Position numbers and translations under genes: made by a program. Source: Proteiniborus ethanoligenes (GTDB taxonomy: Bacteria > Bacillota > Clostridia > Tissierellales > Proteiniboraceae). Taken from it: a stretch of 64,000 nt of DNA. The stretch covers positions 1 to 64,000 of the forward strand of contig NZ_FNQE01000001.1 of the NCBI RefSeq assembly GCF_900107485.1, in the 5' to 3' direction. Positions 1-64,000 of this stretch are shown piece by piece. Below the pieces are notes generated by a model. That model was not told the DNA's origin, made no database searches, and saw nothing but the letters and a program-made list of their open reading frames with translations. The first letter of the stretch is position 1. Every line of letters begins with the position of its first letter.

Positions 1-99
1 CAATGTATATATACCCAAAATGGGGGAATCCAGCCATTTCAATATAATAAAGATGTAGTGTTTATGCGAGTTGTAGAGTTTTACAACGAGCTATTTTAA
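1..99 (+). CDS. C-terminal end of an unidentified gene (cut by window edge)
   Basis: Frame 1 is open from base 1 to a TAA at 97-99 and gives 32 residues ending VVEFYNELF. The helical, acidic tail looks like a normal protein C-terminus and sits just ahead of a well-spaced ribosome site for the next gene. It is too short to assign a family. Confidence 0.4.
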   Translation, partial: QCIYTQNGGIQPFQYNKDVVFMRVVEFYNELF

Positions 100-120
100 A
101 AAAATAAAAGGGGGATTAAT

Positions 121-1014
121 ATGTCAGAAATTACTCTAAATTCTGTTAAGCTTTCAAACGGAGAAACTTATGGCTACAGGAAATCAGGGGAAGGTAACAA
201 AGTATTAGTACTAGTTCATGGAAATATGTCTTCATCTAAGCATTGGGACTTAGTTATGGAAAACTTGCCTAGTGACTACACAACATATGCTATAGACATG
301 AGAGGATTTGGTGTATCAAGCTATAATACTCCTATAAACTCACTAAAAGACCTTTCAGAAGATCTTAAGCTTTTTGTAGATGCTATAGGGCTTAAGAATT
401 TTTATCTGGCAGGTTGGTCTACTGGCGGTGGAGTAGCTATGCATTTCTCTATAGATTATCCTGAACATGTTGAGAAGTTAATACTAGTAGAATCTGTGGG
501 CATAAAAGGCTATCCAATATTCAAAAAGGATGTAAATGGTCAGCCTATTATTGGGGAGTTTTTAAATACAAAAGAAGAGATAGCTAAAGATCCTATTCAG
601 GTGGTACCTATTTTAAGTGCATATGAAAATAAAGATAGAAATATGCTTAGGGCAACTTGGGATGCATTAATATATGTTTTTGGGAAGCCTGAAGAAGAAA
701 GATATGAGGCTTATATTGATGAAATGCTAAAACAAAGAAATTTAGTAGACATAGATTATTCATTAGTCCATTTTAATATTTCAGATGAACATAATGGAGT
801 AGTAGAAGGCTCTGGGGGAGTACATAAAATAAAAGCACCAACATTGGTAATTCAAGGGAAAGAGGATATAGTAGTTCCTATGAATATGGGTATTGGAATA
901 GCAGAAGGAATAGGTGAAAAAGCAAGACTTGAGTTATTAGACAATGGGGGACATTCACCCATGACAGATGATTTAGATAGATTCATGAATCTGATTTTAG
1001 ATTTTATGAATTAA
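121..1014 (+). CDS. alpha/beta hydrolase
   Basis: A 297-residue single-domain alpha/beta-hydrolase-fold enzyme, probably a cytosolic esterase, lipase or lactonase. The oxyanion-hole region HGNMSSS lies near residues 33-39. The nucleophile elbow GWSTGG places the catalytic Ser at 100. The acid is probably Asp249 (QGKEDIVVP) and the base His278 (NGGHSP), so the triad looks complete. The cap segment (about 130-230) is long and helical. There is no signal peptide. AAAAGGGGG lies 7 bases before the ATG. A perfect 11-bp hairpin follows the gene and separates it from the ftsEX operon. The substrate cannot be read from sequence. Confidence 0.9.
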   Translation: MSEITLNSVKLSNGETYGYRKSGEGNKVLVLVHGNMSSSKHWDLVMENLPSDYTTYAIDMRGFGVSSYNTPINSLKDLSEDLKLFVDAIGLKNFYLAGWSTGGGVAMHFSIDYPEHVEKLILVESVGIKGYPIFKKDVNGQPIIGEFLNTKEEIAKDPIQVVPILSAYENKDRNMLRATWDALIYVFGKPEEERYEAYIDEMLKQRNLVDIDYSLVHFNISDEHNGVVEGSGGVHKIKAPTLVIQGKEDIVVPMNMGIGIAEGIGEKARLELLDNGGHSPMTDDLDRFMNLILDFMN

Positions 1015-1050
1015 GAAATTATTGTCAAACAAATGAAATAATATAGTAGT

Positions 1051-1086
1051 GCTAAGCACTTCCATTTAATAAGAAGTGCTTAGCTT
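1051..1086 (+). terminator. hairpin terminator after the hydrolase gene
   Basis: Perfect 11-bp inverted repeat (1051-1061 with 1074-1084, GCTAAGCACTT on the left arm) and a 12-base loop, followed by a weak T-rich tract. It lies between two same-strand genes, so it may be leaky or act as an attenuator for the downstream operon. Confidence 0.6.
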
Positions 1087-1113
1087 AATCTTACCTTTAA
1101 CGGAGGTATGTTA

Positions 1114-2253
1114 ATGGATATTAGGCATTATAAAAAATATTTATTATGTTTTGGATTAGTATTCATATTAATCTTAGGGTCTTCTTTTACTAATATTGGT
1201 ATGACAGCAATATATACGGCTAATGAGGATGAAACTTTACTGGAGGTACAAGAAAAAATATCCAGTATTACTGAGGAAGAGAAAAAAATTTTAGAAAGAC
1301 TTTTTCTATTAAGCCAAGAAATAGAAGAGATGGATACATTAAATACAAAACTCTCAAAAGAAATATCTGAGCTGAACGAAGAAGTAACAAAGCTAGAAAA
1401 AATGATTCAAGTTGAAACACAAAAGTATGAAAAAAATCTAAGTGTCTTGGAAAAGGTATTAAAAGCGTATCAGAAAAACGGACCAGGTTCTTATGTTGAG
1501 CTAATCTTAAGCTCAGATAGTCTAACAACACTAATAGAAAGAATTAATATACTAGGTGATATTTCAAAGAATACTAGCAAGCTTTTAGAAGCCATCAAAG
1601 AGAGTAAAGAAAAATTAGCTTTAGAGAAAGCTAAGCTTTCTGACAAACTTGCACTTATTGAAGAACAACAAAGAAAACTAACTGAGGCCATAGAGAACAA
1701 AATTAGACTTAAGAATGATTTAGAAGCCTATCTTGTATCCTTAGAAGGAGAGCAACAAAAATATGAAGAATATTTATCAAATATCAATAAGCTCTGGTCT
1801 GGAATAAAGCCATTGTTTTCTGAAACTGTAAAGGCCTTCTCCCGAATGATGGTGGAAGCTGACATACCACCTGATGCAATAGAAATAGAATTATCATTAT
1901 TTTCTATTAAGGGAGTCATAAAAGAGAAAACCTTTAATGAAATTATCCGTAGTCAAGAATTTCCTACAAAGATGGAATTTGGTTTTTCATCTGATAGAAT
2001 GACTGTACAAATGCCAGATAAAAGACTTAGTTTATCAGGTACGTTTGTTGTTTTGGACGGACAAAAGCTTGTATTTGAAGTGGATAAAGGTACCTTTTTT
2101 GAAATGCCACTTGAAAGTAGTGCAATAGAAGAATTATTTAAAGAAGGCTACTTAGAATTAGATTTAAAACCAATATTAGGTAAAAATATTATTAAGTCAA
2201 TTAAAATTAATGAGGAGAATATAGAACTGAAAATTACCCCAGTATTATTTTAA
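1114..2253 (+). CDS. FtsEX-linked coiled-coil exported protein (PcsB/EnvC-like N-terminal half, no recognised hydrolase domain)
   Basis: 379 residues from the ATG at 1114, which has GGAGG 7 bases upstream (an ATG at 1108 is too close to it). Residues about 8-30 form an uncleaved membrane anchor or signal segment. Residues about 40-220 are heptad-rich coiled coil and include a stretch (YQKNGPGSYVELILSSDSL onward) resembling the coiled-coil region of PcsB/EnvC/CwlO-type proteins, which FtsEX controls. Those relatives normally end in CHAP, LytM or NlpC/P60 domains. Here the last ~150 residues are a charged alpha/beta segment with no visible Cys-His or HxH motif. The next two genes are ftsE and ftsX, which supports a role as their periplasm-side partner. 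Function is inferred from context. Confidence 0.7.
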   Translation: MDIRHYKKYLLCFGLVFILILGSSFTNIGMTAIYTANEDETLLEVQEKISSITEEEKKILERLFLLSQEIEEMDTLNTKLSKEISELNEEVTKLEKMIQVETQKYEKNLSVLEKVLKAYQKNGPGSYVELILSSDSLTTLIERINILGDISKNTSKLLEAIKESKEKLALEKAKLSDKLALIEEQQRKLTEAIENKIRLKNDLEAYLVSLEGEQQKYEEYLSNINKLWSGIKPLFSETVKAFSRMMVEADIPPDAIEIELSLFSIKGVIKEKTFNEIIRSQEFPTKMEFGFSSDRMTVQMPDKRLSLSGTFVVLDGQKLVFEVDKGTFFEMPLESSAIEELFKEGYLELDLKPILGKNIIKSIKINEENIELKITPVLF

Positions 2254-2269
2254 TTGGAGGTGGGAAAAA

Positions 2270-2944
2270 TTGATCCAAGTAAAAGATTTATCTTTAACAT
2301 ATCCTGATGGAACTATGGCCTTAAAAGATGTAAACATACAAATCGATTCAGGACAAGTAGTCTATATTACAGGGCCTAGCGGTTCAGGTAAGACAAGCTT
2401 TTTAAAACTGTTGATGGGAATGGAATATCCAACCTCTGGACACCTAAGGGTTTTAGGGAGGACTATGAAAAAAGAAAATGCATTAGAAATTAGAAAAATA
2501 CGAAGGGATATTGGTCCTATATTTCAAGACTTTAAGCTGCTTAAAGGAAGAAAGGTAATAGATAATGTTATTATTGGTATGAGATTTTTAAAGTTATCAT
2601 CAAATCAAATGAAAGAAAGAGCAAAAGAAGCACTGGAGAAAGTAGGACTGTCTCATAAGACAAATGCACTTGTAGACAACTTATCCTGGGGGGAGTGTCA
2701 AAGAGTAGCCATAGCAAGGGCAGTAGCTAGAAAACCAGCACTTATAATCGCAGATGAGCCAACAGGAAACTTAGATAAGGAAAATGCATTAAATATTTTA
2801 GAGCTTCTGTCTTCGTTTAAAGACAATAATACAACGGTGATTATTACAACCCATGCTACTCATTTAATTGAAAATATTGAAGATGGAGTAATGATTCGCA
2901 TTGACAAAGGCAATATTGTGATGGAAAGGATGGCATATGAATAA
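2270..2944 (+). CDS. ftsE: cell division ATP-binding protein FtsE
   Basis: 224-residue ABC ATPase, the usual FtsE length. It powers FtsX to switch on septal peptidoglycan hydrolysis. Visible motifs: Walker A GPSGSGKT (35-42), Q-loop near 85, signature LSWGECQR (138-145, where LSGGE is usual, so Trp replaces the first Gly), Walker B LIIADEP (158-164) and H-loop His195. The start is TTG at 2270 with GGAGGTGGG 6-13 bases upstream. The stop overlaps the ftsX start by 8 bases, indicating translational coupling. Confidence 0.95.
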   Translation: MIQVKDLSLTYPDGTMALKDVNIQIDSGQVVYITGPSGSGKTSFLKLLMGMEYPTSGHLRVLGRTMKKENALEIRKIRRDIGPIFQDFKLLKGRKVIDNVIIGMRFLKLSSNQMKERAKEALEKVGLSHKTNALVDNLSWGECQRVAIARAVARKPALIIADEPTGNLDKENALNILELLSSFKDNNTTVIITTHATHLIENIEDGVMIRIDKGNIVMERMAYE

Positions 2945-3812
2945 CTTAGGCTATTTTTTAAAAGAAACAAGAACAATTATTAAGTTGAATTTTTTCTCTA
3001 ATATTCTTTCGGTTTTTAGCATGGGATTTATATTTTTCATCCTACTAATGGTTATTTCTGGAGGCTGGCTTAGTAGTCAAATGGTAACTCTTATTCAAGA
3101 AGAGGCTGAAATAAGTATTTATTATGATGAGGACTTAGAAGAAACCAAATTAAATCAACTAATAGAAGAAATAAAAGCCATAGGTGGAATAAATGATGTA
3201 ACAATGGTTAGCCAAGAAGAGGCATACAATAGAATGGAAAAAATTATGGGAAAAGATGCTAGTGTACTAGAGCTATTTGATAAAAACCCATTTAACTCTT
3301 TTATAGAAGCAGGAATAGATATAGATAAAGTAGATTCTATTGTCAATAAAGTAGAATTGATAGATAGGGTTGAGTATGTAAGAGATAACAGGAATGTATT
3401 AAATAGGCTTAAAAGCATTTCAAATATAGTTAATTTGTTGGGAAGCTTAGTAGTAGCAGCGGTAGGGGTGTCTACTCTAGTCATTACCTCCCATATTATT
3501 AGGCAGGGAATATACAATAACAAGGAAGAGATTAATACCTTGAGACTTTTAGGTGCTCCAGAGTCTTTTATAGTATTACCATTTATTATGGTAGGACTGA
3601 TTCTTACTTTGGGAGCGGGGATATTAGCCACAGTAATGGGGACCATAACACTTAAATATGTTTATCTTCAGATAGCAGGACCATTACCTTTTATTCCATT
3701 ACCAGCCTTAGATAGTTTGTATAAAGCAATTCCTATTTTTACAATAATTCTATGCTTAGTCATTGGTTTATTTGGGAGTATTTTTGGAATCAAGTCAGCA
3801 AAACAAAAATAA
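2937..3812 (+). CDS. ftsX: cell division membrane protein FtsX
   Basis: 291-residue FtsX with the expected layout: one N-terminal membrane helix (about 20-45), an extracellular domain (about 50-165), then three helices (about 170-190, 215-240, 265-288). It anchors FtsE and passes the ATPase signal to an exported murein hydrolase or its activator, most likely the coiled-coil product of the first gene of this operon. The gene overlaps ftsE by 8 bases. GGAAAGGA lies about 9 bases before the ATG. Confidence 0.95.
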   Translation: MNNLGYFLKETRTIIKLNFFSNILSVFSMGFIFFILLMVISGGWLSSQMVTLIQEEAEISIYYDEDLEETKLNQLIEEIKAIGGINDVTMVSQEEAYNRMEKIMGKDASVLELFDKNPFNSFIEAGIDIDKVDSIVNKVELIDRVEYVRDNRNVLNRLKSISNIVNLLGSLVVAAVGVSTLVITSHIIRQGIYNNKEEINTLRLLGAPESFIVLPFIMVGLILTLGAGILATVMGTITLKYVYLQIAGPLPFIPLPALDSLYKAIPIFTIILCLVIGLFGSIFGIKSAKQK

Positions 3813-3892
3813 TTTATTTTAAAAGGCTGAGGAGTTACTGCTTTAAAAGCATAAATTAGCTATATAAATATAAAGAAAGAAGGGTGATAAGC

Positions 3893-5704
3893 ATGAGTAA
3901 GGAATTAAAACCTAGAAGTGAAATAGACCTATCTTTAACATGGGATTTATCCCATATATTCAAAACCAATGAAGAGTATGAAAAGACATTAACCGAAATT
4001 GTTGAAAAGTCTAAGGAGATGGAAAGTAAGTATAAGGATAAGCTAATTGACCCGAATACTATTTTAGAATGTATAGAAGAATATGAAGATGTAATTATAA
4101 AAGGATATCTAACAAATACTTATAGCTACCTAGCTATGGCCGTAGATCAAACAAATTCAGACAATCAAACTAGAGCAATGAAGAACGACATGATACTTTC
4201 AGAAGTTATTAGTAGATTGACTTTTATAGAAAGTGAACTAAAGGAAAAAGAGGATAATATATTGGATCAGGCCATAAATAAAACAGAAAAATATAAAATA
4301 TATCTTGAAGATATAAAAAGAAGTAAGCCTCACACCTTACATCCAGAAGTGGAGAAAGCTATCGCTAGCTTATCACCAGTACTACAGTCACCTGAAAATG
4401 TGTATAGTCAAGCAAAGTTAGCTGATATGGACTTTGGAAGCTTTGAAGCAAAGGGAGAAGAACATCCTCTTAGTTTTGTGTTATTTGAAAACACATATCA
4501 AGGAGAAAAAGATACTGAAATAAGAAGAAGAGCATTTGATGCATTTTCAAATAAGATTAAAGAATATCAGAATACTATAGCTATTGCATATCAAACTCAA
4601 GTTCAAAAAGAGAAAATCATATCAACTATGAGGAAATTTGATTCAGTATTTGACTATTTACTATTTGATCAAAAGGTAGATAGAGAGCTTTATAATAGAC
4701 AAATCGATGTAATAATGGAAAAATTAGCACCACATATGAGAAAATATGCAAAGCTTATTAAAAGAATATACGGTTTAGATGAGATGACTTTTGCAGACCT
4801 AAAAGTGTCTATAGATCCAGAATATGATCCAAAGGTTACTATAGAAGAATCTAAGAAGTATATTAAAGGTGCATTATCAGTTATGGGTAAAGAGTATTTA
4901 GATTTAGTAATGAGGGCCTATGATGAAAGATGGGTGGACTTTGCCCAAAATATAGGGAAGTCAACTGGTGGATTTTGTGCAACACCTTATGGAGTTCACG
5001 CCTATATTTTGCTTTCTTGGAATGGACTTATGAGCGAAGTATTTACTTTAGTTCATGAGTTAGGCCATGCAGGACATTTTATGCTATCTCAAAAGCATAA
5101 TAATTTATTTAATGAATCTCCATCACTTTATTTCATTGAGGCACCTTCTACAATAAATGAAATGCTACTAAGTAATTATTTAATTAAGCAACAAGATGAT
5201 CCTAGATTTAAAAGATGGGTATTATCTTCAATGGTTAGCAATACCTATTACCATAACTTTGTAACACATTTATTAGAAGCAGCATACCAAAGAGAAGTCT
5301 ATAAAATTATTGATGAAGGTGGCAGTGTTCACGCTAATAAACTTAGTGAAATCAAAAAGGATGTACTTGAAAAATTCTGGGGTGATGCCGTAACTATCAA
5401 TAGTGGTGCAGAACTGACTTGGATAAGACAGCCCCATTATTATATGGGACTTTATCCGTATACATATAGTGCAGGTCTTACAGTAGCAACTCAAGTAAGT
5501 CAAAGAATATTAAATGGTGATGAAAGTGCCATAGATGATTGGAAGGAAGTGCTAAAGGCTGGGGGAACGAAAACACCAGTAGAGCTAGCTAAAATGGCGG
5601 GCGTAGATATAACTACAGATAAACCTTTGCTAGAAACTATAGAATATATAGGTAGTTTAATAGATGAGATTATAAAGCTTACGGATGAAATAGAAAGAGG
5701 CTAG
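3893..5704 (+). CDS. pepF: oligoendopeptidase F (M3 family)
   Basis: Zinc metallopeptidase of 603 residues that cleaves oligopeptides in the cytosol. The zinc motif HELGH lies at about residues 388-392, followed by the second-ligand glutamate region (FIEAPSTINE). The N-terminal PepF helical domain is present and the length is normal for M3B. I chose the ATG at 3893 because AGAAGGG lies about 8 bases upstream; the in-frame GTG at 3884 falls inside that ribosome site. It stands alone after ftsX, 80 bases away. In an amino-acid fermenter it fits peptide supply. Confidence 0.95.
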   Translation: MSKELKPRSEIDLSLTWDLSHIFKTNEEYEKTLTEIVEKSKEMESKYKDKLIDPNTILECIEEYEDVIIKGYLTNTYSYLAMAVDQTNSDNQTRAMKNDMILSEVISRLTFIESELKEKEDNILDQAINKTEKYKIYLEDIKRSKPHTLHPEVEKAIASLSPVLQSPENVYSQAKLADMDFGSFEAKGEEHPLSFVLFENTYQGEKDTEIRRRAFDAFSNKIKEYQNTIAIAYQTQVQKEKIISTMRKFDSVFDYLLFDQKVDRELYNRQIDVIMEKLAPHMRKYAKLIKRIYGLDEMTFADLKVSIDPEYDPKVTIEESKKYIKGALSVMGKEYLDLVMRAYDERWVDFAQNIGKSTGGFCATPYGVHAYILLSWNGLMSEVFTLVHELGHAGHFMLSQKHNNLFNESPSLYFIEAPSTINEMLLSNYLIKQQDDPRFKRWVLSSMVSNTYYHNFVTHLLEAAYQREVYKIIDEGGSVHANKLSEIKKDVLEKFWGDAVTINSGAELTWIRQPHYYMGLYPYTYSAGLTVATQVSQRILNGDESAIDDWKEVLKAGGTKTPVELAKMAGVDITTDKPLLETIEYIGSLIDEIIKLTDEIERG

Positions 5705-5784
5705 AAAACTCTTAGGAACCAATAAACCTAATTTTCATAATCTATTAGTAATTAAATGGTTAAGAAAGTTAGGAGAGTGATAAT

Positions 5785-6393
5785 ATGGACTTTAGATATC
5801 TACCTGTTATGATTTATACCTGTAGATATTATATTCCTACTACAGACATTCTTTATCCAATGGTTTATGGTCTAAGGAATTCAGAAGCACAAAGAAGAAT
5901 AAACGATGAAATATATAGCTTGATGCTTAATATTGCAGCCGAGTTAAGACGGCCAGATCTAGTAACTTATATCACTGGTTCCTATGAACTAAAGGCTAAT
6001 CAAAGAGACTTCTTAAGTCTTACATTAGGTCAATTAGGAGATTTTGGTGGTGCACATCCTATGACAATTATCAAAGGGTTAAATATGGATGTATCTACGG
6101 GAAAGGTGTATGCATTAAAAGATTTATTTAAACCAAATAGTAACTATATTGAAAGAATATCTAAAATAGTTGAAGAGCAAATAGAGGAAAGAGGAATTAT
6201 GTTATTAGATGAGTTCAAAGGCATAAGCCCGGATCAAGACTATTATATAGTGGATAATAGCTTAATAATTTTCTTCCAGCTTTATGAAATTACTCCATAT
6301 GTAGCAGGATTCCCATACTTTCCAATACCTATTTATGAACTAGAGGATATTATCAATACAGATGGACCTCTTGATAAAATGATGGGAGTATAA
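5785..6393 (+). CDS. DUF3298 (RsiV-like) domain protein
   Basis: 202 residues. The second half matches the DUF3298 pattern known from RsiV-type proteins: a GGAHP motif (about 91-95), then LNMDVSTGKVYALKDLF, and near the end a LIIFFQLYEITPYVAG segment (about 163-178). There is no signal peptide or membrane helix, so it is probably cytosolic, unlike anti-sigma RsiV. AGGAGAG precedes the ATG. A strong terminator follows. Biochemical role unknown. Confidence 0.75.
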   Translation: MDFRYLPVMIYTCRYYIPTTDILYPMVYGLRNSEAQRRINDEIYSLMLNIAAELRRPDLVTYITGSYELKANQRDFLSLTLGQLGDFGGAHPMTIIKGLNMDVSTGKVYALKDLFKPNSNYIERISKIVEEQIEERGIMLLDEFKGISPDQDYYIVDNSLIIFFQLYEITPYVAGFPYFPIPIYELEDIINTDGPLDKMMGV

Positions 6394-6707
6394 TATTATT
6401 TATCTGATGAAGAATAAATAGTATCCCTGCAGTTCTAAAGGGCATAAAACATTTTACTAATATGTTTTATGCCCTTTTCATATCTATTCAGTCTATATTC
6501 TCAATAATATATACTATATAATGTAGTTATATATACAATTTAAATGTGGCAAAAATTCAATAAATGAGCTAATATATATAGTATCTTAACTATAAAAGTT
6601 AAAGATATAATTTATTCAGAACTATTTTATTAAGGGGGTGAGTATTATGATGAAAGATACACTTCGTATCTACAAATCTAATACTTTATTACAGGAGGTA
6701 CTATTAT
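6394..6707. other. intergenic stretch between the DUF3298 gene and the CD3324-type regulator
   Basis: Holds the terminator at 6437-6478, then about 150 bases of very AT-rich DNA with no assignable promoter boxes, then a short reading frame with its own ribosome site (6647-6775) that runs into the regulator gene. Nothing else recognised. Confidence 0.5.
6437..6478 (+). terminator. Rho-independent terminator
   Basis: A 16-bp stem (6437-6452 with 6462-6477; AAAGGGCATAAAACAT on the left arm) with a 9-base loop, ending in CCCTTTT. Terminates the pepF/DUF3298 side. Confidence 0.85.
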
Positions 6708-6775
6708 TTGAGTTACAAAAAAGGAGCAGAAGTATTACCAGCTCACCTTCTAAAAGAGGTTCAGAAGTATATTGA
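6647..6775 (+). CDS. possible 42-codon overlapping leader ORF
   Basis: ATG at 6647 with GGGGGTG 7-13 bases upstream. It encodes a 42-residue Ser/Lys/Arg-rich peptide and overlaps the next gene (start 6708) in another frame. The ribosome site of that gene lies inside this ORF, an arrangement compatible with translational coupling. No homology is visible and it could be chance. Confidence 0.25.
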   Translation: MMKDTLRIYKSNTLLQEVLLFELQKRSRSITSSPSKRGSEVY

Positions 6776-6977
6776 TGGTGGATTAATCTATATACCTAAA
6801 AAGAGCCCAAGGGTTGGTTGGGGTTATTTGAATGGCTCAAGAAAATCCTTAGAAAAAAGAAACATGAAAATATTTCAATCGTTTAAAAGTGGTATGCCTA
6901 TCAAAGAAATAGCTCAAAGCTACTATTTAAGTGAAGAAACAATTAAAAAGATCGTATATGGTAAAAAACAATTATAA
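6708..6977 (+). CDS. CD3324-type small DNA-binding protein (Mor-like)
   Basis: 89 residues from a TTG at 6708 with ACAGGAGG 10-16 bases upstream. The sequence has the pattern I associate with the clostridial CD3324 family: VLPAHLLKEVQKYIDGGLIY, a PKKS..GWG segment, then RN..IF..F..G and a C-terminal helix-turn-helix (about 62-86, MPIKEIAQSYYLSEETIKKI). This resembles the Mor phage activator fold. Probably a transcriptional regulator; target unknown. Confidence 0.7.
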   Translation: MSYKKGAEVLPAHLLKEVQKYIDGGLIYIPKKSPRVGWGYLNGSRKSLEKRNMKIFQSFKSGMPIKEIAQSYYLSEETIKKIVYGKKQL

Positions 6978-7030
6978 TTATTCTCTTCCTATGATTTTCA
7001 CATAATAAATGAGAAAATATAATTGACCGG

Positions 7031-7160
7031 TTAGAACTAAAGGAAGGGGATGATATAAGTGAAAATAGAGGTGCTTTTAGCATAAACTAAAAAATAATGG
7101 ATGCAACTGCATCCATTATTTTTTAATATAAAGATTGTGAAAATACTATTAGTTCTAGGA
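7031..7160 (+). promoter_or_regulatory. candidate attenuator leader of the GNAT gene (short leader peptide plus terminator)
   Basis: A GTG at 7059 with AAGGAAGGGG upstream starts an 8-codon peptide (MKIEVLLA) that ends at 7085. It is followed at once by a strong terminator hairpin (7089-7124). TAGAACTAA at 7032-7040 is exactly complementary to TTAGTTCTA at 7150-7158, which touches the AGGAGG of the acetyltransferase gene. This resembles leader-peptide attenuation of drug-resistance genes. Seen in sequence; function inferred. Confidence 0.4.
7089..7124 (+). terminator. terminator hairpin upstream of the GNAT gene
   Basis: A 17-bp stem AAAAAATAATGGATGCA paired with its complement across a 2-base loop, ending in a T6 run. 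It lies after the 8-codon leader and before the acetyltransferase gene, so read-through would be needed for a promoter upstream of the leader. Confidence 0.85.
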
Positions 7161-7167
7161 GGAAAAA

Positions 7168-7728
7168 ATGCTAGAAACATTTAAAATAGAAGGAGAATTA
7201 TTAAATCTTAGAGAGACCATAGATTCAGATATAGATAATTATGAGAGGTGGAACATTTCAGATTTAAAAGCATGGGAATTTGACGGTCCATGGTATGATG
7301 AGGATTTAAGTGCAGTCATTGAGAGCAGAAAGAGGTGGCTAACTGGAGAAAGAAAACCACCATATAGATTTTTAGAGATAGAAACTAAAAACTATATACA
7401 TATTGGCTGGGTAAATGTTTATCATGATACTTGTGATCCGCATATGACAGAAATAGGCATAGACATTGCCGATGACTATTATTGGGGAAAGGGAATAGGA
7501 AAAGAAGTATTAACATTGTGGATAGATTACCTTTTTAAAGAAAGAGAATTTGCAAGAATAGGATTTGGAACATGGTCAGGAAACAAAGGAATGATTAGAC
7601 TAGGAGAAAAGCTAGGCTTTCAAATGGAAGGAAGAATAAGAAAGGGCTGTAAAGTTAAAGGAATATTTTATGACAGAATAAAGATGGGAATTTTAAGAAG
7701 CGAATGGGAAGATAGATTTAATAAATAA
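7168..7728 (+). CDS. GNAT family N-acetyltransferase
   Basis: 186 residues, RimJ/RimL-like GNAT fold. Acetyl-CoA binding motif A is visible as a WGKGIGKEVL loop (about 110-120) after the beta-strand EIGIDIADDYY. The motif B region is GNKGMIRLGEKLGFQMEGR (about 147-165). It would acetylate an amine on a small molecule or protein N-terminus. The attenuator-like leader and the neighbouring methyltransferase make a resistance or detoxification role possible, but nothing shows the substrate. AGGAGG lies 5-10 bases before the ATG. Confidence 0.85.
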   Translation: MLETFKIEGELLNLRETIDSDIDNYERWNISDLKAWEFDGPWYDEDLSAVIESRKRWLTGERKPPYRFLEIETKNYIHIGWVNVYHDTCDPHMTEIGIDIADDYYWGKGIGKEVLTLWIDYLFKEREFARIGFGTWSGNKGMIRLGEKLGFQMEGRIRKGCKVKGIFYDRIKMGILRSEWEDRFNK

Positions 7729-7758
7729 AAGGAAAATTACGGAGGTTATTTAATATCA

Positions 7759-8784
7759 ATGAAAAATCAAACTATTTCAAATAAAGATATTTTTAATTGG
7801 ATAGAAACGAAATTAAAGCCAAGTTTTTGCACTTCAGAGGAGTTCATATATAATGAGATGGAATCTCAATCAGGATATTGTTTACCTATAATATACCAGC
7901 CCTTTGATGCTACAAAAAAACATCATTGGGTAGATAGGGGAGCTCTTTATGACTATTTATATTCAACAGGCGGAGAAGGAAAAAAACTTCTAGATTTTGG
8001 GCCAGGAGATGGATGGCCTTCACTGATAATCGCTCCCTATGCTAAGGAAGTAATAGGAATAGATTCATCTGAAAAGAGAGTAAAGGTATGTACAGAAAAT
8101 GCTAGGAGGATGAAGCTTGATAATACAAGATTTGTAAGTTATATATCTGGAACAAAGCTACCTTTTGAGGATAATAGCTTTGACGGTATAATGGCAGCAT
8201 CATCTATTGAGCAAACACCAGAACCTAAAAAAACAATTGAAGAGCTATACCGAGTTCTAAAGCCTGGATGTAGCATAAGAATAAATTACGAGGCTTTAAA
8301 CAGATACAAGGATGGACAAGAAAAAGATTTCTGGATAGCAGGTCTAAACGAAAACACATTCAAAATAATATTGTTTAACAGAGATTTAATTAATGAGTGT
8401 GTCATTCAATATGGCTTAACTGTTTCTATGTCAAAGGAAAAATTAATAAACATGTTATCTTTAGATAATAAAATTAATTTTAAACAGATTACGATTCCTT
8501 TTTTAGAAGAAATAAAGCCTGTTATTGTCAATTTTCAAGCTTGCAAAACAATTCATCCTTCTGGCAATACCTTAATGTCTTGGTTAAAGGAAGTTGGTTT
8601 TAATGAAGTGTCTCCAACATATAGCGGAGCTTTAGCAGCGGCAAAGCTATTTGACCAATTTACAGATGCAGATAGACCAAAAGACCTTGTTTCTGTTGAT
8701 AGGGAAATCAAAAGAGCAGTAAAAATAGTATCAGGATTAAAGGCACCACTAGATTTAGACCCTATGATAACTGCAATTAAATAA
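7759..8784 (+). CDS. class I SAM-dependent methyltransferase
   Basis: 341 residues with a Rossmann-type methyltransferase domain. Motif I is LLDFGPGDGWPS (about 77-88), the acidic ribose-binding residue lies in VIGIDSSEKR (about 99-108), and the post-motif region is LPFEDNSFDGIMAASSIEQ. The last ~150 residues are extra sequence that may set substrate choice. It follows the GNAT gene by 30 bases with its own GGAGG, so the two are probably co-transcribed. A terminator follows. Substrate unknown. Confidence 0.85.
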   Translation: MKNQTISNKDIFNWIETKLKPSFCTSEEFIYNEMESQSGYCLPIIYQPFDATKKHHWVDRGALYDYLYSTGGEGKKLLDFGPGDGWPSLIIAPYAKEVIGIDSSEKRVKVCTENARRMKLDNTRFVSYISGTKLPFEDNSFDGIMAASSIEQTPEPKKTIEELYRVLKPGCSIRINYEALNRYKDGQEKDFWIAGLNENTFKIILFNRDLINECVIQYGLTVSMSKEKLINMLSLDNKINFKQITIPFLEEIKPVIVNFQACKTIHPSGNTLMSWLKEVGFNEVSPTYSGALAAAKLFDQFTDADRPKDLVSVDREIKRAVKIVSGLKAPLDLDPMITAIK

Positions 8785-9173
8785 AGCTAAAACCATGAAA
8801 TAAAAAAGCAAGGAACAGTAAAATAGTTTCTTGCTTTTTTATACACATTAAATCCCACAAGCTAGGTATTTACTATAACAAAGGTTGATAATAAGTTCTT
8901 CTGGTCCAGAGATTTTCATATATGTACTATACCGCTGGGTGATAATGTAGTCGCAGTACAATTGCAGTAAAAATTTATAAGGATACTAGAATAGGATTGG
9001 TGTAGTGAATTCTGCGTCAATCCTTATTATTTTGGAGGGGTAAAGTATGTACGGCAAATATATCATACTCTATCCTTTTTATTTGAAAATTACATTAAAT
9101 AAGGTTACAATGAATGTAATACAAATAAGGCGATAGGAAATAAATATGAGTAGGGTTTCTAAGGGGTGAAAAA
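8785..9173. other. gene-poor stretch before the hsdR fragment
   Basis: Contains the terminator at 8803-8840. A stop-to-stop frame (about 8866-8970) could encode a residue of an older gene (NKFFWSRDFHI...) but has no start. A 29-codon ORF at 9047-9136 has GGAGGGG 7-13 bases upstream, but no recognisable product. It looks like decayed accessory DNA. Confidence 0.4.
8803..8840 (+). terminator. Rho-independent terminator after the methyltransferase gene
   Basis: Stem AAAAAAGCAAGGAAC paired with GTTTCTTGCTTTTTT (one G-T pair), 9-10 base loop, ending in T6. Confidence 0.85.
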
Positions 9174-9907
9174 ATGTTTCAAAGCAATTTTCAATTTCTA
9201 GAACAAAGATGGCCTATGCTAGCTGATTTGGGGAAATTAGCTGAAAAAAACATTTATCAGGATTCAAATACAAGCTTAATAAAATTAGGTATGTTTGCAG
9301 AGTTAATGGTTGGGAAGCAGATACAAAGATACTCAGATATTCCAATGGTACAAGGCCACAAAAGAATAAGAACTTAGCAATAGCAGAATGGCCTACAGAT
9401 TCAATTGGCTCTAGGAAAAGTGGTAGGGCTGACTATGCTTTATTTGTTGGGTTAGAGCTTGTTGCCCTTATAGAAGCTAAAAGAGGCAGCAAGGATATTT
9501 CTGCAGATATAGAAGATTGTAAGGAATATGCAAAGAAGATTAAAGAAGAACATAAAGAATATATTATTAATACATGGGGAGAGTACAAGGTTCCTTTTCT
9601 ATTTGCTACTAATGGAAGGAAATACTTAAAACAGCTAGAAGAAAAGTCAGGAATATGGTTTTTAGATTCTAGAAATTCTACAAATCATCCGAAGGCTTTG
9701 CAATCATGGTATACCCCTAGGGGACTTAAGGAGTTATTGGACAAGGATATAGAATTATCTACAAAGAGCCTTGAAGAGGAAACTTTTGAATATTTAACTG
9801 ACCCTAAGGGCCTTAATCTTCGTAAATATCAAATTAATGCTATTAAAGCAATAGAAGATGCTATGGCTGATGGGAAAGAAAATATTTTAATCTCCATGGC
9901 AACTGGG
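9174..9907 (+). pseudogene. hsdR: hsdR N-terminal fragment (type I restriction nuclease domain), broken
   Basis: The ATG at 9174 has AAGGGGTG upstream and opens with a typical HsdR N-terminus (LGKLAEKNIYQDSNTSLIKL). At about 9305 the coding sequence skips a block and shifts frame. A second frame then gives GWEADTKILRYSNGTRP, the PD-(D/E)xK nuclease region (RADYALFVGLELVALIEAKR) and the start of the motor (LRKYQINAIKAIEDAM). It breaks off at 9905-9907 right after ISMATG, the first half of Walker A, where a repeat block begins. The missing motor half lies at 22960-24992. As it stands it cannot make a functional restriction subunit. Confidence 0.85.
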
Positions 9908-10041
9908 GAACGTGTCATAATAGTGATGGGTGCAGTTTGGGTTATTAAATCAAGGGTTTCAGTAACTTTAAATAAATATATTTCGTGCATTGCTTAGAGT
10001 AATTAGGATTTAATTGTTGTAAACAGTGCATGATTAGAGAA
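9896..10041 (+). repeat. long direct repeat, copy 1 (inside hsdR Walker A)
   Basis: Shares a block with 19145-19288 and 21063-21172. The core GGGGAACGTGTCATAATAGT is identical in all three; then come ATCAAGGGTTTCAG-AACTTTA and CATT(G/A)CTTAGAGTAATTA. Copy 1 has a divergent stretch at about 9927-9948. Copies 1 and 2 also share GTGCATGA...AGAGAA at the far end. Copies 1 and 2 flank the GC-rich island. Confidence 0.85.
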
Positions 10042-10078
10042 GTTAGTATTTCTATTTAATTGGAGAAAGAAAATTAAC

Positions 10079-10127
10079 ACTTGATATTTATGTTAGGTTT
10101 GTTTTTTACCTAACATAAATATCAAGT
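10079..10127. repeat. perfect 20-bp inverted repeat at the left edge of the GC-rich island
   Basis: ACTTGATATTTATGTTAGGT (10079-10098) pairs perfectly with 10108-10127 across a 9-base, T-rich loop. It lies between the repeat block and the first GC-rich minus-strand gene. It could be a bidirectional terminator, or a hairpin left by a mobile-element end. Confidence 0.8.
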
Positions 10128-10158
10128 AGCACTGGTCTATAATGATTCTCCCATGTTT

Positions 10159-10521
10159 TTAATTAATTTTTTTGCCGCAGGTTCCACAAAAGCGAGTACC
10201 CAGAATAACCCTGTTTCCACATTTAGAGCAAAAATTGATTTGTGAAGTAGTCTGAAGCGTGGTGGGTAAATTCTCATCTGTACTGGAGACTGTCAGAAAC
10301 AGCCAGTCGATGTCCTTACCATCCTCGCATAAACCGATGGCTCCGGCGGGCGATACCACATAAAAGCTGTCCTCGTCGATGGGATCTTCATTGTCGCTTG
10401 TCTCGGCAAGCACCAGCAAGTCTTTTACCTCGTAGCTATCATTGGAAGTGGCAAAACGGAAGCTTTTGCATCGTGTTACGGCACATTCCGCTGCCTCCAG
10501 CAATGTATTGAATTGTTCCAT
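10159..10521 (-). CDS. small zinc-ribbon protein of unknown function
   Basis: 120 residues from the ATG at 10521, which has AAGGAGGTAG about 8 bases upstream on the minus strand (a longer reading into the neighbour is not needed). The body is acidic with no membrane helix. The C-terminus is a zinc ribbon, CSKCG...CGTCGKK, with four Cys. Last gene of the island's minus-strand series, 19 bases after the preceding gene. The sister gene upstream also carries zinc ribbons, so they may act together. Family not recognised. Confidence 0.65.
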   Translation of the reverse strand: MEQFNTLLEAAECAVTRCKSFRFATSNDSYEVKDLLVLAETSDNEDPIDEDSFYVVSPAGAIGLCEDGKDIDWLFLTVSSTDENLPTTLQTTSQINFCSKCGNRVILGTRFCGTCGKKIN

Positions 10522-10540
10522 TGGAAATCTACCTCCTTCT

Positions 10541-11782
10541 TTATTTAAATAACAAATTATTGCATCTCTTGCAGCGATCATTCTGTATAGGATTCATCAT
10601 AGAACACACGTTGCAGTAGATGATGCGATCTTTCGATTTATCATATTTCTCATATGTACCGAACTTCGGATGAAAACGCACCTTGTCGCCTATATCCAGA
10701 TAGTCGTACATATGCCTGTTACTGTCCTTTTCCACGATGGTCTTTTTCTTGCCTGCATCGGTGTTGATGATCGTGTTATATTCCGTATAGGTTCGCCAGT
10801 TGTCGTCCTTGCCGCCCCTATGCTCGCTTTTCTCCTTGCTGTACTTATTGACGACCACGCCCTCCCACATGGGCTGATTGGTTTTTCGCAACGTCAGCAG
10901 ATTAACGACCAGCATGACAAGAGAAATGCCAACACCGATGACAAGGGATTCTCCAAACGGGAAATCGTCCATCAGCAGACCGGCGACGGGAAAGCCGATG
11001 AGCGGCACGAAAAACAATATCCACATACAGCCAATAGAGGATTTCTTGTTTTTTTGTGCGGCGGCCAGTATTTCCGGCGAATTACACCTGTCGGAAAAGC
11101 CGACCAGTCCCGCGTCGCCCTGTGAGGGATCGGAAGATGCCGCTTGGCTTACCTCCATTGGCTCCGGCGTTCTCAAATTCACCGCCTTGCCGCAGCCGGT
11201 GCAAAATTCAGCGCCTTCCGGTAGCTTGTCTCCGCAGTTATAACAAAACATATCCGTATCACTCCTTGCTTCGATTATTTGAGGCGCGACGGGTTTCCTC
11301 GCCGCTAGTTTCTTCTTTTTCCCGCCTCTGGCTGTGCGTATGACAATTAGCAGCAAAAGCAGGTAACCGATGGGAGCGAGGATATGGTAAATGATCGCCA
11401 CCTCGCCCATCTCATCAAATTCGCACAACGCGGAGGGCTTGTTGACGTATGGGAAAAGGCCAAGGTAGCGGATGCGCTCGGAGCGCGTTTCGCCCTCGGT
11501 AAGGCTTGGCCACGCCTCGTCGCTTTGGTACATCACATAGCCCCGATACTCCTTGCCACTTACCACAAACCAATAGCCCTTGGAAATGGTCTGGGAGCGA
11601 TTTTCCTGTGCGGTCGTATCGTCCCGACGGCTGTCATAGCTGTCCACCGTACCCATTACGCTGTCGCCCCATATCGCCAGAGCCAGCGTAGATAGGCTCA
11701 AATACATGGCAAACAGCAGCACGGCGTAAATCAGGATGAGGATGGGCAGGGGGATGTTTTTGCTCTTTTTCTTCTTTGACAT
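10541..11782 (-). CDS. multi-pass membrane protein with two zinc ribbons
   Basis: 413 residues from the ATG at 11782, preceded by AAAGGAGCG. Order: Lys-rich start, membrane helix about 11-33, a DUF3592-like beta domain about 34-125, helix about 131-148, zinc ribbon C180-x2-C183...C194-x2-C197, two more helices around 255-300, a second beta domain, and a C-terminal zinc finger C390-x2-C393...C404-x2-C407. It probably sits in the membrane with zinc ribbons in the cytosol. Function unknown. GC-rich codons mark it as foreign to the surrounding genome. Confidence 0.65.
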   Translation of the reverse strand: MSKKKKSKNIPLPILILIYAVLLFAMYLSLSTLALAIWGDSVMGTVDSYDSRRDDTTAQENRSQTISKGYWFVVSGKEYRGYVMYQSDEAWPSLTEGETRSERIRYLGLFPYVNKPSALCEFDEMGEVAIIYHILAPIGYLLLLLIVIRTARGGKKKKLAARKPVAPQIIEARSDTDMFCYNCGDKLPEGAEFCTGCGKAVNLRTPEPMEVSQAASSDPSQGDAGLVGFSDRCNSPEILAAAQKNKKSSIGCMWILFFVPLIGFPVAGLLMDDFPFGESLVIGVGISLVMLVVNLLTLRKTNQPMWEGVVVNKYSKEKSEHRGGKDDNWRTYTEYNTIINTDAGKKKTIVEKDSNRHMYDYLDIGDKVRFHPKFGTYEKYDKSKDRIIYCNVCSMMNPIQNDRCKRCNNLLFK

Positions 11783-11795
11783 CTCAACGCTCCTT

Positions 11796-12200
11796 TCATT
11801 GTTGTTCGCAATCCCGCTTTTCGCGCCAGCCCACGCCGACCAAATACAGGACGGTCGATAGGAAAAGCGGCGGTAACGTGATCGTGGCATAGGAGCGAAG
11901 CGAATATACCAGCAACACTCCCGCCACCAGTTGGATATAGCCAAGCGTCCGGCACCAGCGATGTCGGTGGAGCCGCTCTGCAAAGGCCAGGCCCGCGATG
12001 GCCGTCACCATAGAAAAGATGTACGCTATTCCAGCCGCGAAGCAACCCGCTCCGGCGTAGGTGTAGTCCAGTGCCGCATTGTCAATAAGACCCAGGCACC
12101 ACAGCAGCATGGGTAGGGCGGCAAGTAACATCAGTACGGATGAAATCCGCAGAAGTATTCGTTTTCGCGGGCTATTATTTGATATGCCATTCATACTCAT
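11796..12200 (-). CDS. small four-helix membrane protein
   Basis: About 134 residues with four hydrophobic segments and a basic start. The start is uncertain: ATG at 12200 or 12194, or a TTG at 12212. None has a good ribosome site, and all lie inside the 3' end of the preceding lipoprotein gene (which ends at 12175), so translation is probably by coupling. It ends 13 bases before the zinc-ribbon membrane gene. No family recognised. Confidence 0.55.
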   Translation of the reverse strand: MSMNGISNNSPRKRILLRISSVLMLLAALPMLLWCLGLIDNAALDYTYAGAGCFAAGIAYIFSMVTAIAGLAFAERLHRHRWCRTLGYIQLVAGVLLVYSLRSYATITLPPLFLSTVLYLVGVGWREKRDCEQQ

Positions 12201-14313
12201 AAGCTGTTGCAATTATTTGATTACCACCGGTAAACCCGACCACAATATATACCTTATCGCCATCGGCTGACCCTGCGGGCATCGTGCCGCCAACCGTGAC
12301 TCGCATACCCGTGTAGCCGGTGTTGGTATCGTTTTTTTCGGTCCAAATATATGATTTTGTGTGCTTTTCAGTAATATCATAAAGAGATGTGTCCGTACCG
12401 TATGAGACAAAGGGATCGTCATGGTTGATAGGCGTAATAGCGGCCCCCAAAGACGCCCCAAGATGGAAGCAAATGTTGCTTGATGTGTTTGCCTTGATAC
12501 TCAAATCCAAGGTAACCGGCTCTCCTCCCGAATACCGTCCATTTGGGCTGCTTGCGGTTCCTATATTCTCAACAAATTCGCCCTTGCAATTATCGTGGGT
12601 GCTACCGGAGTAACTGTAATCAAATGTTGTTTTGCATCGATATGTGTAGCTTCCGCTGCCACCACTCCATGATTCTGAATAGGAATCGTCAGCTGCGCTT
12701 GTTTCATACTTGTTATCAAAGCTTCTGACAAGCAGCCAATACCCCTCAGTCACCGCTCCCGCCTTTTTAAGATAACCTTGTTCGCGCATCCAGTCATAAA
12801 ATTTGGTTCTGTCCTTACCGTAGCCCAGCCACATGGCTATTGCCATACTCAAATTATCTTCACGGTTTTTTTCACTTCCGAAAACGGATATATCCTCGCC
12901 TACCATTTTCAAAATGACTTGTCGAATGGTAAATAGCGACTTCAACCTCTGCTCAATAGTCATGTCATATTTATATCCGTTTTCAAGGCGGTTGAGCAGG
13001 TTGGCATCCTTAAAGCTCCCAATGATCTTCTCATATTCCGTAGCCTTGGCTTCAATCAGATTCTCATTTGCCAGCCTTTTGTCGAATTGTTCCTTTAGAT
13101 CGGCTTCCACATAGTCTTCCAGCATTTTGATTTCAGCATTAGTCAGGCTGTCTTTTCCGTGAAGTCTGCGCCAGGCTTCCTTCTTTTCGCTTAAAAGGCG
13201 GTTGTAATACCCACGCATCTGGATTTTAAGCGTTTCCCAGTCACCGGAGTTAAGCGTATATCCGTAAGCGCCTTCCTTTGCAAGCCCTGCATACGACTTG
13301 TAAGCACATTCCATCTCATAATCTTTCCACGCCATAATACCTTGCTCTACCGCTGCCTTGCTTAAATCTCCTATGGATTTAATCGCAGTCACTGCGCCGC
13401 CAGCAGCACCGCCAAACAGGGTAACGCCTAAATCGGTGAACTCCACCACAGCTGTTTTATAATCCCCATTATAAAGAGCCTCTGCGCCTTCGGTGAGTGT
13501 GCCCAATTTGCCTAAGCCCTCCATTAGGCTCTCTTTAACCAAAGGATTTTCTTGAACCATATCAACTGTGGCTTCGGCAAGAATCTTTCCACATTCATAG
13601 GTTAATGCCTCTATATCACCTTTTGCCGCAAGCTCTTGCGTTGTCGGAATAATGTTCATCTCCAAAGCACGGTCAATAATAATTTCTCGTGTTTCACCGG
13701 CATAAAGCCCAACTCCATCAAAATAATCATTGCACACTGCTTTTATCTTTTCGATATAAGTTGGATCTTTCACTTCGTTGCTGACAGAATCCACCGCCAT
13801 TTTGTGAGCGTAAAGCTTGATTTGTTCTTCTCTGTTCATCAACTTGCCACTGTATGATGAAAAATGCCATGTTTCAAATTCCAAATATCCCTCGGACAGG
13901 CGAACAGGGTCGGGGATAATCGGCTCCCATTCGCTGCCGTTCCAATATGCCATGACCATTCGGTCAAAGCTCTCGGCATCGGGGATGTTTTTCTTATCAA
14001 GCTTCATGGTGATTTTCACCGGCCGGTTCAGCCGCACCTGTTCCATGCCCTCAACGCTGATATCGATGGGAGTAGTGAGCAAAGCGTCTTCACTCTCGGA
14101 GGCTTTCGCCACGATGACACTTACATCCCCGTCAAAAGCTCCAGCAGGAACCGATACTATCCAGCCGTCCTTTTTCAGATTCCCGATTTCTGCTCCTTTG
14201 TCCGAAGCAATTTTGGTTGAGGCAAAATTACTTTTTCCACATCCTACAAGGCCTGCTATAGCGGACAGCAGCATGACGGCTACAAGCAGAATAGATAATA
14301 TTTTTCGTTTCAT
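12175..14313 (-). CDS. large lipoprotein with ZU5-like N-terminal domain
   Basis: 712 residues. The signal peptide ends in a lipobox GLVGC with lipidated Cys25, so it is anchored outside the membrane. The next ~100 residues (GWIVSVPAGAFDGDVSVIVA onward) resemble a ZU5-type beta domain. A mainly helical middle (about 150-500) contains a hydrophobic Gly/Ala stretch (GGAAGGAVTAIKSIGDLSKA). A Ser/Tyr-rich beta domain lies at the C-terminus. AAAGGAGC precedes the ATG. Function unknown; the layout suggests an exported multi-domain surface protein. Confidence 0.7.
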   Translation of the reverse strand: MKRKILSILLVAVMLLSAIAGLVGCGKSNFASTKIASDKGAEIGNLKKDGWIVSVPAGAFDGDVSVIVAKASESEDALLTTPIDISVEGMEQVRLNRPVKITMKLDKKNIPDAESFDRMVMAYWNGSEWEPIIPDPVRLSEGYLEFETWHFSSYSGKLMNREEQIKLYAHKMAVDSVSNEVKDPTYIEKIKAVCNDYFDGVGLYAGETREIIIDRALEMNIIPTTQELAAKGDIEALTYECGKILAEATVDMVQENPLVKESLMEGLGKLGTLTEGAEALYNGDYKTAVVEFTDLGVTLFGGAAGGAVTAIKSIGDLSKAAVEQGIMAWKDYEMECAYKSYAGLAKEGAYGYTLNSGDWETLKIQMRGYYNRLLSEKKEAWRRLHGKDSLTNAEIKMLEDYVEADLKEQFDKRLANENLIEAKATEYEKIIGSFKDANLLNRLENGYKYDMTIEQRLKSLFTIRQVILKMVGEDISVFGSEKNREDNLSMAIAMWLGYGKDRTKFYDWMREQGYLKKAGAVTEGYWLLVRSFDNKYETSAADDSYSESWSGGSGSYTYRCKTTFDYSYSGSTHDNCKGEFVENIGTASSPNGRYSGGEPVTLDLSIKANTSSNICFHLGASLGAAITPINHDDPFVSYGTDTSLYDITEKHTKSYIWTEKNDTNTGYTGMRVTVGGTMPAGSADGDKVYIVVGFTGGNQIIATAYEYEWHIK

Positions 14314-14337
14314 TGCGCAAAGCTCCTTTCTGTCGGC

Positions 14338-14928
14338 TTACTCAACCGCAAAGCTGAACCTCAAATCCGGCGCGACGTTGACAAAGCCGGAGTAATAGTG
14401 CATGGTGACCTCGCTTTTGTCGGTCTGCCGCTGATAGACCATCCAGCCGCTGGTGGATTCGCCAGGGGCAAGCTCTATGTCCTTCATATACCGCTGGTTC
14501 CTGTCGGCCACATCCGACATCACCTGTGAATTTTCTTCCGAGGTCATGTCGCTGTCGTCCCCGGTGGGCCCTTCCTCGTAGATAATATAGATATCCTTCT
14601 TGTTCGGGGAATCTATCGGTTCGCCGGAGACATTTGTGAAGGTAAACCAGACCTTCACATATTCAAATCCGTCCTTCGGCCTTGAAAGCATACCTGTATA
14701 ATCGAAAGGCTCCGCCACGTCAATAGTGATGGAAATCCCGTTTGCCTCGGCTGCTTCTCCGATACCGTAATACCTGTTTTCATCCGCTCCCGCCTCGCCG
14801 GAGGGAGCATTGCCTGATTCGGCGGGTGGGGGGCTTTCGGGCGTTGATTTACCGCCGTTTTTTTCACCGCAAGCAGCTAAGGTGAACATAAGTACCAATG
14901 ATAAAAATATAATTTATTTCTTTTTCAT
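14338..14928 (-). pseudogene. lipoprotein gene with a stop at codon 5 (DUF4352-like Ig domain)
   Basis: From the ATG at 14928 (GAGGAGG upstream) the frame reads MKKK, then TAA at 14916-14914, then IIFLSLVLMFTLAAC in the same frame. That is a complete lipoprotein signal peptide interrupted by one nonsense codon. After Cys20 come a Ser/Pro/Gly-rich linker and a beta domain resembling DUF4352 extracellular domains (WFTFTNVSGEPI, ELAPGESTSGWMVY). Re-initiation at the TTG at 14898 would lack the charged n-region. Either a recent null mutation or a base error. Confidence 0.75.
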
Positions 14929-14978
14929 AAGAGAAGCCTCCTCTTAAAATCATTTGACATGACGGTGTGAGCCTTGCC

Positions 14979-16613
14979 CTAATCAATTTTGGTGCCTTTT
15001 ATATAGGTCGTCGCCGTACCTTTTCCAACGGCAAGTATGGTGCCCGAAATACTTATTCTGCCATTTTCGGAAGAAAACACAAGCGTCTGTGTTATATAAT
15101 CGCCATCATCAAATGTATGAGTATAGGTTGAAGTACCAGTTATAGGATCGTAGTCCATAGCACCGCCATTGAGAACAAGCTGACCATTTTCATTTTTGCT
15201 GTAAACATTTTGGATTTCTTCCGTATCCCCATCATCATTCGATAGTACAATATCATACGTCCCCACGATCTCATCTATGGAAAGCCCACCGATTGCCTCG
15301 GCCGGTGGAGCGGTAGATTCCTCGGTCGGTTCTTCGGCAGGAGGCGTTTCCATGGGTTCTTCCTCGGAATCCAAGAACATCTCGTAGAGCAGATTTCGCA
15401 GATTTTCTATGACCTCGTTCAGCTCTTCTTCGGTGTAATAGTATTCTTCCTCTATTTCCTCTGCCAGCTCTGCGGCGGTCTTAGGCTCTCCTTCCTCCGG
15501 CACGGGCAGACCCACTTCCTTTAATTCCTTTGCCACCTCATCGGGGGTTTTTCCTTCTGTGCTGATCTCGGTCATGGTTACGGTGGTCTCGCCATCATCG
15601 CCCACGGTAATCGTGCCGCCAAGTATCTTTCCCTCGCTGACTAAATCTAGTACGCTCTCCCCGATATAGTTGAGCTTATCCAAAGATCCCATCTGTTTTG
15701 AAAACTCCGCACCGGCCTTTATTCCTGCCTTGATTGAGTCTCCGCTGAACACGTTGACCCCTCCGGCGATGGATGCGATGGGGCCCACAATATCCTTGAG
15801 GTCGTTGGCTGCCATTGTCACTTTGTTGTTTTCGCCAAGGATGATGGTGCTGCCGGTGGAAGCGATGTCCACTATGGTATCAACGCCACTGATGACCATG
15901 CCTCCTGCCTCTAAAATGCCCGTGGCTGTACCTCCACTGGCGATGACGCCACCAATATATAGTCCTGTTTTACAAGCGGTCTTTGTCGCCATCGCCGCAT
16001 TTTCGTACTTCTGAATTGTATCGGCTTCATCGTTATAAGCCGCACCTTCTAAAATAGCCTGCGCCATTTTAAGCTGGGCAAAGGCATTTTTTGCATCGGT
16101 TCCAAGGTTTTCCGAAAGCTGCTTGACCTTTTGCCCCGCGGGGTAGGAGTCGTATTTTTCGGTCAGCTCCTTTGCCCATTTTACAGCGGCGTTTTCCTCA
16201 GCTGCGTAGGCCACCATAGTAAATAGCCCAATCCTCGCAGGGCTTGATGATGTATAGAACATGGTTGCCGCCTGCGTAGACGCGGAGCTGCGCAGACTTT
16301 GAGCATAATCTGCCAATTCCGCTGCTTGGACACTGGCCAGCTCACAGAGCCGCCATGCCTCCAGCGTGTCGTCAGTCATGGCTTTCAGCTCGTCAATACT
16401 GCCGTTTTCAATGTCATACTCAATCAGCACCTCAGTTTTGAGCCGGGCGATGATGTACTGCTGAGTCGCTATCGCGCCCGCCTGTTCCACGGCGGCGCGT
16501 TCTGCGGCTACTGCGGGAAGGGATACCGTGGTGTTTTCATCTGTTCTACCGCCGCAGCTTGCAAGGGTGAAAATCATAATAAGCGCCAGAAATAAAGACA
16601 CATACTTTTTCAT
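14979..16613 (-). CDS. lipoprotein with glycine-rich hydrophobic core
   Basis: 544 residues. The lipobox TLASC puts lipidation at Cys20. A helical region (about 35-190) is followed by a long Gly/Ala/Ile-rich hydrophobic section (about 205-290) that looks able to insert into a membrane, an acidic Glu-rich linker and a Pro/Glu stretch (about 370-430), and a beta-rich C-terminal domain (about 435-544) with a YDIVLSNDD strand. The hydrophobic middle recalls pore-forming or polymorphic-toxin domains, but that is only a resemblance. Same strand and style as the 712-residue lipoprotein downstream. Confidence 0.7.
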   Translation of the reverse strand: MKKYVSLFLALIMIFTLASCGGRTDENTTVSLPAVAAERAAVEQAGAIATQQYIIARLKTEVLIEYDIENGSIDELKAMTDDTLEAWRLCELASVQAAELADYAQSLRSSASTQAATMFYTSSSPARIGLFTMVAYAAEENAAVKWAKELTEKYDSYPAGQKVKQLSENLGTDAKNAFAQLKMAQAILEGAAYNDEADTIQKYENAAMATKTACKTGLYIGGVIASGGTATGILEAGGMVISGVDTIVDIASTGSTIILGENNKVTMAANDLKDIVGPIASIAGGVNVFSGDSIKAGIKAGAEFSKQMGSLDKLNYIGESVLDLVSEGKILGGTITVGDDGETTVTMTEISTEGKTPDEVAKELKEVGLPVPEEGEPKTAAELAEEIEEEYYYTEEELNEVIENLRNLLYEMFLDSEEEPMETPPAEEPTEESTAPPAEAIGGLSIDEIVGTYDIVLSNDDGDTEEIQNVYSKNENGQLVLNGGAMDYDPITGTSTYTHTFDDGDYITQTLVFSSENGRISISGTILAVGKGTATTYIKGTKID

Positions 16614-16649
16614 TGCATTACCTCCAATGTTTATATTTTGCTTCTTGTG

Positions 16650-17159
16650 TTACCATCCGGTGATGTCTGCCGTTACGCCAGTTTCATGAAGCAGCTTTTG
16701 AGCGGCATCCAGCAGCGCCTGCTTTTGAGTCATTCCGTGCAGCAACTCTACCCGCATGGTCTGGGCCGCGTCGCCAAAGGTCAGGTACATCCGTTCCTGA
16801 TCAATATGGGCGGTGTGCAGCCGCACGCCATGTACCCCATCGAGACCCCACCGGTAAATTTCACTGCCGATGAGGATACCAAAGGTAGATATCACGGTTT
16901 CCACGGTGTCCTTTTTCATTTGGCGGCCCGGCATGGAGACGAGAGCAGATGGCACCGCAAGGATGCGATTATCCCAAATGAGTGTTGCGTCATAGAGCAG
17001 ACGGCTCTGCCTCACCAATAACAGGAGAGAGATAAGGCTGATAGCTCCAAAGGCGAAAACCACTTCTAACACGAATGCCATACCGAGCCACACCGCCAAA
17101 CAAATACTGGCTGCGAACAATAAGGCATATCCATTGCGTCGTTTTCGGATTAATTTCAT
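16650..17159 (-). CDS. two-helix membrane protein with PH-like cytosolic domain
   Basis: 169 residues. Basic N-terminus, two adjacent membrane helices (about 12-48), then a soluble beta-rich domain (IWDNRILAVPSALVSM...GSEIYRWGLDGV) resembling bacterial PH/DUF304-type domains. It precedes the 544-residue lipoprotein gene by 36 bases. Function unknown. An in-frame start further upstream is not supported. Confidence 0.6.
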   Translation of the reverse strand: MKLIRKRRNGYALLFAASICLAVWLGMAFVLEVVFAFGAISLISLLLLVRQSRLLYDATLIWDNRILAVPSALVSMPGRQMKKDTVETVISTFGILIGSEIYRWGLDGVHGVRLHTAHIDQERMYLTFGDAAQTMRVELLHGMTQKQALLDAAQKLLHETGVTADITGW

Positions 17160-17233
17160 TTACACCATACCTCCTATAATATAGATTTTAAGGAAAAAAT
17201 CTTTAAAAAGCATCGTTCGAAAGGATGAATTTG

Positions 17234-17269
17234 CAGAAAAAAGCCTCTCATACTAAAGTATGAGAGGCT
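17234..17269 (-). terminator. terminator of the luxR-type gene (minus strand)
   Basis: Perfect 12-bp stem (17242-17253 with 17258-17269; arm AGCCTCTCATAC) with a TAAA loop. Read on the minus strand it is followed by a T-run (17241 downward). It separates the regulator gene from the lipoprotein genes, so those need their own promoter or read-through. Confidence 0.9.
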
Positions 17270-17301
17270 AGTTAAACCCTGTATTTATATGATTTTATGA
17301 A

Positions 17302-18705
17302 TTATCCAACCCTTTGATTCTTCAGCAGGGTGCTGATGAGTTCTGCCCGACTACCGACATCATATTTTGAAAAAATGTTCCTTACATGTGTTTTTACAGT
17401 ACTCTCACTGATGAACAAAGCCCCGGCAATCTCACGGTTGGATTTGCCGGAAAGGATGAGCTGCAATACCTCCTCCTCCCGAACTGTCAGTGGGTAAAGA
17501 GTTTTAATTTGACGAACAATGTCCGTTTGCTTTGGCTGACTCATATTGCCATAGGTGGCAAGGTAGGCATGGCTTTTCAGCAGTAAAACAAGCTGGTAGT
17601 TTAACGGTGGCAGAATGACCAGTGTAACACAAACCACAGTAAGGGCAATCACCGCAACCTCTGCACTTGGAAGTCCAATGGATGTTACGGCCATTCCCAA
17701 GACGCCTCCACAAAGCACGCCGAATACATTTACGGAAAGCCCAATGCCAAAGGTTTGTGCCGGGTTGTCGCTATAATCCAGCATTTCTCCAAGGATGCTC
17801 CACCAAAACAGATCAAAAATACCGCAAGCACTGAGCATCAGCGTATCCACAATCAGATAGCTGAAAGTGTTTCGCCCTAATAGAATAAAGTTGATGAACG
17901 CTCCTATAATCATTGCCATTCCGATATACAAAATTCTGGAACGCTTTGCTTTCATAGGTAGGTTGCGCATAATAGCAAGCGCCACAATATAAGGCACGGC
18001 CCAATACCAGCTTACCAGTCCCGTTAAATGCTCAAAAGTAGGGTTGATGACATGATACATCAATCCGGAATTAATTGTGATGATAAAGACAAAAATACAT
18101 AGCAATAATAGTGGGTTTTTAATGCCACCAATCGTCTTGTTTTTAAATGTTTTGTTCTGCTCATTCTCCTGCTCCACCGGCAGTACCCAAATGAAGACCA
18201 TACCGATCATAAGGCAAAGCATAGTAAGGCTTAGACCGATAAAGGTTGACCTGTTCATGGCAACTACGTTGACTGCAATCATCAACAGATTAGAATAAAT
18301 CAGAAAGTCGGCGCAGGATTTAATGCGCCTGTTTTTGGGAGTAAAGGCTCTAAGGAAAAATCCCCATGCTGCCACTGCGCAGCCGCTAAAGTATCCGCTG
18401 ACAATCAGTCCACCCAACCATAGAGCGGGGAGATGAAAAAAGAATGGGATAGTGGTGGCTAAGCATAAGCCCATGCCACCGAGCATCATGGTTTTGGCGG
18501 TCACCTGAGACTTGACAAACAAACCGCAGGTGAAAAGCCCTGCAAAATGTGCGATCATGGTAGTCAATATGGCGTTTGCCTCATGCAAATCCAGCAGGCT
18601 ATACAGCACCTGACCCTCAAATAGGAAAGAGAGCAGATAGGCAAAAGAAAACGAAAATGCCGCAACAGAGAGTCTCCGGGAATTTAACAATTTATGTCTG
18701 TTCAT
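17302..18705 (-). CDS. LuxR-family regulator with a 12-helix membrane sensor
   Basis: 467 residues. Residues 1-~385 form about twelve hydrophobic helices arranged like an MFS transporter. Residues about 406-467 are a LuxR/GerE helix-turn-helix (LTVREEEVLQLILSGKSNRE, then TVKTHVRNIFSKYDV). This membrane-tethered type is known from Eggerthellaceae and some Clostridia and is thought to sense a ligand through the membrane part. The start overlaps the stop of the 34-codon stub upstream (ATGA). It is the only regulator in the island and probably controls the lipoprotein genes. Confidence 0.9.
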   Translation of the reverse strand: MNRHKLLNSRRLSVAAFSFSFAYLLSFLFEGQVLYSLLDLHEANAILTTMIAHFAGLFTCGLFVKSQVTAKTMMLGGMGLCLATTIPFFFHLPALWLGGLIVSGYFSGCAVAAWGFFLRAFTPKNRRIKSCADFLIYSNLLMIAVNVVAMNRSTFIGLSLTMLCLMIGMVFIWVLPVEQENEQNKTFKNKTIGGIKNPLLLLCIFVFIITINSGLMYHVINPTFEHLTGLVSWYWAVPYIVALAIMRNLPMKAKRSRILYIGMAMIIGAFINFILLGRNTFSYLIVDTLMLSACGIFDLFWWSILGEMLDYSDNPAQTFGIGLSVNVFGVLCGGVLGMAVTSIGLPSAEVAVIALTVVCVTLVILPPLNYQLVLLLKSHAYLATYGNMSQPKQTDIVRQIKTLYPLTVREEEVLQLILSGKSNREIAGALFISESTVKTHVRNIFSKYDVGSRAELISTLLKNQRVG

Positions 18706-18806
18706 TTTATAACCTCCCGCTCATCGGAGGCTCCGCCTTTTTTAACCCATTCGTCTATATCAGCAGTTTTGAAACGCCAGGGCTTTCCCACCTTGGATGC
18801 AGACAT
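18702..18806 (-). CDS. truncated excisionase-type helix-turn-helix peptide
   Basis: 34 residues from the ATG at 18806 with GAGGTGG 7-13 bases upstream. The sequence SASKVGKPWRFKTADIDEWV matches the C-terminal half of excisionase/HTH_17 proteins (usually P-A-x-K-x-G-x-x-W-R-F). The N-terminal recognition helix is missing. Its TGA overlaps the ATG of the LuxR-type gene, so it may survive as a translated leader. It marks the island edge. Confidence 0.55.
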   Translation of the reverse strand: MSASKVGKPWRFKTADIDEWVKKGGASDEREVIK

Positions 18807-18882
18807 AGAAGCCACCTCATTTTAGTAAATTCGAACAAATATCCTAATTGATTGTTATTAAATAATTACAATAGCACAATAA

Positions 18883-18888
18883 TGTCAA
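18883..18888 (-). promoter_or_regulatory. possible -35 box for the island's minus-strand regulator
   Basis: Read on the minus strand, TTGACA occurs at 18888-18883, about 77 bases before the stub ORF. It is followed by very AT-rich DNA with only weak -10 candidates at 17-18 bases. It lies in the AT-rich flank rather than in the island. Confidence 0.3.
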
Positions 18889-19144
18889 AATGATAGTTAA
18901 TATTTGTTGTTTTAAGTAATATTGCGTAGTATTTATTTATGATATAATTGAAAGATAAGTTAAAAAATGGAACATTTATTGTTGAAAACTATGCTGCACA
19001 GCAGAGAATTACCCAGATAGACTCTAGAGTTAGCAGTAAGGTGTTTTTGGCAAAAGAAGATATGTTAGAAAATGTTAGAAATATACAATTATAAAATAGA
19101 CTTGAGCAAATTCTTAGTCTAAAAAACTTGATTTTACTATAGAT

Positions 19145-19288
19145 ATGGCAACTGGGGAACGTGTCATAATAGTGACAGGGTGCATAAATGCTTTAAGATC
19201 AAGGGTTTCAGGAACTTTAGTTAATATGATTCATGCATTGCTTAGAGTAATTAAGGTATAATTGTTGTAAGAAGTGCATGAGAAGAGA
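19145..19288 (+). repeat. long direct repeat, copy 2
   Basis: Same block as copy 1, also entered through ATGGCAACTGGGGAACG. It continues through ATCAAGGGTTTCAGGAACTTTA and GCATTGCTTAGAGTAATTA to GTGCATGAGAAGAGAA. With copy 1 it brackets the GC-rich island. The entry point reads ...DFTIDMATG in frame, again like the first half of a helicase Walker A motif. Confidence 0.85.
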
Positions 19289-19359
19289 ATAATAGTTATG
19301 TATAAGCAAATAAATGTTGTAATATGAATCAACCGGTCATATCCAAAGGGGAGGAAAGT

Positions 19360-19836
19360 ATGAAAAATAATTTCAAAGCATTATTAATGCATTTTATTAT
19401 TGTAGCATTATCATTTATATTCCTAGTTATCTTTGTTGCAACAGGACCTAAAACTGGCAAATATACTACTAATATTATAAGCAGAGTATTTATTGGATCT
19501 ATGTTTATATTGGCTTATATCTTCTCTGGTACATTATTAGATAGGGATGCAAACCAAAAATATGATTTCTTTGTAGGTATCTTTGTTGGGATAATTGGTA
19601 TTGTTTTATGGTTTTATATATTTTCAAAAACTAGAGTAAATTTAATTGAAGTAATACCGAAAGAACTAAGTGGACCATGGATTTTAGTAAATATTTACTA
19701 TACACCATTTGTTTTAATAGATTTCCTTTTTGGATTACCCAATATACCAATATTATCACTAGCTACTAACCTAATCCCAACACTACTTATGGGGCTTGGG
19801 TTAAAATATAAAAGATTAAAATATAAAAATAATTAA
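19360..19836 (+). CDS. small multi-pass membrane protein, unknown
   Basis: 158 residues from the ATG at 19360, with GGGGAGG about 6 bases upstream (an upstream ATG at 19324 has no site). Four to five hydrophobic helices and a basic tail. Base composition and start signals match the AT-rich host, unlike the island next to it. No family recognised. Confidence 0.6.
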   Translation: MKNNFKALLMHFIIVALSFIFLVIFVATGPKTGKYTTNIISRVFIGSMFILAYIFSGTLLDRDANQKYDFFVGIFVGIIGIVLWFYIFSKTRVNLIEVIPKELSGPWILVNIYYTPFVLIDFLFGLPNIPILSLATNLIPTLLMGLGLKYKRLKYKNN

Positions 19837-19910
19837 ATTATCATTAAGTCATATTTATTCTGGGAAACATAATGTATATTAGTAAATTCAAATTAGGGGG
19901 TTAGAAAGAT

Positions 19911-20327
19911 ATGTACGGATTAGATATAAATTTTGATTATAATACTACTAAAGAATATAAGTTTAGATATGAAAGCCAATGTGATTGTGCTTATTGCAGG
20001 AATTATTATAAAACTTTTAAAGTTAAATATATTAAAACCTCCAAATTATTGGAGGATTTTGGTTTATGTGTGGATTTCCCCTTAGAAGCTATGCCATTAG
20101 AATATGATAAAATAAACAATGAAATGCAATATATATCGTATTATCCAGTTAAAGGTAGGATAGATAAGGATATCTTAATATTAAACTTAGAAGAACTTGA
20201 AGTAAGAATTTTAAAAGGAAGTGAAATAAACAATCCTTGTCCTAATCCTAAAATGAAATTACCATATTTATTAATAGAAATATCTGGAATCAAGTTAACT
20301 TGGATTTTGGATGAAGATATAGAATAG
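19911..20327 (+). CDS. hypothetical protein with CxCxxC motif, unknown
   Basis: 138 residues with no signal peptide or membrane helix. The N-terminal region holds CDCAYCRNYYKTF (about residues 24-36), a metal-binding-like cluster seen in some small Firmicute proteins. The rest is acidic and beta-rich. AGGGGG lies about 11 bases before the ATG. The small size, acidity and clustering of unrelated genes recall immunity proteins of toxin loci, but this is a guess from style. Confidence 0.55.
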   Translation: MYGLDINFDYNTTKEYKFRYESQCDCAYCRNYYKTFKVKYIKTSKLLEDFGLCVDFPLEAMPLEYDKINNEMQYISYYPVKGRIDKDILILNLEELEVRILKGSEINNPCPNPKMKLPYLLIEISGIKLTWILDEDIE

Positions 20328-20395
20328 AAAATAAGTTAGTGAACATTTGTGGGAAATAATAGCTGAGTAAATAGAACTAGAAGGGATGATTATTA

Positions 20396-20878
20396 ATGAA
20401 AAATAAAAACATATTTAAAATATCATTTTTCCTGCTTGTCTTAATATCAACATTTGTCTTTATCAGGTGGAATTCAGAGCTTAATAAAAATAATAGATAT
20501 TTGACTGAGAAACTATTAAATGGTGCTTCAGATGCCTCTGGGACAGCTGGGGAACTATTTAATTTCGACTATGATAAAGTATATATTTTTGAACCTTACC
20601 AGTCTAAAGATGAAATGGAAAAGCAGATTGGATTTAAATCTCGTGTTCTTCAAGAAACAGTTAATGAAAATATGATAAATATCTTGTTTGTAAAAGATGA
20701 TGCACCTGTTGCATATTTATATGGATATGGTTCAAATAATGGTTATTATATTGAAATGCCAACAGGTAATTATTCTAAAGCGGAATTGGAAAAAACAAGG
20801 TATAGGGTAATAACAAATGAAGTGGGTAATTCTTTTGGAACTGAAAAAACATATTTAAATTATATTTTCGAATTTTAA
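20396..20878 (+). CDS. membrane-anchored or exported small protein, unknown
   Basis: 160 residues. Basic start and one hydrophobic helix (about 8-25), then a soluble domain outside the membrane with aromatic-rich strands (VAYLYGYGSNNGYYIEM). No lipobox. AGAAGGGA precedes the ATG. Similar small anchored proteins occur in accessory regions of Clostridia; function unknown. Confidence 0.55.
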   Translation: MKNKNIFKISFFLLVLISTFVFIRWNSELNKNNRYLTEKLLNGASDASGTAGELFNFDYDKVYIFEPYQSKDEMEKQIGFKSRVLQETVNENMINILFVKDDAPVAYLYGYGSNNGYYIEMPTGNYSKAELEKTRYRVITNEVGNSFGTEKTYLNYIFEF

Positions 20879-21062
20879 GCCTAAATCTATATATTTTATA
20901 TTATACAAGTTAATTTAATAAAATAACAAATCTTAGCGGTTCATATCAGACTAAAAATCCTAGCCGATTTTTAAATTTAAGAAAATAGAAAGAGATGGCA
21001 TATAAGGAAGAAAAGAATAAAACCATCTATTGAATAAACTAAAAGTAATACATACATTTACC

Positions 21063-21172
21063 ATGCTACAGGGGAACGTGTCATAATAGTGACAGGGCGC
21101 ATAAATGCTTTAGTATCAAGGGTTTCAGGAACTTTAAACAGATATATTTCGCGCATTACTTAGAGTAATTAG
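21063..21172 (+). repeat. long direct repeat, copy 3
   Basis: Shares GGGGAACGTGTCATAATAGT, GCATAAATGCTTTA, TCAAGGGTTTCAGGAACTTT and CTTAGAGTAATTAG with copies 1 and 2. Entry is through CATGCTACAGGGG (HATG in frame). The same frame stays open through the block in all three copies (ERVIIV..G.....SRVS.TL). Confidence 0.85.
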
Positions 21173-21247
21173 TATAAAATTAAAGGAATGTATATAATAA
21201 CCGATATATATAGTAAATATACTTAAGTTTGAGGATCATTGTGCAAA

Positions 21248-21409
21248 ATGAGCTCACTATTTGAAAGTCCATCTTCTTCATGGAATCTTTCATCGAAGTC
21301 AGTTACAGGCAATGGAGTAGATCTTTATGGGACTTGGCAAGTTTAAATTGTTACTACTGGAACAGTTTCAACTGCAACTGCACGAATGACAGTAAATTAT
21401 ATGTATTAA
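21248..21409 (+). pseudogene. remnant of a secreted-type protein gene
   Basis: The ATG at 21248 gives 32 residues (SSLFESPSSSWNLSSKS...DLYGTWQV), then TAA. The same frame continues with IVTTGTVSTATARMTVNYMY and a second stop. The Ser/Thr-rich, stop-interrupted frame looks like the tail of a decayed extracellular protein gene. Confidence 0.35.
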
Positions 21410-21492
21410 CAAATATTTATATAGAGTAAACTTTACTAGCAATAGTTATAGATAAAAAAATCAGTTAATAATATAAGAGAGGTATGATCAAT

Positions 21493-21945
21493 ATGCGAAT
21501 TGGAGGACAGCCATTATCTATGTGGATTAAGACAATGAAACAAGCAGATAAAATATCTAATCCGAAAAATTTTGATCCAAGTAAATTTATTGAACCTGGT
21601 ATGGATATTACTGGGCGAAGTGATTGGAAAAAGATAGTGGAAGTTTCAGATGACATAAAAGAAAAGGTCATTCAGCAGACGAGAAGAAATTTTATTAATG
21701 GTTTTGGTATGGTAAATGATGAGAGTGAGAACTTTAACGAATTTATTAAAAAGCACGCTCAAACCTTACCTGTGGATAAACGTGCCTCAACTATGTGGAC
21801 CTTGACGCAAATTAAAACAGGAGAAGCTCAAAAGTTAGTTGATATTGTGAGGGAACACAATCCGACATGGAAACATGGAGAACCTTTTGACCCAAGTATT
21901 TTCAAAAATTACTTTTCATATACTGGATTTGATAAAAGAGTATAA
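21493..21945 (+). CDS. hypothetical protein, unknown
   Basis: 150 residues from the ATG at 21493, with AGAGAGG about 10 bases upstream (the ATG at 21484 touches the site). Soluble, helical and charged; starts MRIGGQPLSMWIKTMKQ. The opening recalls small phage- or sporulation-linked proteins, but I do not recognise the family. A 14-bp tandem duplication (ATTTATTAATATGA twice, about 21949-21976) and a hairpin terminator follow. Confidence 0.55.
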   Translation: MRIGGQPLSMWIKTMKQADKISNPKNFDPSKFIEPGMDITGRSDWKKIVEVSDDIKEKVIQQTRRNFINGFGMVNDESENFNEFIKKHAQTLPVDKRASTMWTLTQIKTGEAQKLVDIVREHNPTWKHGEPFDPSIFKNYFSYTGFDKRV

Positions 21946-22076
21946 TATTTATTAATATGAATTTATTAATATGAAGAAGTATTATTATTCCCCAAAAGTA
22001 CCCTTAAAAATGTAAGTGTTAATTGATGAACATAATTTATATATTGCGAACAACCCTATAAAATAAGGTAACAAAA

Positions 22077-22111
22077 AATAGCAGTTCAGACATAAAAACT
22101 GAGCTGCTATT
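22077..22111 (+). terminator. hairpin terminator
   Basis: A 13-bp stem with one mismatch (AATAGCAGTTCAG at 22077-22089 with 22099-22111), 9-base loop, followed by a T/A-rich tract. Ends the transcript of the 150-residue hypothetical gene. Confidence 0.65.
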
Positions 22112-22191
22112 ATTATGTCTGAAAAACTAAGAGAATCTAAGCTAAATCTATAGAACCTTAATATATAGACATATGTTTAAAAGGAGATCCA

Positions 22192-22959
22192 TTGAAAAAC
22201 GGACTATATTAAAAGTTAATAGATATAGAAGCACGGAAAAAGATAATAGACAAGTCTCTTTCACAAATGACCAGTGAGAAAGAAAAAATAGAGTTTGTAG
22301 AAAAACTTAATAAAACTATTCACCGGCAAGACAGGGCCAACACTTGAAAGTGAATTGAGTAGAGAGATTAGAACAGTTTATGGGGCTGATTTTCTAATAT
22401 CATTTATTAAGTTTAGTGGTCTTAGACTTATTTATGATGATTTAGTTGAGTTTACAAAAACAAATAAGCTTAGGGTAATTACAACTTCATATATGGGAGC
22501 ATCAGACTATAAAGCAATACTTAAGTTATTAGAGTTACCAAATACCGAAGTGAAGATTTCTTATGATACAAAGAGGACTAGATTACATGCAAAAGCATAT
22601 TATTTTAAAAGAAATACAGGTTTTCTTACAGCATATATAGGATCTTCAAATCTTTCTAATCCTGCACTATCTAATGGACTTGAGTGGAACCTTAAAGTAT
22701 CAGAATATACATCTAAGGATGTAGTAGACAGCTTTAAGAAGACATTTGAAAGTTATTGGAATGATGAAGAATTTAGAAACTTTAAGCCAATAGATGAAGA
22801 TAATAGAAAAGAGCTAAAGGAATCTTTAAGCAGTAAAGTAAAAGATGATAGTACTTATATATTTTTAATCTGACTCCCTATTCCCATCAGAAAGAAATCC
22901 TAGAGAATCTTAGAGTAAAAAGAGAAGAGTATGAATCATATAAGAACCTAGTTGTAGCA
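22192..22959 (+). pseudogene. remnant of a PLD-domain DEAD/DEAH helicase (DUF3427 type), 5' part
   Basis: AAGGAG then TTG at 22192 gives MKNGLY, then TAA where Glu would be expected, then KLIDIEARKK in frame. A frame change near 22320 leads into TGKTGPTLESELSREIRTVY and a PLD-like nuclease domain (22355-22860) with RLHAKAYYF...AYIGSSNLS (H-x-K and GSSN). A further one-base shift in a T5 run near 22864 leads to TPYSHQKEILENLRVKREE, the usual linker of this helicase family. The family identity changes at Walker A (22960-22980), where HsdR sequence takes over. The gene is broken by at least one stop and two frameshifts. Confidence 0.75.
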
Positions 22960-24992
22960 GCCACAGGAACGGGGAAAACTAGAACAATATTAGGTTTAGC
23001 ATATAGACTTGTAAAGACTAATAGATTTAAGAGGATATTATTTTTAGTAGATAGATCAGCCTTAGGAAATCAAACTGAGGACACATTTACAGATACAATT
23101 ATTGAAGATTTACAAACATTCAATGAAATATATGATATTAAAGGTCTTGATGAAAAATCCCCAGAACTTACTACTAAACTTCATATTGCGACTGTACAGG
23201 GGATGGTGAAAAGAATTATGTTTTCAGAAGATGAAATTCTACCTGTAGATAATTATGATTGCATTATAGTTGATGAAGCCCATAGGGGTTATCTATTGGA
23301 TAAAGAAATGGGAGAAGTTGAATTAGAGTTTAGAAATCAAGATGACTATGTAAGTAAATATAGAAATGTAATAGAATATTTTGATGCTGTGAAAATTGCT
23401 CTTACGGCTACACCTGCTTTGCATACTACAGCTATTTTTGGAAAGCCTGTATTTGATTATTCCTATAGAGAAGCTGTAATTGATGGGTATTTAGTTGATC
23501 ATGGCCCACCTCTACAAGTCGTAACAGAATTAAGCAAGGAAGGAATCAATTATAAAGCCGGAGATGTAGTTCCAATGTATGATCCTGTTACTAATGAGAT
23601 TATAAATAGTGAAGAGTTGCCTGATGATTTAAACATAGAAATAGACTATTTTAATAAAAAGGTTTTAAATGAAAATTTCAATAGAGTAGCTTTAGATCAA
23701 ATTTTAGACCATATTTCTCCAATAGGAAAAGAAAAAACTTTAATATTTGCTGCTACAGATAATCATGCAGATATAGTTGTTAGATTAATTAAGGAGATAT
23801 ATGAAGATAAAGGCATTGAGATTGAAGATGATGCTGTAATGAAGATAACAGGTTCAATAAAAGACCCATTATTAGCTATAAAGAGGTTTAAGAATGAAGA
23901 AAATCCAACTATTGTAGTTACAGTTGATTTGTTGACAACAGGAGTTGATGTACCTGAGATATGTAATTTAGTTTTTTTAAGAAGAGTAAAATCAAGAATA
24001 CTTTATGAGCAGATGCTAGGAAGAGCCACAAGGTTATGTGATGATATAGAAAAAACTCATTTTAATATATTTGATGCTGTTAGATTATATGAAGGATTAG
24101 AAAAAGTTACTAATATGAAGCCAATAGTTACAAGAAATAGTGTAAAGTTTAAAGAATTAATTCATGAGCTGTTTCAATTAGATACTGAGGAGAAAAAGAA
24201 AAACCATATAGATGAAATTATTGCTAAATTTCATAGAAATAAAAGGAAACTTAAAGGTAAAAGATTAGAAGAGTTTAAATCACATACAAATGGAAAAACA
24301 CCTGATGAATTTATTAATGATTTGAGAAATAGAAACATAAAGGAAATGGTAGAACAAATAGAAAAAAACAAAGAAATATTTAACTATTTAGATGAATATG
24401 AGTATAATCCGAGAAAGATTATTATATCAACTCATGAAGATAAGGTATTAGAAACTTTCACTGGTTATGGAAAGGCTAAAAAGCCAGAGGATTATTTAGA
24501 GGAATTTGGTAGATTTGTTAATGAAAATATCAACAAGATACCAGCATTACAAATTGTATGTCAAAGGCCTCAGGAACTTACTAGGGCAGAATTAAAATCT
24601 TTAATTCAAGAATTATATAAACATGGCTTTTCAGAAATAAACCTAAACACAGCATACAATCAAATGACAGATGCCGATATAACAGCCGATATTATTAGCT
24701 TTATAAGACAGCAGGCAATAGGTAGTACTTTAATAGACCATGAAGAAAGAATAAGAAATGCTATGAAAAAAGTAAAAGGACTTCAAAAATGGAACAAAGT
24801 ACAAACTCAATGGCTAGATAGAATTGAAAAACAGTTATTAAAGGAATCTATAATTGCTAAAGAATCCTTTGACACAGGAGCTTTTAAACTAGTGGAGGTT
24901 TTGAAAGAATCAATAAACATTTTGGAGGTAAGTTAGAAGAACTAATCAAAACCATAAATGAAAACTTATACGATGAAAGGGGAACGGCATAG
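22960..24992 (+). pseudogene. hsdR: hsdR motor half (type I restriction subunit R, EcoEI-like)
   Basis: From Walker A ATGTGKT (22960-22980) the sequence is clearly HsdR: TRTILGLAYRLVKTNRFKR, DEAH-type box VDEAHRGYLLD, ALTATPALHT, YSYREAVIDGYLVDH, LLTTGVDVPEI, GRATRLCDD. ATP-driven DNA translocation motifs are present, but the N-terminal nuclease lies 13 kb away at 9174-9907. A one-base loss in an A-run near 24887 cuts the frame at 24936; the other frame restores the normal end (FERINKHFGGKLEELIKTIN...) and stops at 24992, four bases before hsdM. An internal start (GTG at 23203) would lack Walker A. Confidence 0.85.
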
Positions 24993-24995
24993 AAG

Positions 24996-26414
24996 ATGAA
25001 CAATCAAGAAATCGTAAATAAGCTATGGAACTTATGTAATGTACTTAGAGATGATGGAATAACATATCACCAATATGTTACTGAGTTGACTTATATATTA
25101 TTTTTAAAAATGGCAAAGGAAACAGGAAGCGAAAACAGTATTCCTGAAGAATATAGATGGGATAGACTTGTAGAAAAAGAAGGAATTGAGCTTAAAAACT
25201 TTTACAGAAAGTTACTATTGGAGTTAGGTGCAAATGGAAAGGGAAAAATTAAAGAAATCTACACCAATGCTAATTCCAATATAGATGAACCTAAAAACCT
25301 AGATAAGATAGTTAAATTTATTGATGAGTTAGATTGGTATAGTGCAAAGGAAGAAGGGCTAGGAAATCTATATGAGGGATTATTAGAGAAGAATGCTAAT
25401 GAAAAGAAATCAGGAGCAGGTCAATACTTTACTCCAAGACCACTTATTAATGTAATAGTAGAGCTAATAGACCCACAGCCGGGTGAAAGATGCAATGACC
25501 CTGCAGCTGGAACCTTTGGATTTATGATAGCAGCAGATAAATATATCAAAGATAAAACCGATGAGCTATTTGATTTAGATGAAAAATTACAAGAATTCCA
25601 AAAGAAAGAAGCCTTTACAGGATGTGAATTAGTACAGGAAACCCATAGATTAGCTTTGATGAATGCTATGTTACATGATATAGAAGGAGAAATTTACCTT
25701 GGAGATACACTATCAAATCTAGGTAAGAAAATGAAGGATTTTGATGTTGTTATGACTAACCCGCCTTTTGGTACTAAAAAAGGTGGAGAAAGGCCAACTA
25801 GGGATGATTTAACATACTTATCATCCAATAAGCAGCTAAACTTTCTACAACATATCTATCGTTCATTAAAGAAAGATGGTAAAGCTAGAGCAGCCGTGGT
25901 ATTACCTGATAATGTACTATTCCAAGATGGAGATGGTCAGAGAATAAGAGAAGATTTAATGGATAAATGTAACCTCCATACAATACTCAGACTACCTACC
26001 GGTATTTTTTATGCTCAAGGGGTAAAGACCAATGTATTATTCTTCACTAGAGGAACTACAGACAAAGATAATACAAAGGAAGTATGGTTTTATGATTTAA
26101 GAACAAACATGGAATCCTTTGGTAAGAGAAATATGCTGACAGAAGAACATTTTAAAGATTTTATAAATGCATATGAAGCTGAGGACAGAAGTAAATTAAA
26201 TGATGAAAGATGGAATAGATTTACTAGAGAGGAAATTAAGGCAAAGGGAGATAGCTTAGATTTAGGATTAATAAAAGATGAATCATTAATAGATTATGAA
26301 GATTTACCAGACCCGATAGAATCTGCAGAGGATGCAGTAGCAAAACTAGAAGAAGCCACAGACCTTCTAATGAGTGTCATAAAAGAGCTTAGACTCTTGG
26401 AGGGGGATAATTAA
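24996..26414 (+). CDS. hsdM: type I DNA methyltransferase subunit HsdM
   Basis: 472 residues, intact. It transfers methyl from SAM to adenine N6 in the site chosen by HsdS. An N-terminal helical HsdM_N domain (about 1-130) is followed by the methylase with SAM motif DPAAGTFGF (168-176) and catalytic NPPF (255-258). It overlaps hsdS by one base (TAATG). With hsdS intact and hsdR broken, the locus would still methylate DNA but not restrict it. Confidence 0.95.
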   Translation: MNNQEIVNKLWNLCNVLRDDGITYHQYVTELTYILFLKMAKETGSENSIPEEYRWDRLVEKEGIELKNFYRKLLLELGANGKGKIKEIYTNANSNIDEPKNLDKIVKFIDELDWYSAKEEGLGNLYEGLLEKNANEKKSGAGQYFTPRPLINVIVELIDPQPGERCNDPAAGTFGFMIAADKYIKDKTDELFDLDEKLQEFQKKEAFTGCELVQETHRLALMNAMLHDIEGEIYLGDTLSNLGKKMKDFDVVMTNPPFGTKKGGERPTRDDLTYLSSNKQLNFLQHIYRSLKKDGKARAAVVLPDNVLFQDGDGQRIREDLMDKCNLHTILRLPTGIFYAQGVKTNVLFFTRGTTDKDNTKEVWFYDLRTNMESFGKRNMLTEEHFKDFINAYEAEDRSKLNDERWNRFTREEIKAKGDSLDLGLIKDESLIDYEDLPDPIESAEDAVAKLEEATDLLMSVIKELRLLEGDN

Positions 26415-27778
26415 TGGCGAAGAAGACAATTGAGGAATTATTGAAGGAAGCATTGGTGCCGGTAGAAAGACAGCCTTATAAGGTGCCTGATAATTGGGTT
26501 TGGGTTAAACTTTTAGAAGGTGGAGCTGAGTGTTTAGATAAGTTTCGAAAGCCTGTAAATGCAAATGAGAGGGAAAAAAGAAGAGGAAATGTTCCTTACT
26601 ACGGTGCAACGGGACAAGTGGGATGGATAGATGATTATTTAACGAATGAAGAGTTAGTATTAGTAGGTGAAGATGGGGCACCATTTTATGAACTGCTAAA
26701 AGATAAAGCATATATTATTGATGGAAAGGCTTGGGTAAATAATCATGCTCATATACTGAAATCATACTATGGACACTATGGTAACTTATATTTGATGCAT
26801 TATTTAAATCAATTTAATTATCATGGTTATGTTAACGGAACAACAAGATTAAAACTTACACAGGGAAAAATGAAAGAGATTCCTATACCACTTTCACCAC
26901 TGCGAGAACAACAACGCATAGTAACTAAAATTGAATCTCTATTTTCTAAAGTAGATGAATCAAGAGAACTAATAGAAGAAGCAAGAGAAGGTTTTGAAAA
27001 TAGAAAAGCAGCTATTTTTGCAAAGGCTTTTAGAGGAGAATTGACAGATAAATGGAGAAAAAAGCATAATGAAGTGGAAACAGCTGAAATATTGATGAAA
27101 AAGATTCAAGAGGCAATTCATAAAAATAAGATTAGTCAATTAAAGAATATAGATGATATTATTGATATACCATATGAAGTTCCAATGAGTTGGCATTGGA
27201 TAAGACTAGGTAGTATATTGAGAGTATCTTCTGGAGACGGTTTGACTAGTAGCAATATGAATTTGGATGGTAATATTCCTGTATATGGAGGTAATGGAAT
27301 AACAGGAGTACATGATAATTATAATATAGATACGGTATCTATTATTATTGGAAGAGTTGGAGCTAATTGTGGTAACGTACATATTACCGAAGAAAAAGCT
27401 TGGATAACTGATAATGCTCTTATAGTAAAATATCCTGAAGAATATATAAATAGAAGTTTTCTATATTATTTGTTGACATATTTAGAATTAGGGCAATACA
27501 ATAGTTCATCTGCTCAACCAGTAATATCAGGGATTAAAATCTATCCAGTATTAGCACCTTTACCTCCACTAGAAGAACAACATGAAATAGTCCGTATTCT
27601 AGAGAATCTTCTATCCTTCGAATCAAAAATAGAAGAATTAACTAGGCTTGAAGAACAAATAGAACTCTTGAAAAAATCCATACTAACAAAGGCCTTTAGA
27701 GGAGAATTAGATACTAATGATCCTACAGAAGAATCAGCTATTGAATTATTGAAAGAAGTCTTAAAAGAGAAAATTTAA
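26414..27778 (+). CDS. hsdS: type I specificity subunit HsdS
   Basis: 454 residues with two target-recognition domains (about 20-160 and 250-390). Each is followed by the conserved spacer pattern: SPLREQQRIVTKIESLFSKV...AIFAKAFRGELTD and PPLEEQHEIVRILENLL...SILTKAFRGELD. The matching repeats are normal for HsdS and hold the two half-site readers apart. Recognition site cannot be predicted from sequence alone. The gene is complete, with no frame damage. Confidence 0.95.
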   Translation: MAKKTIEELLKEALVPVERQPYKVPDNWVWVKLLEGGAECLDKFRKPVNANEREKRRGNVPYYGATGQVGWIDDYLTNEELVLVGEDGAPFYELLKDKAYIIDGKAWVNNHAHILKSYYGHYGNLYLMHYLNQFNYHGYVNGTTRLKLTQGKMKEIPIPLSPLREQQRIVTKIESLFSKVDESRELIEEAREGFENRKAAIFAKAFRGELTDKWRKKHNEVETAEILMKKIQEAIHKNKISQLKNIDDIIDIPYEVPMSWHWIRLGSILRVSSGDGLTSSNMNLDGNIPVYGGNGITGVHDNYNIDTVSIIIGRVGANCGNVHITEEKAWITDNALIVKYPEEYINRSFLYYLLTYLELGQYNSSSAQPVISGIKIYPVLAPLPPLEEQHEIVRILENLLSFESKIEELTRLEEQIELLKKSILTKAFRGELDTNDPTEESAIELLKEVLKEKI

Positions 27779-27798
27779 TAAATATTATTCATAAAATT

Positions 27799-27835
27799 AA
27801 ATGCCTAAGATCCTTTATAGATCCTAGGCATTTTT
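27799..27835. terminator. bidirectional terminator between hsdS and ychF
   Basis: A 14-bp stem with one mismatch (AAATGCCTAAGATC at 27799-27812 with 27820-27833), ending in TTTTT. It serves hsdS on the plus strand and can serve ychF, which ends at 27836 on the minus strand. Confidence 0.8.
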
Positions 27836-28927
27836 CTACACATTGAATCTAAACAACACCACATCTCCATCTTGCATAACATACTCTTTTCCCTCTAACC
27901 TTACTAGTCCTTTTTCTCTTGCTTGAGGATAGCCTCCACAGCTCACAAGGTCATTATAGCTAACTACCTCGGCTCTTATAAAGCCTTTTTCCATATCTGA
28001 GTGAATCTTTCCAGCTGCTTGAGGTGCTTTTGTACCTATTTTAATAGTCCAAGCTCTAGTTTCTTTAGGTCCAGTAGTTAAAAAGCTCATAAGACCTAAA
28101 AGTCTATAGCTAGCTTTTATTAGTTTGTTTAGTCCTGATTCATGAAGACCTAAATCCTTTAAAAAGCTGTCCTTTTCTTCATCAGTAAGCTCAGACATTT
28201 CAGCCTCAATCTGTGCAGATATTATTATGACCTCTGAATTTTCTGCTTTAGCATAATCAATTACTTGTTTAACATATTCATTTTCTGGATTTGACATTAG
28301 GTCTTCTTCAGAAATATTAGCCACATATAAAATAGGCTTATATGATAGTAACCCTAACTCTTTTACAAAGCGCTTTTCTTCTTCGGTAAAATCAATAGAT
28401 CTTACAGAGTTTCCTGCTTCTATGGTTTCTTTGATAGTATTTAATATATCAAGCTCTTTTTGTAGAGTCTTATCAGACTTAACTAGCTTTTCTGTTTTTT
28501 GTATTCTCCTGTTAAGTATGTCCAAATCTGAAAGCATAAGCTCAATATTAATAATTTCAATATCGTCTATTGGACTTATTCTGCCTTCTACGTGAGTTAT
28601 GTTTTCATCTTCAAAACATCTTACTACATGGACTATTGCTTCTACCTCTCTTATATGTGATAAGAACTTGTTTCCCAACCCTTCTCCATTGCTAGCTCCT
28701 TTAACTAAGCCTGCAATATCAAAGAACTCTATAGCAGTAGGTACTTCTTTTTCAGAATTTAATAATTTTGTTAAGACCTTCAATCTTTCGTCTGGAACAG
28801 CTACTACACCTACATTAGGCTCTATAGTACAAAAAGGATAATTAGCTGATTCTGCTCCTGCGGCAGTTATTGCATTGAAGAGAGTGCTTTTACCAACATT
28901 AGGCAGCCCCACAATTCCTAGTTTCAT
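27836..28927 (-). CDS. ychF: redox-regulated ATPase YchF (Obg-like)
   Basis: 363 residues, the family length. A P-loop ATPase of the TRAFAC class that binds ribosomes and prefers ATP over GTP. Walker A is GLPNVGKST (7-15), Switch II/G3 is DIAGLVKGA, the G4 position is NISEED in place of NKxD, and a TGS domain forms the C-terminus (ETRAWTIKIGTKAPQAAGKI). Single gene on the minus strand, divergent from the sporulation lipoprotein gene. It marks the return to core genome after the restriction locus. Confidence 0.97.
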   Translation of the reverse strand: MKLGIVGLPNVGKSTLFNAITAAGAESANYPFCTIEPNVGVVAVPDERLKVLTKLLNSEKEVPTAIEFFDIAGLVKGASNGEGLGNKFLSHIREVEAIVHVVRCFEDENITHVEGRISPIDDIEIINIELMLSDLDILNRRIQKTEKLVKSDKTLQKELDILNTIKETIEAGNSVRSIDFTEEEKRFVKELGLLSYKPILYVANISEEDLMSNPENEYVKQVIDYAKAENSEVIIISAQIEAEMSELTDEEKDSFLKDLGLHESGLNKLIKASYRLLGLMSFLTTGPKETRAWTIKIGTKAPQAAGKIHSDMEKGFIRAEVVSYNDLVSCGGYPQAREKGLVRLEGKEYVMQDGDVVLFRFNV

Positions 28928-29073
28928 TTTTATCTTCCTTTCAACACTTTATGATAATCAAAATCATGCACTAGTCAATTATACACCAATATTTTTACCA
29001 CTTCAATTCAAATTAATTTTTTATTAATAAAAATATCATTAATTGGGAAACTAATATTTAGGAGGTGTTATAT

Positions 29074-29556
29074 ATGAAAAATAGAGTTCACATACTTATA
29101 TTGATCATCATTCTCTTTATTGTGCTGATTTTATCAGGTTGTCAAGCTGCTAGAAAACCTTCACCAAATAATATTATGGAAGAAGAAAATATTACAGGAG
29201 AAAGGGAGATTACTGAAGCTAACAAAGATGTAATAAAAGGCGAAGCCGTAGCAGACACTTTAGTAGATTTGACAGGAATAGATGATGCAACAGTAATGTT
29301 TTGGCACAACAAAGCCATAGTAGCAGTTAATGTATCAGAGGGAGAAGAAGGAGTAATTTCAGAAGAATTAAGAAAAAAAATAATAGATACAGTAAAGACC
29401 TTTGATGCAGAAGTTTCAGAAATAGATATAACAGCAGATAAAAAATTATTCTATAGACTTGATGATATACAGCAGGCAATGATAAGAGGAAAGCAGTCAA
29501 AAACTGTTAACCAAGATATAGAAGATATAATAAGAGCCATCGCAAAGAAAAAATAA
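29074..29556 (+). CDS. YhcN/YlaJ family sporulation lipoprotein
   Basis: 160 residues from the ATG at 29074 with AGGAGGTG 8 bases upstream. The lipobox ILSGC places lipidation at Cys23. The mature part has the YhcN/YlaJ pattern: ADTLVDLTGIDDATVMFWHN, then AIVAVNVSEG and IDITADKKLFYRLDDIQQAM. In Bacillus such proteins are made in spores and found in the inner membrane or coat. A terminator-like hairpin follows. Confidence 0.85.
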   Translation: MKNRVHILILIIILFIVLILSGCQAARKPSPNNIMEEENITGEREITEANKDVIKGEAVADTLVDLTGIDDATVMFWHNKAIVAVNVSEGEEGVISEELRKKIIDTVKTFDAEVSEIDITADKKLFYRLDDIQQAMIRGKQSKTVNQDIEDIIRAIAKKK

Positions 29557-29565
29557 GTTTTTTAG

Positions 29566-29590
29566 AATCCAGTCTTAAGATTGGATTTCT
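29566..29590 (+). terminator. hairpin terminator after the sporulation lipoprotein gene
   Basis: A 9-bp stem AATCCAGTC / GATTGGATT (one G-T pair) with a TTAA loop, followed by TCTTC. Moderate strength. Confidence 0.55.
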
Positions 29591-29657
29591 TCATATATTA
29601 TTGATTTTTAAAATAGTATTGTAGTATAACTACTATTTTGTGAGGATTTAAATAATT

Positions 29658-30851
29658 ATGAAGAAATATAATTTTCTAAATAAAAGTCTATGCTATATAT
29701 TTTTCCTAGTGTTTTTTGGATTACTCTATTTTGTATATGAGGAGCCTAAAGAAAGTGTTTTTTTAGTTCTATCAAGTATTACTGCTACATTAATTATAAG
29801 GAATAGAGATAGACTATTATCAAATAAAAAGTTTATAACAATACTAATTTATATTATTTTATCTTACATTATCTCTATTGCTTTCATTTTTTCCAGAGGA
29901 TATAAAATGGAGTTGTATTTAAATGGACTAGAACAAAAGAATAAGGGCAAGGCAGTAATGCTTGTATACGAAGGAGAAGCAGAAAAATATAATTTAAAGA
30001 AAAGCATAGCTAATATTAAGGAAGATAGGAACCTAAAAGATATAATTCTTTCTCCATTTATATTATGGTCTAAAAAAAGATATTATAATGAGCTTGGGAA
30101 AAGTGACTATAAAGAAAATACCTTAAAAGTGAAAAACCAACTACAAGACCTATTATCTGATGAATTTAAAGTATACTTATCCTACATTTATGATACTACT
30201 TATGTAGAAGAAGCTTTAATCCAGATTGTTAATGATGGATACAGAGATGTAATAATCTGTCCAGTAATTTTATCGGATGGGCAGAATCTAAGTATATTAA
30301 AATCAAGAATAGAAAAAATGAAATTGTTTAAATTAAATATTACTGTAAAATATACTGAAAGTCTATGGGACAGCGAAACTATAGAAAATTCATATGAAGA
30401 GCTTATTAGTCAGCATATAGATGATGACAACCCAGGGAATACAGGTATAGTACTAGTAGGTGAAGGGCAAAGAGGCTATAGAAAAAACAAATACTTAAAG
30501 GGATTAAAAGAAGATTCAATGTTTAGAAACAGAATTAAAACAAAATTAGCAGAATCCTACCACCTCAATGAAAATAAAATTAAGACAGGATGGTTTAATT
30601 ACATAGAACCTAATTATATGGACTCTATTAACACAATATTAGAATATAATTTAGGAAAGGTTTTGATAATATATACTAAGCCATCAGTTACTAATATTGA
30701 AAATATAATTATTACACAAAAAATACGCTCTAGGCCAGATATTCCTGAAGGAGTCAAGGTGCTGATTATAGATGGATTTTTAAAGGATTCAAAATTTATA
30801 AACGAACTGAAGAATAGGATTGAATTTACAAATTTCCAAAAATGGGAATAA
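29658..30851 (+). CDS. membrane-anchored ferrochelatase-like protein, unknown role
   Basis: 397 residues. The N-terminus (about 10-105) has three to four hydrophobic helices. The soluble part resembles the ferrochelatase/HemH fold: SPFILWSKKRYYNELGKSDY (the place of a R-Y-x-x-I-G-G-x-S-P motif), NTLKVKNQLQDLL, VYLSYIYDTTYVEEALIQIV and DVIICPVILSDGQN. The usual FSAHSLP strand with the catalytic His is replaced by VLVGEGQRG, so metal insertion is doubtful. No haem genes are nearby. It precedes the YfmF/YfmH peptidase pair by 21 bases and may be co-transcribed. The family call is by eye. Confidence 0.55.
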   Translation: MKKYNFLNKSLCYIFFLVFFGLLYFVYEEPKESVFLVLSSITATLIIRNRDRLLSNKKFITILIYIILSYIISIAFIFSRGYKMELYLNGLEQKNKGKAVMLVYEGEAEKYNLKKSIANIKEDRNLKDIILSPFILWSKKRYYNELGKSDYKENTLKVKNQLQDLLSDEFKVYLSYIYDTTYVEEALIQIVNDGYRDVIICPVILSDGQNLSILKSRIEKMKLFKLNITVKYTESLWDSETIENSYEELISQHIDDDNPGNTGIVLVGEGQRGYRKNKYLKGLKEDSMFRNRIKTKLAESYHLNENKIKTGWFNYIEPNYMDSINTILEYNLGKVLIIYTKPSVTNIENIIITQKIRSRPDIPEGVKVLIIDGFLKDSKFINELKNRIEFTNFQKWE

Positions 30852-30872
30852 ATCAATAAGGAGGTCGTGCAA

Positions 30873-32171
30873 ATGGAGTATATAAGAAAAGAAATTGGAG
30901 ATGGCATAGGTCTTAATATAATAAATACTGATAAATTTAAATCTAGTCTTTTAAGCTTTAGTTTTATAAGACCACTATCTGACGAAGAGGCTTCATTAAA
31001 CGCTTTAATACCACTAGTACTAAGGCAAGGTACTGAAAATTATAGGACTAGTATTGATATAGAAAGAAAACTTGAGGAGCTATATGGTGCAAACCTAAGT
31101 ATAGATGTGAATAAAAAAGGTGAGAAGCATATAATTAAATTTTCTATTGAGGGAGCTAATGTTGACTTTACAGGGGAAGCAGATTATGCTGTAAAACTGT
31201 TGGAAATGTTGTTAGAAATCATATACAATCCATTGCTTGAAAATGGTGCTTTCTTAGAAAAATACATATATCAGGAAAAAGAAAACATGATTAAAAGAAT
31301 AGAGAGTCGTATTAACGATAAAAAACAATATGCTGTGGAAAGATGTATAGAAGAAATGTGTAGAGGCGAAAAGTTTAGTATATATAAGTTTGGAAGTGCA
31401 GAAGATGTAAAAAAGATAACAAAAGACAATCTGTATTCCCATTATCAAAAAATGCTAAAGACTAGTTTTATAGAGATAACAGCAGTAGGTAAAGAATTTC
31501 ATTTTGAGGATAAGCTATATAAAAGCCTTGAGCTACAAAGAAATGATATTGTACATATACAAAGAGAAAATATATCAAGTAAAAAGCTAAGTGGTAAAAG
31601 TGTAATATATGAGAAAATGGATGTTAATCAGGGAAAATTAATACTAGGCTATAGAATAAACATACCTTATGAGAACCCACTGTTTAACGCCTTTATTGTA
31701 GGCAATGAAATACTTGGAGGAGGACCAAATTCTAAGCTTTTTACCTATGTTAGAGAAAGGGAAAGCCTAGCCTATTATGTATACTCGCAAATATTAAAAT
31801 ACAAATCAATTATGCTAGTTTCTTCTGGAATTGAAACAGATAAATTTGAAAAAACAAAAGAAATTATAAAAATGCAAGTGGAGGAAATAATAAAGGGAAA
31901 TTTTTCAGAAGAAGATATTAATAATGCTAAAAATTCTATAGTCACATCCATAAAAACCTTACAAGATAGCAATTATTCCCTAGCAGAATTCTACTTAACT
32001 AATGTGATATCCAAAGAAAATAAATCTTTTGATGAATATATCTATAATATATGTAAGGTTAATAGGGAGGAAATAATCAAATCTTTTAAAGATTTAAAAC
32101 TAGATACTATTTATTTCTTAACAAACGAAACAATAGAAACCAGAAGTGAGGAGAGATACTTTGAGCATTAG
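30873..32171 (+). CDS. M16 peptidase-like protein YfmF (inactive partner)
   Basis: 432 residues from the ATG at 30873, with AAGGAGG 9-15 bases upstream. M16 pitrilysin fold with both halves present (second half from about 240, GGGPNSKLFTYVRERESLAYYV). The zinc motif HxxEH is absent from the first half, as in B. subtilis YmfF. It pairs with the next, active-type gene. In B. subtilis this pair has been linked to EF-P modification and spore/cell-wall processing. Confidence 0.85.
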   Translation: MEYIRKEIGDGIGLNIINTDKFKSSLLSFSFIRPLSDEEASLNALIPLVLRQGTENYRTSIDIERKLEELYGANLSIDVNKKGEKHIIKFSIEGANVDFTGEADYAVKLLEMLLEIIYNPLLENGAFLEKYIYQEKENMIKRIESRINDKKQYAVERCIEEMCRGEKFSIYKFGSAEDVKKITKDNLYSHYQKMLKTSFIEITAVGKEFHFEDKLYKSLELQRNDIVHIQRENISSKKLSGKSVIYEKMDVNQGKLILGYRINIPYENPLFNAFIVGNEILGGGPNSKLFTYVRERESLAYYVYSQILKYKSIMLVSSGIETDKFEKTKEIIKMQVEEIIKGNFSEEDINNAKNSIVTSIKTLQDSNYSLAEFYLTNVISKENKSFDEYIYNICKVNREEIIKSFKDLKLDTIYFLTNETIETRSEERYFEH

Positions 32172-33447
32172 TATGATTATTAACAAAAGTTTAAATGAGA
32201 AAATATTAAGTGCAGAATTAAGTAATGGATTAAGAGTGTTTTGCATGCCTAAGACTAATTATGTAAGAAAACATGCTATTTATGCAACAAATTATGGCTC
32301 AAATGATAATAAGTTTATTCCAATTGGAGAAAGCAAGGAAATAATAGTCCCAGAAGGTATTGCACATTTTTTAGAGCATAAGCTGTTTGAAGAGCCTGAC
32401 GTTGATATATTTGAGGAATTTGGCAAACTGGGCTCTTATGTTAACGCATTTACTAATAACAACCAAACTGCATATCTCTTCTCATGCATAGACAAATTTT
32501 ATGAGAACCTAGAATTATTAGTTAGCTTTGTTCAGAATCCTTATTTTACGGATGAAAATGTTGAAAAAGAGAAAGGAATTATTCAACAGGAAATCAAAAT
32601 GTACAACGATGCACCTGATTGGAAAGTATATTCAAATTGCTTGTCTGGATTATATAATAGTCACCCAGTGAAAATAGATATTGCAGGCACAATAGAGAGC
32701 ATTCAAAATATAAATGTAGATTTACTATATAAATGTTATAACACATTCTATAACCCTGAAAATATGGTTTTATTTATGATTGGAGATATTGATTTTAAGA
32801 AAGCCTTAAGTATAGTTGAAGAAAGGGGAATCAAATATGAAAAGTTAAAAGAAAATATTGTCAGAGGTACAAACAATGAGCCTAGTACTATTCCTAAGAA
32901 GATAATTGAAGAAAAACAAGGGATTCACAGACCTTTGTTTAACATTGGATTTAAGGATCTAGAGCTAGGTTTTGATGGCGATAGCTTGGCGTACAAAGAG
33001 CATTGTACTAATATTTTATTAGAAGTTATATTTGGAAGCAGCTCAGATTTTTATCATGAACTTTACAATGAAGGCTTGATAAATGACAAATTTGGGTTTC
33101 AGTATGTAGGATATAGAGACTATGGATACGCAATATTAGGAGGAGAATCAGATGCTCCTAAAGAGGTTTATAACAGGATATTATCATTTGTTGAATTAAA
33201 GAAGAAAAATGGATTGCTTGAAAGAGATTTTAACAGAGCAAAAAAGAAATTAATGGGTTACCATCTTATAGATTCAAATTCAATAGATTTTATTGCTAGA
33301 AATTTCATAAATGATTATTATAATAAATATACTTTATTAAATTACTTAGAGACATTAGAAAAGATAAAAATTGAAGATGTTGAACATAGGATTAAGGACT
33401 TTTTAAATGAAAATCAGTCAGCTTTATCCATAGTAACACCAAAGTAG
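32161..33447 (+). CDS. M16 zinc peptidase-like protein YfmH
   Basis: 428 residues from a TTG at 32161 with GTGAGGAG 7 bases upstream; a longer GTG start at 32146 lies inside that site. The zinc motif H-x-x-E-H is present (AHFLEHKLFEE, His69-Glu72-His73), with the distal Glu in EKEKGIIQQEIKMY. It overlaps yfmF by 11 bases and likely forms a heterodimer with it. A hairpin terminator follows, so the pair ends a transcript before lgt. Confidence 0.87.
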   Translation: MSISMIINKSLNEKILSAELSNGLRVFCMPKTNYVRKHAIYATNYGSNDNKFIPIGESKEIIVPEGIAHFLEHKLFEEPDVDIFEEFGKLGSYVNAFTNNNQTAYLFSCIDKFYENLELLVSFVQNPYFTDENVEKEKGIIQQEIKMYNDAPDWKVYSNCLSGLYNSHPVKIDIAGTIESIQNINVDLLYKCYNTFYNPENMVLFMIGDIDFKKALSIVEERGIKYEKLKENIVRGTNNEPSTIPKKIIEEKQGIHRPLFNIGFKDLELGFDGDSLAYKEHCTNILLEVIFGSSSDFYHELYNEGLINDKFGFQYVGYRDYGYAILGGESDAPKEVYNRILSFVELKKKNGLLERDFNRAKKKLMGYHLIDSNSIDFIARNFINDYYNKYTLLNYLETLEKIKIEDVEHRIKDFLNENQSALSIVTPK

Positions 33448-33480
33448 TTTATTGACTTTATAGCTAAATAAAAATATAAT

Positions 33481-33507
33481 TAAAGCTACTAGAAAAAAGT
33501 AGCTTTA
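33481..33507 (+). terminator. hairpin between yfmH and lgt
   Basis: Perfect 10-bp stem TAAAGCTACT (33481-33490) with 33498-33507 and a 7-base A-rich loop. Short T/A tail, so it could be a weak terminator. Confidence 0.55.
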
Positions 33508-33531
33508 ATATATTATGAAGGGATGATTTCT

Positions 33532-34278
33532 ATGGACCCAGTTGCATTTGAAATATTTAATATTGAAGTAAGATGGTATGGAATAATAATTTCTTTTGGA
33601 TTATTAATGGCAGCTCTAGTTGCAATGAGAGAGGCTAAGAGAATAGGCATAAGGGAAGAAGATATTCTTGATTTGCTAATATTTGCAGTACCTTCAGCAA
33701 TTATTGGCGCTAGACTTTATTATGTTATTTTTACATGGGAACAGTACCAAGGGGACCTAATGAAAATAATAAACATAAGAGAAGGTGGGCTTGCAATACA
33801 TGGTGCACTAATTGCATCAATAATAGTTGGAATAATATTTTGTAGAGTAAAGAAAATATACTTTTGGAAGTTAGCCGATTTAGCAGGACCAAGCATTATT
33901 TTAGGTCAAGCTATTGGAAGGTGGGGCAACTATGTAAATCGAGAAGCACATGGAGGGCCAACTGATCTTCCCTGGGGAATAATAATAGAAGGGCAAAAAG
34001 TACATCCAACCTTTCTATACGAGTCACTATGGAACTTTGCTGTATTCATATTTTTATTATGGTATAAAAAAAGGAAAAAGGCTCATGGTGAAGTATTTCT
34101 ATTATATTTGTCATTGTACTCTTTAGGTAGATTCTTTATAGAAGGCTTAAGAACTGACAGCTTAATGTATGGACCCTTTAGAGTTGCACAATTAATAAGT
34201 ATAATTACAATAGTTTTATCACTTGCTATGTTTGCTATAATTAGAAAGAAATTTCCTTTAGAAAGAGATGAAATCTAA
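33532..34278 (+). CDS. lgt: prolipoprotein diacylglyceryl transferase
   Basis: 248 residues from the ATG at 33532 (MDPVAFEIFNIEVRWYG is the usual Lgt opening; GAAGGG lies about 9 bases upstream). It moves diacylglycerol from phosphatidylglycerol to the lipobox Cys of exported lipoproteins. Seven hydrophobic segments; the signature GRWGNYVNREAHGG and the IHGALIA loop are present. A strong terminator follows, so it is not part of the dcw transcript. Confidence 0.95.
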   Translation: MDPVAFEIFNIEVRWYGIIISFGLLMAALVAMREAKRIGIREEDILDLLIFAVPSAIIGARLYYVIFTWEQYQGDLMKIINIREGGLAIHGALIASIIVGIIFCRVKKIYFWKLADLAGPSIILGQAIGRWGNYVNREAHGGPTDLPWGIIIEGQKVHPTFLYESLWNFAVFIFLLWYKKRKKAHGEVFLLYLSLYSLGRFFIEGLRTDSLMYGPFRVAQLISIITIVLSLAMFAIIRKKFPLERDEI

Positions 34279-34317
34279 AACTAAAAACTTAATAACATAT
34301 ATTTGTCCTAGTTTATG

Positions 34318-34346
34318 TCAGCTATTATAAAATAGCTGATTTTTTT
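34318..34346 (+). terminator. Rho-independent terminator after lgt
   Basis: 9-bp stem TCAGCTATT / AATAGCTGA with an ATAA loop, followed by T7. Confidence 0.9.
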
Positions 34347-34446
34347 GTTGAAAAATGTAGTCTTTAGTACCATAGACCCATAAAAAAAGTTATAAATTTA
34401 TTAAAATCATGCAGGAATTCATGAAACAATATAGAAATAATACTAT

Positions 34447-34482
34447 AAAGTGGAGTAAAGTGGTACGAAGTGGGGCAAAGTG
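34447..34482 (+). promoter_or_regulatory. MraZ operator (four 10-bp-spaced boxes)
   Basis: AAAGTG occurs at 34447, 34457 and 34477, and GAAGTG at 34467, at exact 10-base intervals. This is the phased direct-repeat pattern known to bind the MraZ ring, placed 22 bases before mraZ. It indicates autoregulation of the dcw operon. Confidence 0.85.
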
Positions 34483-34504
34483 TCCTTGGAATGGAGTGTA
34501 GCTT

Positions 34505-34936
34505 ATGTTTATCGGTGAATATCAACATTCGTTGGATAATAAGGGGCGATTAATAATCCCTTCAAAATTTAGGGATGAGCTTGGTGATGTTTTCATAATC
34601 ACTAAGGGATTAGATAATTGTCTTTTTGTCTATCCTAAAGAAGAGTGGGACATATTAGAAAACAAGCTAAAACTTTTACCGCTGACTAGTAAGGACGCAA
34701 GGGCTTTTGTTAGATTTTTCTTTTCAGGAGCAACAGAATGTGAGTTAGATAAACAAGGAAGGATACTTATTCCTGTTAATTTAAGAGATCATTGTAAGCT
34801 AGATAAGGATGCAGTAATAATAGGAGTCTCCACAAGAGTTGAAATATGGAGTAAAGAGGAATGGGATACATATAATGATGACGATAGTCTAAGCTATGAG
34901 GCAATTGCAGAAAAAATGGCAGAGCTTGGAATTTAA
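34505..34936 (+). CDS. mraZ: transcriptional regulator MraZ
   Basis: 143 residues with two SpoVT/AbrB-like domains ([26 protein letters not shown], then [21 protein letters not shown]). Forms rings that bind repeated boxes upstream of its own gene and usually represses the dcw operon. The four boxes at 34447-34482 fit this. First gene of the cluster. Confidence 0.96.
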
Positions 34937-34996
34937 GTTATATATTTATCCATACTTTGAACAAATAGATTTATTAAATAGTATGAGGTGAAAGAC

Positions 34997-35929
34997 ATGG
35001 AGTTTCAGCACATATCTGTACTACTAAATGAGGTCATAAGTGGACTTGATATAAAGAAAAATGGAACATATGTTGACGGTACCCTTGGGGGCGCAGGACA
35101 TTCAAAGGAGATTGTAAAAAAACTAGAGAATGGGCATCTAATTGGTATTGATCAAGATATGAATGCTATTAAAAAGGCAAGTGAAGAACTTAAAGAGTTC
35201 AAAGACCGAATAACTATAGTCCATAACAATTTTAAGAACATAGATATAGTATTACAAGAACAAGATATCCATGAAATAGACGGTATTCTATTAGACTTAG
35301 GAGTTTCTTCTCATCAATTAGATGAAGGAGAAAGAGGTTTTTCATATAATAAGGACTCTTTTCTTGATATGAGAATGGATATATCGCAGGATTTAAATGC
35401 TTGGGACATTGTCAATAAATACCCAAAAGGAGAACTAGAGAGGATAATTAAAGACTATGGAGAAGAACGGTGGGCTGCAAGAATAGCTGAATTTATCCAA
35501 AATGAAAGACAAATTAAGCCTATAAACACAACTGGAGAGCTAGTAGATGTAATAAAGAAAGCTATTCCAAGTGGAGCTAGGAAAGATGGACCCCATCCTG
35601 CAAAAAGAACATTTCAAGCGATACGCATAGAGGTAAATAATGAATTAGGAATATTAAGGGAATCTATAATAAAGGCGGTAAATGCATTAAAGGCAGGAGG
35701 ACGAATCTGTATTATAACTTTTCATTCTTTAGAGGACAGAATAGTTAAAGAGACATTTAAGGAACTTAGTCTAGATTGTATATGCCCTCCTGAACTTCCA
35801 ATATGTACATGTAATAAGAAAAAGGAACTAAATATTATTACAAGAAAACCAATATTACCATCAGATAAGGAAATTGAATTAAATCCAAGGTCAAGAAGTG
35901 CAAAGCTTAGGATCGGAGAGAAAATTTAG
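34997..35929 (+). CDS. rsmH: 16S rRNA m4C1402 methyltransferase RsmH
   Basis: 310 residues from the ATG at 34997, with GAGGTG 7-12 bases upstream (an in-frame GTG at 34988 is part of that site). SAM motif [12 protein letters not shown] near the N-terminus, then [27 protein letters not shown] and [12 protein letters not shown], all typical of RsmH/MraW. It methylates N4 of C1402 in 16S rRNA. Second gene of the dcw operon. Confidence 0.96.
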
Positions 35930-35959
35930 TGTTCTAAATAATAAGGAGAGTGAATAAAC

Positions 35960-36427
35960 TTGTTAGTAGCCAAAAAAGAAGTGTATTCATATTACGAAGA
36001 CAATAACATAGATATAAAAAGAACTAAAAAGGTTACACAAAACAAGAAGAGTAATTCCTCTGCTAAGATAAAGTTCTTTGCAGTTGCATTTTTAATTTTA
36101 TTTGTGTGCCTTGGAGTATTATTTAGATATGCTCAAATAACTCAGATTAAAATGGAGATTTCAAAGCTAGAAAAGGATATAAAAACACTTAATAAGCACA
36201 AGGTAGATATTTCATTAGATTTAGAAAGAATTAAAGAGTCTGGCTGGATAGAGAAAGAAGCTGAAACAAGACTAGGTATGATATATCCTACTAATGAGCA
36301 AGTAGTGTATATTGCAGTTAATAGCTATGATATAGATAGTGGAATAAAGGTTGAAGAAAAATCAGAAAAATTAGGGTTTTTGAAATTATTTAGCAATGTA
36401 ATAGGCCAAATATCTAATAAGCTTTAG
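35960..36427 (+). CDS. ftsL: FtsL-type division protein
   Basis: 155 residues. Basic cytosolic tail (about 1-35), one membrane helix (about 36-58), then a coiled coil (about 62-105) and a short C-terminal segment with LGMIYPTNEQVVYI, the usual FtsL/DivIC ending. It scaffolds FtsQ and the septal synthase at the divisome. The position between rsmH and the PBP gene is the normal place for ftsL. Starts at TTG 35960 with AAGGAGAG upstream. Confidence 0.85.
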   Translation: MLVAKKEVYSYYEDNNIDIKRTKKVTQNKKSNSSAKIKFFAVAFLILFVCLGVLFRYAQITQIKMEISKLEKDIKTLNKHKVDISLDLERIKESGWIEKEAETRLGMIYPTNEQVVYIAVNSYDIDSGIKVEEKSEKLGFLKLFSNVIGQISNKL

Positions 36428-36439
36428 GAGGTTCAAGCC

Positions 36440-38617
36440 GTGTCAGTACCTACTTTATCGACTAAAAGAAGACTAATATTTTCTTTGTTTTTAATTTCAG
36501 CAGTAGTCTTCACTCTGATTGTAAGATTAGGAATTATACAAGTTGTACAAGGTGAGGATTTAAAAAAACAAGCCTTGGAGCAATGGAGTAGAGGAATTCC
36601 TGTAAAGGCCAAAAGAGGATACATACTAGATAGTAAGGGCAAAAAACTTGCAATAAGCGTAAGTAGAGATACAGTATGGTGCAGACCTGCTGACATTGAA
36701 AAGCCTGAAGAAAATGCAAAAATAATAGCTGAGATACTAGGTTTAGATAAAGATGAGGTATATAATAAAATAACTAGTAAGCAGAGTATAGTTAAGATTA
36801 AACAATGGATTGAAAAAGAAGAAAGCAGATTACTAAGAGAAGCTAGTATAAAGGGGATAGAGTTAGCCGAGGATAATAAAAGATATTATCCTTTTGGAAG
36901 CTTTGCAGCTCATATTATAGGTCACAATAATGTAGATCAAGTGGGGCAATATGGGATAGAGAGAGCATACAATAAATATTTAACTGGAATCCCTGGAAAG
37001 TGGGTTAAAACTGCAGATGGGGCTGGAAGACAGCTTCCCTATGATGAAGAAAGACTTTATGAGGCTAAGGATGGATTGAACGTAGTATTAACTATGGATG
37101 AAACTATTCAGCACTTTGCAGAAAAAGCAGCCTTAGAAGTATTAGTAAAAAACAAAGCAAAAAACGTATCAATTATAGTTATGGAGCCTCAAACAGGAGA
37201 CCTATTGGCAATGGCTAATAAACCTGACTATGATCCCAATTATCCAACCGTACCAAATGATGAAGCATTAGCTAAATCTTGGGAAGGACTAACACAAGAG
37301 GAATTAATCAATAAATGGTATGATATGTGGAGAAATTATTCTATTAATGACGTATATGAGCCTGGTTCTACTTTTAAGATAATTACTGCTGCTGTAGGTT
37401 TAGAAGAAAATGTGGTTACCCCTAATAGTAAAATTTATTGTGGTGGGTATGTTAGACAAATAAAAAGTGGTAAACCTATAAAATGCTGGAGATACTATAA
37501 TCCCCATGGAGATCAAACATTTGTAGAAGGTGTTCAGAACTCCTGCAACGTAGTTTTTGTTGAAGTCGGCTTAAGGCTAGGAGCGGAAAAGATGTATGAA
37601 TACATCAAAGCATTTGGTTTTGGTGAGCCTACTGGAATTCCGTTTTCAGGTGAAGCTCTAGGAATTATACCTAGCAGCTCACAGGCTATTAAAGACGTAA
37701 ATCTGGCTACTATATCATTTGGCCAAGGAATTGCAGTTACTCCAATACAACTGATTACAGCTGTGAGTGCTATAGCCAATGGTGGCAATCTTATGGTTCC
37801 TAGAGTAGTGAAAGAATTAGTAGATTCGGAAGGAAATGTTGTACATCAATATGAGCCAGAAATTAGAAGAAAGGTTATTTCTGAAGAAACATCAAAAACA
37901 ATGATGAAAATATTAGAAAGTGTAGTAACAGAGGGCACAGGTAAAAGTGCCTATGTTCCAGGCTATCGAGTGGCAGGTAAAACAGGTACAGCTCAAAAGG
38001 TCATAGACGGTCGCTATGCTGATGGTAAGTATATTGCATCATTTCTTGCTGTGGCACCAGCTAATGACCCTAAAATCGCAGTATTAGTTATAGTAGATGA
38101 GCCAAGTAATGGGGCTTATTATGGTGGGCAAATTGCAGCACCTGTTGCAGGTCAAGTAGTCAAGGATATTTTAAGCTATATGGATGTAGAGCCTCAGTTT
38201 ACAGAAGCAGAAAAAAGTACTACTGAAAATGAAAATGTTACAGTCCCAGATGTAAGAAACAAAAGCATTACAGATGCTAGTAAAATAATTTTGGCATTAG
38301 GTTTAAAATATACTACTGATGCCTATTATATAGAGGGAGGAGCAGTAGTGTTAGACCAGTTTCCACAGCCTGGAAGTGTAGTTAAAAAAGGAGCAAATTT
38401 GGACTTATATATAGAATCAACAAGAAGGGAAACTGAAAAAATTATTGTGCCAGATTTAACTGGTAAAACTCGTGAGGAAGCTCTAGAGCTTTTAAATCAA
38501 CTTAATTTAAGGTTTGAATTTTCAGGGTCAGGAATAGTAGTTGGACAGATTCCAAAGGCAGGTACTGAAGTGGACTTTAATTCACTAGTTAATGTAAGAT
38601 TTGACAATGTTAATTAA
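36440..38617 (+). CDS. spoVD: SpoVD/PBP2B-type transpeptidase with two PASTA domains
   Basis: 725 residues from a GTG with AGGAGGTT upstream. One N-terminal membrane helix, a dimerisation domain, and a transpeptidase domain with S310-TFK313, SCN in VQNSCNVV and K514-TGT, then two PASTA repeats (about 600-725). A class B PBP that cross-links septal or spore cortex peptidoglycan. PASTA domains and the clostridial setting favour SpoVD, though in this cluster it could also be the only FtsI-type enzyme, serving division. A strong terminator follows. Confidence 0.9.
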   Translation: MSVPTLSTKRRLIFSLFLISAVVFTLIVRLGIIQVVQGEDLKKQALEQWSRGIPVKAKRGYILDSKGKKLAISVSRDTVWCRPADIEKPEENAKIIAEILGLDKDEVYNKITSKQSIVKIKQWIEKEESRLLREASIKGIELAEDNKRYYPFGSFAAHIIGHNNVDQVGQYGIERAYNKYLTGIPGKWVKTADGAGRQLPYDEERLYEAKDGLNVVLTMDETIQHFAEKAALEVLVKNKAKNVSIIVMEPQTGDLLAMANKPDYDPNYPTVPNDEALAKSWEGLTQEELINKWYDMWRNYSINDVYEPGSTFKIITAAVGLEENVVTPNSKIYCGGYVRQIKSGKPIKCWRYYNPHGDQTFVEGVQNSCNVVFVEVGLRLGAEKMYEYIKAFGFGEPTGIPFSGEALGIIPSSSQAIKDVNLATISFGQGIAVTPIQLITAVSAIANGGNLMVPRVVKELVDSEGNVVHQYEPEIRRKVISEETSKTMMKILESVVTEGTGKSAYVPGYRVAGKTGTAQKVIDGRYADGKYIASFLAVAPANDPKIAVLVIVDEPSNGAYYGGQIAAPVAGQVVKDILSYMDVEPQFTEAEKSTTENENVTVPDVRNKSITDASKIILALGLKYTTDAYYIEGGAVVLDQFPQPGSVVKKGANLDLYIESTRRETEKIIVPDLTGKTREEALELLNQLNLRFEFSGSGIVVGQIPKAGTEVDFNSLVNVRFDNVN

Positions 38618-38623
38618 AACTGA

Positions 38624-38669
38624 CTTAAAAGGCAACTTCAAGCAAAATGTTTGAAAGTTGCCTTTTAAG
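38624..38669 (+). terminator. Rho-independent terminator after the PBP gene
   Basis: Perfect 15-bp stem CTTAAAAGGCAACTT (38624-38638) with 38655-38669; the right arm carries CCTTTT. It splits the dcw cluster into two transcription units, with murE starting a new one. Confidence 0.85.
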
Positions 38670-38742
38670 TAGACTATAATACTTTATAAATTTGTGGTAT
38701 TATCATATAGGGTAATTGATTTTAATCTGTGAGGTGTAACAG

Positions 38743-40200
38743 ATGAATTTAAATAGATTAGTTTCTGAGCTAAAGGCAGAAGAAGTTATTGGAGAAACAA
38801 ATATTAAGATCACTGGTATTCAATATGATTCTCGAAAAGTAGTAAAAGGCAATGTCTTTGTTGCTATTAATGGCTTTAAGGTTGATGGACATGATTATAT
38901 AGAACATGCTTTAGATAATGGAGCAATAGCAATTGTTGTAGAAAAAGATGTAAGCATAAGCCATGATGCGGTAATAATAAAAGTTAAAGATACAAGAAAA
39001 GCTTTAGCAAAATTATCTTCAGAGTTTTATGGAAATCCATCAAAAAAAATCGAGCTAATAGGCGTAACAGGTACAAATGGGAAAACTAGCATTACATACA
39101 TTATAGATTCTATATTAAAGATGAACAACAAGAAAAATGGCATAATAGGAACGGTCGGGAGCTTTGTAGATGGAACTCATATAGACACAAAAAACACAAC
39201 CCCAGAATCCCTTGAGCTACAACGGATATTTAGTAAATTGGTTAAGGCTGATGCATATAGCTGTGTTATGGAAGTGTCTTCTCATTCTCTGGAGCTTAGC
39301 AGAGTTGAGAACTGTGATTTTAATGTAGGTATATTCACTAATTTGACTAAGGAGCATTTAGATTATCATCAAAGTATAGAAAATTATTATAATGCAAAGA
39401 AAAAACTTTTCTATATGACTAGTAAATGCAATATAATAAATATTGATGATAAGTATGGAAGAAAGCTAATTAAAGAAATCTCTACTTTAGACACACCATT
39501 ATTAACATATGGCATTGAGTATGAATCAGATATTTATGCCACAGATATAGTATATTCTGCTACTGGTGTAATTTTTTCTCTCAATACCCCAAAAGGGAAT
39601 ATTAAGGTGAACATGAACATACCAGGCAAATTCACAATATACAATGGTTTAGCCGCTGCTTCATGTGCCTATGCCTATGGCATTGACCTTAATGATATAA
39701 AATTGGGACTGGAACAGATAAAAGGAGTTAAGGGGAGATTTGAAGTTATTCCTACAGATAAAGATTTTACTGTTATTATTGATTTTGCACATACTGCAGA
39801 TGCTCTTGAAAAGATATTAAATGTTATAGATGATTTTTCAGAAGGAAGGAAAATAATAGTTTTTGGAGCAGGTGGAGATAGAGATATTAGCAAGAGGACA
39901 CCAATGGGGGAAGTTGCAGGTACTCATTGTGACTTATGCATTGTAACCTCAGATAATCCTAGGACTGAAGATCCACAGCAAATTATAGACCATATAATAG
40001 AGGGTATAAAAAAAGTCAATGGTGACTATATTGCTATTGTTGATAGAAAAGAAGCTATAGAATATGCTATTAAAAATAGTAAACCAAAAGACATAATTCT
40101 ATTAGCGGGGAAGGGACATGAATCTTATATCATTATAGGAGATACTACCTTTCCTTTTGATGAGAGGAAGATTGTATTAGAAGCACTGAAAACACTATAA
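38743..40200 (+). CDS. murE: UDP-MurNAc-tripeptide synthetase MurE
   Basis: 485 residues. It adds the third amino acid to UDP-MurNAc-L-Ala-D-Glu in the cytosol. The ATP loop GVTGTNGKTS lies at about 107-116. The specificity motif D404-N-P-R407 (SDNPRTEDP) is the form that selects meso-diaminopimelate, so the wall is of the DAP type. GAGGTGTAA precedes the ATG. murF, which usually follows, is absent; mraY comes next. Confidence 0.96.
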   Translation: MNLNRLVSELKAEEVIGETNIKITGIQYDSRKVVKGNVFVAINGFKVDGHDYIEHALDNGAIAIVVEKDVSISHDAVIIKVKDTRKALAKLSSEFYGNPSKKIELIGVTGTNGKTSITYIIDSILKMNNKKNGIIGTVGSFVDGTHIDTKNTTPESLELQRIFSKLVKADAYSCVMEVSSHSLELSRVENCDFNVGIFTNLTKEHLDYHQSIENYYNAKKKLFYMTSKCNIINIDDKYGRKLIKEISTLDTPLLTYGIEYESDIYATDIVYSATGVIFSLNTPKGNIKVNMNIPGKFTIYNGLAAASCAYAYGIDLNDIKLGLEQIKGVKGRFEVIPTDKDFTVIIDFAHTADALEKILNVIDDFSEGRKIIVFGAGGDRDISKRTPMGEVAGTHCDLCIVTSDNPRTEDPQQIIDHIIEGIKKVNGDYIAIVDRKEAIEYAIKNSKPKDIILLAGKGHESYIIIGDTTFPFDERKIVLEALKTL

Positions 40201-40245
40201 TATACTTTTAGAAAACATTATTAAAACACACTTGGAGGAGAAAAC

Positions 40246-41211
40246 ATGTCAGATTATAAAGATATAATTAGGGTAATTATAATATCCTTTATAATAACAT
40301 TATTATTAGGACCTATTCTTATACCTGTATTAAAAAAATTAAAAGTTGGGCAGAGCATAAGAGAAGAAGGGCCTAAGACGCATTTTAAAAAGAGTGGAAC
40401 GCCTACAATGGGAGGCATAATAATGATAATTGCTCTCCTAATAACAACTATCTCTTCTGGATTGCTTAACAGGGATATGATTGTTCTGCTCATATTTACA
40501 GTTGGATTTGGATTTATTGGGTTTATTGATGATTTTATAAAAGTGGTGTTAAAAAGGTCCCTAGGACTTAGAGCATATCAAAAGCTAATTGGACAGGTTG
40601 CCCTGGCAATGATTTTAGCCATATATCAATCTAACAATTCAGTTCTTGGAACTAAATTAATAGTTCCCTTTATAGACAATGGATATCTAGATTTAGGGCG
40701 CTTATATGTTCCATTTATTGTTGTGGTAGTTCTTGGCACTGTAAATGCTGTTAATTTTACAGACGGATTAGATGGTCTGGCTTCAGGAGTTACCCTCATT
40801 GTAATGTCATTTTTTAGTTTAGTTGCTTTAGATGCTGGAATGAATAGCATAGCTGTATTTTCTGCTGCTCTTGCTGGTACTTGTCTTGGATTTCTTAGAC
40901 ATAATTCCTATCCAGCGAAGGTGTTCATGGGAGATACAGGTTCTCTAGCTTTAGGTGGAGCCGTTTCATCAATAGCTGTGCTGCTTAACCTGTCCTTAAT
41001 AATACCTATAGTTGGAGGTATATATTTTGCTGAAATTGTATCTGTAATGATTCAAGTGGCTTCTTTTAAATTAACAGGAAGAAGAGTTTTTTTAATGGCT
41101 CCTCTTCATCATCATTACGAACAAAAAGGATGGAAAGAGACTAAGGTAGTGGTAGTGTTTTGGTCAGCAACTGTAATGTTGTGCTTAATAGGCATATATA
41201 GTTTGAGTTAA
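40246..41211 (+). CDS. mraY: phospho-MurNAc-pentapeptide transferase MraY
   Basis: 321 residues with about ten membrane helices. It attaches phospho-MurNAc-pentapeptide to undecaprenyl phosphate (lipid I). Signature residues: GTPTMGG near 52, GFIDDFIKV (about 91-99), NFTDGLDGLASG (about 170-181) and MAPLHHHYE near 280. Normal length. TTGGAGGAG precedes the ATG. murD follows after 24 bases. Confidence 0.97.
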   Translation: MSDYKDIIRVIIISFIITLLLGPILIPVLKKLKVGQSIREEGPKTHFKKSGTPTMGGIIMIIALLITTISSGLLNRDMIVLLIFTVGFGFIGFIDDFIKVVLKRSLGLRAYQKLIGQVALAMILAIYQSNNSVLGTKLIVPFIDNGYLDLGRLYVPFIVVVVLGTVNAVNFTDGLDGLASGVTLIVMSFFSLVALDAGMNSIAVFSAALAGTCLGFLRHNSYPAKVFMGDTGSLALGGAVSSIAVLLNLSLIIPIVGGIYFAEIVSVMIQVASFKLTGRRVFLMAPLHHHYEQKGWKETKVVVVFWSATVMLCLIGIYSLS

Positions 41212-41235
41212 TTTTTGAAAAAGCAGGTGAATAAT

Positions 41236-42594
41236 ATGGAGTTAAAAGGTAAAAATGTATTGATTTTAGGTTTAGCCGTAAGTGGTGTATCTACAGCTAA
41301 AGCACTTGATAAATTAGGAGCTAATATAATTGTTACAGATATGAAAAAAGAAGAAGAGCTTGAAGAACAATTAGCAGAATTAAAGGATATTAATATAAAA
41401 TATGTGTTAGGTAGTAATGACATCTGCTTAGACAATATTTATTTAATAGTAAAAAGCCCAGGAATTCCTGTAGAGATACCGCTTTTATTAAATGCTAAAA
41501 ATAATAATATAGAAGTGATTACAGATATTGAACTGGCTTATAGAATAAGTAAAAACAGGTTTATCGCCATTACTGGTACTAATGGGAAAACTACTACAAC
41601 AGCACTTACTGGTGAACTAATTAAAAACATGGGATTAAAATGTCATGTTACTGGGAATATTGGGGTGGGAGTATTATGGGAGACTATCAATGCACAGAAA
41701 GAAGATGTTTTTGTAATAGAAGCTAGTAGCTTCCAGCTAGAAAGCACGAAACTTTTTAGACCTAAAATAAGTGTAATAACTAATATTACACCAGACCATT
41801 TAAATTGGCATAAAACCTTTGATAACTATGTAGAAGCAAAAAAGAAAATACTTAAAAATCAACAAAAAGGCGACTATACTATATTAAATTATGACGATTT
41901 ACTCTTAAGAGAAATAGGCAAAGAAGTTAAATCAGATTTGATTTACTTTAGCGTAGGCAATAAGTTAGATAATGGAGTATATATAGACAATAATCAAATT
42001 ATAATTAGTGATGGAAAAAACACAATTTACGTCATGGATTCTAAAGATATAAGGATACCTGGAAGACATAATCTTGAAAATGCATTAGCAGTAGTTTCAA
42101 TTGGATGGGCATTAGGAATAAAACCAGAGATTATAGAAAAGACCCTGAGAGAATTTGAAGGGGTAGAGCATAGAATAGAGTATGTAGACAATATTTCAGA
42201 AGTTAGTTTTTACAATGATTCTAAGGGTACCAATCCAGATGCATCAATTAAAGCTATTCAGGCCTTAAAAAAGCCTATAATATTGATTGCAGGAGGCATG
42301 GACAAAGGAACAGGCTTTGAAGAGTTTATTGATAGTTTTGAAGATAAGGTTAAAGCCTTAGTTTTGTTAGGAGAAACTAGTGAAAAAATTAAAGAAACTG
42401 CAATAAGTAAAGGCTTTAGTAATATATATATAGTAGGTAGTATTGAAGAAGCAGTTGGTAAAAGCTTTGAATTAGCAGTACCTGGTGACAATATACTTCT
42501 TTCTCCTGCATGTGCAAGTTGGGATATGTTTAAGAGCTATGAAGAAAGGGGAAAAGTATTTAAGCAGGCTGTAAAGAGTTTAAGGGAGGCTTAA
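41236..42594 (+). CDS. murD: UDP-MurNAc-L-Ala-D-Glu ligase MurD
   Basis: 452 residues from the ATG at 41236 (AGGTGA 6-11 bases upstream; a TTG at 41215 would add seven residues without a site). N-terminal Rossmann part GLAVSGVSTAKAL, ATP loop AITGTNGKTTTT (about 110-121), central FYNDSKGTNPDAS and C-terminal ligase domain (IAGGMDKGTGFEEF). It adds D-glutamate to UDP-MurNAc-L-Ala. Ends two bases before ftsW. Confidence 0.96.
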   Translation: MELKGKNVLILGLAVSGVSTAKALDKLGANIIVTDMKKEEELEEQLAELKDINIKYVLGSNDICLDNIYLIVKSPGIPVEIPLLLNAKNNNIEVITDIELAYRISKNRFIAITGTNGKTTTTALTGELIKNMGLKCHVTGNIGVGVLWETINAQKEDVFVIEASSFQLESTKLFRPKISVITNITPDHLNWHKTFDNYVEAKKKILKNQQKGDYTILNYDDLLLREIGKEVKSDLIYFSVGNKLDNGVYIDNNQIIISDGKNTIYVMDSKDIRIPGRHNLENALAVVSIGWALGIKPEIIEKTLREFEGVEHRIEYVDNISEVSFYNDSKGTNPDASIKAIQALKKPIILIAGGMDKGTGFEEFIDSFEDKVKALVLLGETSEKIKETAISKGFSNIYIVGSIEEAVGKSFELAVPGDNILLSPACASWDMFKSYEERGKVFKQAVKSLREA

Positions 42595-42596
42595 TA

Positions 42597-43706
42597 ATGG
42601 CTAAAAAAAGAGCCAGCGACTTTACCTTGATGATTTCCGTTATTTTACTTGTTTTCATAGGAATAATAATGGTTTTTAGCTCCAGTTGGCCTGATTCCTT
42701 ATATAAAATGGATGATGGTTATCATTTCCTTAAAAAACAACTATTTGCTAGTGGAGTAGGGTTAGTAGCTATGTTGTTCTTTATGAATTTTGATTACTGG
42801 AGGCTAGATAAACTATCGAAGTTGATATTTATAGGCTCAATTATTACTGGATTACTAATATTTACTGATTTAGGTATAGAGATTAAAGGAGCTAGAAGAT
42901 GGATTAATCTAGGTTTTACTACCTTCATGCCTTCAGATGCTATAAAATGGGGTTCTATTATTTATCTTTCTTCATTTTTAGCTAAAAGAAAGGACAATAT
43001 GAAGAGTATGTTTAAAACTTTTTTGCCTTCATTAGTTATTATCGGAATTGCATGTGGTATGGTACTACTTCAGAAGGATCTAGGTACTGCAGCAACTATA
43101 GGAATATCGTTGTTTGGTATTTTATTCATTGCAGGAACTAAAATTATATATCTTACGTTTCTTGGCTCAATAGGAGCAATGAGCGGTTATTTGGCTATAA
43201 AACTAGAGCCATTTAGACTTAGAAGGTTTACAGCTTTTTTAGACCCCTTTGCACCTGAAGTAAAGGACAATGTTGGATGGCAAGCAGTACAATCTCTTTA
43301 TGCACTTGGTTCTGGCGGATTGTTTGGACTTGGGTTAGGGAAAAGCAGACAAAAATTCTTCTATATACCTGAGCCATATAATGATTTTATATTTTCAATT
43401 ATTGGGGAAGAGCTTGGATTTATAGGTAGTGTTACAGTAATTCTTCTATTTCTTCTCATTATTTGGCGAGGCATTAGAATAGCACTAAGCACAAAGGATT
43501 TATTTGGATGTTATCTTGCAGCTGGGATAGTAATACTTATTACTGTTCAATCTATGATCCATATTGCAGTTGTAACTTCTTCTATGCCTACAACGGGTAT
43601 TACCTTGCCTTTTGTAAGCTTTGGGGGTACATCTCTAATGATGTATATGGGAGCAGCGGGAATTTTGTTGAATATATCTAGGCATACAGATATTAGTGGG
43701 AGTTGA
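42597..43706 (+). CDS. ftsW: SEDS glycosyltransferase FtsW/SpoVE
   Basis: 369 residues with about ten membrane helices. A SEDS-family lipid II polymerase that works with a class B PBP, here most likely the SpoVD-like product. Typical motifs: GARRWINLG near 99-107, LQKDLGTAATI near 160, GGLFGLGLGKSRQKFFYIPEPYNDFIF split over about 236-262, and GITLPFVSFGGTS. Position between murD and murG is standard. In spore formers the copy here is often SpoVE. Confidence 0.93.
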   Translation: MAKKRASDFTLMISVILLVFIGIIMVFSSSWPDSLYKMDDGYHFLKKQLFASGVGLVAMLFFMNFDYWRLDKLSKLIFIGSIITGLLIFTDLGIEIKGARRWINLGFTTFMPSDAIKWGSIIYLSSFLAKRKDNMKSMFKTFLPSLVIIGIACGMVLLQKDLGTAATIGISLFGILFIAGTKIIYLTFLGSIGAMSGYLAIKLEPFRLRRFTAFLDPFAPEVKDNVGWQAVQSLYALGSGGLFGLGLGKSRQKFFYIPEPYNDFIFSIIGEELGFIGSVTVILLFLLIIWRGIRIALSTKDLFGCYLAAGIVILITVQSMIHIAVVTSSMPTTGITLPFVSFGGTSLMMYMGAAGILLNISRHTDISGS

Positions 43707-43711
43707 AAAAT

Positions 43712-44815
43712 ATGAAGTTTTTAATTACTGGAGGGGGTACAGGTGGTCATATTTATCCAGCCCTAGCCATAGCAAGAAAAATAAAAAAGGAATATAAAAA
43801 TTCAGAAATATTATATGTAGGAACAGAAAATGGACTAGAGGCTGAGATAGTACCAAAGGAAGGCTTCGATTTTAAAACTATTAGAGTAAAAGGATTTAAA
43901 AGAAAGCTTTCAAAGGATACCTTAAAATCCATTGGAGAACTATTTTTAGGATTTAAGGATGGTAGAAATATTATAAACGATTTTAAACCAGATATAGTCA
44001 TAGGTACTGGAGGATATGTTTGTGGTCCAATAGTATTATTGGCATCAATGAAGAAAATTCCTACAATAATACATGAGCAAAATGCTTTTCCTGGTGCTAC
44101 AAACAGGATTTTATCAAAATTTGTAGATAAAATTGCAGGAAGCTTTGAAGAATCAAGAAAGCATTTTAACAATTCTAAGAAGCTAGTTATAACAGGTAAC
44201 CCTATTAGACAAGATATTATAGGTTTTGATAAGGGAATAGCATACAAGGACTTGAATATTAGACCAGATAAACCCTTTGTTTTATCCTTTGGAGGAAGTG
44301 GGGGACAAAAGAAACTTAATGATGCAATGCTCGATGTAATCCTTAAAAATTATGATAATAACAACATACAGATAATTCATGTTACAGGTAAGAGACTTTA
44401 TGATGGCTTTATGGAGGAATTAAATAAGAAAGGTATATACCAGTTTAAAGAAAACATTAGAGTGTATCCTTATTTTTTTGAAGTACCAAAGGCTCTATCT
44501 ATTGCTAATTTAATAATAACCAGTGGTGGGGCCATTGCTATTGCAGAGATAACAGCCATTGGAATACCTAGTATATTAATACCTAAAGCATATACAACTG
44601 AAAATCATCAAGAATATAATGCTAGAGCATTAGAGAAAAAGGGAGCAAGTATAGTAATACTTGAAAAGGACTTAAATGGTCAATTGTTAAATGAAGAAAT
44701 AAATGGTTTACTATCCAATAAAATAAAGTTAAGAGAAATGACCTTAAAAAGCAAAGAAATGGGTATCATTAATGCAGATGAAAGAATATTAGATATTATA
44801 AAGGAATTTATATAA
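43712..44815 (+). CDS. murG: lipid II synthase MurG
   Basis: 367 residues from the ATG at 43712, with GTGGGAG 9 bases upstream (an in-frame TTG at 43703 lies against the site). It transfers GlcNAc from UDP-GlcNAc to lipid I on the cytosolic face. N-terminal GGGTGGHIYPALAIA, central GTGGYVCGP and HEQNAFPG, C-terminal TSGGAIAIAE.TAIGIPSILIP. Five bases after ftsW. Confidence 0.96.
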   Translation: MKFLITGGGTGGHIYPALAIARKIKKEYKNSEILYVGTENGLEAEIVPKEGFDFKTIRVKGFKRKLSKDTLKSIGELFLGFKDGRNIINDFKPDIVIGTGGYVCGPIVLLASMKKIPTIIHEQNAFPGATNRILSKFVDKIAGSFEESRKHFNNSKKLVITGNPIRQDIIGFDKGIAYKDLNIRPDKPFVLSFGGSGGQKKLNDAMLDVILKNYDNNNIQIIHVTGKRLYDGFMEELNKKGIYQFKENIRVYPYFFEVPKALSIANLIITSGGAIAIAEITAIGIPSILIPKAYTTENHQEYNARALEKKGASIVILEKDLNGQLLNEEINGLLSNKIKLREMTLKSKEMGIINADERILDIIKEFI

Positions 44816-44927
44816 AATAAATAACTATGTAGAATGTTGTAAGTTGTAACACCTTTAAAGAATATGCATAAGATAAATATATATTGTTTTTTACATATAG
44901 TTTGGAGCATATTCTGGAGGTGTAAGG

Positions 44928-46178
44928 ATGAGTAAGTATATCATAGAGGGAGGCAAAAGATTAGTTGGCGAAATTCCTGTAATTGGAGCCAAAAATTCTG
45001 TGCTACCTATACTAGCAGCTACTGTAATCAACAATAATACAAGTACAATTTTTAATACTCCAAATCTAAGAGATGTAGAGATTATGGAACAGATATTATT
45101 AGCCATAGGGTGTAAGGTCAATAGGTCAGACAATATAATTTTCGTTGATTCAAGAGATATTTCTAAAATTAGAATACCTGAAGAGCTTGTACGAGAAATG
45201 CGTTCCTCAATTATATTAATGGGGGCTATGCTAAATAGATGTGGTGAGGTTGAAATAAGCTATCCTGGAGGATGTGAAATAGGACCTAGACCTATAGATT
45301 TGCATTTAAAGGCCCTTAAGGAGCTAGGGGCAACAATAGAAGAAGCCCATGGTTTTCTATACTGTAAGGCTGACAAGTTAAAGGGCTGTGACATACAGCT
45401 AGATTATCCCAGCGTTGGTGCTACAGAGAATATTATGCTAGCAGCAGTAAGAGCAGAAGGTACTACAATAATCCGAAACGCTGCTCGAGAACCTGAAATT
45501 ATTGATCTTCAAAACTTCCTCAAAGGAATAGGAGCCAAAATACATGGTGCAGGCACAAGTGTAATAAGAATAGACGGTGTAGATAGCTTTACTAGCGTAG
45601 AGCATACTATTATACCTGATAGAATAGTGGCAGGTACTTATATGATAGCTTCTGCTATAACTGGAGGAGAGGTAGTTTTAAAGAATATTGAGGTAGAACA
45701 TATTCAATCTATAATAGCGAAGCTTAAAGAAACTGGATGCATGATATATAATAACTGTACTACCTTAAAAATTATTGGACCTAAAAGACCAAATGCTATT
45801 GAAACAGTTCAAACTCTACCTTATCCAGGATTTCCAACAGATATGCAGGCTCAAACAATTGCACTACTGAGTATTGCAAATGGAACTAGCATAGTTACAG
45901 AAACTATATTCGAGAATAGATTTAAGCATGTAGAAGAGCTTATTAGAATGGGAGCTAATATAAAAACAGTTGGTAAGGTTGCTATAATTAAAGGTGCTAA
46001 GGAACTAACAGGCGCAAAGGTTACATCTAAAGATTTAAGAGGTGGAGCTGCCTTAGTTTTAGCTGCATTAGCTGCTAAAGGCACTTCTATTATTGAAGAT
46101 ACCTATCATATTGAAAGAGGATATGATGGTCTAGAAAAGGCACTCATGGCATTAAACGCAGATATAAAGAAAATTTAA
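44928..46178 (+). CDS. murA: UDP-GlcNAc 1-carboxyvinyltransferase MurA
   Basis: 416 residues. First committed step of peptidoglycan synthesis: enolpyruvyl transfer from PEP to UDP-GlcNAc. Catalytic Cys116 lies in the PGGCEIGPRPIDLHL loop, so fosfomycin should be able to alkylate it. LRGGAALVLAALAA is near the C-terminus. TGGAGGTG precedes the ATG. In many clostridial dcw clusters murA takes this place, where murB/murC are found elsewhere. Confidence 0.95.
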   Translation: MSKYIIEGGKRLVGEIPVIGAKNSVLPILAATVINNNTSTIFNTPNLRDVEIMEQILLAIGCKVNRSDNIIFVDSRDISKIRIPEELVREMRSSIILMGAMLNRCGEVEISYPGGCEIGPRPIDLHLKALKELGATIEEAHGFLYCKADKLKGCDIQLDYPSVGATENIMLAAVRAEGTTIIRNAAREPEIIDLQNFLKGIGAKIHGAGTSVIRIDGVDSFTSVEHTIIPDRIVAGTYMIASAITGGEVVLKNIEVEHIQSIIAKLKETGCMIYNNCTTLKIIGPKRPNAIETVQTLPYPGFPTDMQAQTIALLSIANGTSIVTETIFENRFKHVEELIRMGANIKTVGKVAIIKGAKELTGAKVTSKDLRGGAALVLAALAAKGTSIIEDTYHIERGYDGLEKALMALNADIKKI

Positions 46179-46216
46179 GCAGCTTATGCTGCTTAAGGCT
46201 CAAGGGACAAGCCTTA
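46175..46216 (+). promoter_or_regulatory. two overlapping hairpins between murA and ftsQ
   Basis: Hairpin 1: TTAAGCAGC (46175-46183) with 46188-46196, TTAT loop. Hairpin 2: TAAGGCT (46194-46200) with AGCCTTA (46210-46216), ending 2 bases before the GGAGGA of ftsQ. They share bases 46194-46196, so they compete. Possibly tunes ftsQ translation. No T-run. Confidence 0.45.
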
Positions 46217-46230
46217 GTGGAGGAGCTACT

Positions 46231-46992
46231 ATGAAAAAAAATAGCAACATAGATAAAAAAATTAAAAAGAAAAAAACTGGACTTATATTTATTATATTTT
46301 TATTATTAATCTCTATTTTTTTTATTTTATATACTAAGACAAGCTTCTTTCATATTTCAAATATAGAGGTGTTTGGAAACGAACAAATATCTGATGATAA
46401 GCTAATACTTGCATCGGGAGTTACTACTGGTGAGAATATTTTTAAAATTAATTTAAAATCCGCTAAAGAGAATATTAAACTTCATCCCTACACAAAAAAT
46501 GTAAAAGTGAAAAGAAAGCTACCTAATAAAATTGCTATTCATATTGAGGAAAGAAAAGAAGCCGCTGTTATAGTTCATATTGGGTCTTATATATACATTG
46601 ATGATGAAGGAATTATTTTAAACATTCTTTCAGAAAAAAAAGATAATAAGTGTATAACTATAAGCAATTTAGAAATAGAAGAAGCAGAGATAGGCAAAGA
46701 AATTATTTTTAATAATGATGAAATGAATAATTTGATTTTAGAATTTATTGATTCTTGTACTAAGCTAGGGCTAGCTGAAACTTTTAACCAGGTGTCATTT
46801 GATGAAGATGGAGAAATCACCATTTATTTGGAAAATGGACAAGAGGTTGCATTTGGAACCTTAGATGATGTAAAATATAAATTGAATTTTCTTCAAGCTA
46901 TATTAAAGGAGTTAGAAAGCAATAATCAAAGATACAAAGCTATTCACCTAGATAAAGGAAACAATGCAATCATAATAAAAGATAATGACTAG
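46231..46992 (+). CDS. ftsQ: cell division protein FtsQ/DivIB
   Basis: 253 residues from the ATG at 46231 with GGAGGA 7 bases upstream. Lys-rich cytosolic tail, one membrane helix (about 17-38), POTRA domain (FHISNIEVFGNEQISDDKLI) and FtsQ/DivIB beta domain (about 110-230). It links FtsL/FtsB-type proteins to the septal synthase outside the membrane. The end overlaps the region ahead of the DUF881 gene. Confidence 0.92.
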   Translation: MKKNSNIDKKIKKKKTGLIFIIFLLLISIFFILYTKTSFFHISNIEVFGNEQISDDKLILASGVTTGENIFKINLKSAKENIKLHPYTKNVKVKRKLPNKIAIHIEERKEAAVIVHIGSYIYIDDEGIILNILSEKKDNKCITISNLEIEEAEIGKEIIFNNDEMNNLILEFIDSCTKLGLAETFNQVSFDEDGEITIYLENGQEVAFGTLDDVKYKLNFLQAILKELESNNQRYKAIHLDKGNNAIIIKDND

Positions 46993-47002
46993 GGGGAGGA
47001 AA

Positions 47003-47737
47003 ATGAAAGATATTAAGAGCAATATTTTAATTATATTAGTTTGCATAATATTGGGCGTTATTTTAGCTATTCAGCTTAAGTCTGTTGAAAACAACATAGG
47101 CTCTAGTACAATTCCTACTCAAAGAGCTCAACAGCTTGCTATTGATTATAAAAAAATACAAGATGAAAGAGATAGAATAAGAAATGAACTAGATAATCTT
47201 GAGGCAAAGCTAAAACAGTATGAAAAAGGTGAAGCTGAAAAAGACGTGTATTTAGAAAATTTATATAAAGATATTGAAAAGTACAGAGTTTTAGCTGGCT
47301 ATGAAAGTGTTCAAGGGCCTGGAATAGTTATTGAAATTAACGATCCACCAATGGAGGTTTTATATGGGGAAGATTCAAGTGCCATAGTAGATAATTATGA
47401 ATTCCTTCTTCAAATAATTAGTGTAATAAATGCAACAGAAGCTGAAGCCATATCTATTAATGAACAAAGATATACTAGTTTTACGGAAATTGTTCCAGCT
47501 GCTAAACATTTGGAAATCAATGGAGTTTCCTTTGGACCGCCCTTTGTTATAAAAGCCATTGGGAAACCCGATGATTTAGAAAATGCATTAAGAATTAAGC
47601 GTGGAATTATATGGCGCATGGAAAACTTGCTTAACCTAGATATACACATAAAACAGGAACAGAATATAGTTATTCCTAAATATAGAAAAATAAAGGAGTT
47701 TAGATATGCTAAACCCTTAGAGGAAATTTCAAATTAA
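47003..47737 (+). CDS. DUF881 family protein, first of two
   Basis: 244 residues from the ATG at 47003, whose site AGGGGGAGG is 4 bases away (a start at 46985 lies before it). One N-terminal membrane helix (about 7-24), a coiled coil (about 35-85), then the DUF881 domain (YESVQGPGIVIEINDPPMEV ... AEAISINEQRYTSFTEI). The family is regularly found next to ftsQ, sbp and ftsA in Firmicutes and Actinobacteria; exact function not established. Confidence 0.88.
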   Translation: MKDIKSNILIILVCIILGVILAIQLKSVENNIGSSTIPTQRAQQLAIDYKKIQDERDRIRNELDNLEAKLKQYEKGEAEKDVYLENLYKDIEKYRVLAGYESVQGPGIVIEINDPPMEVLYGEDSSAIVDNYEFLLQIISVINATEAEAISINEQRYTSFTEIVPAAKHLEINGVSFGPPFVIKAIGKPDDLENALRIKRGIIWRMENLLNLDIHIKQEQNIVIPKYRKIKEFRYAKPLEEISN

Positions 47738-47756
47738 CCATTGGAGGGATTAAACA

Positions 47757-48491
47757 ATGGGAGAAAAAAAGAGTAGTATTGTATGGCTTATATTTTTTTC
47801 TGTTCTCCTAGGAGTACTGCTATCATTTCAAATGAAGCAAAATATTGATGATTATGATTTAGTATCATTAAAGTCAATACAGATAATGAAAAATGATATA
47901 AACAATATGAACAAAGAAATTGAGGACATAAAAGAATTAATAATAAAAAAAGAAAAAGAATTAGAAGAGTTAGAAGAATTGATAAATAACGAAGAAACAG
48001 ATATTTCAGAGCACTTATTGAATGGAATAAAAGAAATTAAACTTATAGCAGGATTAGATGATGTTCAAGGACCTGGAATAAGAGTATTAATAGCTGATAA
48101 TGAAGATGAGGACATAGTAGGTGCAGAAATAAATGAAGACATTATACATGATGCAGATATTCAAATATTATTGAATGACTTAAGAAAAGCTGGAGCAGAG
48201 GCTATCAGTATTAACGGTCAAAGAGTAATGTCTAGATCAGAAATAAAATGTGCTGGTCCTACAATAAGAGTAAACGGAAGAAGCTCTGCCAATCCCTTTA
48301 TAATAACTGCAATTGGTGATCCTAAGCTGCTATACGCTGCTATTAACGCGCCTAATACTTATGGTTGGCAATTAAGGGAAATTTACAAATTAAGAGTTGA
48401 AGCAATTATAAAGGACAATGTATATGTACCTAGATATTATTGGACAGATCAAGAATTTAAGTATGCAAAACCAAAAAAAGAAGGTGAATAA
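47757..48491 (+). CDS. DUF881 family protein, second of two
   Basis: 244 residues with the same plan as its neighbour: membrane helix (about 7-24), coiled coil (about 40-85, KKEKELEELEELINNEE), DUF881 domain (LDDVQGPGIRVLIADNEDED ... AEAISINGQRVMSRSEI). Tandem DUF881 pairs are common and point to a duplicated partner at the divisome. TTGGAGGG precedes the ATG. The next gene starts two bases after the stop. Confidence 0.88.
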   Translation: MGEKKSSIVWLIFFSVLLGVLLSFQMKQNIDDYDLVSLKSIQIMKNDINNMNKEIEDIKELIIKKEKELEELEELINNEETDISEHLLNGIKEIKLIAGLDDVQGPGIRVLIADNEDEDIVGAEINEDIIHDADIQILLNDLRKAGAEAISINGQRVMSRSEIKCAGPTIRVNGRSSANPFIITAIGDPKLLYAAINAPNTYGWQLREIYKLRVEAIIKDNVYVPRYYWTDQEFKYAKPKKEGE

Positions 48492-48493
48492 TA

Positions 48494-48838
48494 ATGGTTA
48501 TTTTAGCTTTTATAGGTATCCTTATGGGGGTGTTGATAGGAATATATTTACCTATAACATACTCTGCAAGCTATTCCTTGTATGTATCAGTTGCTATATT
48601 AGCATGTTTAGACTCAGTTTTTGGAGGTATAAGAGCAACACTTGATAAAAAATTTAATACAGCAATATTTATATCTGGATTTTTTGGCAATGCAATACTA
48701 GCAGCATTTTTAGCTTATGTTGGGGATAGACTTGGTGTACCTCTTTATTATGCAGCTATATTTACTTTTGGAGGGAGGCTATTCCAAAATTTTGCTATTA
48801 TAAGAAGATATTTTTTTAGCAAAAAAGATACTAATTAA
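48494..48838 (+). CDS. sbp: small basic protein Sbp (DUF1290)
   Basis: 114 residues with three to four membrane helices and a basic C-terminus (RRYFFSKKD). Typical Sbp features are LDSVFGGIRA near 44 and FTFGGRLFQNFAIIRR at the end. It lies between the DUF881 genes and ftsA, as in Bacillus and other Firmicutes. Function not known in detail. Confidence 0.9.
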   Translation: MVILAFIGILMGVLIGIYLPITYSASYSLYVSVAILACLDSVFGGIRATLDKKFNTAIFISGFFGNAILAAFLAYVGDRLGVPLYYAAIFTFGGRLFQNFAIIRRYFFSKKDTN

Positions 48839-48943
48839 TGAAACAAGATAAAAATCATTATTTTTATCAAAAAAAGAGGAAAAAAGGCAGATATATTGAA
48901 TTTAATATATAATAACATCTGCTTCAACTAAGGGGGAAATAAT

Positions 48944-50191
48944 ATGAGTGACTATATCGCATCTATTGATATAGGAACATCAAAAATATGCACTATCATT
49001 AGTGAACTAGATAGAAACGGGAAAGTACAGATTATTGGAATTGGCAAAGCTCAATGTGAAGGTATTAGAAAAGGTGTAGTTGTAGATATTGAGTCTACTG
49101 CCAAGTCCATAAGTGAATCTGTAGAGCAAGCAGAAAATATGGCTGATGTTGAGATAAATCAAGTTTATGTCAATATTCCCGGTGGCTATACAAGTATTAT
49201 TAGAAATAAAGGAATAATTGCTGTTTCTAATGATAATAGAGAGATAGGCGTAGACGACATTAAAAGAGTATTAAATTCAGCTACAATAATATCAGTTCCC
49301 CCTGATCGTCAAATTGTTGACATAGTACCAGTACAATACATTGTAGATGGGTATGACGAAATTAGTGATCCTACAGGCATGTTTGGAGTTAGACTCGAAG
49401 CTGATGTAGAAATAGTTACAGCCTCACTTACTACAATTCAAAATTTAGTGAAGAGTGTAAATAAGGCTGGACTAGAAGTGCTAGGCATTATTATGGAGCC
49501 TTTAGCTACATCTGAATCAGTGCTTACCAAGGATGAGACTGAACTTGGAGTTTTACTCATTGACATAGGAGCAGGGACTACAGACTTTTCAGTGTTTAAA
49601 GATGGAAACATTGTTTATTCGGGTCTTATTCCTGCAGCAGGCAACCACATTACAAATGATATTTCTATAGGGCTGAGGCTTGCTGTAAAAGAGAGTGAGG
49701 ATATTAAAAGAAAATATGGGTTAGCATATACTGGCTTAGCAAAGAATGATAATATATTTGAAGCTACACCCATAGGGCTGAATGAAAAAATCAAAATACC
49801 AGAGCTGCAATTAGCAGAAATTATTGAAGCTAGAGTAGGAGAAATATTTGAGATTATTAATAATGAGCTTATGAAGTTAGGACTAAAGAACGAAATATTG
49901 GCAGGTGTAGTTATTACTGGAGGAGGAATAAGCTATTTAAGAGGGGTCAAAGAACTAGGTAGAATACTGTTTGACCTCCCTATACGGGTTGGACAGCCTA
50001 GTGGATTAGGAGTTAAAGATCCAATTTTTTCAGCTTCAGTAGGAATGATTAATTATTCTTTAAAGAGGAAATTCAATTATTATATAGAATACAATAATGT
50101 CGAGAAAAAAAGAATGAGAAATAAAAGCAGAAATAAAGAAGAAAATAAAGTAGTTTCGATTTTTAAAAAACTTTGGAATGACTATTTCTAG
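48944..50191 (+). CDS. ftsA: cell division protein FtsA
   Basis: 415 residues, actin-like ATPase that tethers FtsZ filaments to the membrane. Phosphate loops IASIDIGTSKICTII (about 5-19) and LLIDIGAGTTDFSVF (about 204-218), adenosine motif VITGGGISYLRGV near 325. The C-terminus ends in an amphipathic helix (VVSIFKKLWNDYF) that inserts into the membrane. AGGGGGAA precedes the ATG. ftsZ follows after 22 bases. Confidence 0.96.
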   Translation: MSDYIASIDIGTSKICTIISELDRNGKVQIIGIGKAQCEGIRKGVVVDIESTAKSISESVEQAENMADVEINQVYVNIPGGYTSIIRNKGIIAVSNDNREIGVDDIKRVLNSATIISVPPDRQIVDIVPVQYIVDGYDEISDPTGMFGVRLEADVEIVTASLTTIQNLVKSVNKAGLEVLGIIMEPLATSESVLTKDETELGVLLIDIGAGTTDFSVFKDGNIVYSGLIPAAGNHITNDISIGLRLAVKESEDIKRKYGLAYTGLAKNDNIFEATPIGLNEKIKIPELQLAEIIEARVGEIFEIINNELMKLGLKNEILAGVVITGGGISYLRGVKELGRILFDLPIRVGQPSGLGVKDPIFSASVGMINYSLKRKFNYYIEYNNVEKKRMRNKSRNKEENKVVSIFKKLWNDYF

Positions 50192-50213
50192 TATTAAATA
50201 AGGGGGTAACTGT

Positions 50214-51305
50214 ATGTTCGATTTTGAAGTAGATGTGGAACAATTTGCTCATATTAAAGTCATTGGAGTAGGTGGCGGAGGAAACAACGCTGTTAATAGA
50301 ATGATAGAGAGCCAAGTAAAGGGTATTGAATTTATATCCGTAAATACTGATAAACAAGCATTATATTCTTCAAAAGCAGAGATAAAGGTTCAAATTGGTG
50401 AAAAGCTTACAAGAGGTCTTGGAGCAGGAGCTAATCCGGAGATAGGAGCTAAGGCTGCTGAAGAGAATAGAAATGAATTAATGGAAATATTAAAGGGTGC
50501 CGATATGGTATTTATTACTGCTGGTATGGGTGGTGGTACAGGAACTGGAGCAGCACCTATAGTTGCTGAAATCGCAAAAGAACTTGGGATTTTGACTGTA
50601 GGAGTAGTTACCAAGCCTTTTATGTTTGAAGGTAGAAAGAGAATGATTCATGCAGAAAAGGGAATAGAAGAGCTTAAAAGTAGAGTTGATACCTTAGTTA
50701 CTATTCCTAATGATAGATTATTACAGGTGGCAGAGAGAAAAACTTCTATTGTAGAAGCATTTTGCATAGCAGATGACGTTCTAAGACAAGGAATTCAGGG
50801 TATATCCGATTTAATAGCAGTTCCTGCATTGATTAACTTAGACTTTGCTGACGTTAAAACTATTATGTCTAATCAGGGTCTTGCGCATATGGGAATTGGA
50901 AAAGCTAGTGGAGAAAATAGAGCAACAGAAGCTGCTAAGCAGGCAATACATAGTCCTTTACTTGAAACTTCAATTGAAGGAGCAAAGGGTGTATTATTAA
51001 ATATTACAGGGGGGCCAAACCTAGGAATTTTTGAAGTCAATGAGGCTGCTGATTTAATTAGACAATCAGTTGACCCTGACGCAAATATTATTTTTGGTGC
51101 TGGGCTTGATGATAATCTTAAAGATGAAATAAAAATAACCGTAATTGCTACAGGATTCGACAACATTAAAAAACAAGCTCCTGTGGAAACGCAAAAATTG
51201 TCAATCACTGGCGATAAGGTTAAAGAAAAGGTTATGCCAGATACAAAGCAACTTGATAATGACGATCTCGATATTCCGACGTTTTTAAGAAGAAGAGATA
51301 AATAA
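50214..51305 (+). CDS. ftsZ: cell division GTPase FtsZ
   Basis: 363 residues. Forms the Z ring. The GTP-binding tubulin signature GGGTGTG is at 106-112, with an N-terminal [13 protein letters not shown]. The C-terminal conserved peptide [14 protein letters not shown] binds FtsA and other partners. Normal length. AAGGGGGT precedes the ATG. Ends the dcw cluster with a strong terminator. Confidence 0.98.
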
Positions 51306-51336
51306 CTCTTTCTAGTTTCTAGAAAGAGTTTTTTTT
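51304..51336 (+). terminator. Rho-independent terminator after ftsZ
   Basis: Perfect 12-bp stem AACTCTTTCTAG / CTAGAAAGAGTT with a 3-base loop and T6. Confidence 0.95.
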
Positions 51337-51451
51337 CGACTTCAATAAGTGACAGAATTCTAATATTACATATATTATAATAGACATAATATTAAAGGTT
51401 ATTGAATAAAAGTTAAATAGAATATGAATGTACAATAGAGGGGGCAATATT

Positions 51452-52357
51452 TTGTACATATATGCTGAATACCTTTTATTGGAGAATATGCTGATTAACT
51501 ATATTCTACTGCATTTAACAAAAAAATTTACTAAAACAGAAGCAAATAATATTAGAGTATTATTGGCTTCTTTTATTGGGGCAATATATTCTTTAGTCAT
51601 ATTCTTTCCTTCATTAAAATTCATGACAAAATTTATTATTAAAATCTCTGTCTCTATATTAATAATAATAGTTGGATTCAATCCATCTAAGCTTAAAAAG
51701 TTTATTAGGCTTATTTCAACCTTTTATGTAATGGCTTTTATATTTGCTGGTGCATCATTGGCTTTATTCTACTTAGCTCAAGCTGAGACCTACGCTGGTA
51801 ATGGTATATTTTATATTAAGGATTTTCCAGTGAAGCTATTAGCACTTGCAATATTTGTTTCATACACTCTAATTAAAACCGTATGGGGATATATCCATAC
51901 CTTTTTAGCAAAGGGTAAAACCTTTATTCCAATTGTTGTAGGCTTAAATAGTAAAAGTGTTGAAATAGTAGGACTTTTAGATACTGGAAATATGTTAAGA
52001 GATCCTGTTACTAAGACACCAGTAATAATAATACAGTTTAATGCTATCAAAGAGCTATTACCTGAACAGGTACAAGATATTTTTAAAAGATATAAGGAAA
52101 ACGACCTAGAAACTATTTCTGCAATAATGGTTGAAAACATGACTAACATAAAGTTTAGGCTAATACCTTACAAATCCTTGGGTAAGGAAAATGGAATGCT
52201 AATAGGATTTAAGCCAGACAAAGTGATAGTTAAAGATGATGAAGATAAAATATTTTGTGACATAATTGTAGGTATATATAATAATACCTTATCAAATGAC
52301 CATAACTATGTTGCATTACTTCATCCTGAAATGTTTATAGAAAAGGAGGTAGTATAA
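51452..52357 (+). CDS. spoIIGA: sigma-E processing peptidase SpoIIGA
   Basis: 301 residues from a TTG at 51452 with AGAGGGGG about 8 bases upstream. Five membrane helices in the first half and a pepsin-like aspartic protease domain with LLDTGNMLRDP (Asp in DTGN) in the second. On a signal from the forespore it removes the pro-sequence of sigma-E in the mother cell. The stop is immediately followed by the sigE GTG. Confidence 0.93.
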   Translation: MYIYAEYLLLENMLINYILLHLTKKFTKTEANNIRVLLASFIGAIYSLVIFFPSLKFMTKFIIKISVSILIIIVGFNPSKLKKFIRLISTFYVMAFIFAGASLALFYLAQAETYAGNGIFYIKDFPVKLLALAIFVSYTLIKTVWGYIHTFLAKGKTFIPIVVGLNSKSVEIVGLLDTGNMLRDPVTKTPVIIIQFNAIKELLPEQVQDIFKRYKENDLETISAIMVENMTNIKFRLIPYKSLGKENGMLIGFKPDKVIVKDDEDKIFCDIIVGIYNNTLSNDHNYVALLHPEMFIEKEVV

Positions 52358-53089
52358 GTGAAGAAAAGAATATACAAGCTAAAATTAATTATAAGAATAT
52401 ATTATATAAAAATATTAAGAAAAATAGGCTTATATGATGAGTCTGAGGTTTTCTATATTGGTGGAAGTGAAGTATTGCCACCACCATTGACTCAAGAGGA
52501 AGAGAACTACCTTGTTTCAAGACTTAATGAGGATGATACTATTCGGACTATTTTAATAGAAAGGAATTTAAGACTAGTAGTTTATATTGCAAGAAAATTT
52601 GAAAATACAGGAATTGGAGTAGAAGATTTAGTTTCAATAGGTACTATTGGACTAATAAAAGCTGTAAATACATTTAATCCTGATAAAAAAATTAAGCTTG
52701 CTACATATGCTTCGAAATGTATAGAAAATGAAATTTTAATGTATCTTAGAAGAAATAGTAGAGCTAAAGCAGAGATATCCTTTGATGAACCATTAAATAT
52801 TGATTGGGATGGAAACGAGCTATTATTATCAGATATATTAGGCACAGACAATGATATTATATTCAAAAATTTAGAGGAAGAGGTAGATAAGAGCTTGTTA
52901 AACCAAGCAATTTGCAAACTCTCCAATAGGGAAAAGAAAATTATGGAGCTTAGATTTGGTTTAGAAAATGGTGAGGAAAAAACTCAGAAAGAAGTAGCGG
53001 ATTTATTAGGGATTTCACAATCATATATATCCAGATTGGAAAAGAGAATAATTAAAAGATTAAAAAAAGAAATCAGCAAAATGGTATAA
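52358..53089 (+). CDS. sigE: RNA polymerase sigma-E (mother cell)
   Basis: 243 residues from a GTG with AAAGGAGGT upstream. A basic, hydrophobic pro-region (about 1-30) is followed by [19 protein letters not shown], the conserved stretch around the SpoIIGA cleavage site. Region 2 ([20 protein letters not shown]) and region 4 ([20 protein letters not shown]) are complete. Directs the first mother-cell programme of sporulation. Made in one operon with its protease. Confidence 0.97.
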
Positions 53090-53315
53090 AAAATCAAAAA
53101 ATAAGAAAAATACATTAATAGTACAGGTAGACTGAGGTTCATCAATATTGTTTTTAGTTATGTATGGTTTGTAACTAGGAATAATATGCTGAATCTCATT
53201 TTTATTTTACAATAACTTAATCTATTTACATTAATTGTTGAATAATAAACAATTAAAAAGGCAATAATTTTTATGTAAAAGGGGCAAAACATCATGAAAG
53301 GAATGAATTACTTAT
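53090..53315 (+). promoter_or_regulatory. sigG leader with hairpin and overlapping uORF
   Basis: An 8-bp hairpin TAATTGTT / AACAATTA lies at 53232-53255. An ATG at 53294, with AGGGGC upstream, starts a 13-codon ORF (MKGMNYLYAYKQS) that ends at 53335, overlapping the sigG start at 53316. The only AAAGGA near sigG is 13 bases away, so sigG initiation looks weak or coupled. Confidence 0.45.
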
Positions 53316-54089
53316 ATGCATATAAACAAAGTTGAAATATGCGGAGTAAACACATCAGAATTACCTGTACTTACTAATAAAGAAATGAGAGTGTTATTTG
53401 ATAGGATACATGCAGGCGATATGACTGCAAGAGAAGAATTTGTGAGAGGAAATTTAAGGCTAGTACTAAGTGTTATACAGAGATTTAGTAAAAGAGGAGA
53501 ACATGTTGATGATTTGTTCCAGGTAGGATGTATAGGATTAATAAAGGCAATAGACAATTTTGATTTATCTCAAAACGTTAGATTTTCAACCTATGCAGTT
53601 CCCATGATTATCGGGGAAATCAGAAGATATTTAAGAGATAATAATTCAATAAGAGTAAGCAGATCCTTAAGAGATATTGCATATAAAGCATTACAAGCTA
53701 GAGATCAGCTCATAAATAAAAACTCAAAGGAGCCAACCATAACTGAGATAGCAGAAGTATTAGGGCTACCTAAGGAAGAGGTAGTATTTGCACTAGATGC
53801 AATTCAAGATCCTATTTCATTGTTTGAACCTATATATCACGATAGTGGAGATGCTATATATGTCATGGATCAGGTTAGTGATGAAAAAAGTGAAGATGAA
53901 ACATGGCTTGAAGAAATAGCATTAAGAGAAGCTATTAGAAAGCTAAATGACAGAGAAAAACTGATCTTAAACTTAAGATTTTATGAAGGCAAAACACAAA
54001 TGGAGGTTGCAGAGGAAATAGGAATATCTCAAGCTCAAGTATCAAGACTTGAAAAAAATGCGTTAAAGCACATGAGAAAATTAATATAA
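53316..54089 (+). CDS. sigG: RNA polymerase sigma-G (late forespore)
   Basis: 257 residues. Near-canonical SigG: NKVEICGVNTSELPVL at the N-terminus, region 2 NLRLVLSVIQRFSKRGEHVD, DLFQVGCIGLIKAIDNFDL, region 4 QMEVAEEIGISQAQVSRLEK. Directs late forespore genes. The start is fixed by alignment to the conserved M-x-x-N-K-V-E-I-C opening, although its ribosome site is poorly placed. Lies after sigE as in Bacillus and Clostridia. Confidence 0.97.
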   Translation: MHINKVEICGVNTSELPVLTNKEMRVLFDRIHAGDMTAREEFVRGNLRLVLSVIQRFSKRGEHVDDLFQVGCIGLIKAIDNFDLSQNVRFSTYAVPMIIGEIRRYLRDNNSIRVSRSLRDIAYKALQARDQLINKNSKEPTITEIAEVLGLPKEEVVFALDAIQDPISLFEPIYHDSGDAIYVMDQVSDEKSEDETWLEEIALREAIRKLNDREKLILNLRFYEGKTQMEVAEEIGISQAQVSRLEKNALKHMRKLI

Positions 54090-54194
54090 CATGTTTTCTT
54101 TTACCATTGCTTTCACAACAAAATATTAGGAATAATAATAGAGGTAATTGTAGCATATATATTATAGAGATAAATTAGAAGAAGGTGATAAGCA

Positions 54195-54476
54195 ATGGTA
54201 AAGGCAACTGATTTACGTGAGAAGGAAGTAATAAATGTAAGGGATGGTACTAGATTAGGTTTAATATCTGATATTGAAGTGAACTTAGAAAAGGGAACTG
54301 TAGAAGCTATTATGCTTCCAGGACCAGGTAGGATATTAGGCTTATTTGGGAAGAACTTAGACTATGTAATTAAATGGCAAAACATTGTAAGAATAGGCAG
54401 CGATGTTATATTAGTAGATCTTAATTTAAACACAGAGGATTATTTATATTATGGAGATGAAAATAAAAAAGAATAG
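54195..54476 (+). CDS. YlmC/YmxH family PRC-barrel protein
   Basis: 93 residues forming a single PRC-barrel: DLREKEVINVRDGTRLGLIS, DIEVNLEKGTVEAIMLPGPG and WQNIVRIGSDVILVDL. The family is called YlmC/YmxH and is found next to sporulation genes in Firmicutes; molecular role unknown. GAAGGTGAT precedes the ATG. Located 105 bases after sigG. Confidence 0.85.
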   Translation: MVKATDLREKEVINVRDGTRLGLISDIEVNLEKGTVEAIMLPGPGRILGLFGKNLDYVIKWQNIVRIGSDVILVDLNLNTEDYLYYGDENKKE

Positions 54477-54581
54477 CAAAGAGAAAAATATATAGGGCTT
54501 AAAACTGTTTATATATGGACACATAATAAAAGATATAATATAATTTGATTAAGACTTTGGCTAAAAGGAGGGGAAACAAAC

Positions 54582-55037
54582 ATGAAATGTCCCTATTGTG
54601 ATTATTATGAATCCAAGGTAATAGATTCCAGACCAACTGATGAAGGACAAGCTATTCGAAGACGAAGGGAATGTATTAAATGTAGTAAGAGATTTACTAC
54701 TTATGAAAAGATAGAAGACATTCCACTAGTGGTCATAAAGAAAGATGGAAATAGACAAGCATACAATAGAAACAAGCTATTAAACGGTATAATAAGAGCA
54801 TGTGAAAAAAGGCCAGTTTCTATGAAAAGAATAGAGGAAATAGTAGACGAAATAGAAAAAAACTTATTTAACTCAATGGAAAGAGAAATAACTACTCAGC
54901 TCATTGGTGAAATGGTAATGAATAAGCTTAAAAATACAGATGAGGTTGCATATGTTAGATTTGCATCTGTTTATAGACAGTTTAAGGATATAAATACTTT
55001 TATGGATGAACTAAAAAAACTACTTGATGAAAAATAG
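54582..55037 (+). CDS. nrdR: transcriptional repressor NrdR
   Basis: 151 residues. Zinc finger with CPYC (3-6) and CIKC (31-34), then an ATP-cone (about 49-139, [20 protein letters not shown]). Represses ribonucleotide reductase genes in response to ATP/dATP. AAGGAGGGG precedes the ATG. A short hairpin with T4 follows. Confidence 0.96.
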
Positions 55038-55057
55038 GACTCTTATGAGTCCTTTTA
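55036..55057 (+). terminator. short terminator after nrdR
   Basis: 7-bp stem AGGACTC / GAGTCCT with a TTAT loop, followed by TTTAT. The stem includes the nrdR stop. Confidence 0.6.
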
Positions 55058-55091
55058 TCATAACAGAGTAATAGTTTGGTGAGGTGCTAAA

Positions 55092-55916
55092 ATGAGTGCA
55101 AACATAGGCTTTAGATTAAATAGACAAAAAGAAATAGAATTTTATACTATACCTAGCTTTGAAGAAACTAGAATTGTAAAGCATGGATTCACTACTAGGA
55201 TAGGAGGTGCTAGTCCCCATCCCTTTCATAGCTTAAATTTAGGATTGAACACTGAAGATAATGAGGAAAATATAGTGAGAAACTTTGAAACTATTTCAGA
55301 TGCATTAGAGGTACCTATGGATAAAATGGTATTGTCAGATCAAGTTCATGGAACAAACATTAGAATAATAACGGAAGATGACGGAGGAAAAGGACTAGTT
55401 AAGCCAATGGATTTTAAGGAAATAGATGGATTACTAACAAATGTGAAGGGGATTATGTTATTTACTTTTTATGCAGACTGTGTTCCTTTATTTTTCTTAG
55501 ATAGGGCTAAAAAAGTAGCTGGTGTTGCTCATGCAGGCTGGAAAGGTACTGTAGCCAAAATAGGAGAAAAAATGATTAAAACTATGGTTAGTACTTACAG
55601 TTCTAATCCAGAGGATATATTAGTAGGCATAGGCCCTTCAATTGGAACCTGTTGTTATTCAGTAAAAAAAGATGTACATGATCAATTTAATAATAATTTT
55701 ATTAATACAATAGGTATTTTCAGTAACCAAGATATATATACGTGGCAGTTAGATCTCTGGAAAGCAAATGAAATTATATTAAAGGAAAATGGGATATTAA
55801 GTAGAAATATTACAATAAGTAATTTATGCACGAGCTGCAATACGGAAAAGTTTTTTTCCTATAGAAATGAACAAGGGAATACTGGTAGAATGGCTGCATT
55901 TATACAGCTTATTTAG
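55092..55916 (+). CDS. pgeF: laccase-domain purine nucleoside phosphorylase/oxidase PgeF (YlmD)
   Basis: 274 residues. The copper/zinc-binding residues of the DUF152 fold are visible: DQVHGTNI (His), DCVPLFF (Cys) and VAHAGWKGT (His). It acts on adenosine and inosine nucleosides, and in some bacteria corrects misincorporated muropeptides. The usual neighbour of the sigE/sigG region. Starts with GAGGTG upstream. Confidence 0.9.
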   Translation: MSANIGFRLNRQKEIEFYTIPSFEETRIVKHGFTTRIGGASPHPFHSLNLGLNTEDNEENIVRNFETISDALEVPMDKMVLSDQVHGTNIRIITEDDGGKGLVKPMDFKEIDGLLTNVKGIMLFTFYADCVPLFFLDRAKKVAGVAHAGWKGTVAKIGEKMIKTMVSTYSSNPEDILVGIGPSIGTCCYSVKKDVHDQFNNNFINTIGIFSNQDIYTWQLDLWKANEIILKENGILSRNITISNLCTSCNTEKFFSYRNEQGNTGRMAAFIQLI

Positions 55917-55942
55917 TCAAATAATAAAAGGGGAATGATTTC

Positions 55943-57352
55943 ATGAGGTCACATGAGTTTGAAAAAATTTTACTGCAAAAAGTTTTGCAGCATATTGATG
56001 TGGGAATTCATGTAATAGACTCGAATGGTAAAACTGTATTTTACAATGAAACCATGGCAAAGCTTGAGGGAATAGAAAGAGAAAAAGCTATGAACAGACA
56101 GTTATTAGAAATATTCCCTAGCTTAAACGAAAATACAAGTACATTATTAAGTGTTATAAAGACTGGTGAAAGTATAATAAATAGAACTCAGACCTATTTA
56201 AACTATAAGGGACAGAAAATAACTACAGTAAATACTACTATTCCTATAAATCGTGACAATACTATATTAGGAGCCTTAGAGATTGCCAAAAATGTAACTA
56301 ATATTCAGAAGCTTTCTGAGCAGCTTGTAGACTTGCAAATAGAGCTAATTGGAGATAATAAAAAGGACATACCCTCTATATCTAATCATTATGTATTTGA
56401 CCACATTATAGGACGCAATGAAGAGTTTTTAAAGGCAATTGATATTGCAAGGAAAGCAAAGGATTCATCTTCCAGTGTATTAATTTTCGGAGAAACTGGC
56501 TCTGGAAAAGAGCTTTTTGCTCAAAGTATACATTATGATGGCCTTCGTAAAAGCAAGCCCTTTATAGGGCAGAATTGTGCTGCCTTTCCTGAATCTCTTT
56601 TAGAAAGCATCCTATTTGGAACTGTAAGAGGTAGCTTTACTGGTGCAGTAGATAGACCAGGCTTATTTGAGCAAGCAAATGGTGGAACCATATTATTAGA
56701 TGAAGTAAATTCAATGGGAATGTCACTGCAAGCAAAGCTTTTGAGAGTGCTCCAAGAAGGATATATTAGAAGAGTAGGAGGGCTAAAAGATATACCAATA
56801 GACGTAAGGATAATAGCTACTACAAATGAAGAACCTTTAGAATCTGTAAGCAAGGGAACCATAAGAAAAGATTTATATTATAGACTTAATGTAGTTTCTA
56901 TAAGAGTTCCACCTTTAAGAGAAAGAAGAGATGATATTAAGCTATTGTGCGAACATTTTATCAAGCATTACAACAGAAAGCTTAACAAAGATGTTTGGAT
57001 GATTTCAAAAGATTTAATGCAGGAATTTATGAAGCATTCCTGGCAAGGCAATGTAAGAGAGCTAGAAAACCTAATTGAAGGAGCAATGAATTATATCTCT
57101 AATGACGAGCATGTTCTTAAAAAGGAGCATTTTTATGGATTTGTGCCCAGTATAATGGATAAGGAGCCTAACTATGATGAATTAATTCATTCTCATAAAC
57201 CATTGCCAGATATAATACTTAATGTGGAGAAAAGTTTAATTCAAGATGCACTTGACCAGGCAGCCTATAATATTTCAGAGTCAGCTAGATTATTAGGAAT
57301 TAAAAGACAAACACTACAGCACAAGATTAAAAAATATAGAATACCATTATAA
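55943..57352 (+). CDS. sigma-54-dependent activator with PAS domain (ornithine cluster regulator)
   Basis: 469 residues. A PAS domain (about 10-115) is followed by an AAA+ domain with Walker A GETGSGKE (183-190), the sigma-54 contact loop GSFTGA (230-235, where GAFTGA is usual) and Walker B GGTILLDEVNS, then a Fis-type helix-turn-helix (about 435-465, NISESARLLGIKRQTLQHKI). RocR/PrdR-like layout. The next gene has a -24/-12 promoter, so this protein most likely activates ord-oraE on sensing ornithine or a related signal. The ligand is inferred. Confidence 0.9.
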   Translation: MRSHEFEKILLQKVLQHIDVGIHVIDSNGKTVFYNETMAKLEGIEREKAMNRQLLEIFPSLNENTSTLLSVIKTGESIINRTQTYLNYKGQKITTVNTTIPINRDNTILGALEIAKNVTNIQKLSEQLVDLQIELIGDNKKDIPSISNHYVFDHIIGRNEEFLKAIDIARKAKDSSSSVLIFGETGSGKELFAQSIHYDGLRKSKPFIGQNCAAFPESLLESILFGTVRGSFTGAVDRPGLFEQANGGTILLDEVNSMGMSLQAKLLRVLQEGYIRRVGGLKDIPIDVRIIATTNEEPLESVSKGTIRKDLYYRLNVVSIRVPPLRERRDDIKLLCEHFIKHYNRKLNKDVWMISKDLMQEFMKHSWQGNVRELENLIEGAMNYISNDEHVLKKEHFYGFVPSIMDKEPNYDELIHSHKPLPDIILNVEKSLIQDALDQAAYNISESARLLGIKRQTLQHKIKKYRIPL

Positions 57353-57372
57353 CCGCAAATTCTTTTGCATAT

Positions 57373-57398
57373 AACCGCAAATAAAATTGCGGTTTTTT
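57373..57398 (+). terminator. Rho-independent terminator after the activator gene
   Basis: 8-bp stem AACCGCAA / TTGCGGTT with a 6-base loop, followed by a T-run. It isolates the ord promoter from upstream transcription. Confidence 0.85.
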
Positions 57399-57452
57399 AT
57401 TTTATTTAGCATATAAGACAGTACTTTAAAATACTATTAATGTAAAATATTG

Positions 57453-57468
57453 CAAAACACCTGTTTTG
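57453..57468 (+). promoter_or_regulatory. candidate upstream activator site (palindrome)
   Basis: CAAAACA-CC-TGTTTTG, a perfect 7-bp inverted repeat 26 bases before the -24 box. It is a plausible Fis-type dimer site for the adjacent activator. It is closer to the promoter than most such sites (usually 80-200 bases), so the main site may be elsewhere. Confidence 0.5.
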
Positions 57469-57493
57469 TAGCATATAACGTATTTGAATATAT

Positions 57494-57510
57494 TGGCAAC
57501 GATATTGCAA
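57494..57510 (+). promoter_or_regulatory. sigma-54 promoter of the ornithine operon
   Basis: TTGGCAACGATATTGCAA: GG at 57495-57496 and GC at 57507-57508 are separated by exactly 10 bases, the sigma-54 spacing, close to the TGGCAC-N5-TTGCA consensus. The transcript would start about 12 bases after GC, near 57520, leaving a 40-base leader to ord. Confidence 0.9.
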
Positions 57511-57561
57511 TAAAAAATACATGGGTTGTTTAATTATACTTATTTTGGAGGTGTGTATTAT

Positions 57562-58608
57562 ATGGATAATGTTAGGGTTGTAATTTGGGGATTTGGAGCA
57601 ATGGGAAGCGGAATGGCAAGAATGCTACTTAAGAAAAAAGGAGTAGATATTGTAGGCGTATGTGATATGGATCCTAATAAGGTAGGGAAAAGTATTTTTG
57701 AAGTATTAGGTATTGATAAAGAAAATAGACCGGAAGTAATTATAAAAGAAAACGTAGAAGAGGTTTTAACAGAGAAGTGCTGCGATATTTGCTTGTGTGC
57801 AACAGATTCCTTTACTAAGAGTGCCTTTCCTAAATTAAAATACGCTTTAGAAAAAAAGGTAAATGTTATTTCAACAGCAGAAGAAATGTCATATCCTTAT
57901 GCTCAAAGTCCAGAGCTAGCTAAAGAACTTCATAATATAGCTAAGGAAAACGATGTCACAATTCTAGGAACAGGTATTAATCCTGGGCTTATTATGGATT
58001 TATTAGTAGTTTGCTTAACTGGCTGTATGATTGATGTAGAGCATATAGAAGCTAAGAGAGTAAACAGCCTTTCCCCATTCGGACCTGCTGTAATGGAAGA
58101 GCAGGGAGTGGGACTGACTGTAGAGGTCTTTGAAAAAGGTGTAGCAGATGGAACACTTGCTGGACATGTTGGTTTTCCAGAGTCTATTCAAATGATTGCA
58201 AAAGCAATAGGCTGGGAGGTAGAAAAAATAGAGCAGCAAATGAAGCCTATAATAACAAGTGTAGATAGGAAATCACCTTTTGGATTTGCTAAGGCTGGAG
58301 ATGTAGCAGGAGTAAATATGACTGGACAAGGGTATGTGAATGGAGAAATAAAGATAGATATGATACATCCTCAACAAATTGAGCCTGAAATGGAAGGAAC
58401 ATATACAGGAGATTACATAACTATTAAAGGAACACCAGAAGTTAATATGTCTATTAAGCCAGAGGTTGAAGGTGGATTAGGTACTATAGCTATGTGTGTT
58501 AATATGATTCCTCATGTTATCAATGCAGATCCAGGTTTAAAAACTATGATAGATCTACCTGTACCAAGAGCAATAATGGGTGACATGAGAGATTTAATAA
58601 AAAGGTAG
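57562..58608 (+). CDS. ord: 2,4-diaminopentanoate dehydrogenase
   Basis: 348 residues from the ATG at 57562, GGAGGTG 8 bases upstream (a longer start at 57526 ignores it). Rossmann fold opening VIWGFGAMGSGMARML, with DapB-like arrangement and NINPGLIMDLL-type centre (GTGINPGLIMDLL). It oxidatively deaminates 2,4-diaminopentanoate to 2-amino-4-oxopentanoate with NAD(P)+. First gene after the sigma-54 promoter and nine bases ahead of ortA. Confidence 0.92.
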   Translation: MDNVRVVIWGFGAMGSGMARMLLKKKGVDIVGVCDMDPNKVGKSIFEVLGIDKENRPEVIIKENVEEVLTEKCCDICLCATDSFTKSAFPKLKYALEKKVNVISTAEEMSYPYAQSPELAKELHNIAKENDVTILGTGINPGLIMDLLVVCLTGCMIDVEHIEAKRVNSLSPFGPAVMEEQGVGLTVEVFEKGVADGTLAGHVGFPESIQMIAKAIGWEVEKIEQQMKPIITSVDRKSPFGFAKAGDVAGVNMTGQGYVNGEIKIDMIHPQQIEPEMEGTYTGDYITIKGTPEVNMSIKPEVEGGLGTIAMCVNMIPHVINADPGLKTMIDLPVPRAIMGDMRDLIKR

Positions 58609-58617
58609 GGTGATTTA

Positions 58618-58932
58618 ATGGAATGTGCTAAAAAAGGGACATGGGTGCGAATTCACAATGTTATATTAAGTCCAAAAGAAAGAGCACCACAGGTTCCAGA
58701 AGATACTAAAAAGGTTCCTCTTGAAATGTGGAGTAAAGGGTTTCTTGTAGATGATGGAGCTAATATTGGTGATATGGTAACTGTAGAGACATATATTGGG
58801 AGACAAGTAACTGGAAGGCTTATAGAGATCAATCCATATTTTAATCATGACTTTGGCAAATGCATTCCAGAGCTATTGTTTATTGGAAGACAATTAAAAG
58901 CCATTCTTGAGGCAGGTGAAGATATTGAATAA
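58618..58932 (+). CDS. ortA: 2-amino-4-oxopentanoate thiolase, alpha subunit
   Basis: 104 residues, the OrtA length. Small barrel with ECAKKGTWVRIHNVILSPKE, VPEDTKKVPLEMW and YIGRQVTGRLIEINPYFNHDFG. With OrtB it cleaves 2-amino-4-oxopentanoate with CoA to alanine and acetyl-CoA. GTGATT/AGGGTG precedes the ATG. The end overlaps the ortB start. Confidence 0.92.
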   Translation: MECAKKGTWVRIHNVILSPKERAPQVPEDTKKVPLEMWSKGFLVDDGANIGDMVTVETYIGRQVTGRLIEINPYFNHDFGKCIPELLFIGRQLKAILEAGEDIE

Positions 58933-60343
58933 GGATATGAGCTATGATGCAGTTATAGAAAGAAAAAAGGACATTATGAAAAAGGCTGTAGGTATAGATT
59001 ATGAGGCATATGAAAGCGGTGGTATAGCCTTTGATTATGAGAGAATGATGAGAGAAACAGGATATACTCTTCAAGAAATGCAGGACATTCAAAGAGAAAC
59101 AGGCGTAGGTAACACTCCCATATTAGAGCTTAAAAATCTAACGGGGCTTGCAAGAAAATTAGCACCTAAAGGAAAGGGAGCCAGAATATTTATTAAAGAT
59201 GAAGCATCAAATCCATCTGGTAGCTTTAAAGCCAGAAGGGCAGCCATAAGTGTATATCATGCTAAAAAGCTTGGCTACAAAGGCGTAATTGCAGCAACTA
59301 GTGGTAATTATGGCGCTGGTGTTGCCAGTCAGGCTGCTATGAGGGGGTTAAAATGTATTATAGTGCAGGAATGCTATGATTCTAGGGGCATTGGACAGCC
59401 AGAAATTATCGAAAAGGCTAGGAAATGTGAAGCCCTTGGGGCAGAAGTAGTTCAACTATCTGTAGGACCTGAGCTATTCTATACATTTTTAAAGATGCTA
59501 GAGGAAACAGGCTACTTTAACGCTTCATTATATACTCCTTTTGGAATTGCAGGTGTAGAGACCTTAGGCTATGAGATTGCTATGCAATTTAGAGAAAGAG
59601 AAGGAAGAGATCCTGATGTAGTAGTTGCAACAAATGCAGGTGGTGGCAATCTTACAGGCACAGCTAGAGGATTAATAAAGGCAGGTGCTTTAAATACTGA
59701 AATAGTAGGAGCAAGTGTAAATCTAAAAGGATTACACATGGCAAGTGATAAACAGTTTAATAGAAAATCCTTTACTACAGGACATACAGGATTTGGAATA
59801 CCTTTTACTACTTGGCCAGACCGTTCTGATGTTCCTAGATCAGCAGGTAGACCTCTTAGATATATGGATAGGTATGTTACAGTAAATCAAGGAGAGGTTT
59901 TTTATATAACTGAGGCTTTAGCACAAATAGAAGGAATAGAGAGAGGACCAGCAGGCAATACATCCTTAGCAGCTGCTTTTGCTATTTCTCAGGAATTAGA
60001 TCAAGATAAAATAATATTAGTACAGGAAACAGAATATACAGGAGCAGGTAAACATATCCAACCTCAGCTTACCTTTGCTAGAGAAAATGGAGTAAAAATA
60101 ATGATAGGAGATCCAGACCATGAGATTCCAGGAGAAAACATTATTTTACCAGAGAATCCAGGTTTAATAAAAGCTAGGGATATAGACTTAAATAGCCTTA
60201 AAAAATCCTATATCAAAAACTGCATAGATATTATGAATGTAACTTCATTAACTGATGAAGACATAGAATTTTTATCTGCAGATACAAAATCCAATGCTGA
60301 TTTTGTTCGAGATGCATTAAAAGAGCTAGGGTTTAATTTATAA
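58925..60343 (+). CDS. ortB: 2-amino-4-oxopentanoate thiolase, beta subunit (PLP)
   Basis: 472 residues. PLP enzyme of the threonine synthase/tryptophan synthase beta fold; the PLP lysine is Lys102 in PSGSFKARRA. Gly-rich phosphate loop ATNAGGGNLTGTARG. The start is uncertain: TTG at 58925 has AGGTGA 6 bases upstream and overlaps ortA by 8; the ATG at 58937 has no room for a site. Forms the thiolase with OrtA. Confidence 0.92.
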   Translation: MNKDMSYDAVIERKKDIMKKAVGIDYEAYESGGIAFDYERMMRETGYTLQEMQDIQRETGVGNTPILELKNLTGLARKLAPKGKGARIFIKDEASNPSGSFKARRAAISVYHAKKLGYKGVIAATSGNYGAGVASQAAMRGLKCIIVQECYDSRGIGQPEIIEKARKCEALGAEVVQLSVGPELFYTFLKMLEETGYFNASLYTPFGIAGVETLGYEIAMQFREREGRDPDVVVATNAGGGNLTGTARGLIKAGALNTEIVGASVNLKGLHMASDKQFNRKSFTTGHTGFGIPFTTWPDRSDVPRSAGRPLRYMDRYVTVNQGEVFYITEALAQIEGIERGPAGNTSLAAAFAISQELDQDKIILVQETEYTGAGKHIQPQLTFARENGVKIMIGDPDHEIPGENIILPENPGLIKARDIDLNSLKKSYIKNCIDIMNVTSLTDEDIEFLSADTKSNADFVRDALKELGFNL

Positions 60344-60357
60344 TTTGGAGGTGTAAA

Positions 60358-60723
60358 ATGAAAAGGAAAGATGATTTTGAAACTAGAAGACAGCATTTAA
60401 AGGATTTGACTGAAGAACAACTAGAAGCAAGGTTCTGGGAGTTAGCTGAAAAAATAGTTGAGCCAATGGTAGAGCTAGCACATAATCATACAAGTCCATC
60501 TACAGAAAGGTCAGTTTTGTTGAGAATGGGATTTTCAAGTCTTGAAGCAGCTGCTATTGTAGATGGGGCTATAACAAGAGGATTATTAGGAAAAGGTGCA
60601 GGACATTTAGTATATAGATTATCCAAGGACTATAATTTAAGTATAAGGGGAGCAGGATTAAAATTAGTCCAAGGACAAATGTGGGATGAGGTTATGAATA
60701 TATTTGCAGGAGGTGAAAAATAA
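60358..60723 (+). CDS. oraS: D-ornithine 4,5-aminomutase S subunit
   Basis: 121 residues, the family length, with DDFETRRQHLKDLTEEQLEA and SVLLRMGFSSLEAAAIVDGA. The small subunit that completes D-ornithine aminomutase. Overlaps oraE by one base (TAATG). TGGAGGTG precedes the ATG. Confidence 0.93.
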   Translation: MKRKDDFETRRQHLKDLTEEQLEARFWELAEKIVEPMVELAHNHTSPSTERSVLLRMGFSSLEAAAIVDGAITRGLLGKGAGHLVYRLSKDYNLSIRGAGLKLVQGQMWDEVMNIFAGGEK

Positions 60724-62939
60724 TGAAGCTAAGACCTAATGAAAAGCTAGATGTTAAAAATATACTGGAAAATCTTCAGGATTATAGACCTAGAAGAAGA
60801 GGCTGGCACTGGAGAGAAGGAGTAGGAGAAAAAAGGAATATAGGGAAATTCACCTATTATGACAGTTCCCAATCCCTAGAGCAAAGCCAGCCACTTCCAT
60901 CAGCTCACTATTTTGATAATATAGATCCTCAGCCAGACTCAGTAATAACTACTGAAATAGCATCAGGAAGATTTGAAGACGACATAAGAAGAATGAGAAT
61001 GGCTGCTTGGCATGGAGCTGATCATTTAATGGTAATTAGAACTGCAGGTCAAAGCCATTTTGATGGCTTAATAGAGGGAACGCCTCAGGGTATTGGTGGC
61101 ATTCCTATAACTAGAAAACAAGTTAGAGCACAAAGAAAGGCACTAGATTTAATAGAAGATGAAGTAGGCAGGCCCATTAATTATCATTCCTATGTAAGTG
61201 GAGTTGCAGGCCCAGAAATAGCTGTAATGTTTGCTGAAGAAGGAGTAAATGGTGCTCATCAAGACCCTCAATATAATGTTCTATACAGAAATATTAACAT
61301 GATAAGATCCTTTGTAGATGCTGCAGTAGCAAAGAAGGTAATGACTTGGGCAGATATGGCTCAAATAGACGGAGCTCATAATGCAAATGCTACTGCTAGA
61401 GAAGCATGGAAGGTAATGCCTGAGCTTATGGTGCAGCATGCTATTAACTCTATGTATTCTGTAAAGATAGGAATGAAGAAAGAAAACATATGTCTTTCAA
61501 CAGTACCTCCAACAGCACCACCAGCACCTTGTATGAGAATTGACTTACCTTATGCAGTTGCATTGAGGGAGCTGTTTAAGGATTATAGAATGAGAGCTCA
61601 ACAAAATACAAAATATATGGGATCATCTACAAGAGAAGCTACTGTAACACATACCTTAAACCTGCTAATTTCTAAGCTTACTAGGGCAGATATACAATCT
61701 ACCATAACTCCTGATGAGGGAAGAAATGTACCTTGGCATATATATAATATTGAAGGAACCAACACTGCAAAACAAGCACTAATAGGTATGGACGGACTTA
61801 CAGAAATGGTGGAAATTAAAAGAGATAAAGGTGAGCTAGCAAACAAAGTAAGAGAATTAAAAGAAAGAGCAATATTATTTATGGAAGAAATGCTTCAAGT
61901 AGGGGGATATTTTAAGGCAGTAGAAGAAGGCTTTTTTGTGGATTCTGGATACTACCCTGAGAGAAATGGAGACGGTATAGTTAGAAAAATAGACGGAGGT
62001 ATAGGCGTAGGAACTGTATATGAAAGAGAAAATGATTATATGGCTCCTGTAACTGCTCATTTTGGCTATAATAACATTCAACAATATGATGAAAATGCAA
62101 TAGATAATCCATCTATTTTAATACAAGGATGTACATTTGAAGCTCCAGAAAAAATAGTGTATATTGATGAACTAGATGAAACAGATAATGTAAATGTGAG
62201 ATTAGAAGAAACAAAAGAGCTAAGAGAAACAACTCAAATCAAACCTGAAATGGAATGGCAGGGTGACGGCATAGTTCAAATAACACTTTTCATTCCGACA
62301 GAGGAAAGAACTGCTGAATTTGCTGCAATAGAAATAGGTAAAAAGCTTGGACTAGAAGATGTAGAGGTAATACACAAGGAAATAATGCAAGCAGCAGAAG
62401 GTACTAGAATTGAACTAAAGGGTAGAGTACCATTTACAATTGATACTAGTACACTTATAATTCCACCAAAGCCAGAAATAATGTCAGAGGATGAAATAAG
62501 AAAAGAAATAAATAATCATCCAATGAAAATAGTAGCTGGTACAGTTGGGGAAGATGAGCACTCTGTGGGCTTGAGAGAAATAATAGATATTAAACATGGT
62601 GGTATTGAAGGCTATGGTATAGAATGCTATTATCTAGGCACTTCAGTGCCAGTAGAAAAGCTTGTAGATGCAGCTATAGAACTAAATGCAGATGCAATAC
62701 TTGCCTCAACCATAATTAGCCATGACGATATTCATTACAAGAGCATGAAGCGTTTACATCAATTATGTATAGAAAAGGGAGTAAGAGATAGGATAATTAT
62801 TGCCTGTGGTGGAACGCAGGTATCTAATGAGCTAGCAGTAGAGCAAGGAGTAGATGCAGGTTTTGGTAGGGGGACCAAAGGAATACATGTAGCTACTTTC
62901 CTTGTAAAGCGAAGAAGGGAATTGTTAAATGAAAATTAA
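60723..62939 (+). CDS. oraE: D-ornithine 4,5-aminomutase E subunit (B12 and PLP)
   Basis: 738 residues. A TIM-barrel PLP-binding part (about 1-520) and a C-terminal cobalamin domain with D611-x-H613-x-x-G616 (DEHSVG), IACGGTQVSNELAVEQGVDAGFGRG at the end. It moves the terminal amino group of D-ornithine to C4 by radical chemistry, giving 2,4-diaminopentanoate. Full length. Downstream the GlmL-like gene overlaps by 11 bases. Confidence 0.95.
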   Translation: MKLRPNEKLDVKNILENLQDYRPRRRGWHWREGVGEKRNIGKFTYYDSSQSLEQSQPLPSAHYFDNIDPQPDSVITTEIASGRFEDDIRRMRMAAWHGADHLMVIRTAGQSHFDGLIEGTPQGIGGIPITRKQVRAQRKALDLIEDEVGRPINYHSYVSGVAGPEIAVMFAEEGVNGAHQDPQYNVLYRNINMIRSFVDAAVAKKVMTWADMAQIDGAHNANATAREAWKVMPELMVQHAINSMYSVKIGMKKENICLSTVPPTAPPAPCMRIDLPYAVALRELFKDYRMRAQQNTKYMGSSTREATVTHTLNLLISKLTRADIQSTITPDEGRNVPWHIYNIEGTNTAKQALIGMDGLTEMVEIKRDKGELANKVRELKERAILFMEEMLQVGGYFKAVEEGFFVDSGYYPERNGDGIVRKIDGGIGVGTVYERENDYMAPVTAHFGYNNIQQYDENAIDNPSILIQGCTFEAPEKIVYIDELDETDNVNVRLEETKELRETTQIKPEMEWQGDGIVQITLFIPTEERTAEFAAIEIGKKLGLEDVEVIHKEIMQAAEGTRIELKGRVPFTIDTSTLIIPPKPEIMSEDEIRKEINNHPMKIVAGTVGEDEHSVGLREIIDIKHGGIEGYGIECYYLGTSVPVEKLVDAAIELNADAILASTIISHDDIHYKSMKRLHQLCIEKGVRDRIIIACGGTQVSNELAVEQGVDAGFGRGTKGIHVATFLVKRRRELLNEN

Positions 62940-64000
62940 TGTTTTAGTAGCTGAAATAGGCAGCACTACAACAGTAATAAATGCCTTTAATGGAGTAAAT
63001 GAACCTTGTCCTACTTTTATAGGGCAAGGTCAGGCTCCTACAACTGTTTTAGAGGGGGATGTAAATATAGGGCTTAAGGCAGCCATAGAAGATTTTAAAA
63101 AAAGCCTTAATATAGACAGCTTAGAATATGATGATTTAATGGCCACTAGCAGCGCTGCAGGAGGGCTGAGAATGACTGTCCATGGTCTTGTATATGATAT
63201 GACAGTAAGAGCGGCAAAGGAAGCAGCCCTAGGCGCAGGTGCCAATCTTCATATGATTACAGCAGGAAAGCTGAGAAGAACGGATTTACTGAAAATAGAA
63301 GACATAAAGCCTAATATCATTCTAATTGCCGGCGGTGTAGATTATGGTGAACGGGACACTGCTATTCATAATGCTGAATTGATCAGTAAGCTAGATTTTA
63401 ATATACCTGTTATATATGCTGGGAATGTAGAAAACGGAGAAGAAATCAGAGAAATATTTAAGGAGACTAAGGCTAAGCTATATATTACAGAAAATGTTTA
63501 TCCTAAAATAGATGAATTAAATATAGAACCAACTAGGAAAATAATTCAACGGGTGTTTGAAGAACATATTATTCACGGGCCAGGCATGGCTAAAATAAGA
63601 GAAATGGTGAGAGGTCCCATTATTCCAACACCAGGGGCTGTAATGCTAGCTGCACAACTACTTAAAGAAGAAATAGGAGATATTCTTGTTTTGGATGTTG
63701 GTGGAGCTACAACTGATGTTCATTCTGTTACAGACGGTAGCGAAGAGGTAAACAGAATACTAATAAGCCCGGAACCAGTTTCAAAAAGAACAGTAGAAGG
63801 AGACTTAGGCGTATATGTGAACTTGGGAAATATAGTTGAGAGAATAGGCTTAGACAATCTAGCTAATAGACTAAGTATCAATATAGAAGAGTTAAGTTTA
63901 TTAGTTAAAAATCACAAGCCTATTCCAGATTCTAATATAGAAAAGAGATTTGTTGAAGAGCTGACTCTTGAAGCCGTAATAGCAGCTGTAAAAAGACATG
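62929..64000 (+). CDS. GlmL/MutL-type ASKHA ATPase (partial, runs off window)
   Basis: The ATG at 62929, with GAAGGGA 8-14 bases upstream, overlaps oraE by 11 bases; the frame is open to the window end (357 codons). ASKHA-type phosphate motif AEIGSTTTVINAF (about 8-20) and a second VLDVGGATTDVHSV loop (about 252-265). The family (GlmL/MutL) accompanies B12-dependent glutamate and ornithine mutases and is thought to reactivate the cobalamin enzyme. The 3' end is missing; an ornithine racemase gene might follow beyond the window. Confidence 0.88.
   Translation, partial: MKINVLVAEIGSTTTVINAFNGVNEPCPTFIGQGQAPTTVLEGDVNIGLKAAIEDFKKSLNIDSLEYDDLMATSSAAGGLRMTVHGLVYDMTVRAAKEAALGAGANLHMITAGKLRRTDLLKIEDIKPNIILIAGGVDYGERDTAIHNAELISKLDFNIPVIYAGNVENGEEIREIFKETKAKLYITENVYPKIDELNIEPTRKIIQRVFEEHIIHGPGMAKIREMVRGPIIPTPGAVMLAAQLLKEEIGDILVLDVGGATTDVHSVTDGSEEVNRILISPEPVSKRTVEGDLGVYVNLGNIVERIGLDNLANRLSINIEELSLLVKNHKPIPDSNIEKRFVEELTLEAVIAAVKRH

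What the first reader, a model, noticed from the sequence alone, without database searches (positions are those of the whole stretch)
10130..18835. GC-rich lipoprotein island of foreign origin with no integrase
Eight minus-strand genes (zinc-ribbon membrane proteins, three lipoproteins, PH-like membrane protein, LuxR sensor, excisionase stub) sit in sharply GC-richer DNA. The set is not a system I recognise. Exported lipoproteins with hydrophobic cores plus cytosolic zinc ribbons and a membrane-tethered regulator look like one surface or envelope-stress or toxin-like system.
Basis: partly seen in the sequence, partly recalled or inferred. Interest (0 to 1): 0.65.

Follow-up and report, generated by a model that had tools for sequence, protein, structure and literature searches.

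The report
Swappable self-cleaving surface lipoprotein locus
A GC-rich block of foreign DNA in a clostridial genome carries a recurrent gene set that seems to place exchangeable surface lipoproteins, one predicted to cut itself, under a membrane-bound switch, and it sits among leftovers of mobile elements that broke a restriction gene.

Summary
In detail: 10130-18835 is 48% GC in 32% GC DNA, with eight minus-strand genes and a truncated HTH stub. The set is a real recurrent unit: multi-TM LuxR, ph169, exchangeable exported proteins, zinc-ribbon membrane proteins. ph169 matches 21 of 398 Bacillota and 23 of 391 same-class genomes (own included); LuxR lies upstream in 29 of 37 loci scanned. This genome has three clusters, its two held congeners none. 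The 712-aa lipoprotein starts with a predicted ZU5/GAIN/FIIND-type domain (Z 12.5 to ankyrin ZU5) ending in H-[FL]-S, the known self-cleavage motif, in 20 of 20 rows reaching the site (three partial hits lack it). Its helical core and C-terminal domain are exchanged independently between lineages. Best reading: a modular surface-protein expression locus with a predicted self-cleaving lipoprotein; toxin and defence roles lack support. The island lies between two of three left ends of a Tn1806-like ICE family inside a broken hsdR, which can explain transfer and the missing integrase; elsewhere such ends interrupt R-M-type genes at the glycine loop (8 of 8 other genomes with long matches). Cleavage, ligand and function are untested; parts of this copy are damaged.

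The parts
17302..18705 (-). luxR467: multi-TM N-terminus plus C-terminal GerE HTH; putative one-component membrane regulator
   Evidence: GerE E 4.3e-19, MFS_1 E 3.9e-4 below cut-off; hydropathy; upstream of ph169 in 29 of 37 loci
18711..18806 (-). Stub of a small HTH (excisionase-like) gene, N-terminal part missing
   Evidence: 93.5% over 31 residues to L055 gene, 84% to L059; HTH_17 in L055
16650..17159 (-). ph169: 169-aa protein with N-terminal membrane segment, no Pfam family; most conserved partner of luxR
14979..16613 (-). lp544: lipoprotein; helical part plus a C-terminal domain shared with L027 and L013
   Evidence: Full-length relative in L070, C-terminal domain in L027 and L013
14338..14928 (-). 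DUF4352 lipoprotein, stop at codon 5 (damaged)
   Evidence: PF11611 E 6.2e-7; frames
12175..14313 (-). lp712: lipoprotein; ZU5-like domain about 31-162 with H150-F151-S152, helical core about 163-520, C-terminal domain about 521-712
11796..12212 (-). mem138: small membrane protein overlapping the end of lp712; in some relatives
10541..11782 (-). znr413: four hydrophobic segments and zinc ribbons
   Evidence: Zn_Ribbon_1 E 9.7e-6; hydropathy
10159..10581 (-). znr140: soluble zinc-ribbon protein
   Evidence: Zn_Ribbon_1 E 1.6e-5
9398..9904 (+). 5' part of a broken hsdR, up to the P-loop codons
   Evidence: HSDR_N E 3.3e-8 on 9398-9994; frames
9905..10041 (+). ICE left end, copy 1, starting right after the hsdR P-loop codons
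19154..19289 (+). ICE left end, copy 2
21071..21181 (+). ICE left end, copy 3
22355..24936 (+). PLD-type 5' part, then (in another frame) a P-loop running into the 3' part of hsdR
   Evidence: PLDc_2 E 5e-10, EcoEI_R_C E 1.1e-30; frames
10079..10127 (.). Perfect 20-bp hairpin at the left edge of the island

Best explanation
The island is one copy of a recurrent, laterally spread surface-protein expression locus of Bacillota. SHOWN: a frame of multi-TM LuxR, ph169 and zinc-ribbon membrane proteins recurs with changing exported cargo; lp712 is mosaic, its core and its C-terminal domain being exchanged independently; the copy is accessory, GC-deviant, and lies between two left ends of a serine-recombinase ICE family in a broken hsdR. 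STRONGLY INFERRED: lp712 is a lipid-anchored exported protein whose first domain has the ZU5/GAIN/FIIND fold with H-F-S at its end. INFERRED: the domain cuts itself between F151 and S152; the lipid-bearing part holds the remaining 560 residues without a covalent bond, so they can be released by force, contact or unfolding. The LuxR senses a cue at the membrane and turns the operon on; ph169 and the zinc-ribbon proteins help hold or monitor the exported proteins. Exposure to phages, competitors or predators would favour exchange of the outer modules. The exact task (binding, adhesion, shielding) is unknown.
For: Conserved order and changing cargo. Mosaic lp712. ZU5-type fold. Motif in 20 of 20 rows reaching the site; of 114 columns in 17 non-redundant rows only H, S and one Y are invariant. 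HF/S and SF/S cleavage in PIDD, Nup98, CARD8, NLRP1: PMC3210808 passages. Bacterial ZU5 autopeptidases: PMC3482391 passages. Multi-TM LuxR activators: PMC9734109 passages. Accessory DNA. ICE ends.
Against: No cleavage, ligand or expression data. The model is poor outside the first domain (pLDDT 59.6 overall). Three related proteins (L025, L062, L116) lack the motif. H-F-S can be kept for structural reasons alone. lp712 itself is rare (6 of 391 genomes, five of them only partial matches). The HTH gene and one lipoprotein are damaged here. In 8 of 37 loci no LuxR is close upstream.
Confidence: 0.55

Rival explanations
1. Polymorphic toxin or contact-competition locus: lp712 and lp544 are surface-anchored effectors released by ZU5 cleavage, their helical cores act on membranes of neighbours, and the small membrane and zinc-ribbon proteins give immunity.
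For: ZU5 autopeptidases occur in bacterial polymorphic toxins (PMC3482391 passages); an RHS-repeat protein stands in the same frame in L065; module exchange; weak Diphtheria_T hit on L025, E 0.034.
Against: The tip is the shared part, not a variable toxin: C-terminal domain 60-94% between classes A and B, and it occurs in a FecR-domain protein (L029). No toxin or immunity family. Core fold unmatched.
Confidence: 0.15
2. Anti-phage or superinfection-exclusion locus carried in a defence region.
For: Sits in a broken type I R-M locus; L008 has phage genes and an AAA_13 gene upstream; exchange of exposed modules.
Against: PADLOC gives only a weak KwaB hit to lp712 (E 0.0035) and HTH-level CARF3 hits to the LuxR; other clusters lie beside ordinary genes by ORF listing; the R-M setting follows from the ICE target.
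Confidence: 0.08
3. Decaying passenger: the copy in this genome came with mobile DNA and is no longer used, whatever the family does elsewhere.
For: Truncated HTH gene, stop in the DUF4352 lipoprotein, no ICE right end in the window, scrambled hsdR.
Against: Seven of eight genes are open; lp712 is 97% identical to L006, which suggests recent arrival; two more clusters in the genome.
Confidence: 0.3

Closest known systems
ZU5/FIIND/GAIN autoproteolytic domains (PIDD, CARD8, NLRP1, adhesion GPCRs) and bacterial ZU5 autopeptidases of Zhang et al. 2012 (PMC3482391)
   Same: Predicted fold (Z 12.5 to 9.7) and H-[FL]-S at the domain end
   Different: Directly behind a lipid anchor or a zinc-ribbon/TM anchor, in a LuxR-ph169 locus; cleavage not shown
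10-12-TM LuxR regulators of Eggerthella (DadR, HcdR, CadR; PMC9734109)
   Same: Multi-TM N-terminus and C-terminal LuxR HTH, next to the presumed target genes
   Different: Presumed targets are exported proteins, not metabolic enzymes; ph169 is the constant partner here
Polymorphic toxin systems
   Same: ZU5 use and module exchange; one cluster has an RHS protein
   Different: No variable toxin tip and no immunity family recognised
Tn1806-like ICEs with triple serine integrases (PMC12942858, PMC4701971), for the flanks
   Same: Split hsdM or other R-M and helicase genes; GGG at both junctions; serine-recombinase-like gene at the right end in the two relatives with both ends
   Different: Only left ends remain in the window; triple integrases not checked in the relatives; several gene kinds hit at the glycine loop

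Membership tests
ZU5/GAIN/FIIND superfamily (lp712 first domain) | ZU5-type beta sandwich | tested here: met
   Z 12.5, rmsd 2.8, 122 aligned to 3f59_D; CD97 10.5, NLRP1 10.0, CARD8 9.8, BAI3 9.7; predicted model only; no Pfam hit
ZU5/GAIN/FIIND superfamily (lp712 first domain) | H-[FL]-S or similar at the last strand turn | tested here: met
   20 of 20 rows reaching the site; three partial hits lack it
ZU5/GAIN/FIIND superfamily (lp712 first domain) | Self-cleavage | not testable with these tools
   Needs expression and an S152A control
10-12-TM LuxR regulators | C-terminal GerE HTH | tested here: met
   E 4.3e-19
10-12-TM LuxR regulators | 10-12 N-terminal TM helices | tested here: inconclusive
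   Hydropathy shows many segments that merge; no TM predictor or model run
10-12-TM LuxR regulators | Ligand-dependent activation of the neighbouring gene | not testable with these tools
   -
Polymorphic toxin system | Variable C-terminal toxin domain | tested here: not met
   C-terminal domain shared (60-94% between classes) while the core varies
Polymorphic toxin system | Immunity gene | tested here: inconclusive
   No immunity family hit for window proteins; unknown membrane proteins present
Known anti-phage system | PADLOC model match | tested here: inconclusive
   Only KwaB E 0.0035 on lp712 and CARF3 HTH hits on the LuxR
Tn1806-like serine-integrase ICE (window remnant) | Target R-M gene split at the element end | tested here: met
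   hsdR 5' part ends at copy 1
Tn1806-like serine-integrase ICE (window remnant) | Serine integrases and right end present | tested here: not met
   Right-end motif absent; no recombinase recognised among the ORFs; so a remnant only

The most novel reading that the evidence does not exclude
A bacterial counterpart of adhesion GPCRs or NLRP1: a lipid-anchored receptor-like protein that cuts itself at H-F|S, stays assembled, and lets its large C-terminal part go on contact or pulling; lineages exchange the outer modules by recombination, and a membrane LuxR couples display to a cue.
Probability: 0.2. Interest if true: 0.75.

Novelty: new variant of a known kind. Interest (0 to 1): 0.5.

Why it matters
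It outlines a recurrent, uncharacterised locus type of Bacillota that pairs a membrane LuxR with exchangeable exported proteins, and gives a one-residue test of whether GAIN/FIIND-style self-cleavage works in bacterial lipoproteins. It also ties such cargo to ICE ends that, where both gene and end could be read, hit the nucleotide- or SAM-binding loop of R-M-type genes, a way in which foreign surface loci could arrive while disabling restriction.

Tried and rejected
Self-mobility of the island: no integrase inside; the 'excisionase' is a truncated HTH gene that stands before luxR in L055 and L059; DNA likeness to relatives ends at different places. Phage cargo: L008 and L014 have phage-like genes beside the operon, but lp712 has no match in viral contigs, phages or plasmids, and for the LuxR the two pattern matches in viral contigs were not confirmed; not kept as a general vehicle.

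Pore-forming core: the core alone has no Foldseek match below E 0.13; XaxB (0.97) and ClyA (1.6) are at noise level; best Z 5.6 to phenylalanine ammonia lyase. Undecided. lp544 was not modelled (only one admissible sequence, jobs used).

RNA reading of the flanking repeat: it folds better than shuffles (z -3.3 and -3.2) but has no Rfam match near a gathering score; dropped once identified as an ICE end.

Literature: searches returned nothing; 77 and 78 led to the ZU5 papers; 58 to the LuxR paper; 116, 118 and 123 to the ICE papers. No paper on this cluster was seen in these searches. The seven papers cited by PMC number were seen as passages only; the other titles as search listings.
Full report
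1. Observation. 10130-18835 has 47.9% GC against 32.2% for window 1-9000 plus 20001-64000, with sharp edges; GC3 of the eight genes is 44-64% against 18.5-23.9% for four other window genes. All eight genes are on the minus strand; a ninth, an HTH gene, is cut at the right edge. Damage: that stub, and an in-frame stop at codon 5 of the DUF4352 lipoprotein. The two held congeners run from the gene at window 5785-6393 straight to ychF (27836-28927): all of 6402-27834 is missing there, with about 110 bp in its place in G002 and about 940 bp (one other small gene) in G001. So the island and its R-M surroundings are accessory DNA.

2. A recurrent unit. With lp712, 13 loci came from genome contigs. 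In 391 genomes of the class 6 match, own included; the other five match only in part. Viral contigs, phages and plasmids gave none. The order in these loci is the window's: luxR, ph169, (lp544), DUF4352 lipoprotein, lp712, (mem138), zinc-ribbon proteins, as far as the contigs reach. With ph169, 21 of 398 Bacillota genomes and 23 of 391 genomes of the class match at E 0.001, own included in both; identity falls to 24% in the weakest. I fetched wider stretches for part of these hits (5 regions, 16 in 49, 17 in 92). Of 38 loci scanned, ph169 is recognised in 37; in 29 of 37 a LuxR lies upstream on the same strand with at most two genes between. Of the other eight, three (L061, L066, L118) have under 1 kb of contig upstream, L070 has a LuxR about 10 kb away, L115 one downstream, and L058, L062 and L063 none in sight. 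A zinc-ribbon protein matching the znrC profile follows on the same strand in 16 of 37; many contigs end early. Most of these loci were found through ph169, so the count shows what goes with ph169, and no random-neighbour control was run. This genome has three clusters (LuxR 100, 69 and 47%), its two congeners none at E 1e-60. The second cluster is also GC-richer (40% against 31%), the third is not (34 and 34%).

3. The cargo changes. In the same frame stand ZU5 lipoproteins of several classes; ZU5 bodies on a zinc-ribbon/TM anchor (L070, L107); SLH proteins with Big_2, CBM_X2 or Calx-beta domains (L059, L068, L113); an RHS-repeat protein (L065, E 2.4e-79); a protein with an amine-oxidase-N1 domain (L122); one with MucBP (L115). 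L062 and L116 have lipoproteins with an HExxH stretch (seen; L062 had no Pfam hit, L116 was not scanned). Many other cargo proteins have no Pfam family.

4. lp712 is mosaic. Eight proteins (window, L006-L009 as class A; L011-L013 as class B) were compared: between the classes the signal peptide is 46-88% alike, the ZU5 domain 32-35%, the first core part 20-22%, the second 38-47%, the C-terminal domain 60-94%. DNA shows the joints: L008 against L013 39-53% through the core, then 81 and 93-99%; L014 against L013 95-100% through the core, then 58-74%. Genes around it do not follow: L012 has LuxR 87% and ph169 88% but lp712 42%; L007 has ph169 59% but lp712 77%; L014 has znr413 78% but lp712 38% (all to the window); the znr genes of L008 and L014 are 75-91% alike.

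5. The first domain. The AlphaFold2 model of lp712 (8 sequences) is poor overall (pLDDT 59.6) and fair at 31-162 (10-residue means 61-87). That part matches ankyrin ZU5 (Z 12.5, rmsd 2.8, 122 aligned), CD97 (10.5), NLRP1 (10.0), CARD8 (9.8) and BAI3 (9.7); Foldseek gives nine matches at E 0.001 or better, all ankyrin complexes. The last strands are 143-150 and 153-158 with F151-S152 between them. H-[FL]-S stands in 20 of 20 rows that reach the site (three of them from cut or broken ORFs: L010, L014, L114); three more hits (L025, L062, L116) do not align there and lack it. In 17 non-redundant rows, of 114 columns only H, S and one Y are invariant. PIDD and Nup98 cut at HF/S, CARD8 and NLRP1 at SF/S with the serine needed (PMC3210808, passages). 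ZU5 autopeptidases were described in bacterial polymorphic toxins and other surface proteins (PMC3482391, passages). Self-cleavage is thus a well-founded prediction, not a result.

6. Core and C-terminal domain. The core alone (11 sequences, pLDDT 66.7) is all helix and has no match. The C-terminal domain also occurs at residues 30-220 of a protein with a FecR domain (L029) and in L070, which speaks for a general extracellular module.

7. The regulator. GerE E 4.3e-19 behind a multi-TM region. 10-12-TM LuxRs of Eggerthella activate enzyme genes on specific substrates (PMC9734109, passages). The same wiring for exported proteins is inferred.

8. How it came here. A repeat of about 135 nt flanks the island (9905-10041, 19154-19289); a third copy is at 21071-21181; no further copy was found in the genome. 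Copy 1 starts right after the P-loop codons of an hsdR 5' part (HSDR_N E 3.3e-8). In 381 genomes of the class 16 match, own included; eight others have long matches (over 100 nt), seven only 23-48 nt. In each of the eight at least one copy starts right after a glycine-loop codon of an R-M-type gene: HsdR in G192, G285 and G283, HsdM in G266, Mod in G119 (Pfam above cut-off for these five), a PLD-type gene in G149 and an MTES_1575-type gene in G088 (below cut-off), and in G172 a like of the latter (by eye). Unclear are one of three copies in G192 (another is probable) and copies 2 and 3 of the window, where only a few codons remain. Behind the left end G285 has VirD4 and VirB4 of the CD1115 and CD1110 families and G283 a like gene order. 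In G192 and G119 a serine-recombinase-like ORF (XisF model E 6e-24 and 7e-22, below its cut-off) is followed by CCCTTGACACGANAGG and the 3' part of the same split gene. Tn1806-like ICEs of Streptococcus have triple serine integrases, split hsdM, snf2 or methylase genes, and TGGG-GGGA/T junctions (PMC12942858 and PMC4701971, passages); here the left junction reads TGGG in 5 of 11 copies and AGGG in 6, the right AGGGA or AGGGT in two. So the window holds three left ends of a Tn1806-like family and the island lies between the first two. No right end was found (7 loose matches, 7.9 expected by chance; none exact). The hsdR 3' part is now preceded by a PLD-type 5' part, in another frame, with the join near the P-loop; recombination between ends in two R-M genes would give this (inference). 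The glycine-loop rule was not stated in the passages I saw; searches are the basis, so it may be in print. Whether the island came in with an ICE or was added later is open.

9. Verdict. The unit is real, foreign and recurrent. A modular surface-protein locus with a predicted self-cleaving lipoprotein is the best reading; its parts are known kinds, and the combination was not seen in searches.

Noticed in passing
Window 9905-10041, 19154-19289, 21071-21181; L136+L137, L138-L144: Left ends of a Tn1806-like ICE family; in 8 of 8 other genomes with long matches at least one copy starts right after a glycine-loop (P-loop or SAM-motif) codon of an R-M-type gene.
   Followed up: partly
Window 22355-24936: PLD-type 5' part followed, in another frame, by a P-loop and the 3' part of hsdR: a scrambled R-M gene whose join lies near the ICE target site.
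   Followed up: partly
Window 6402-27834 against L075 and L076: Accessory hot spot between a DUF3298-like gene (name recalled) and ychF; empty in both held congeners.
   Followed up: yes
L143 1687-13404: An element of the same family split a Mod gene and carries a tetracycline-resistance ribosomal protection gene (NF012153, above cut-off) and a recombinase-like gene lying in two ORFs.
   Followed up: partly
L057 8194-14670; L067 1645-11943: Two further LuxR-ph169 clusters of the same genome with other large exported proteins (1120, 907 and 997 aa) without recognised domains.
   Followed up: partly
L062 1-1592; L116 7377-9287: Lipoproteins after ph169 with an HExxH stretch, perhaps surface metalloproteases as cargo.
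   Followed up: no
L065 13984-17388: RHS-repeat protein near the LuxR-ph169-zinc-ribbon genes.
   Followed up: no
L010: Class A lp712 on a 3.8-kb contig of a MAG titled Bacteroidales; misbinning is likelier than transfer between phyla.
   Followed up: no
Window 10079-10127: Perfect 20-bp hairpin at the left edge of the island (z -8.9); function unknown, perhaps a terminator.
   Followed up: no
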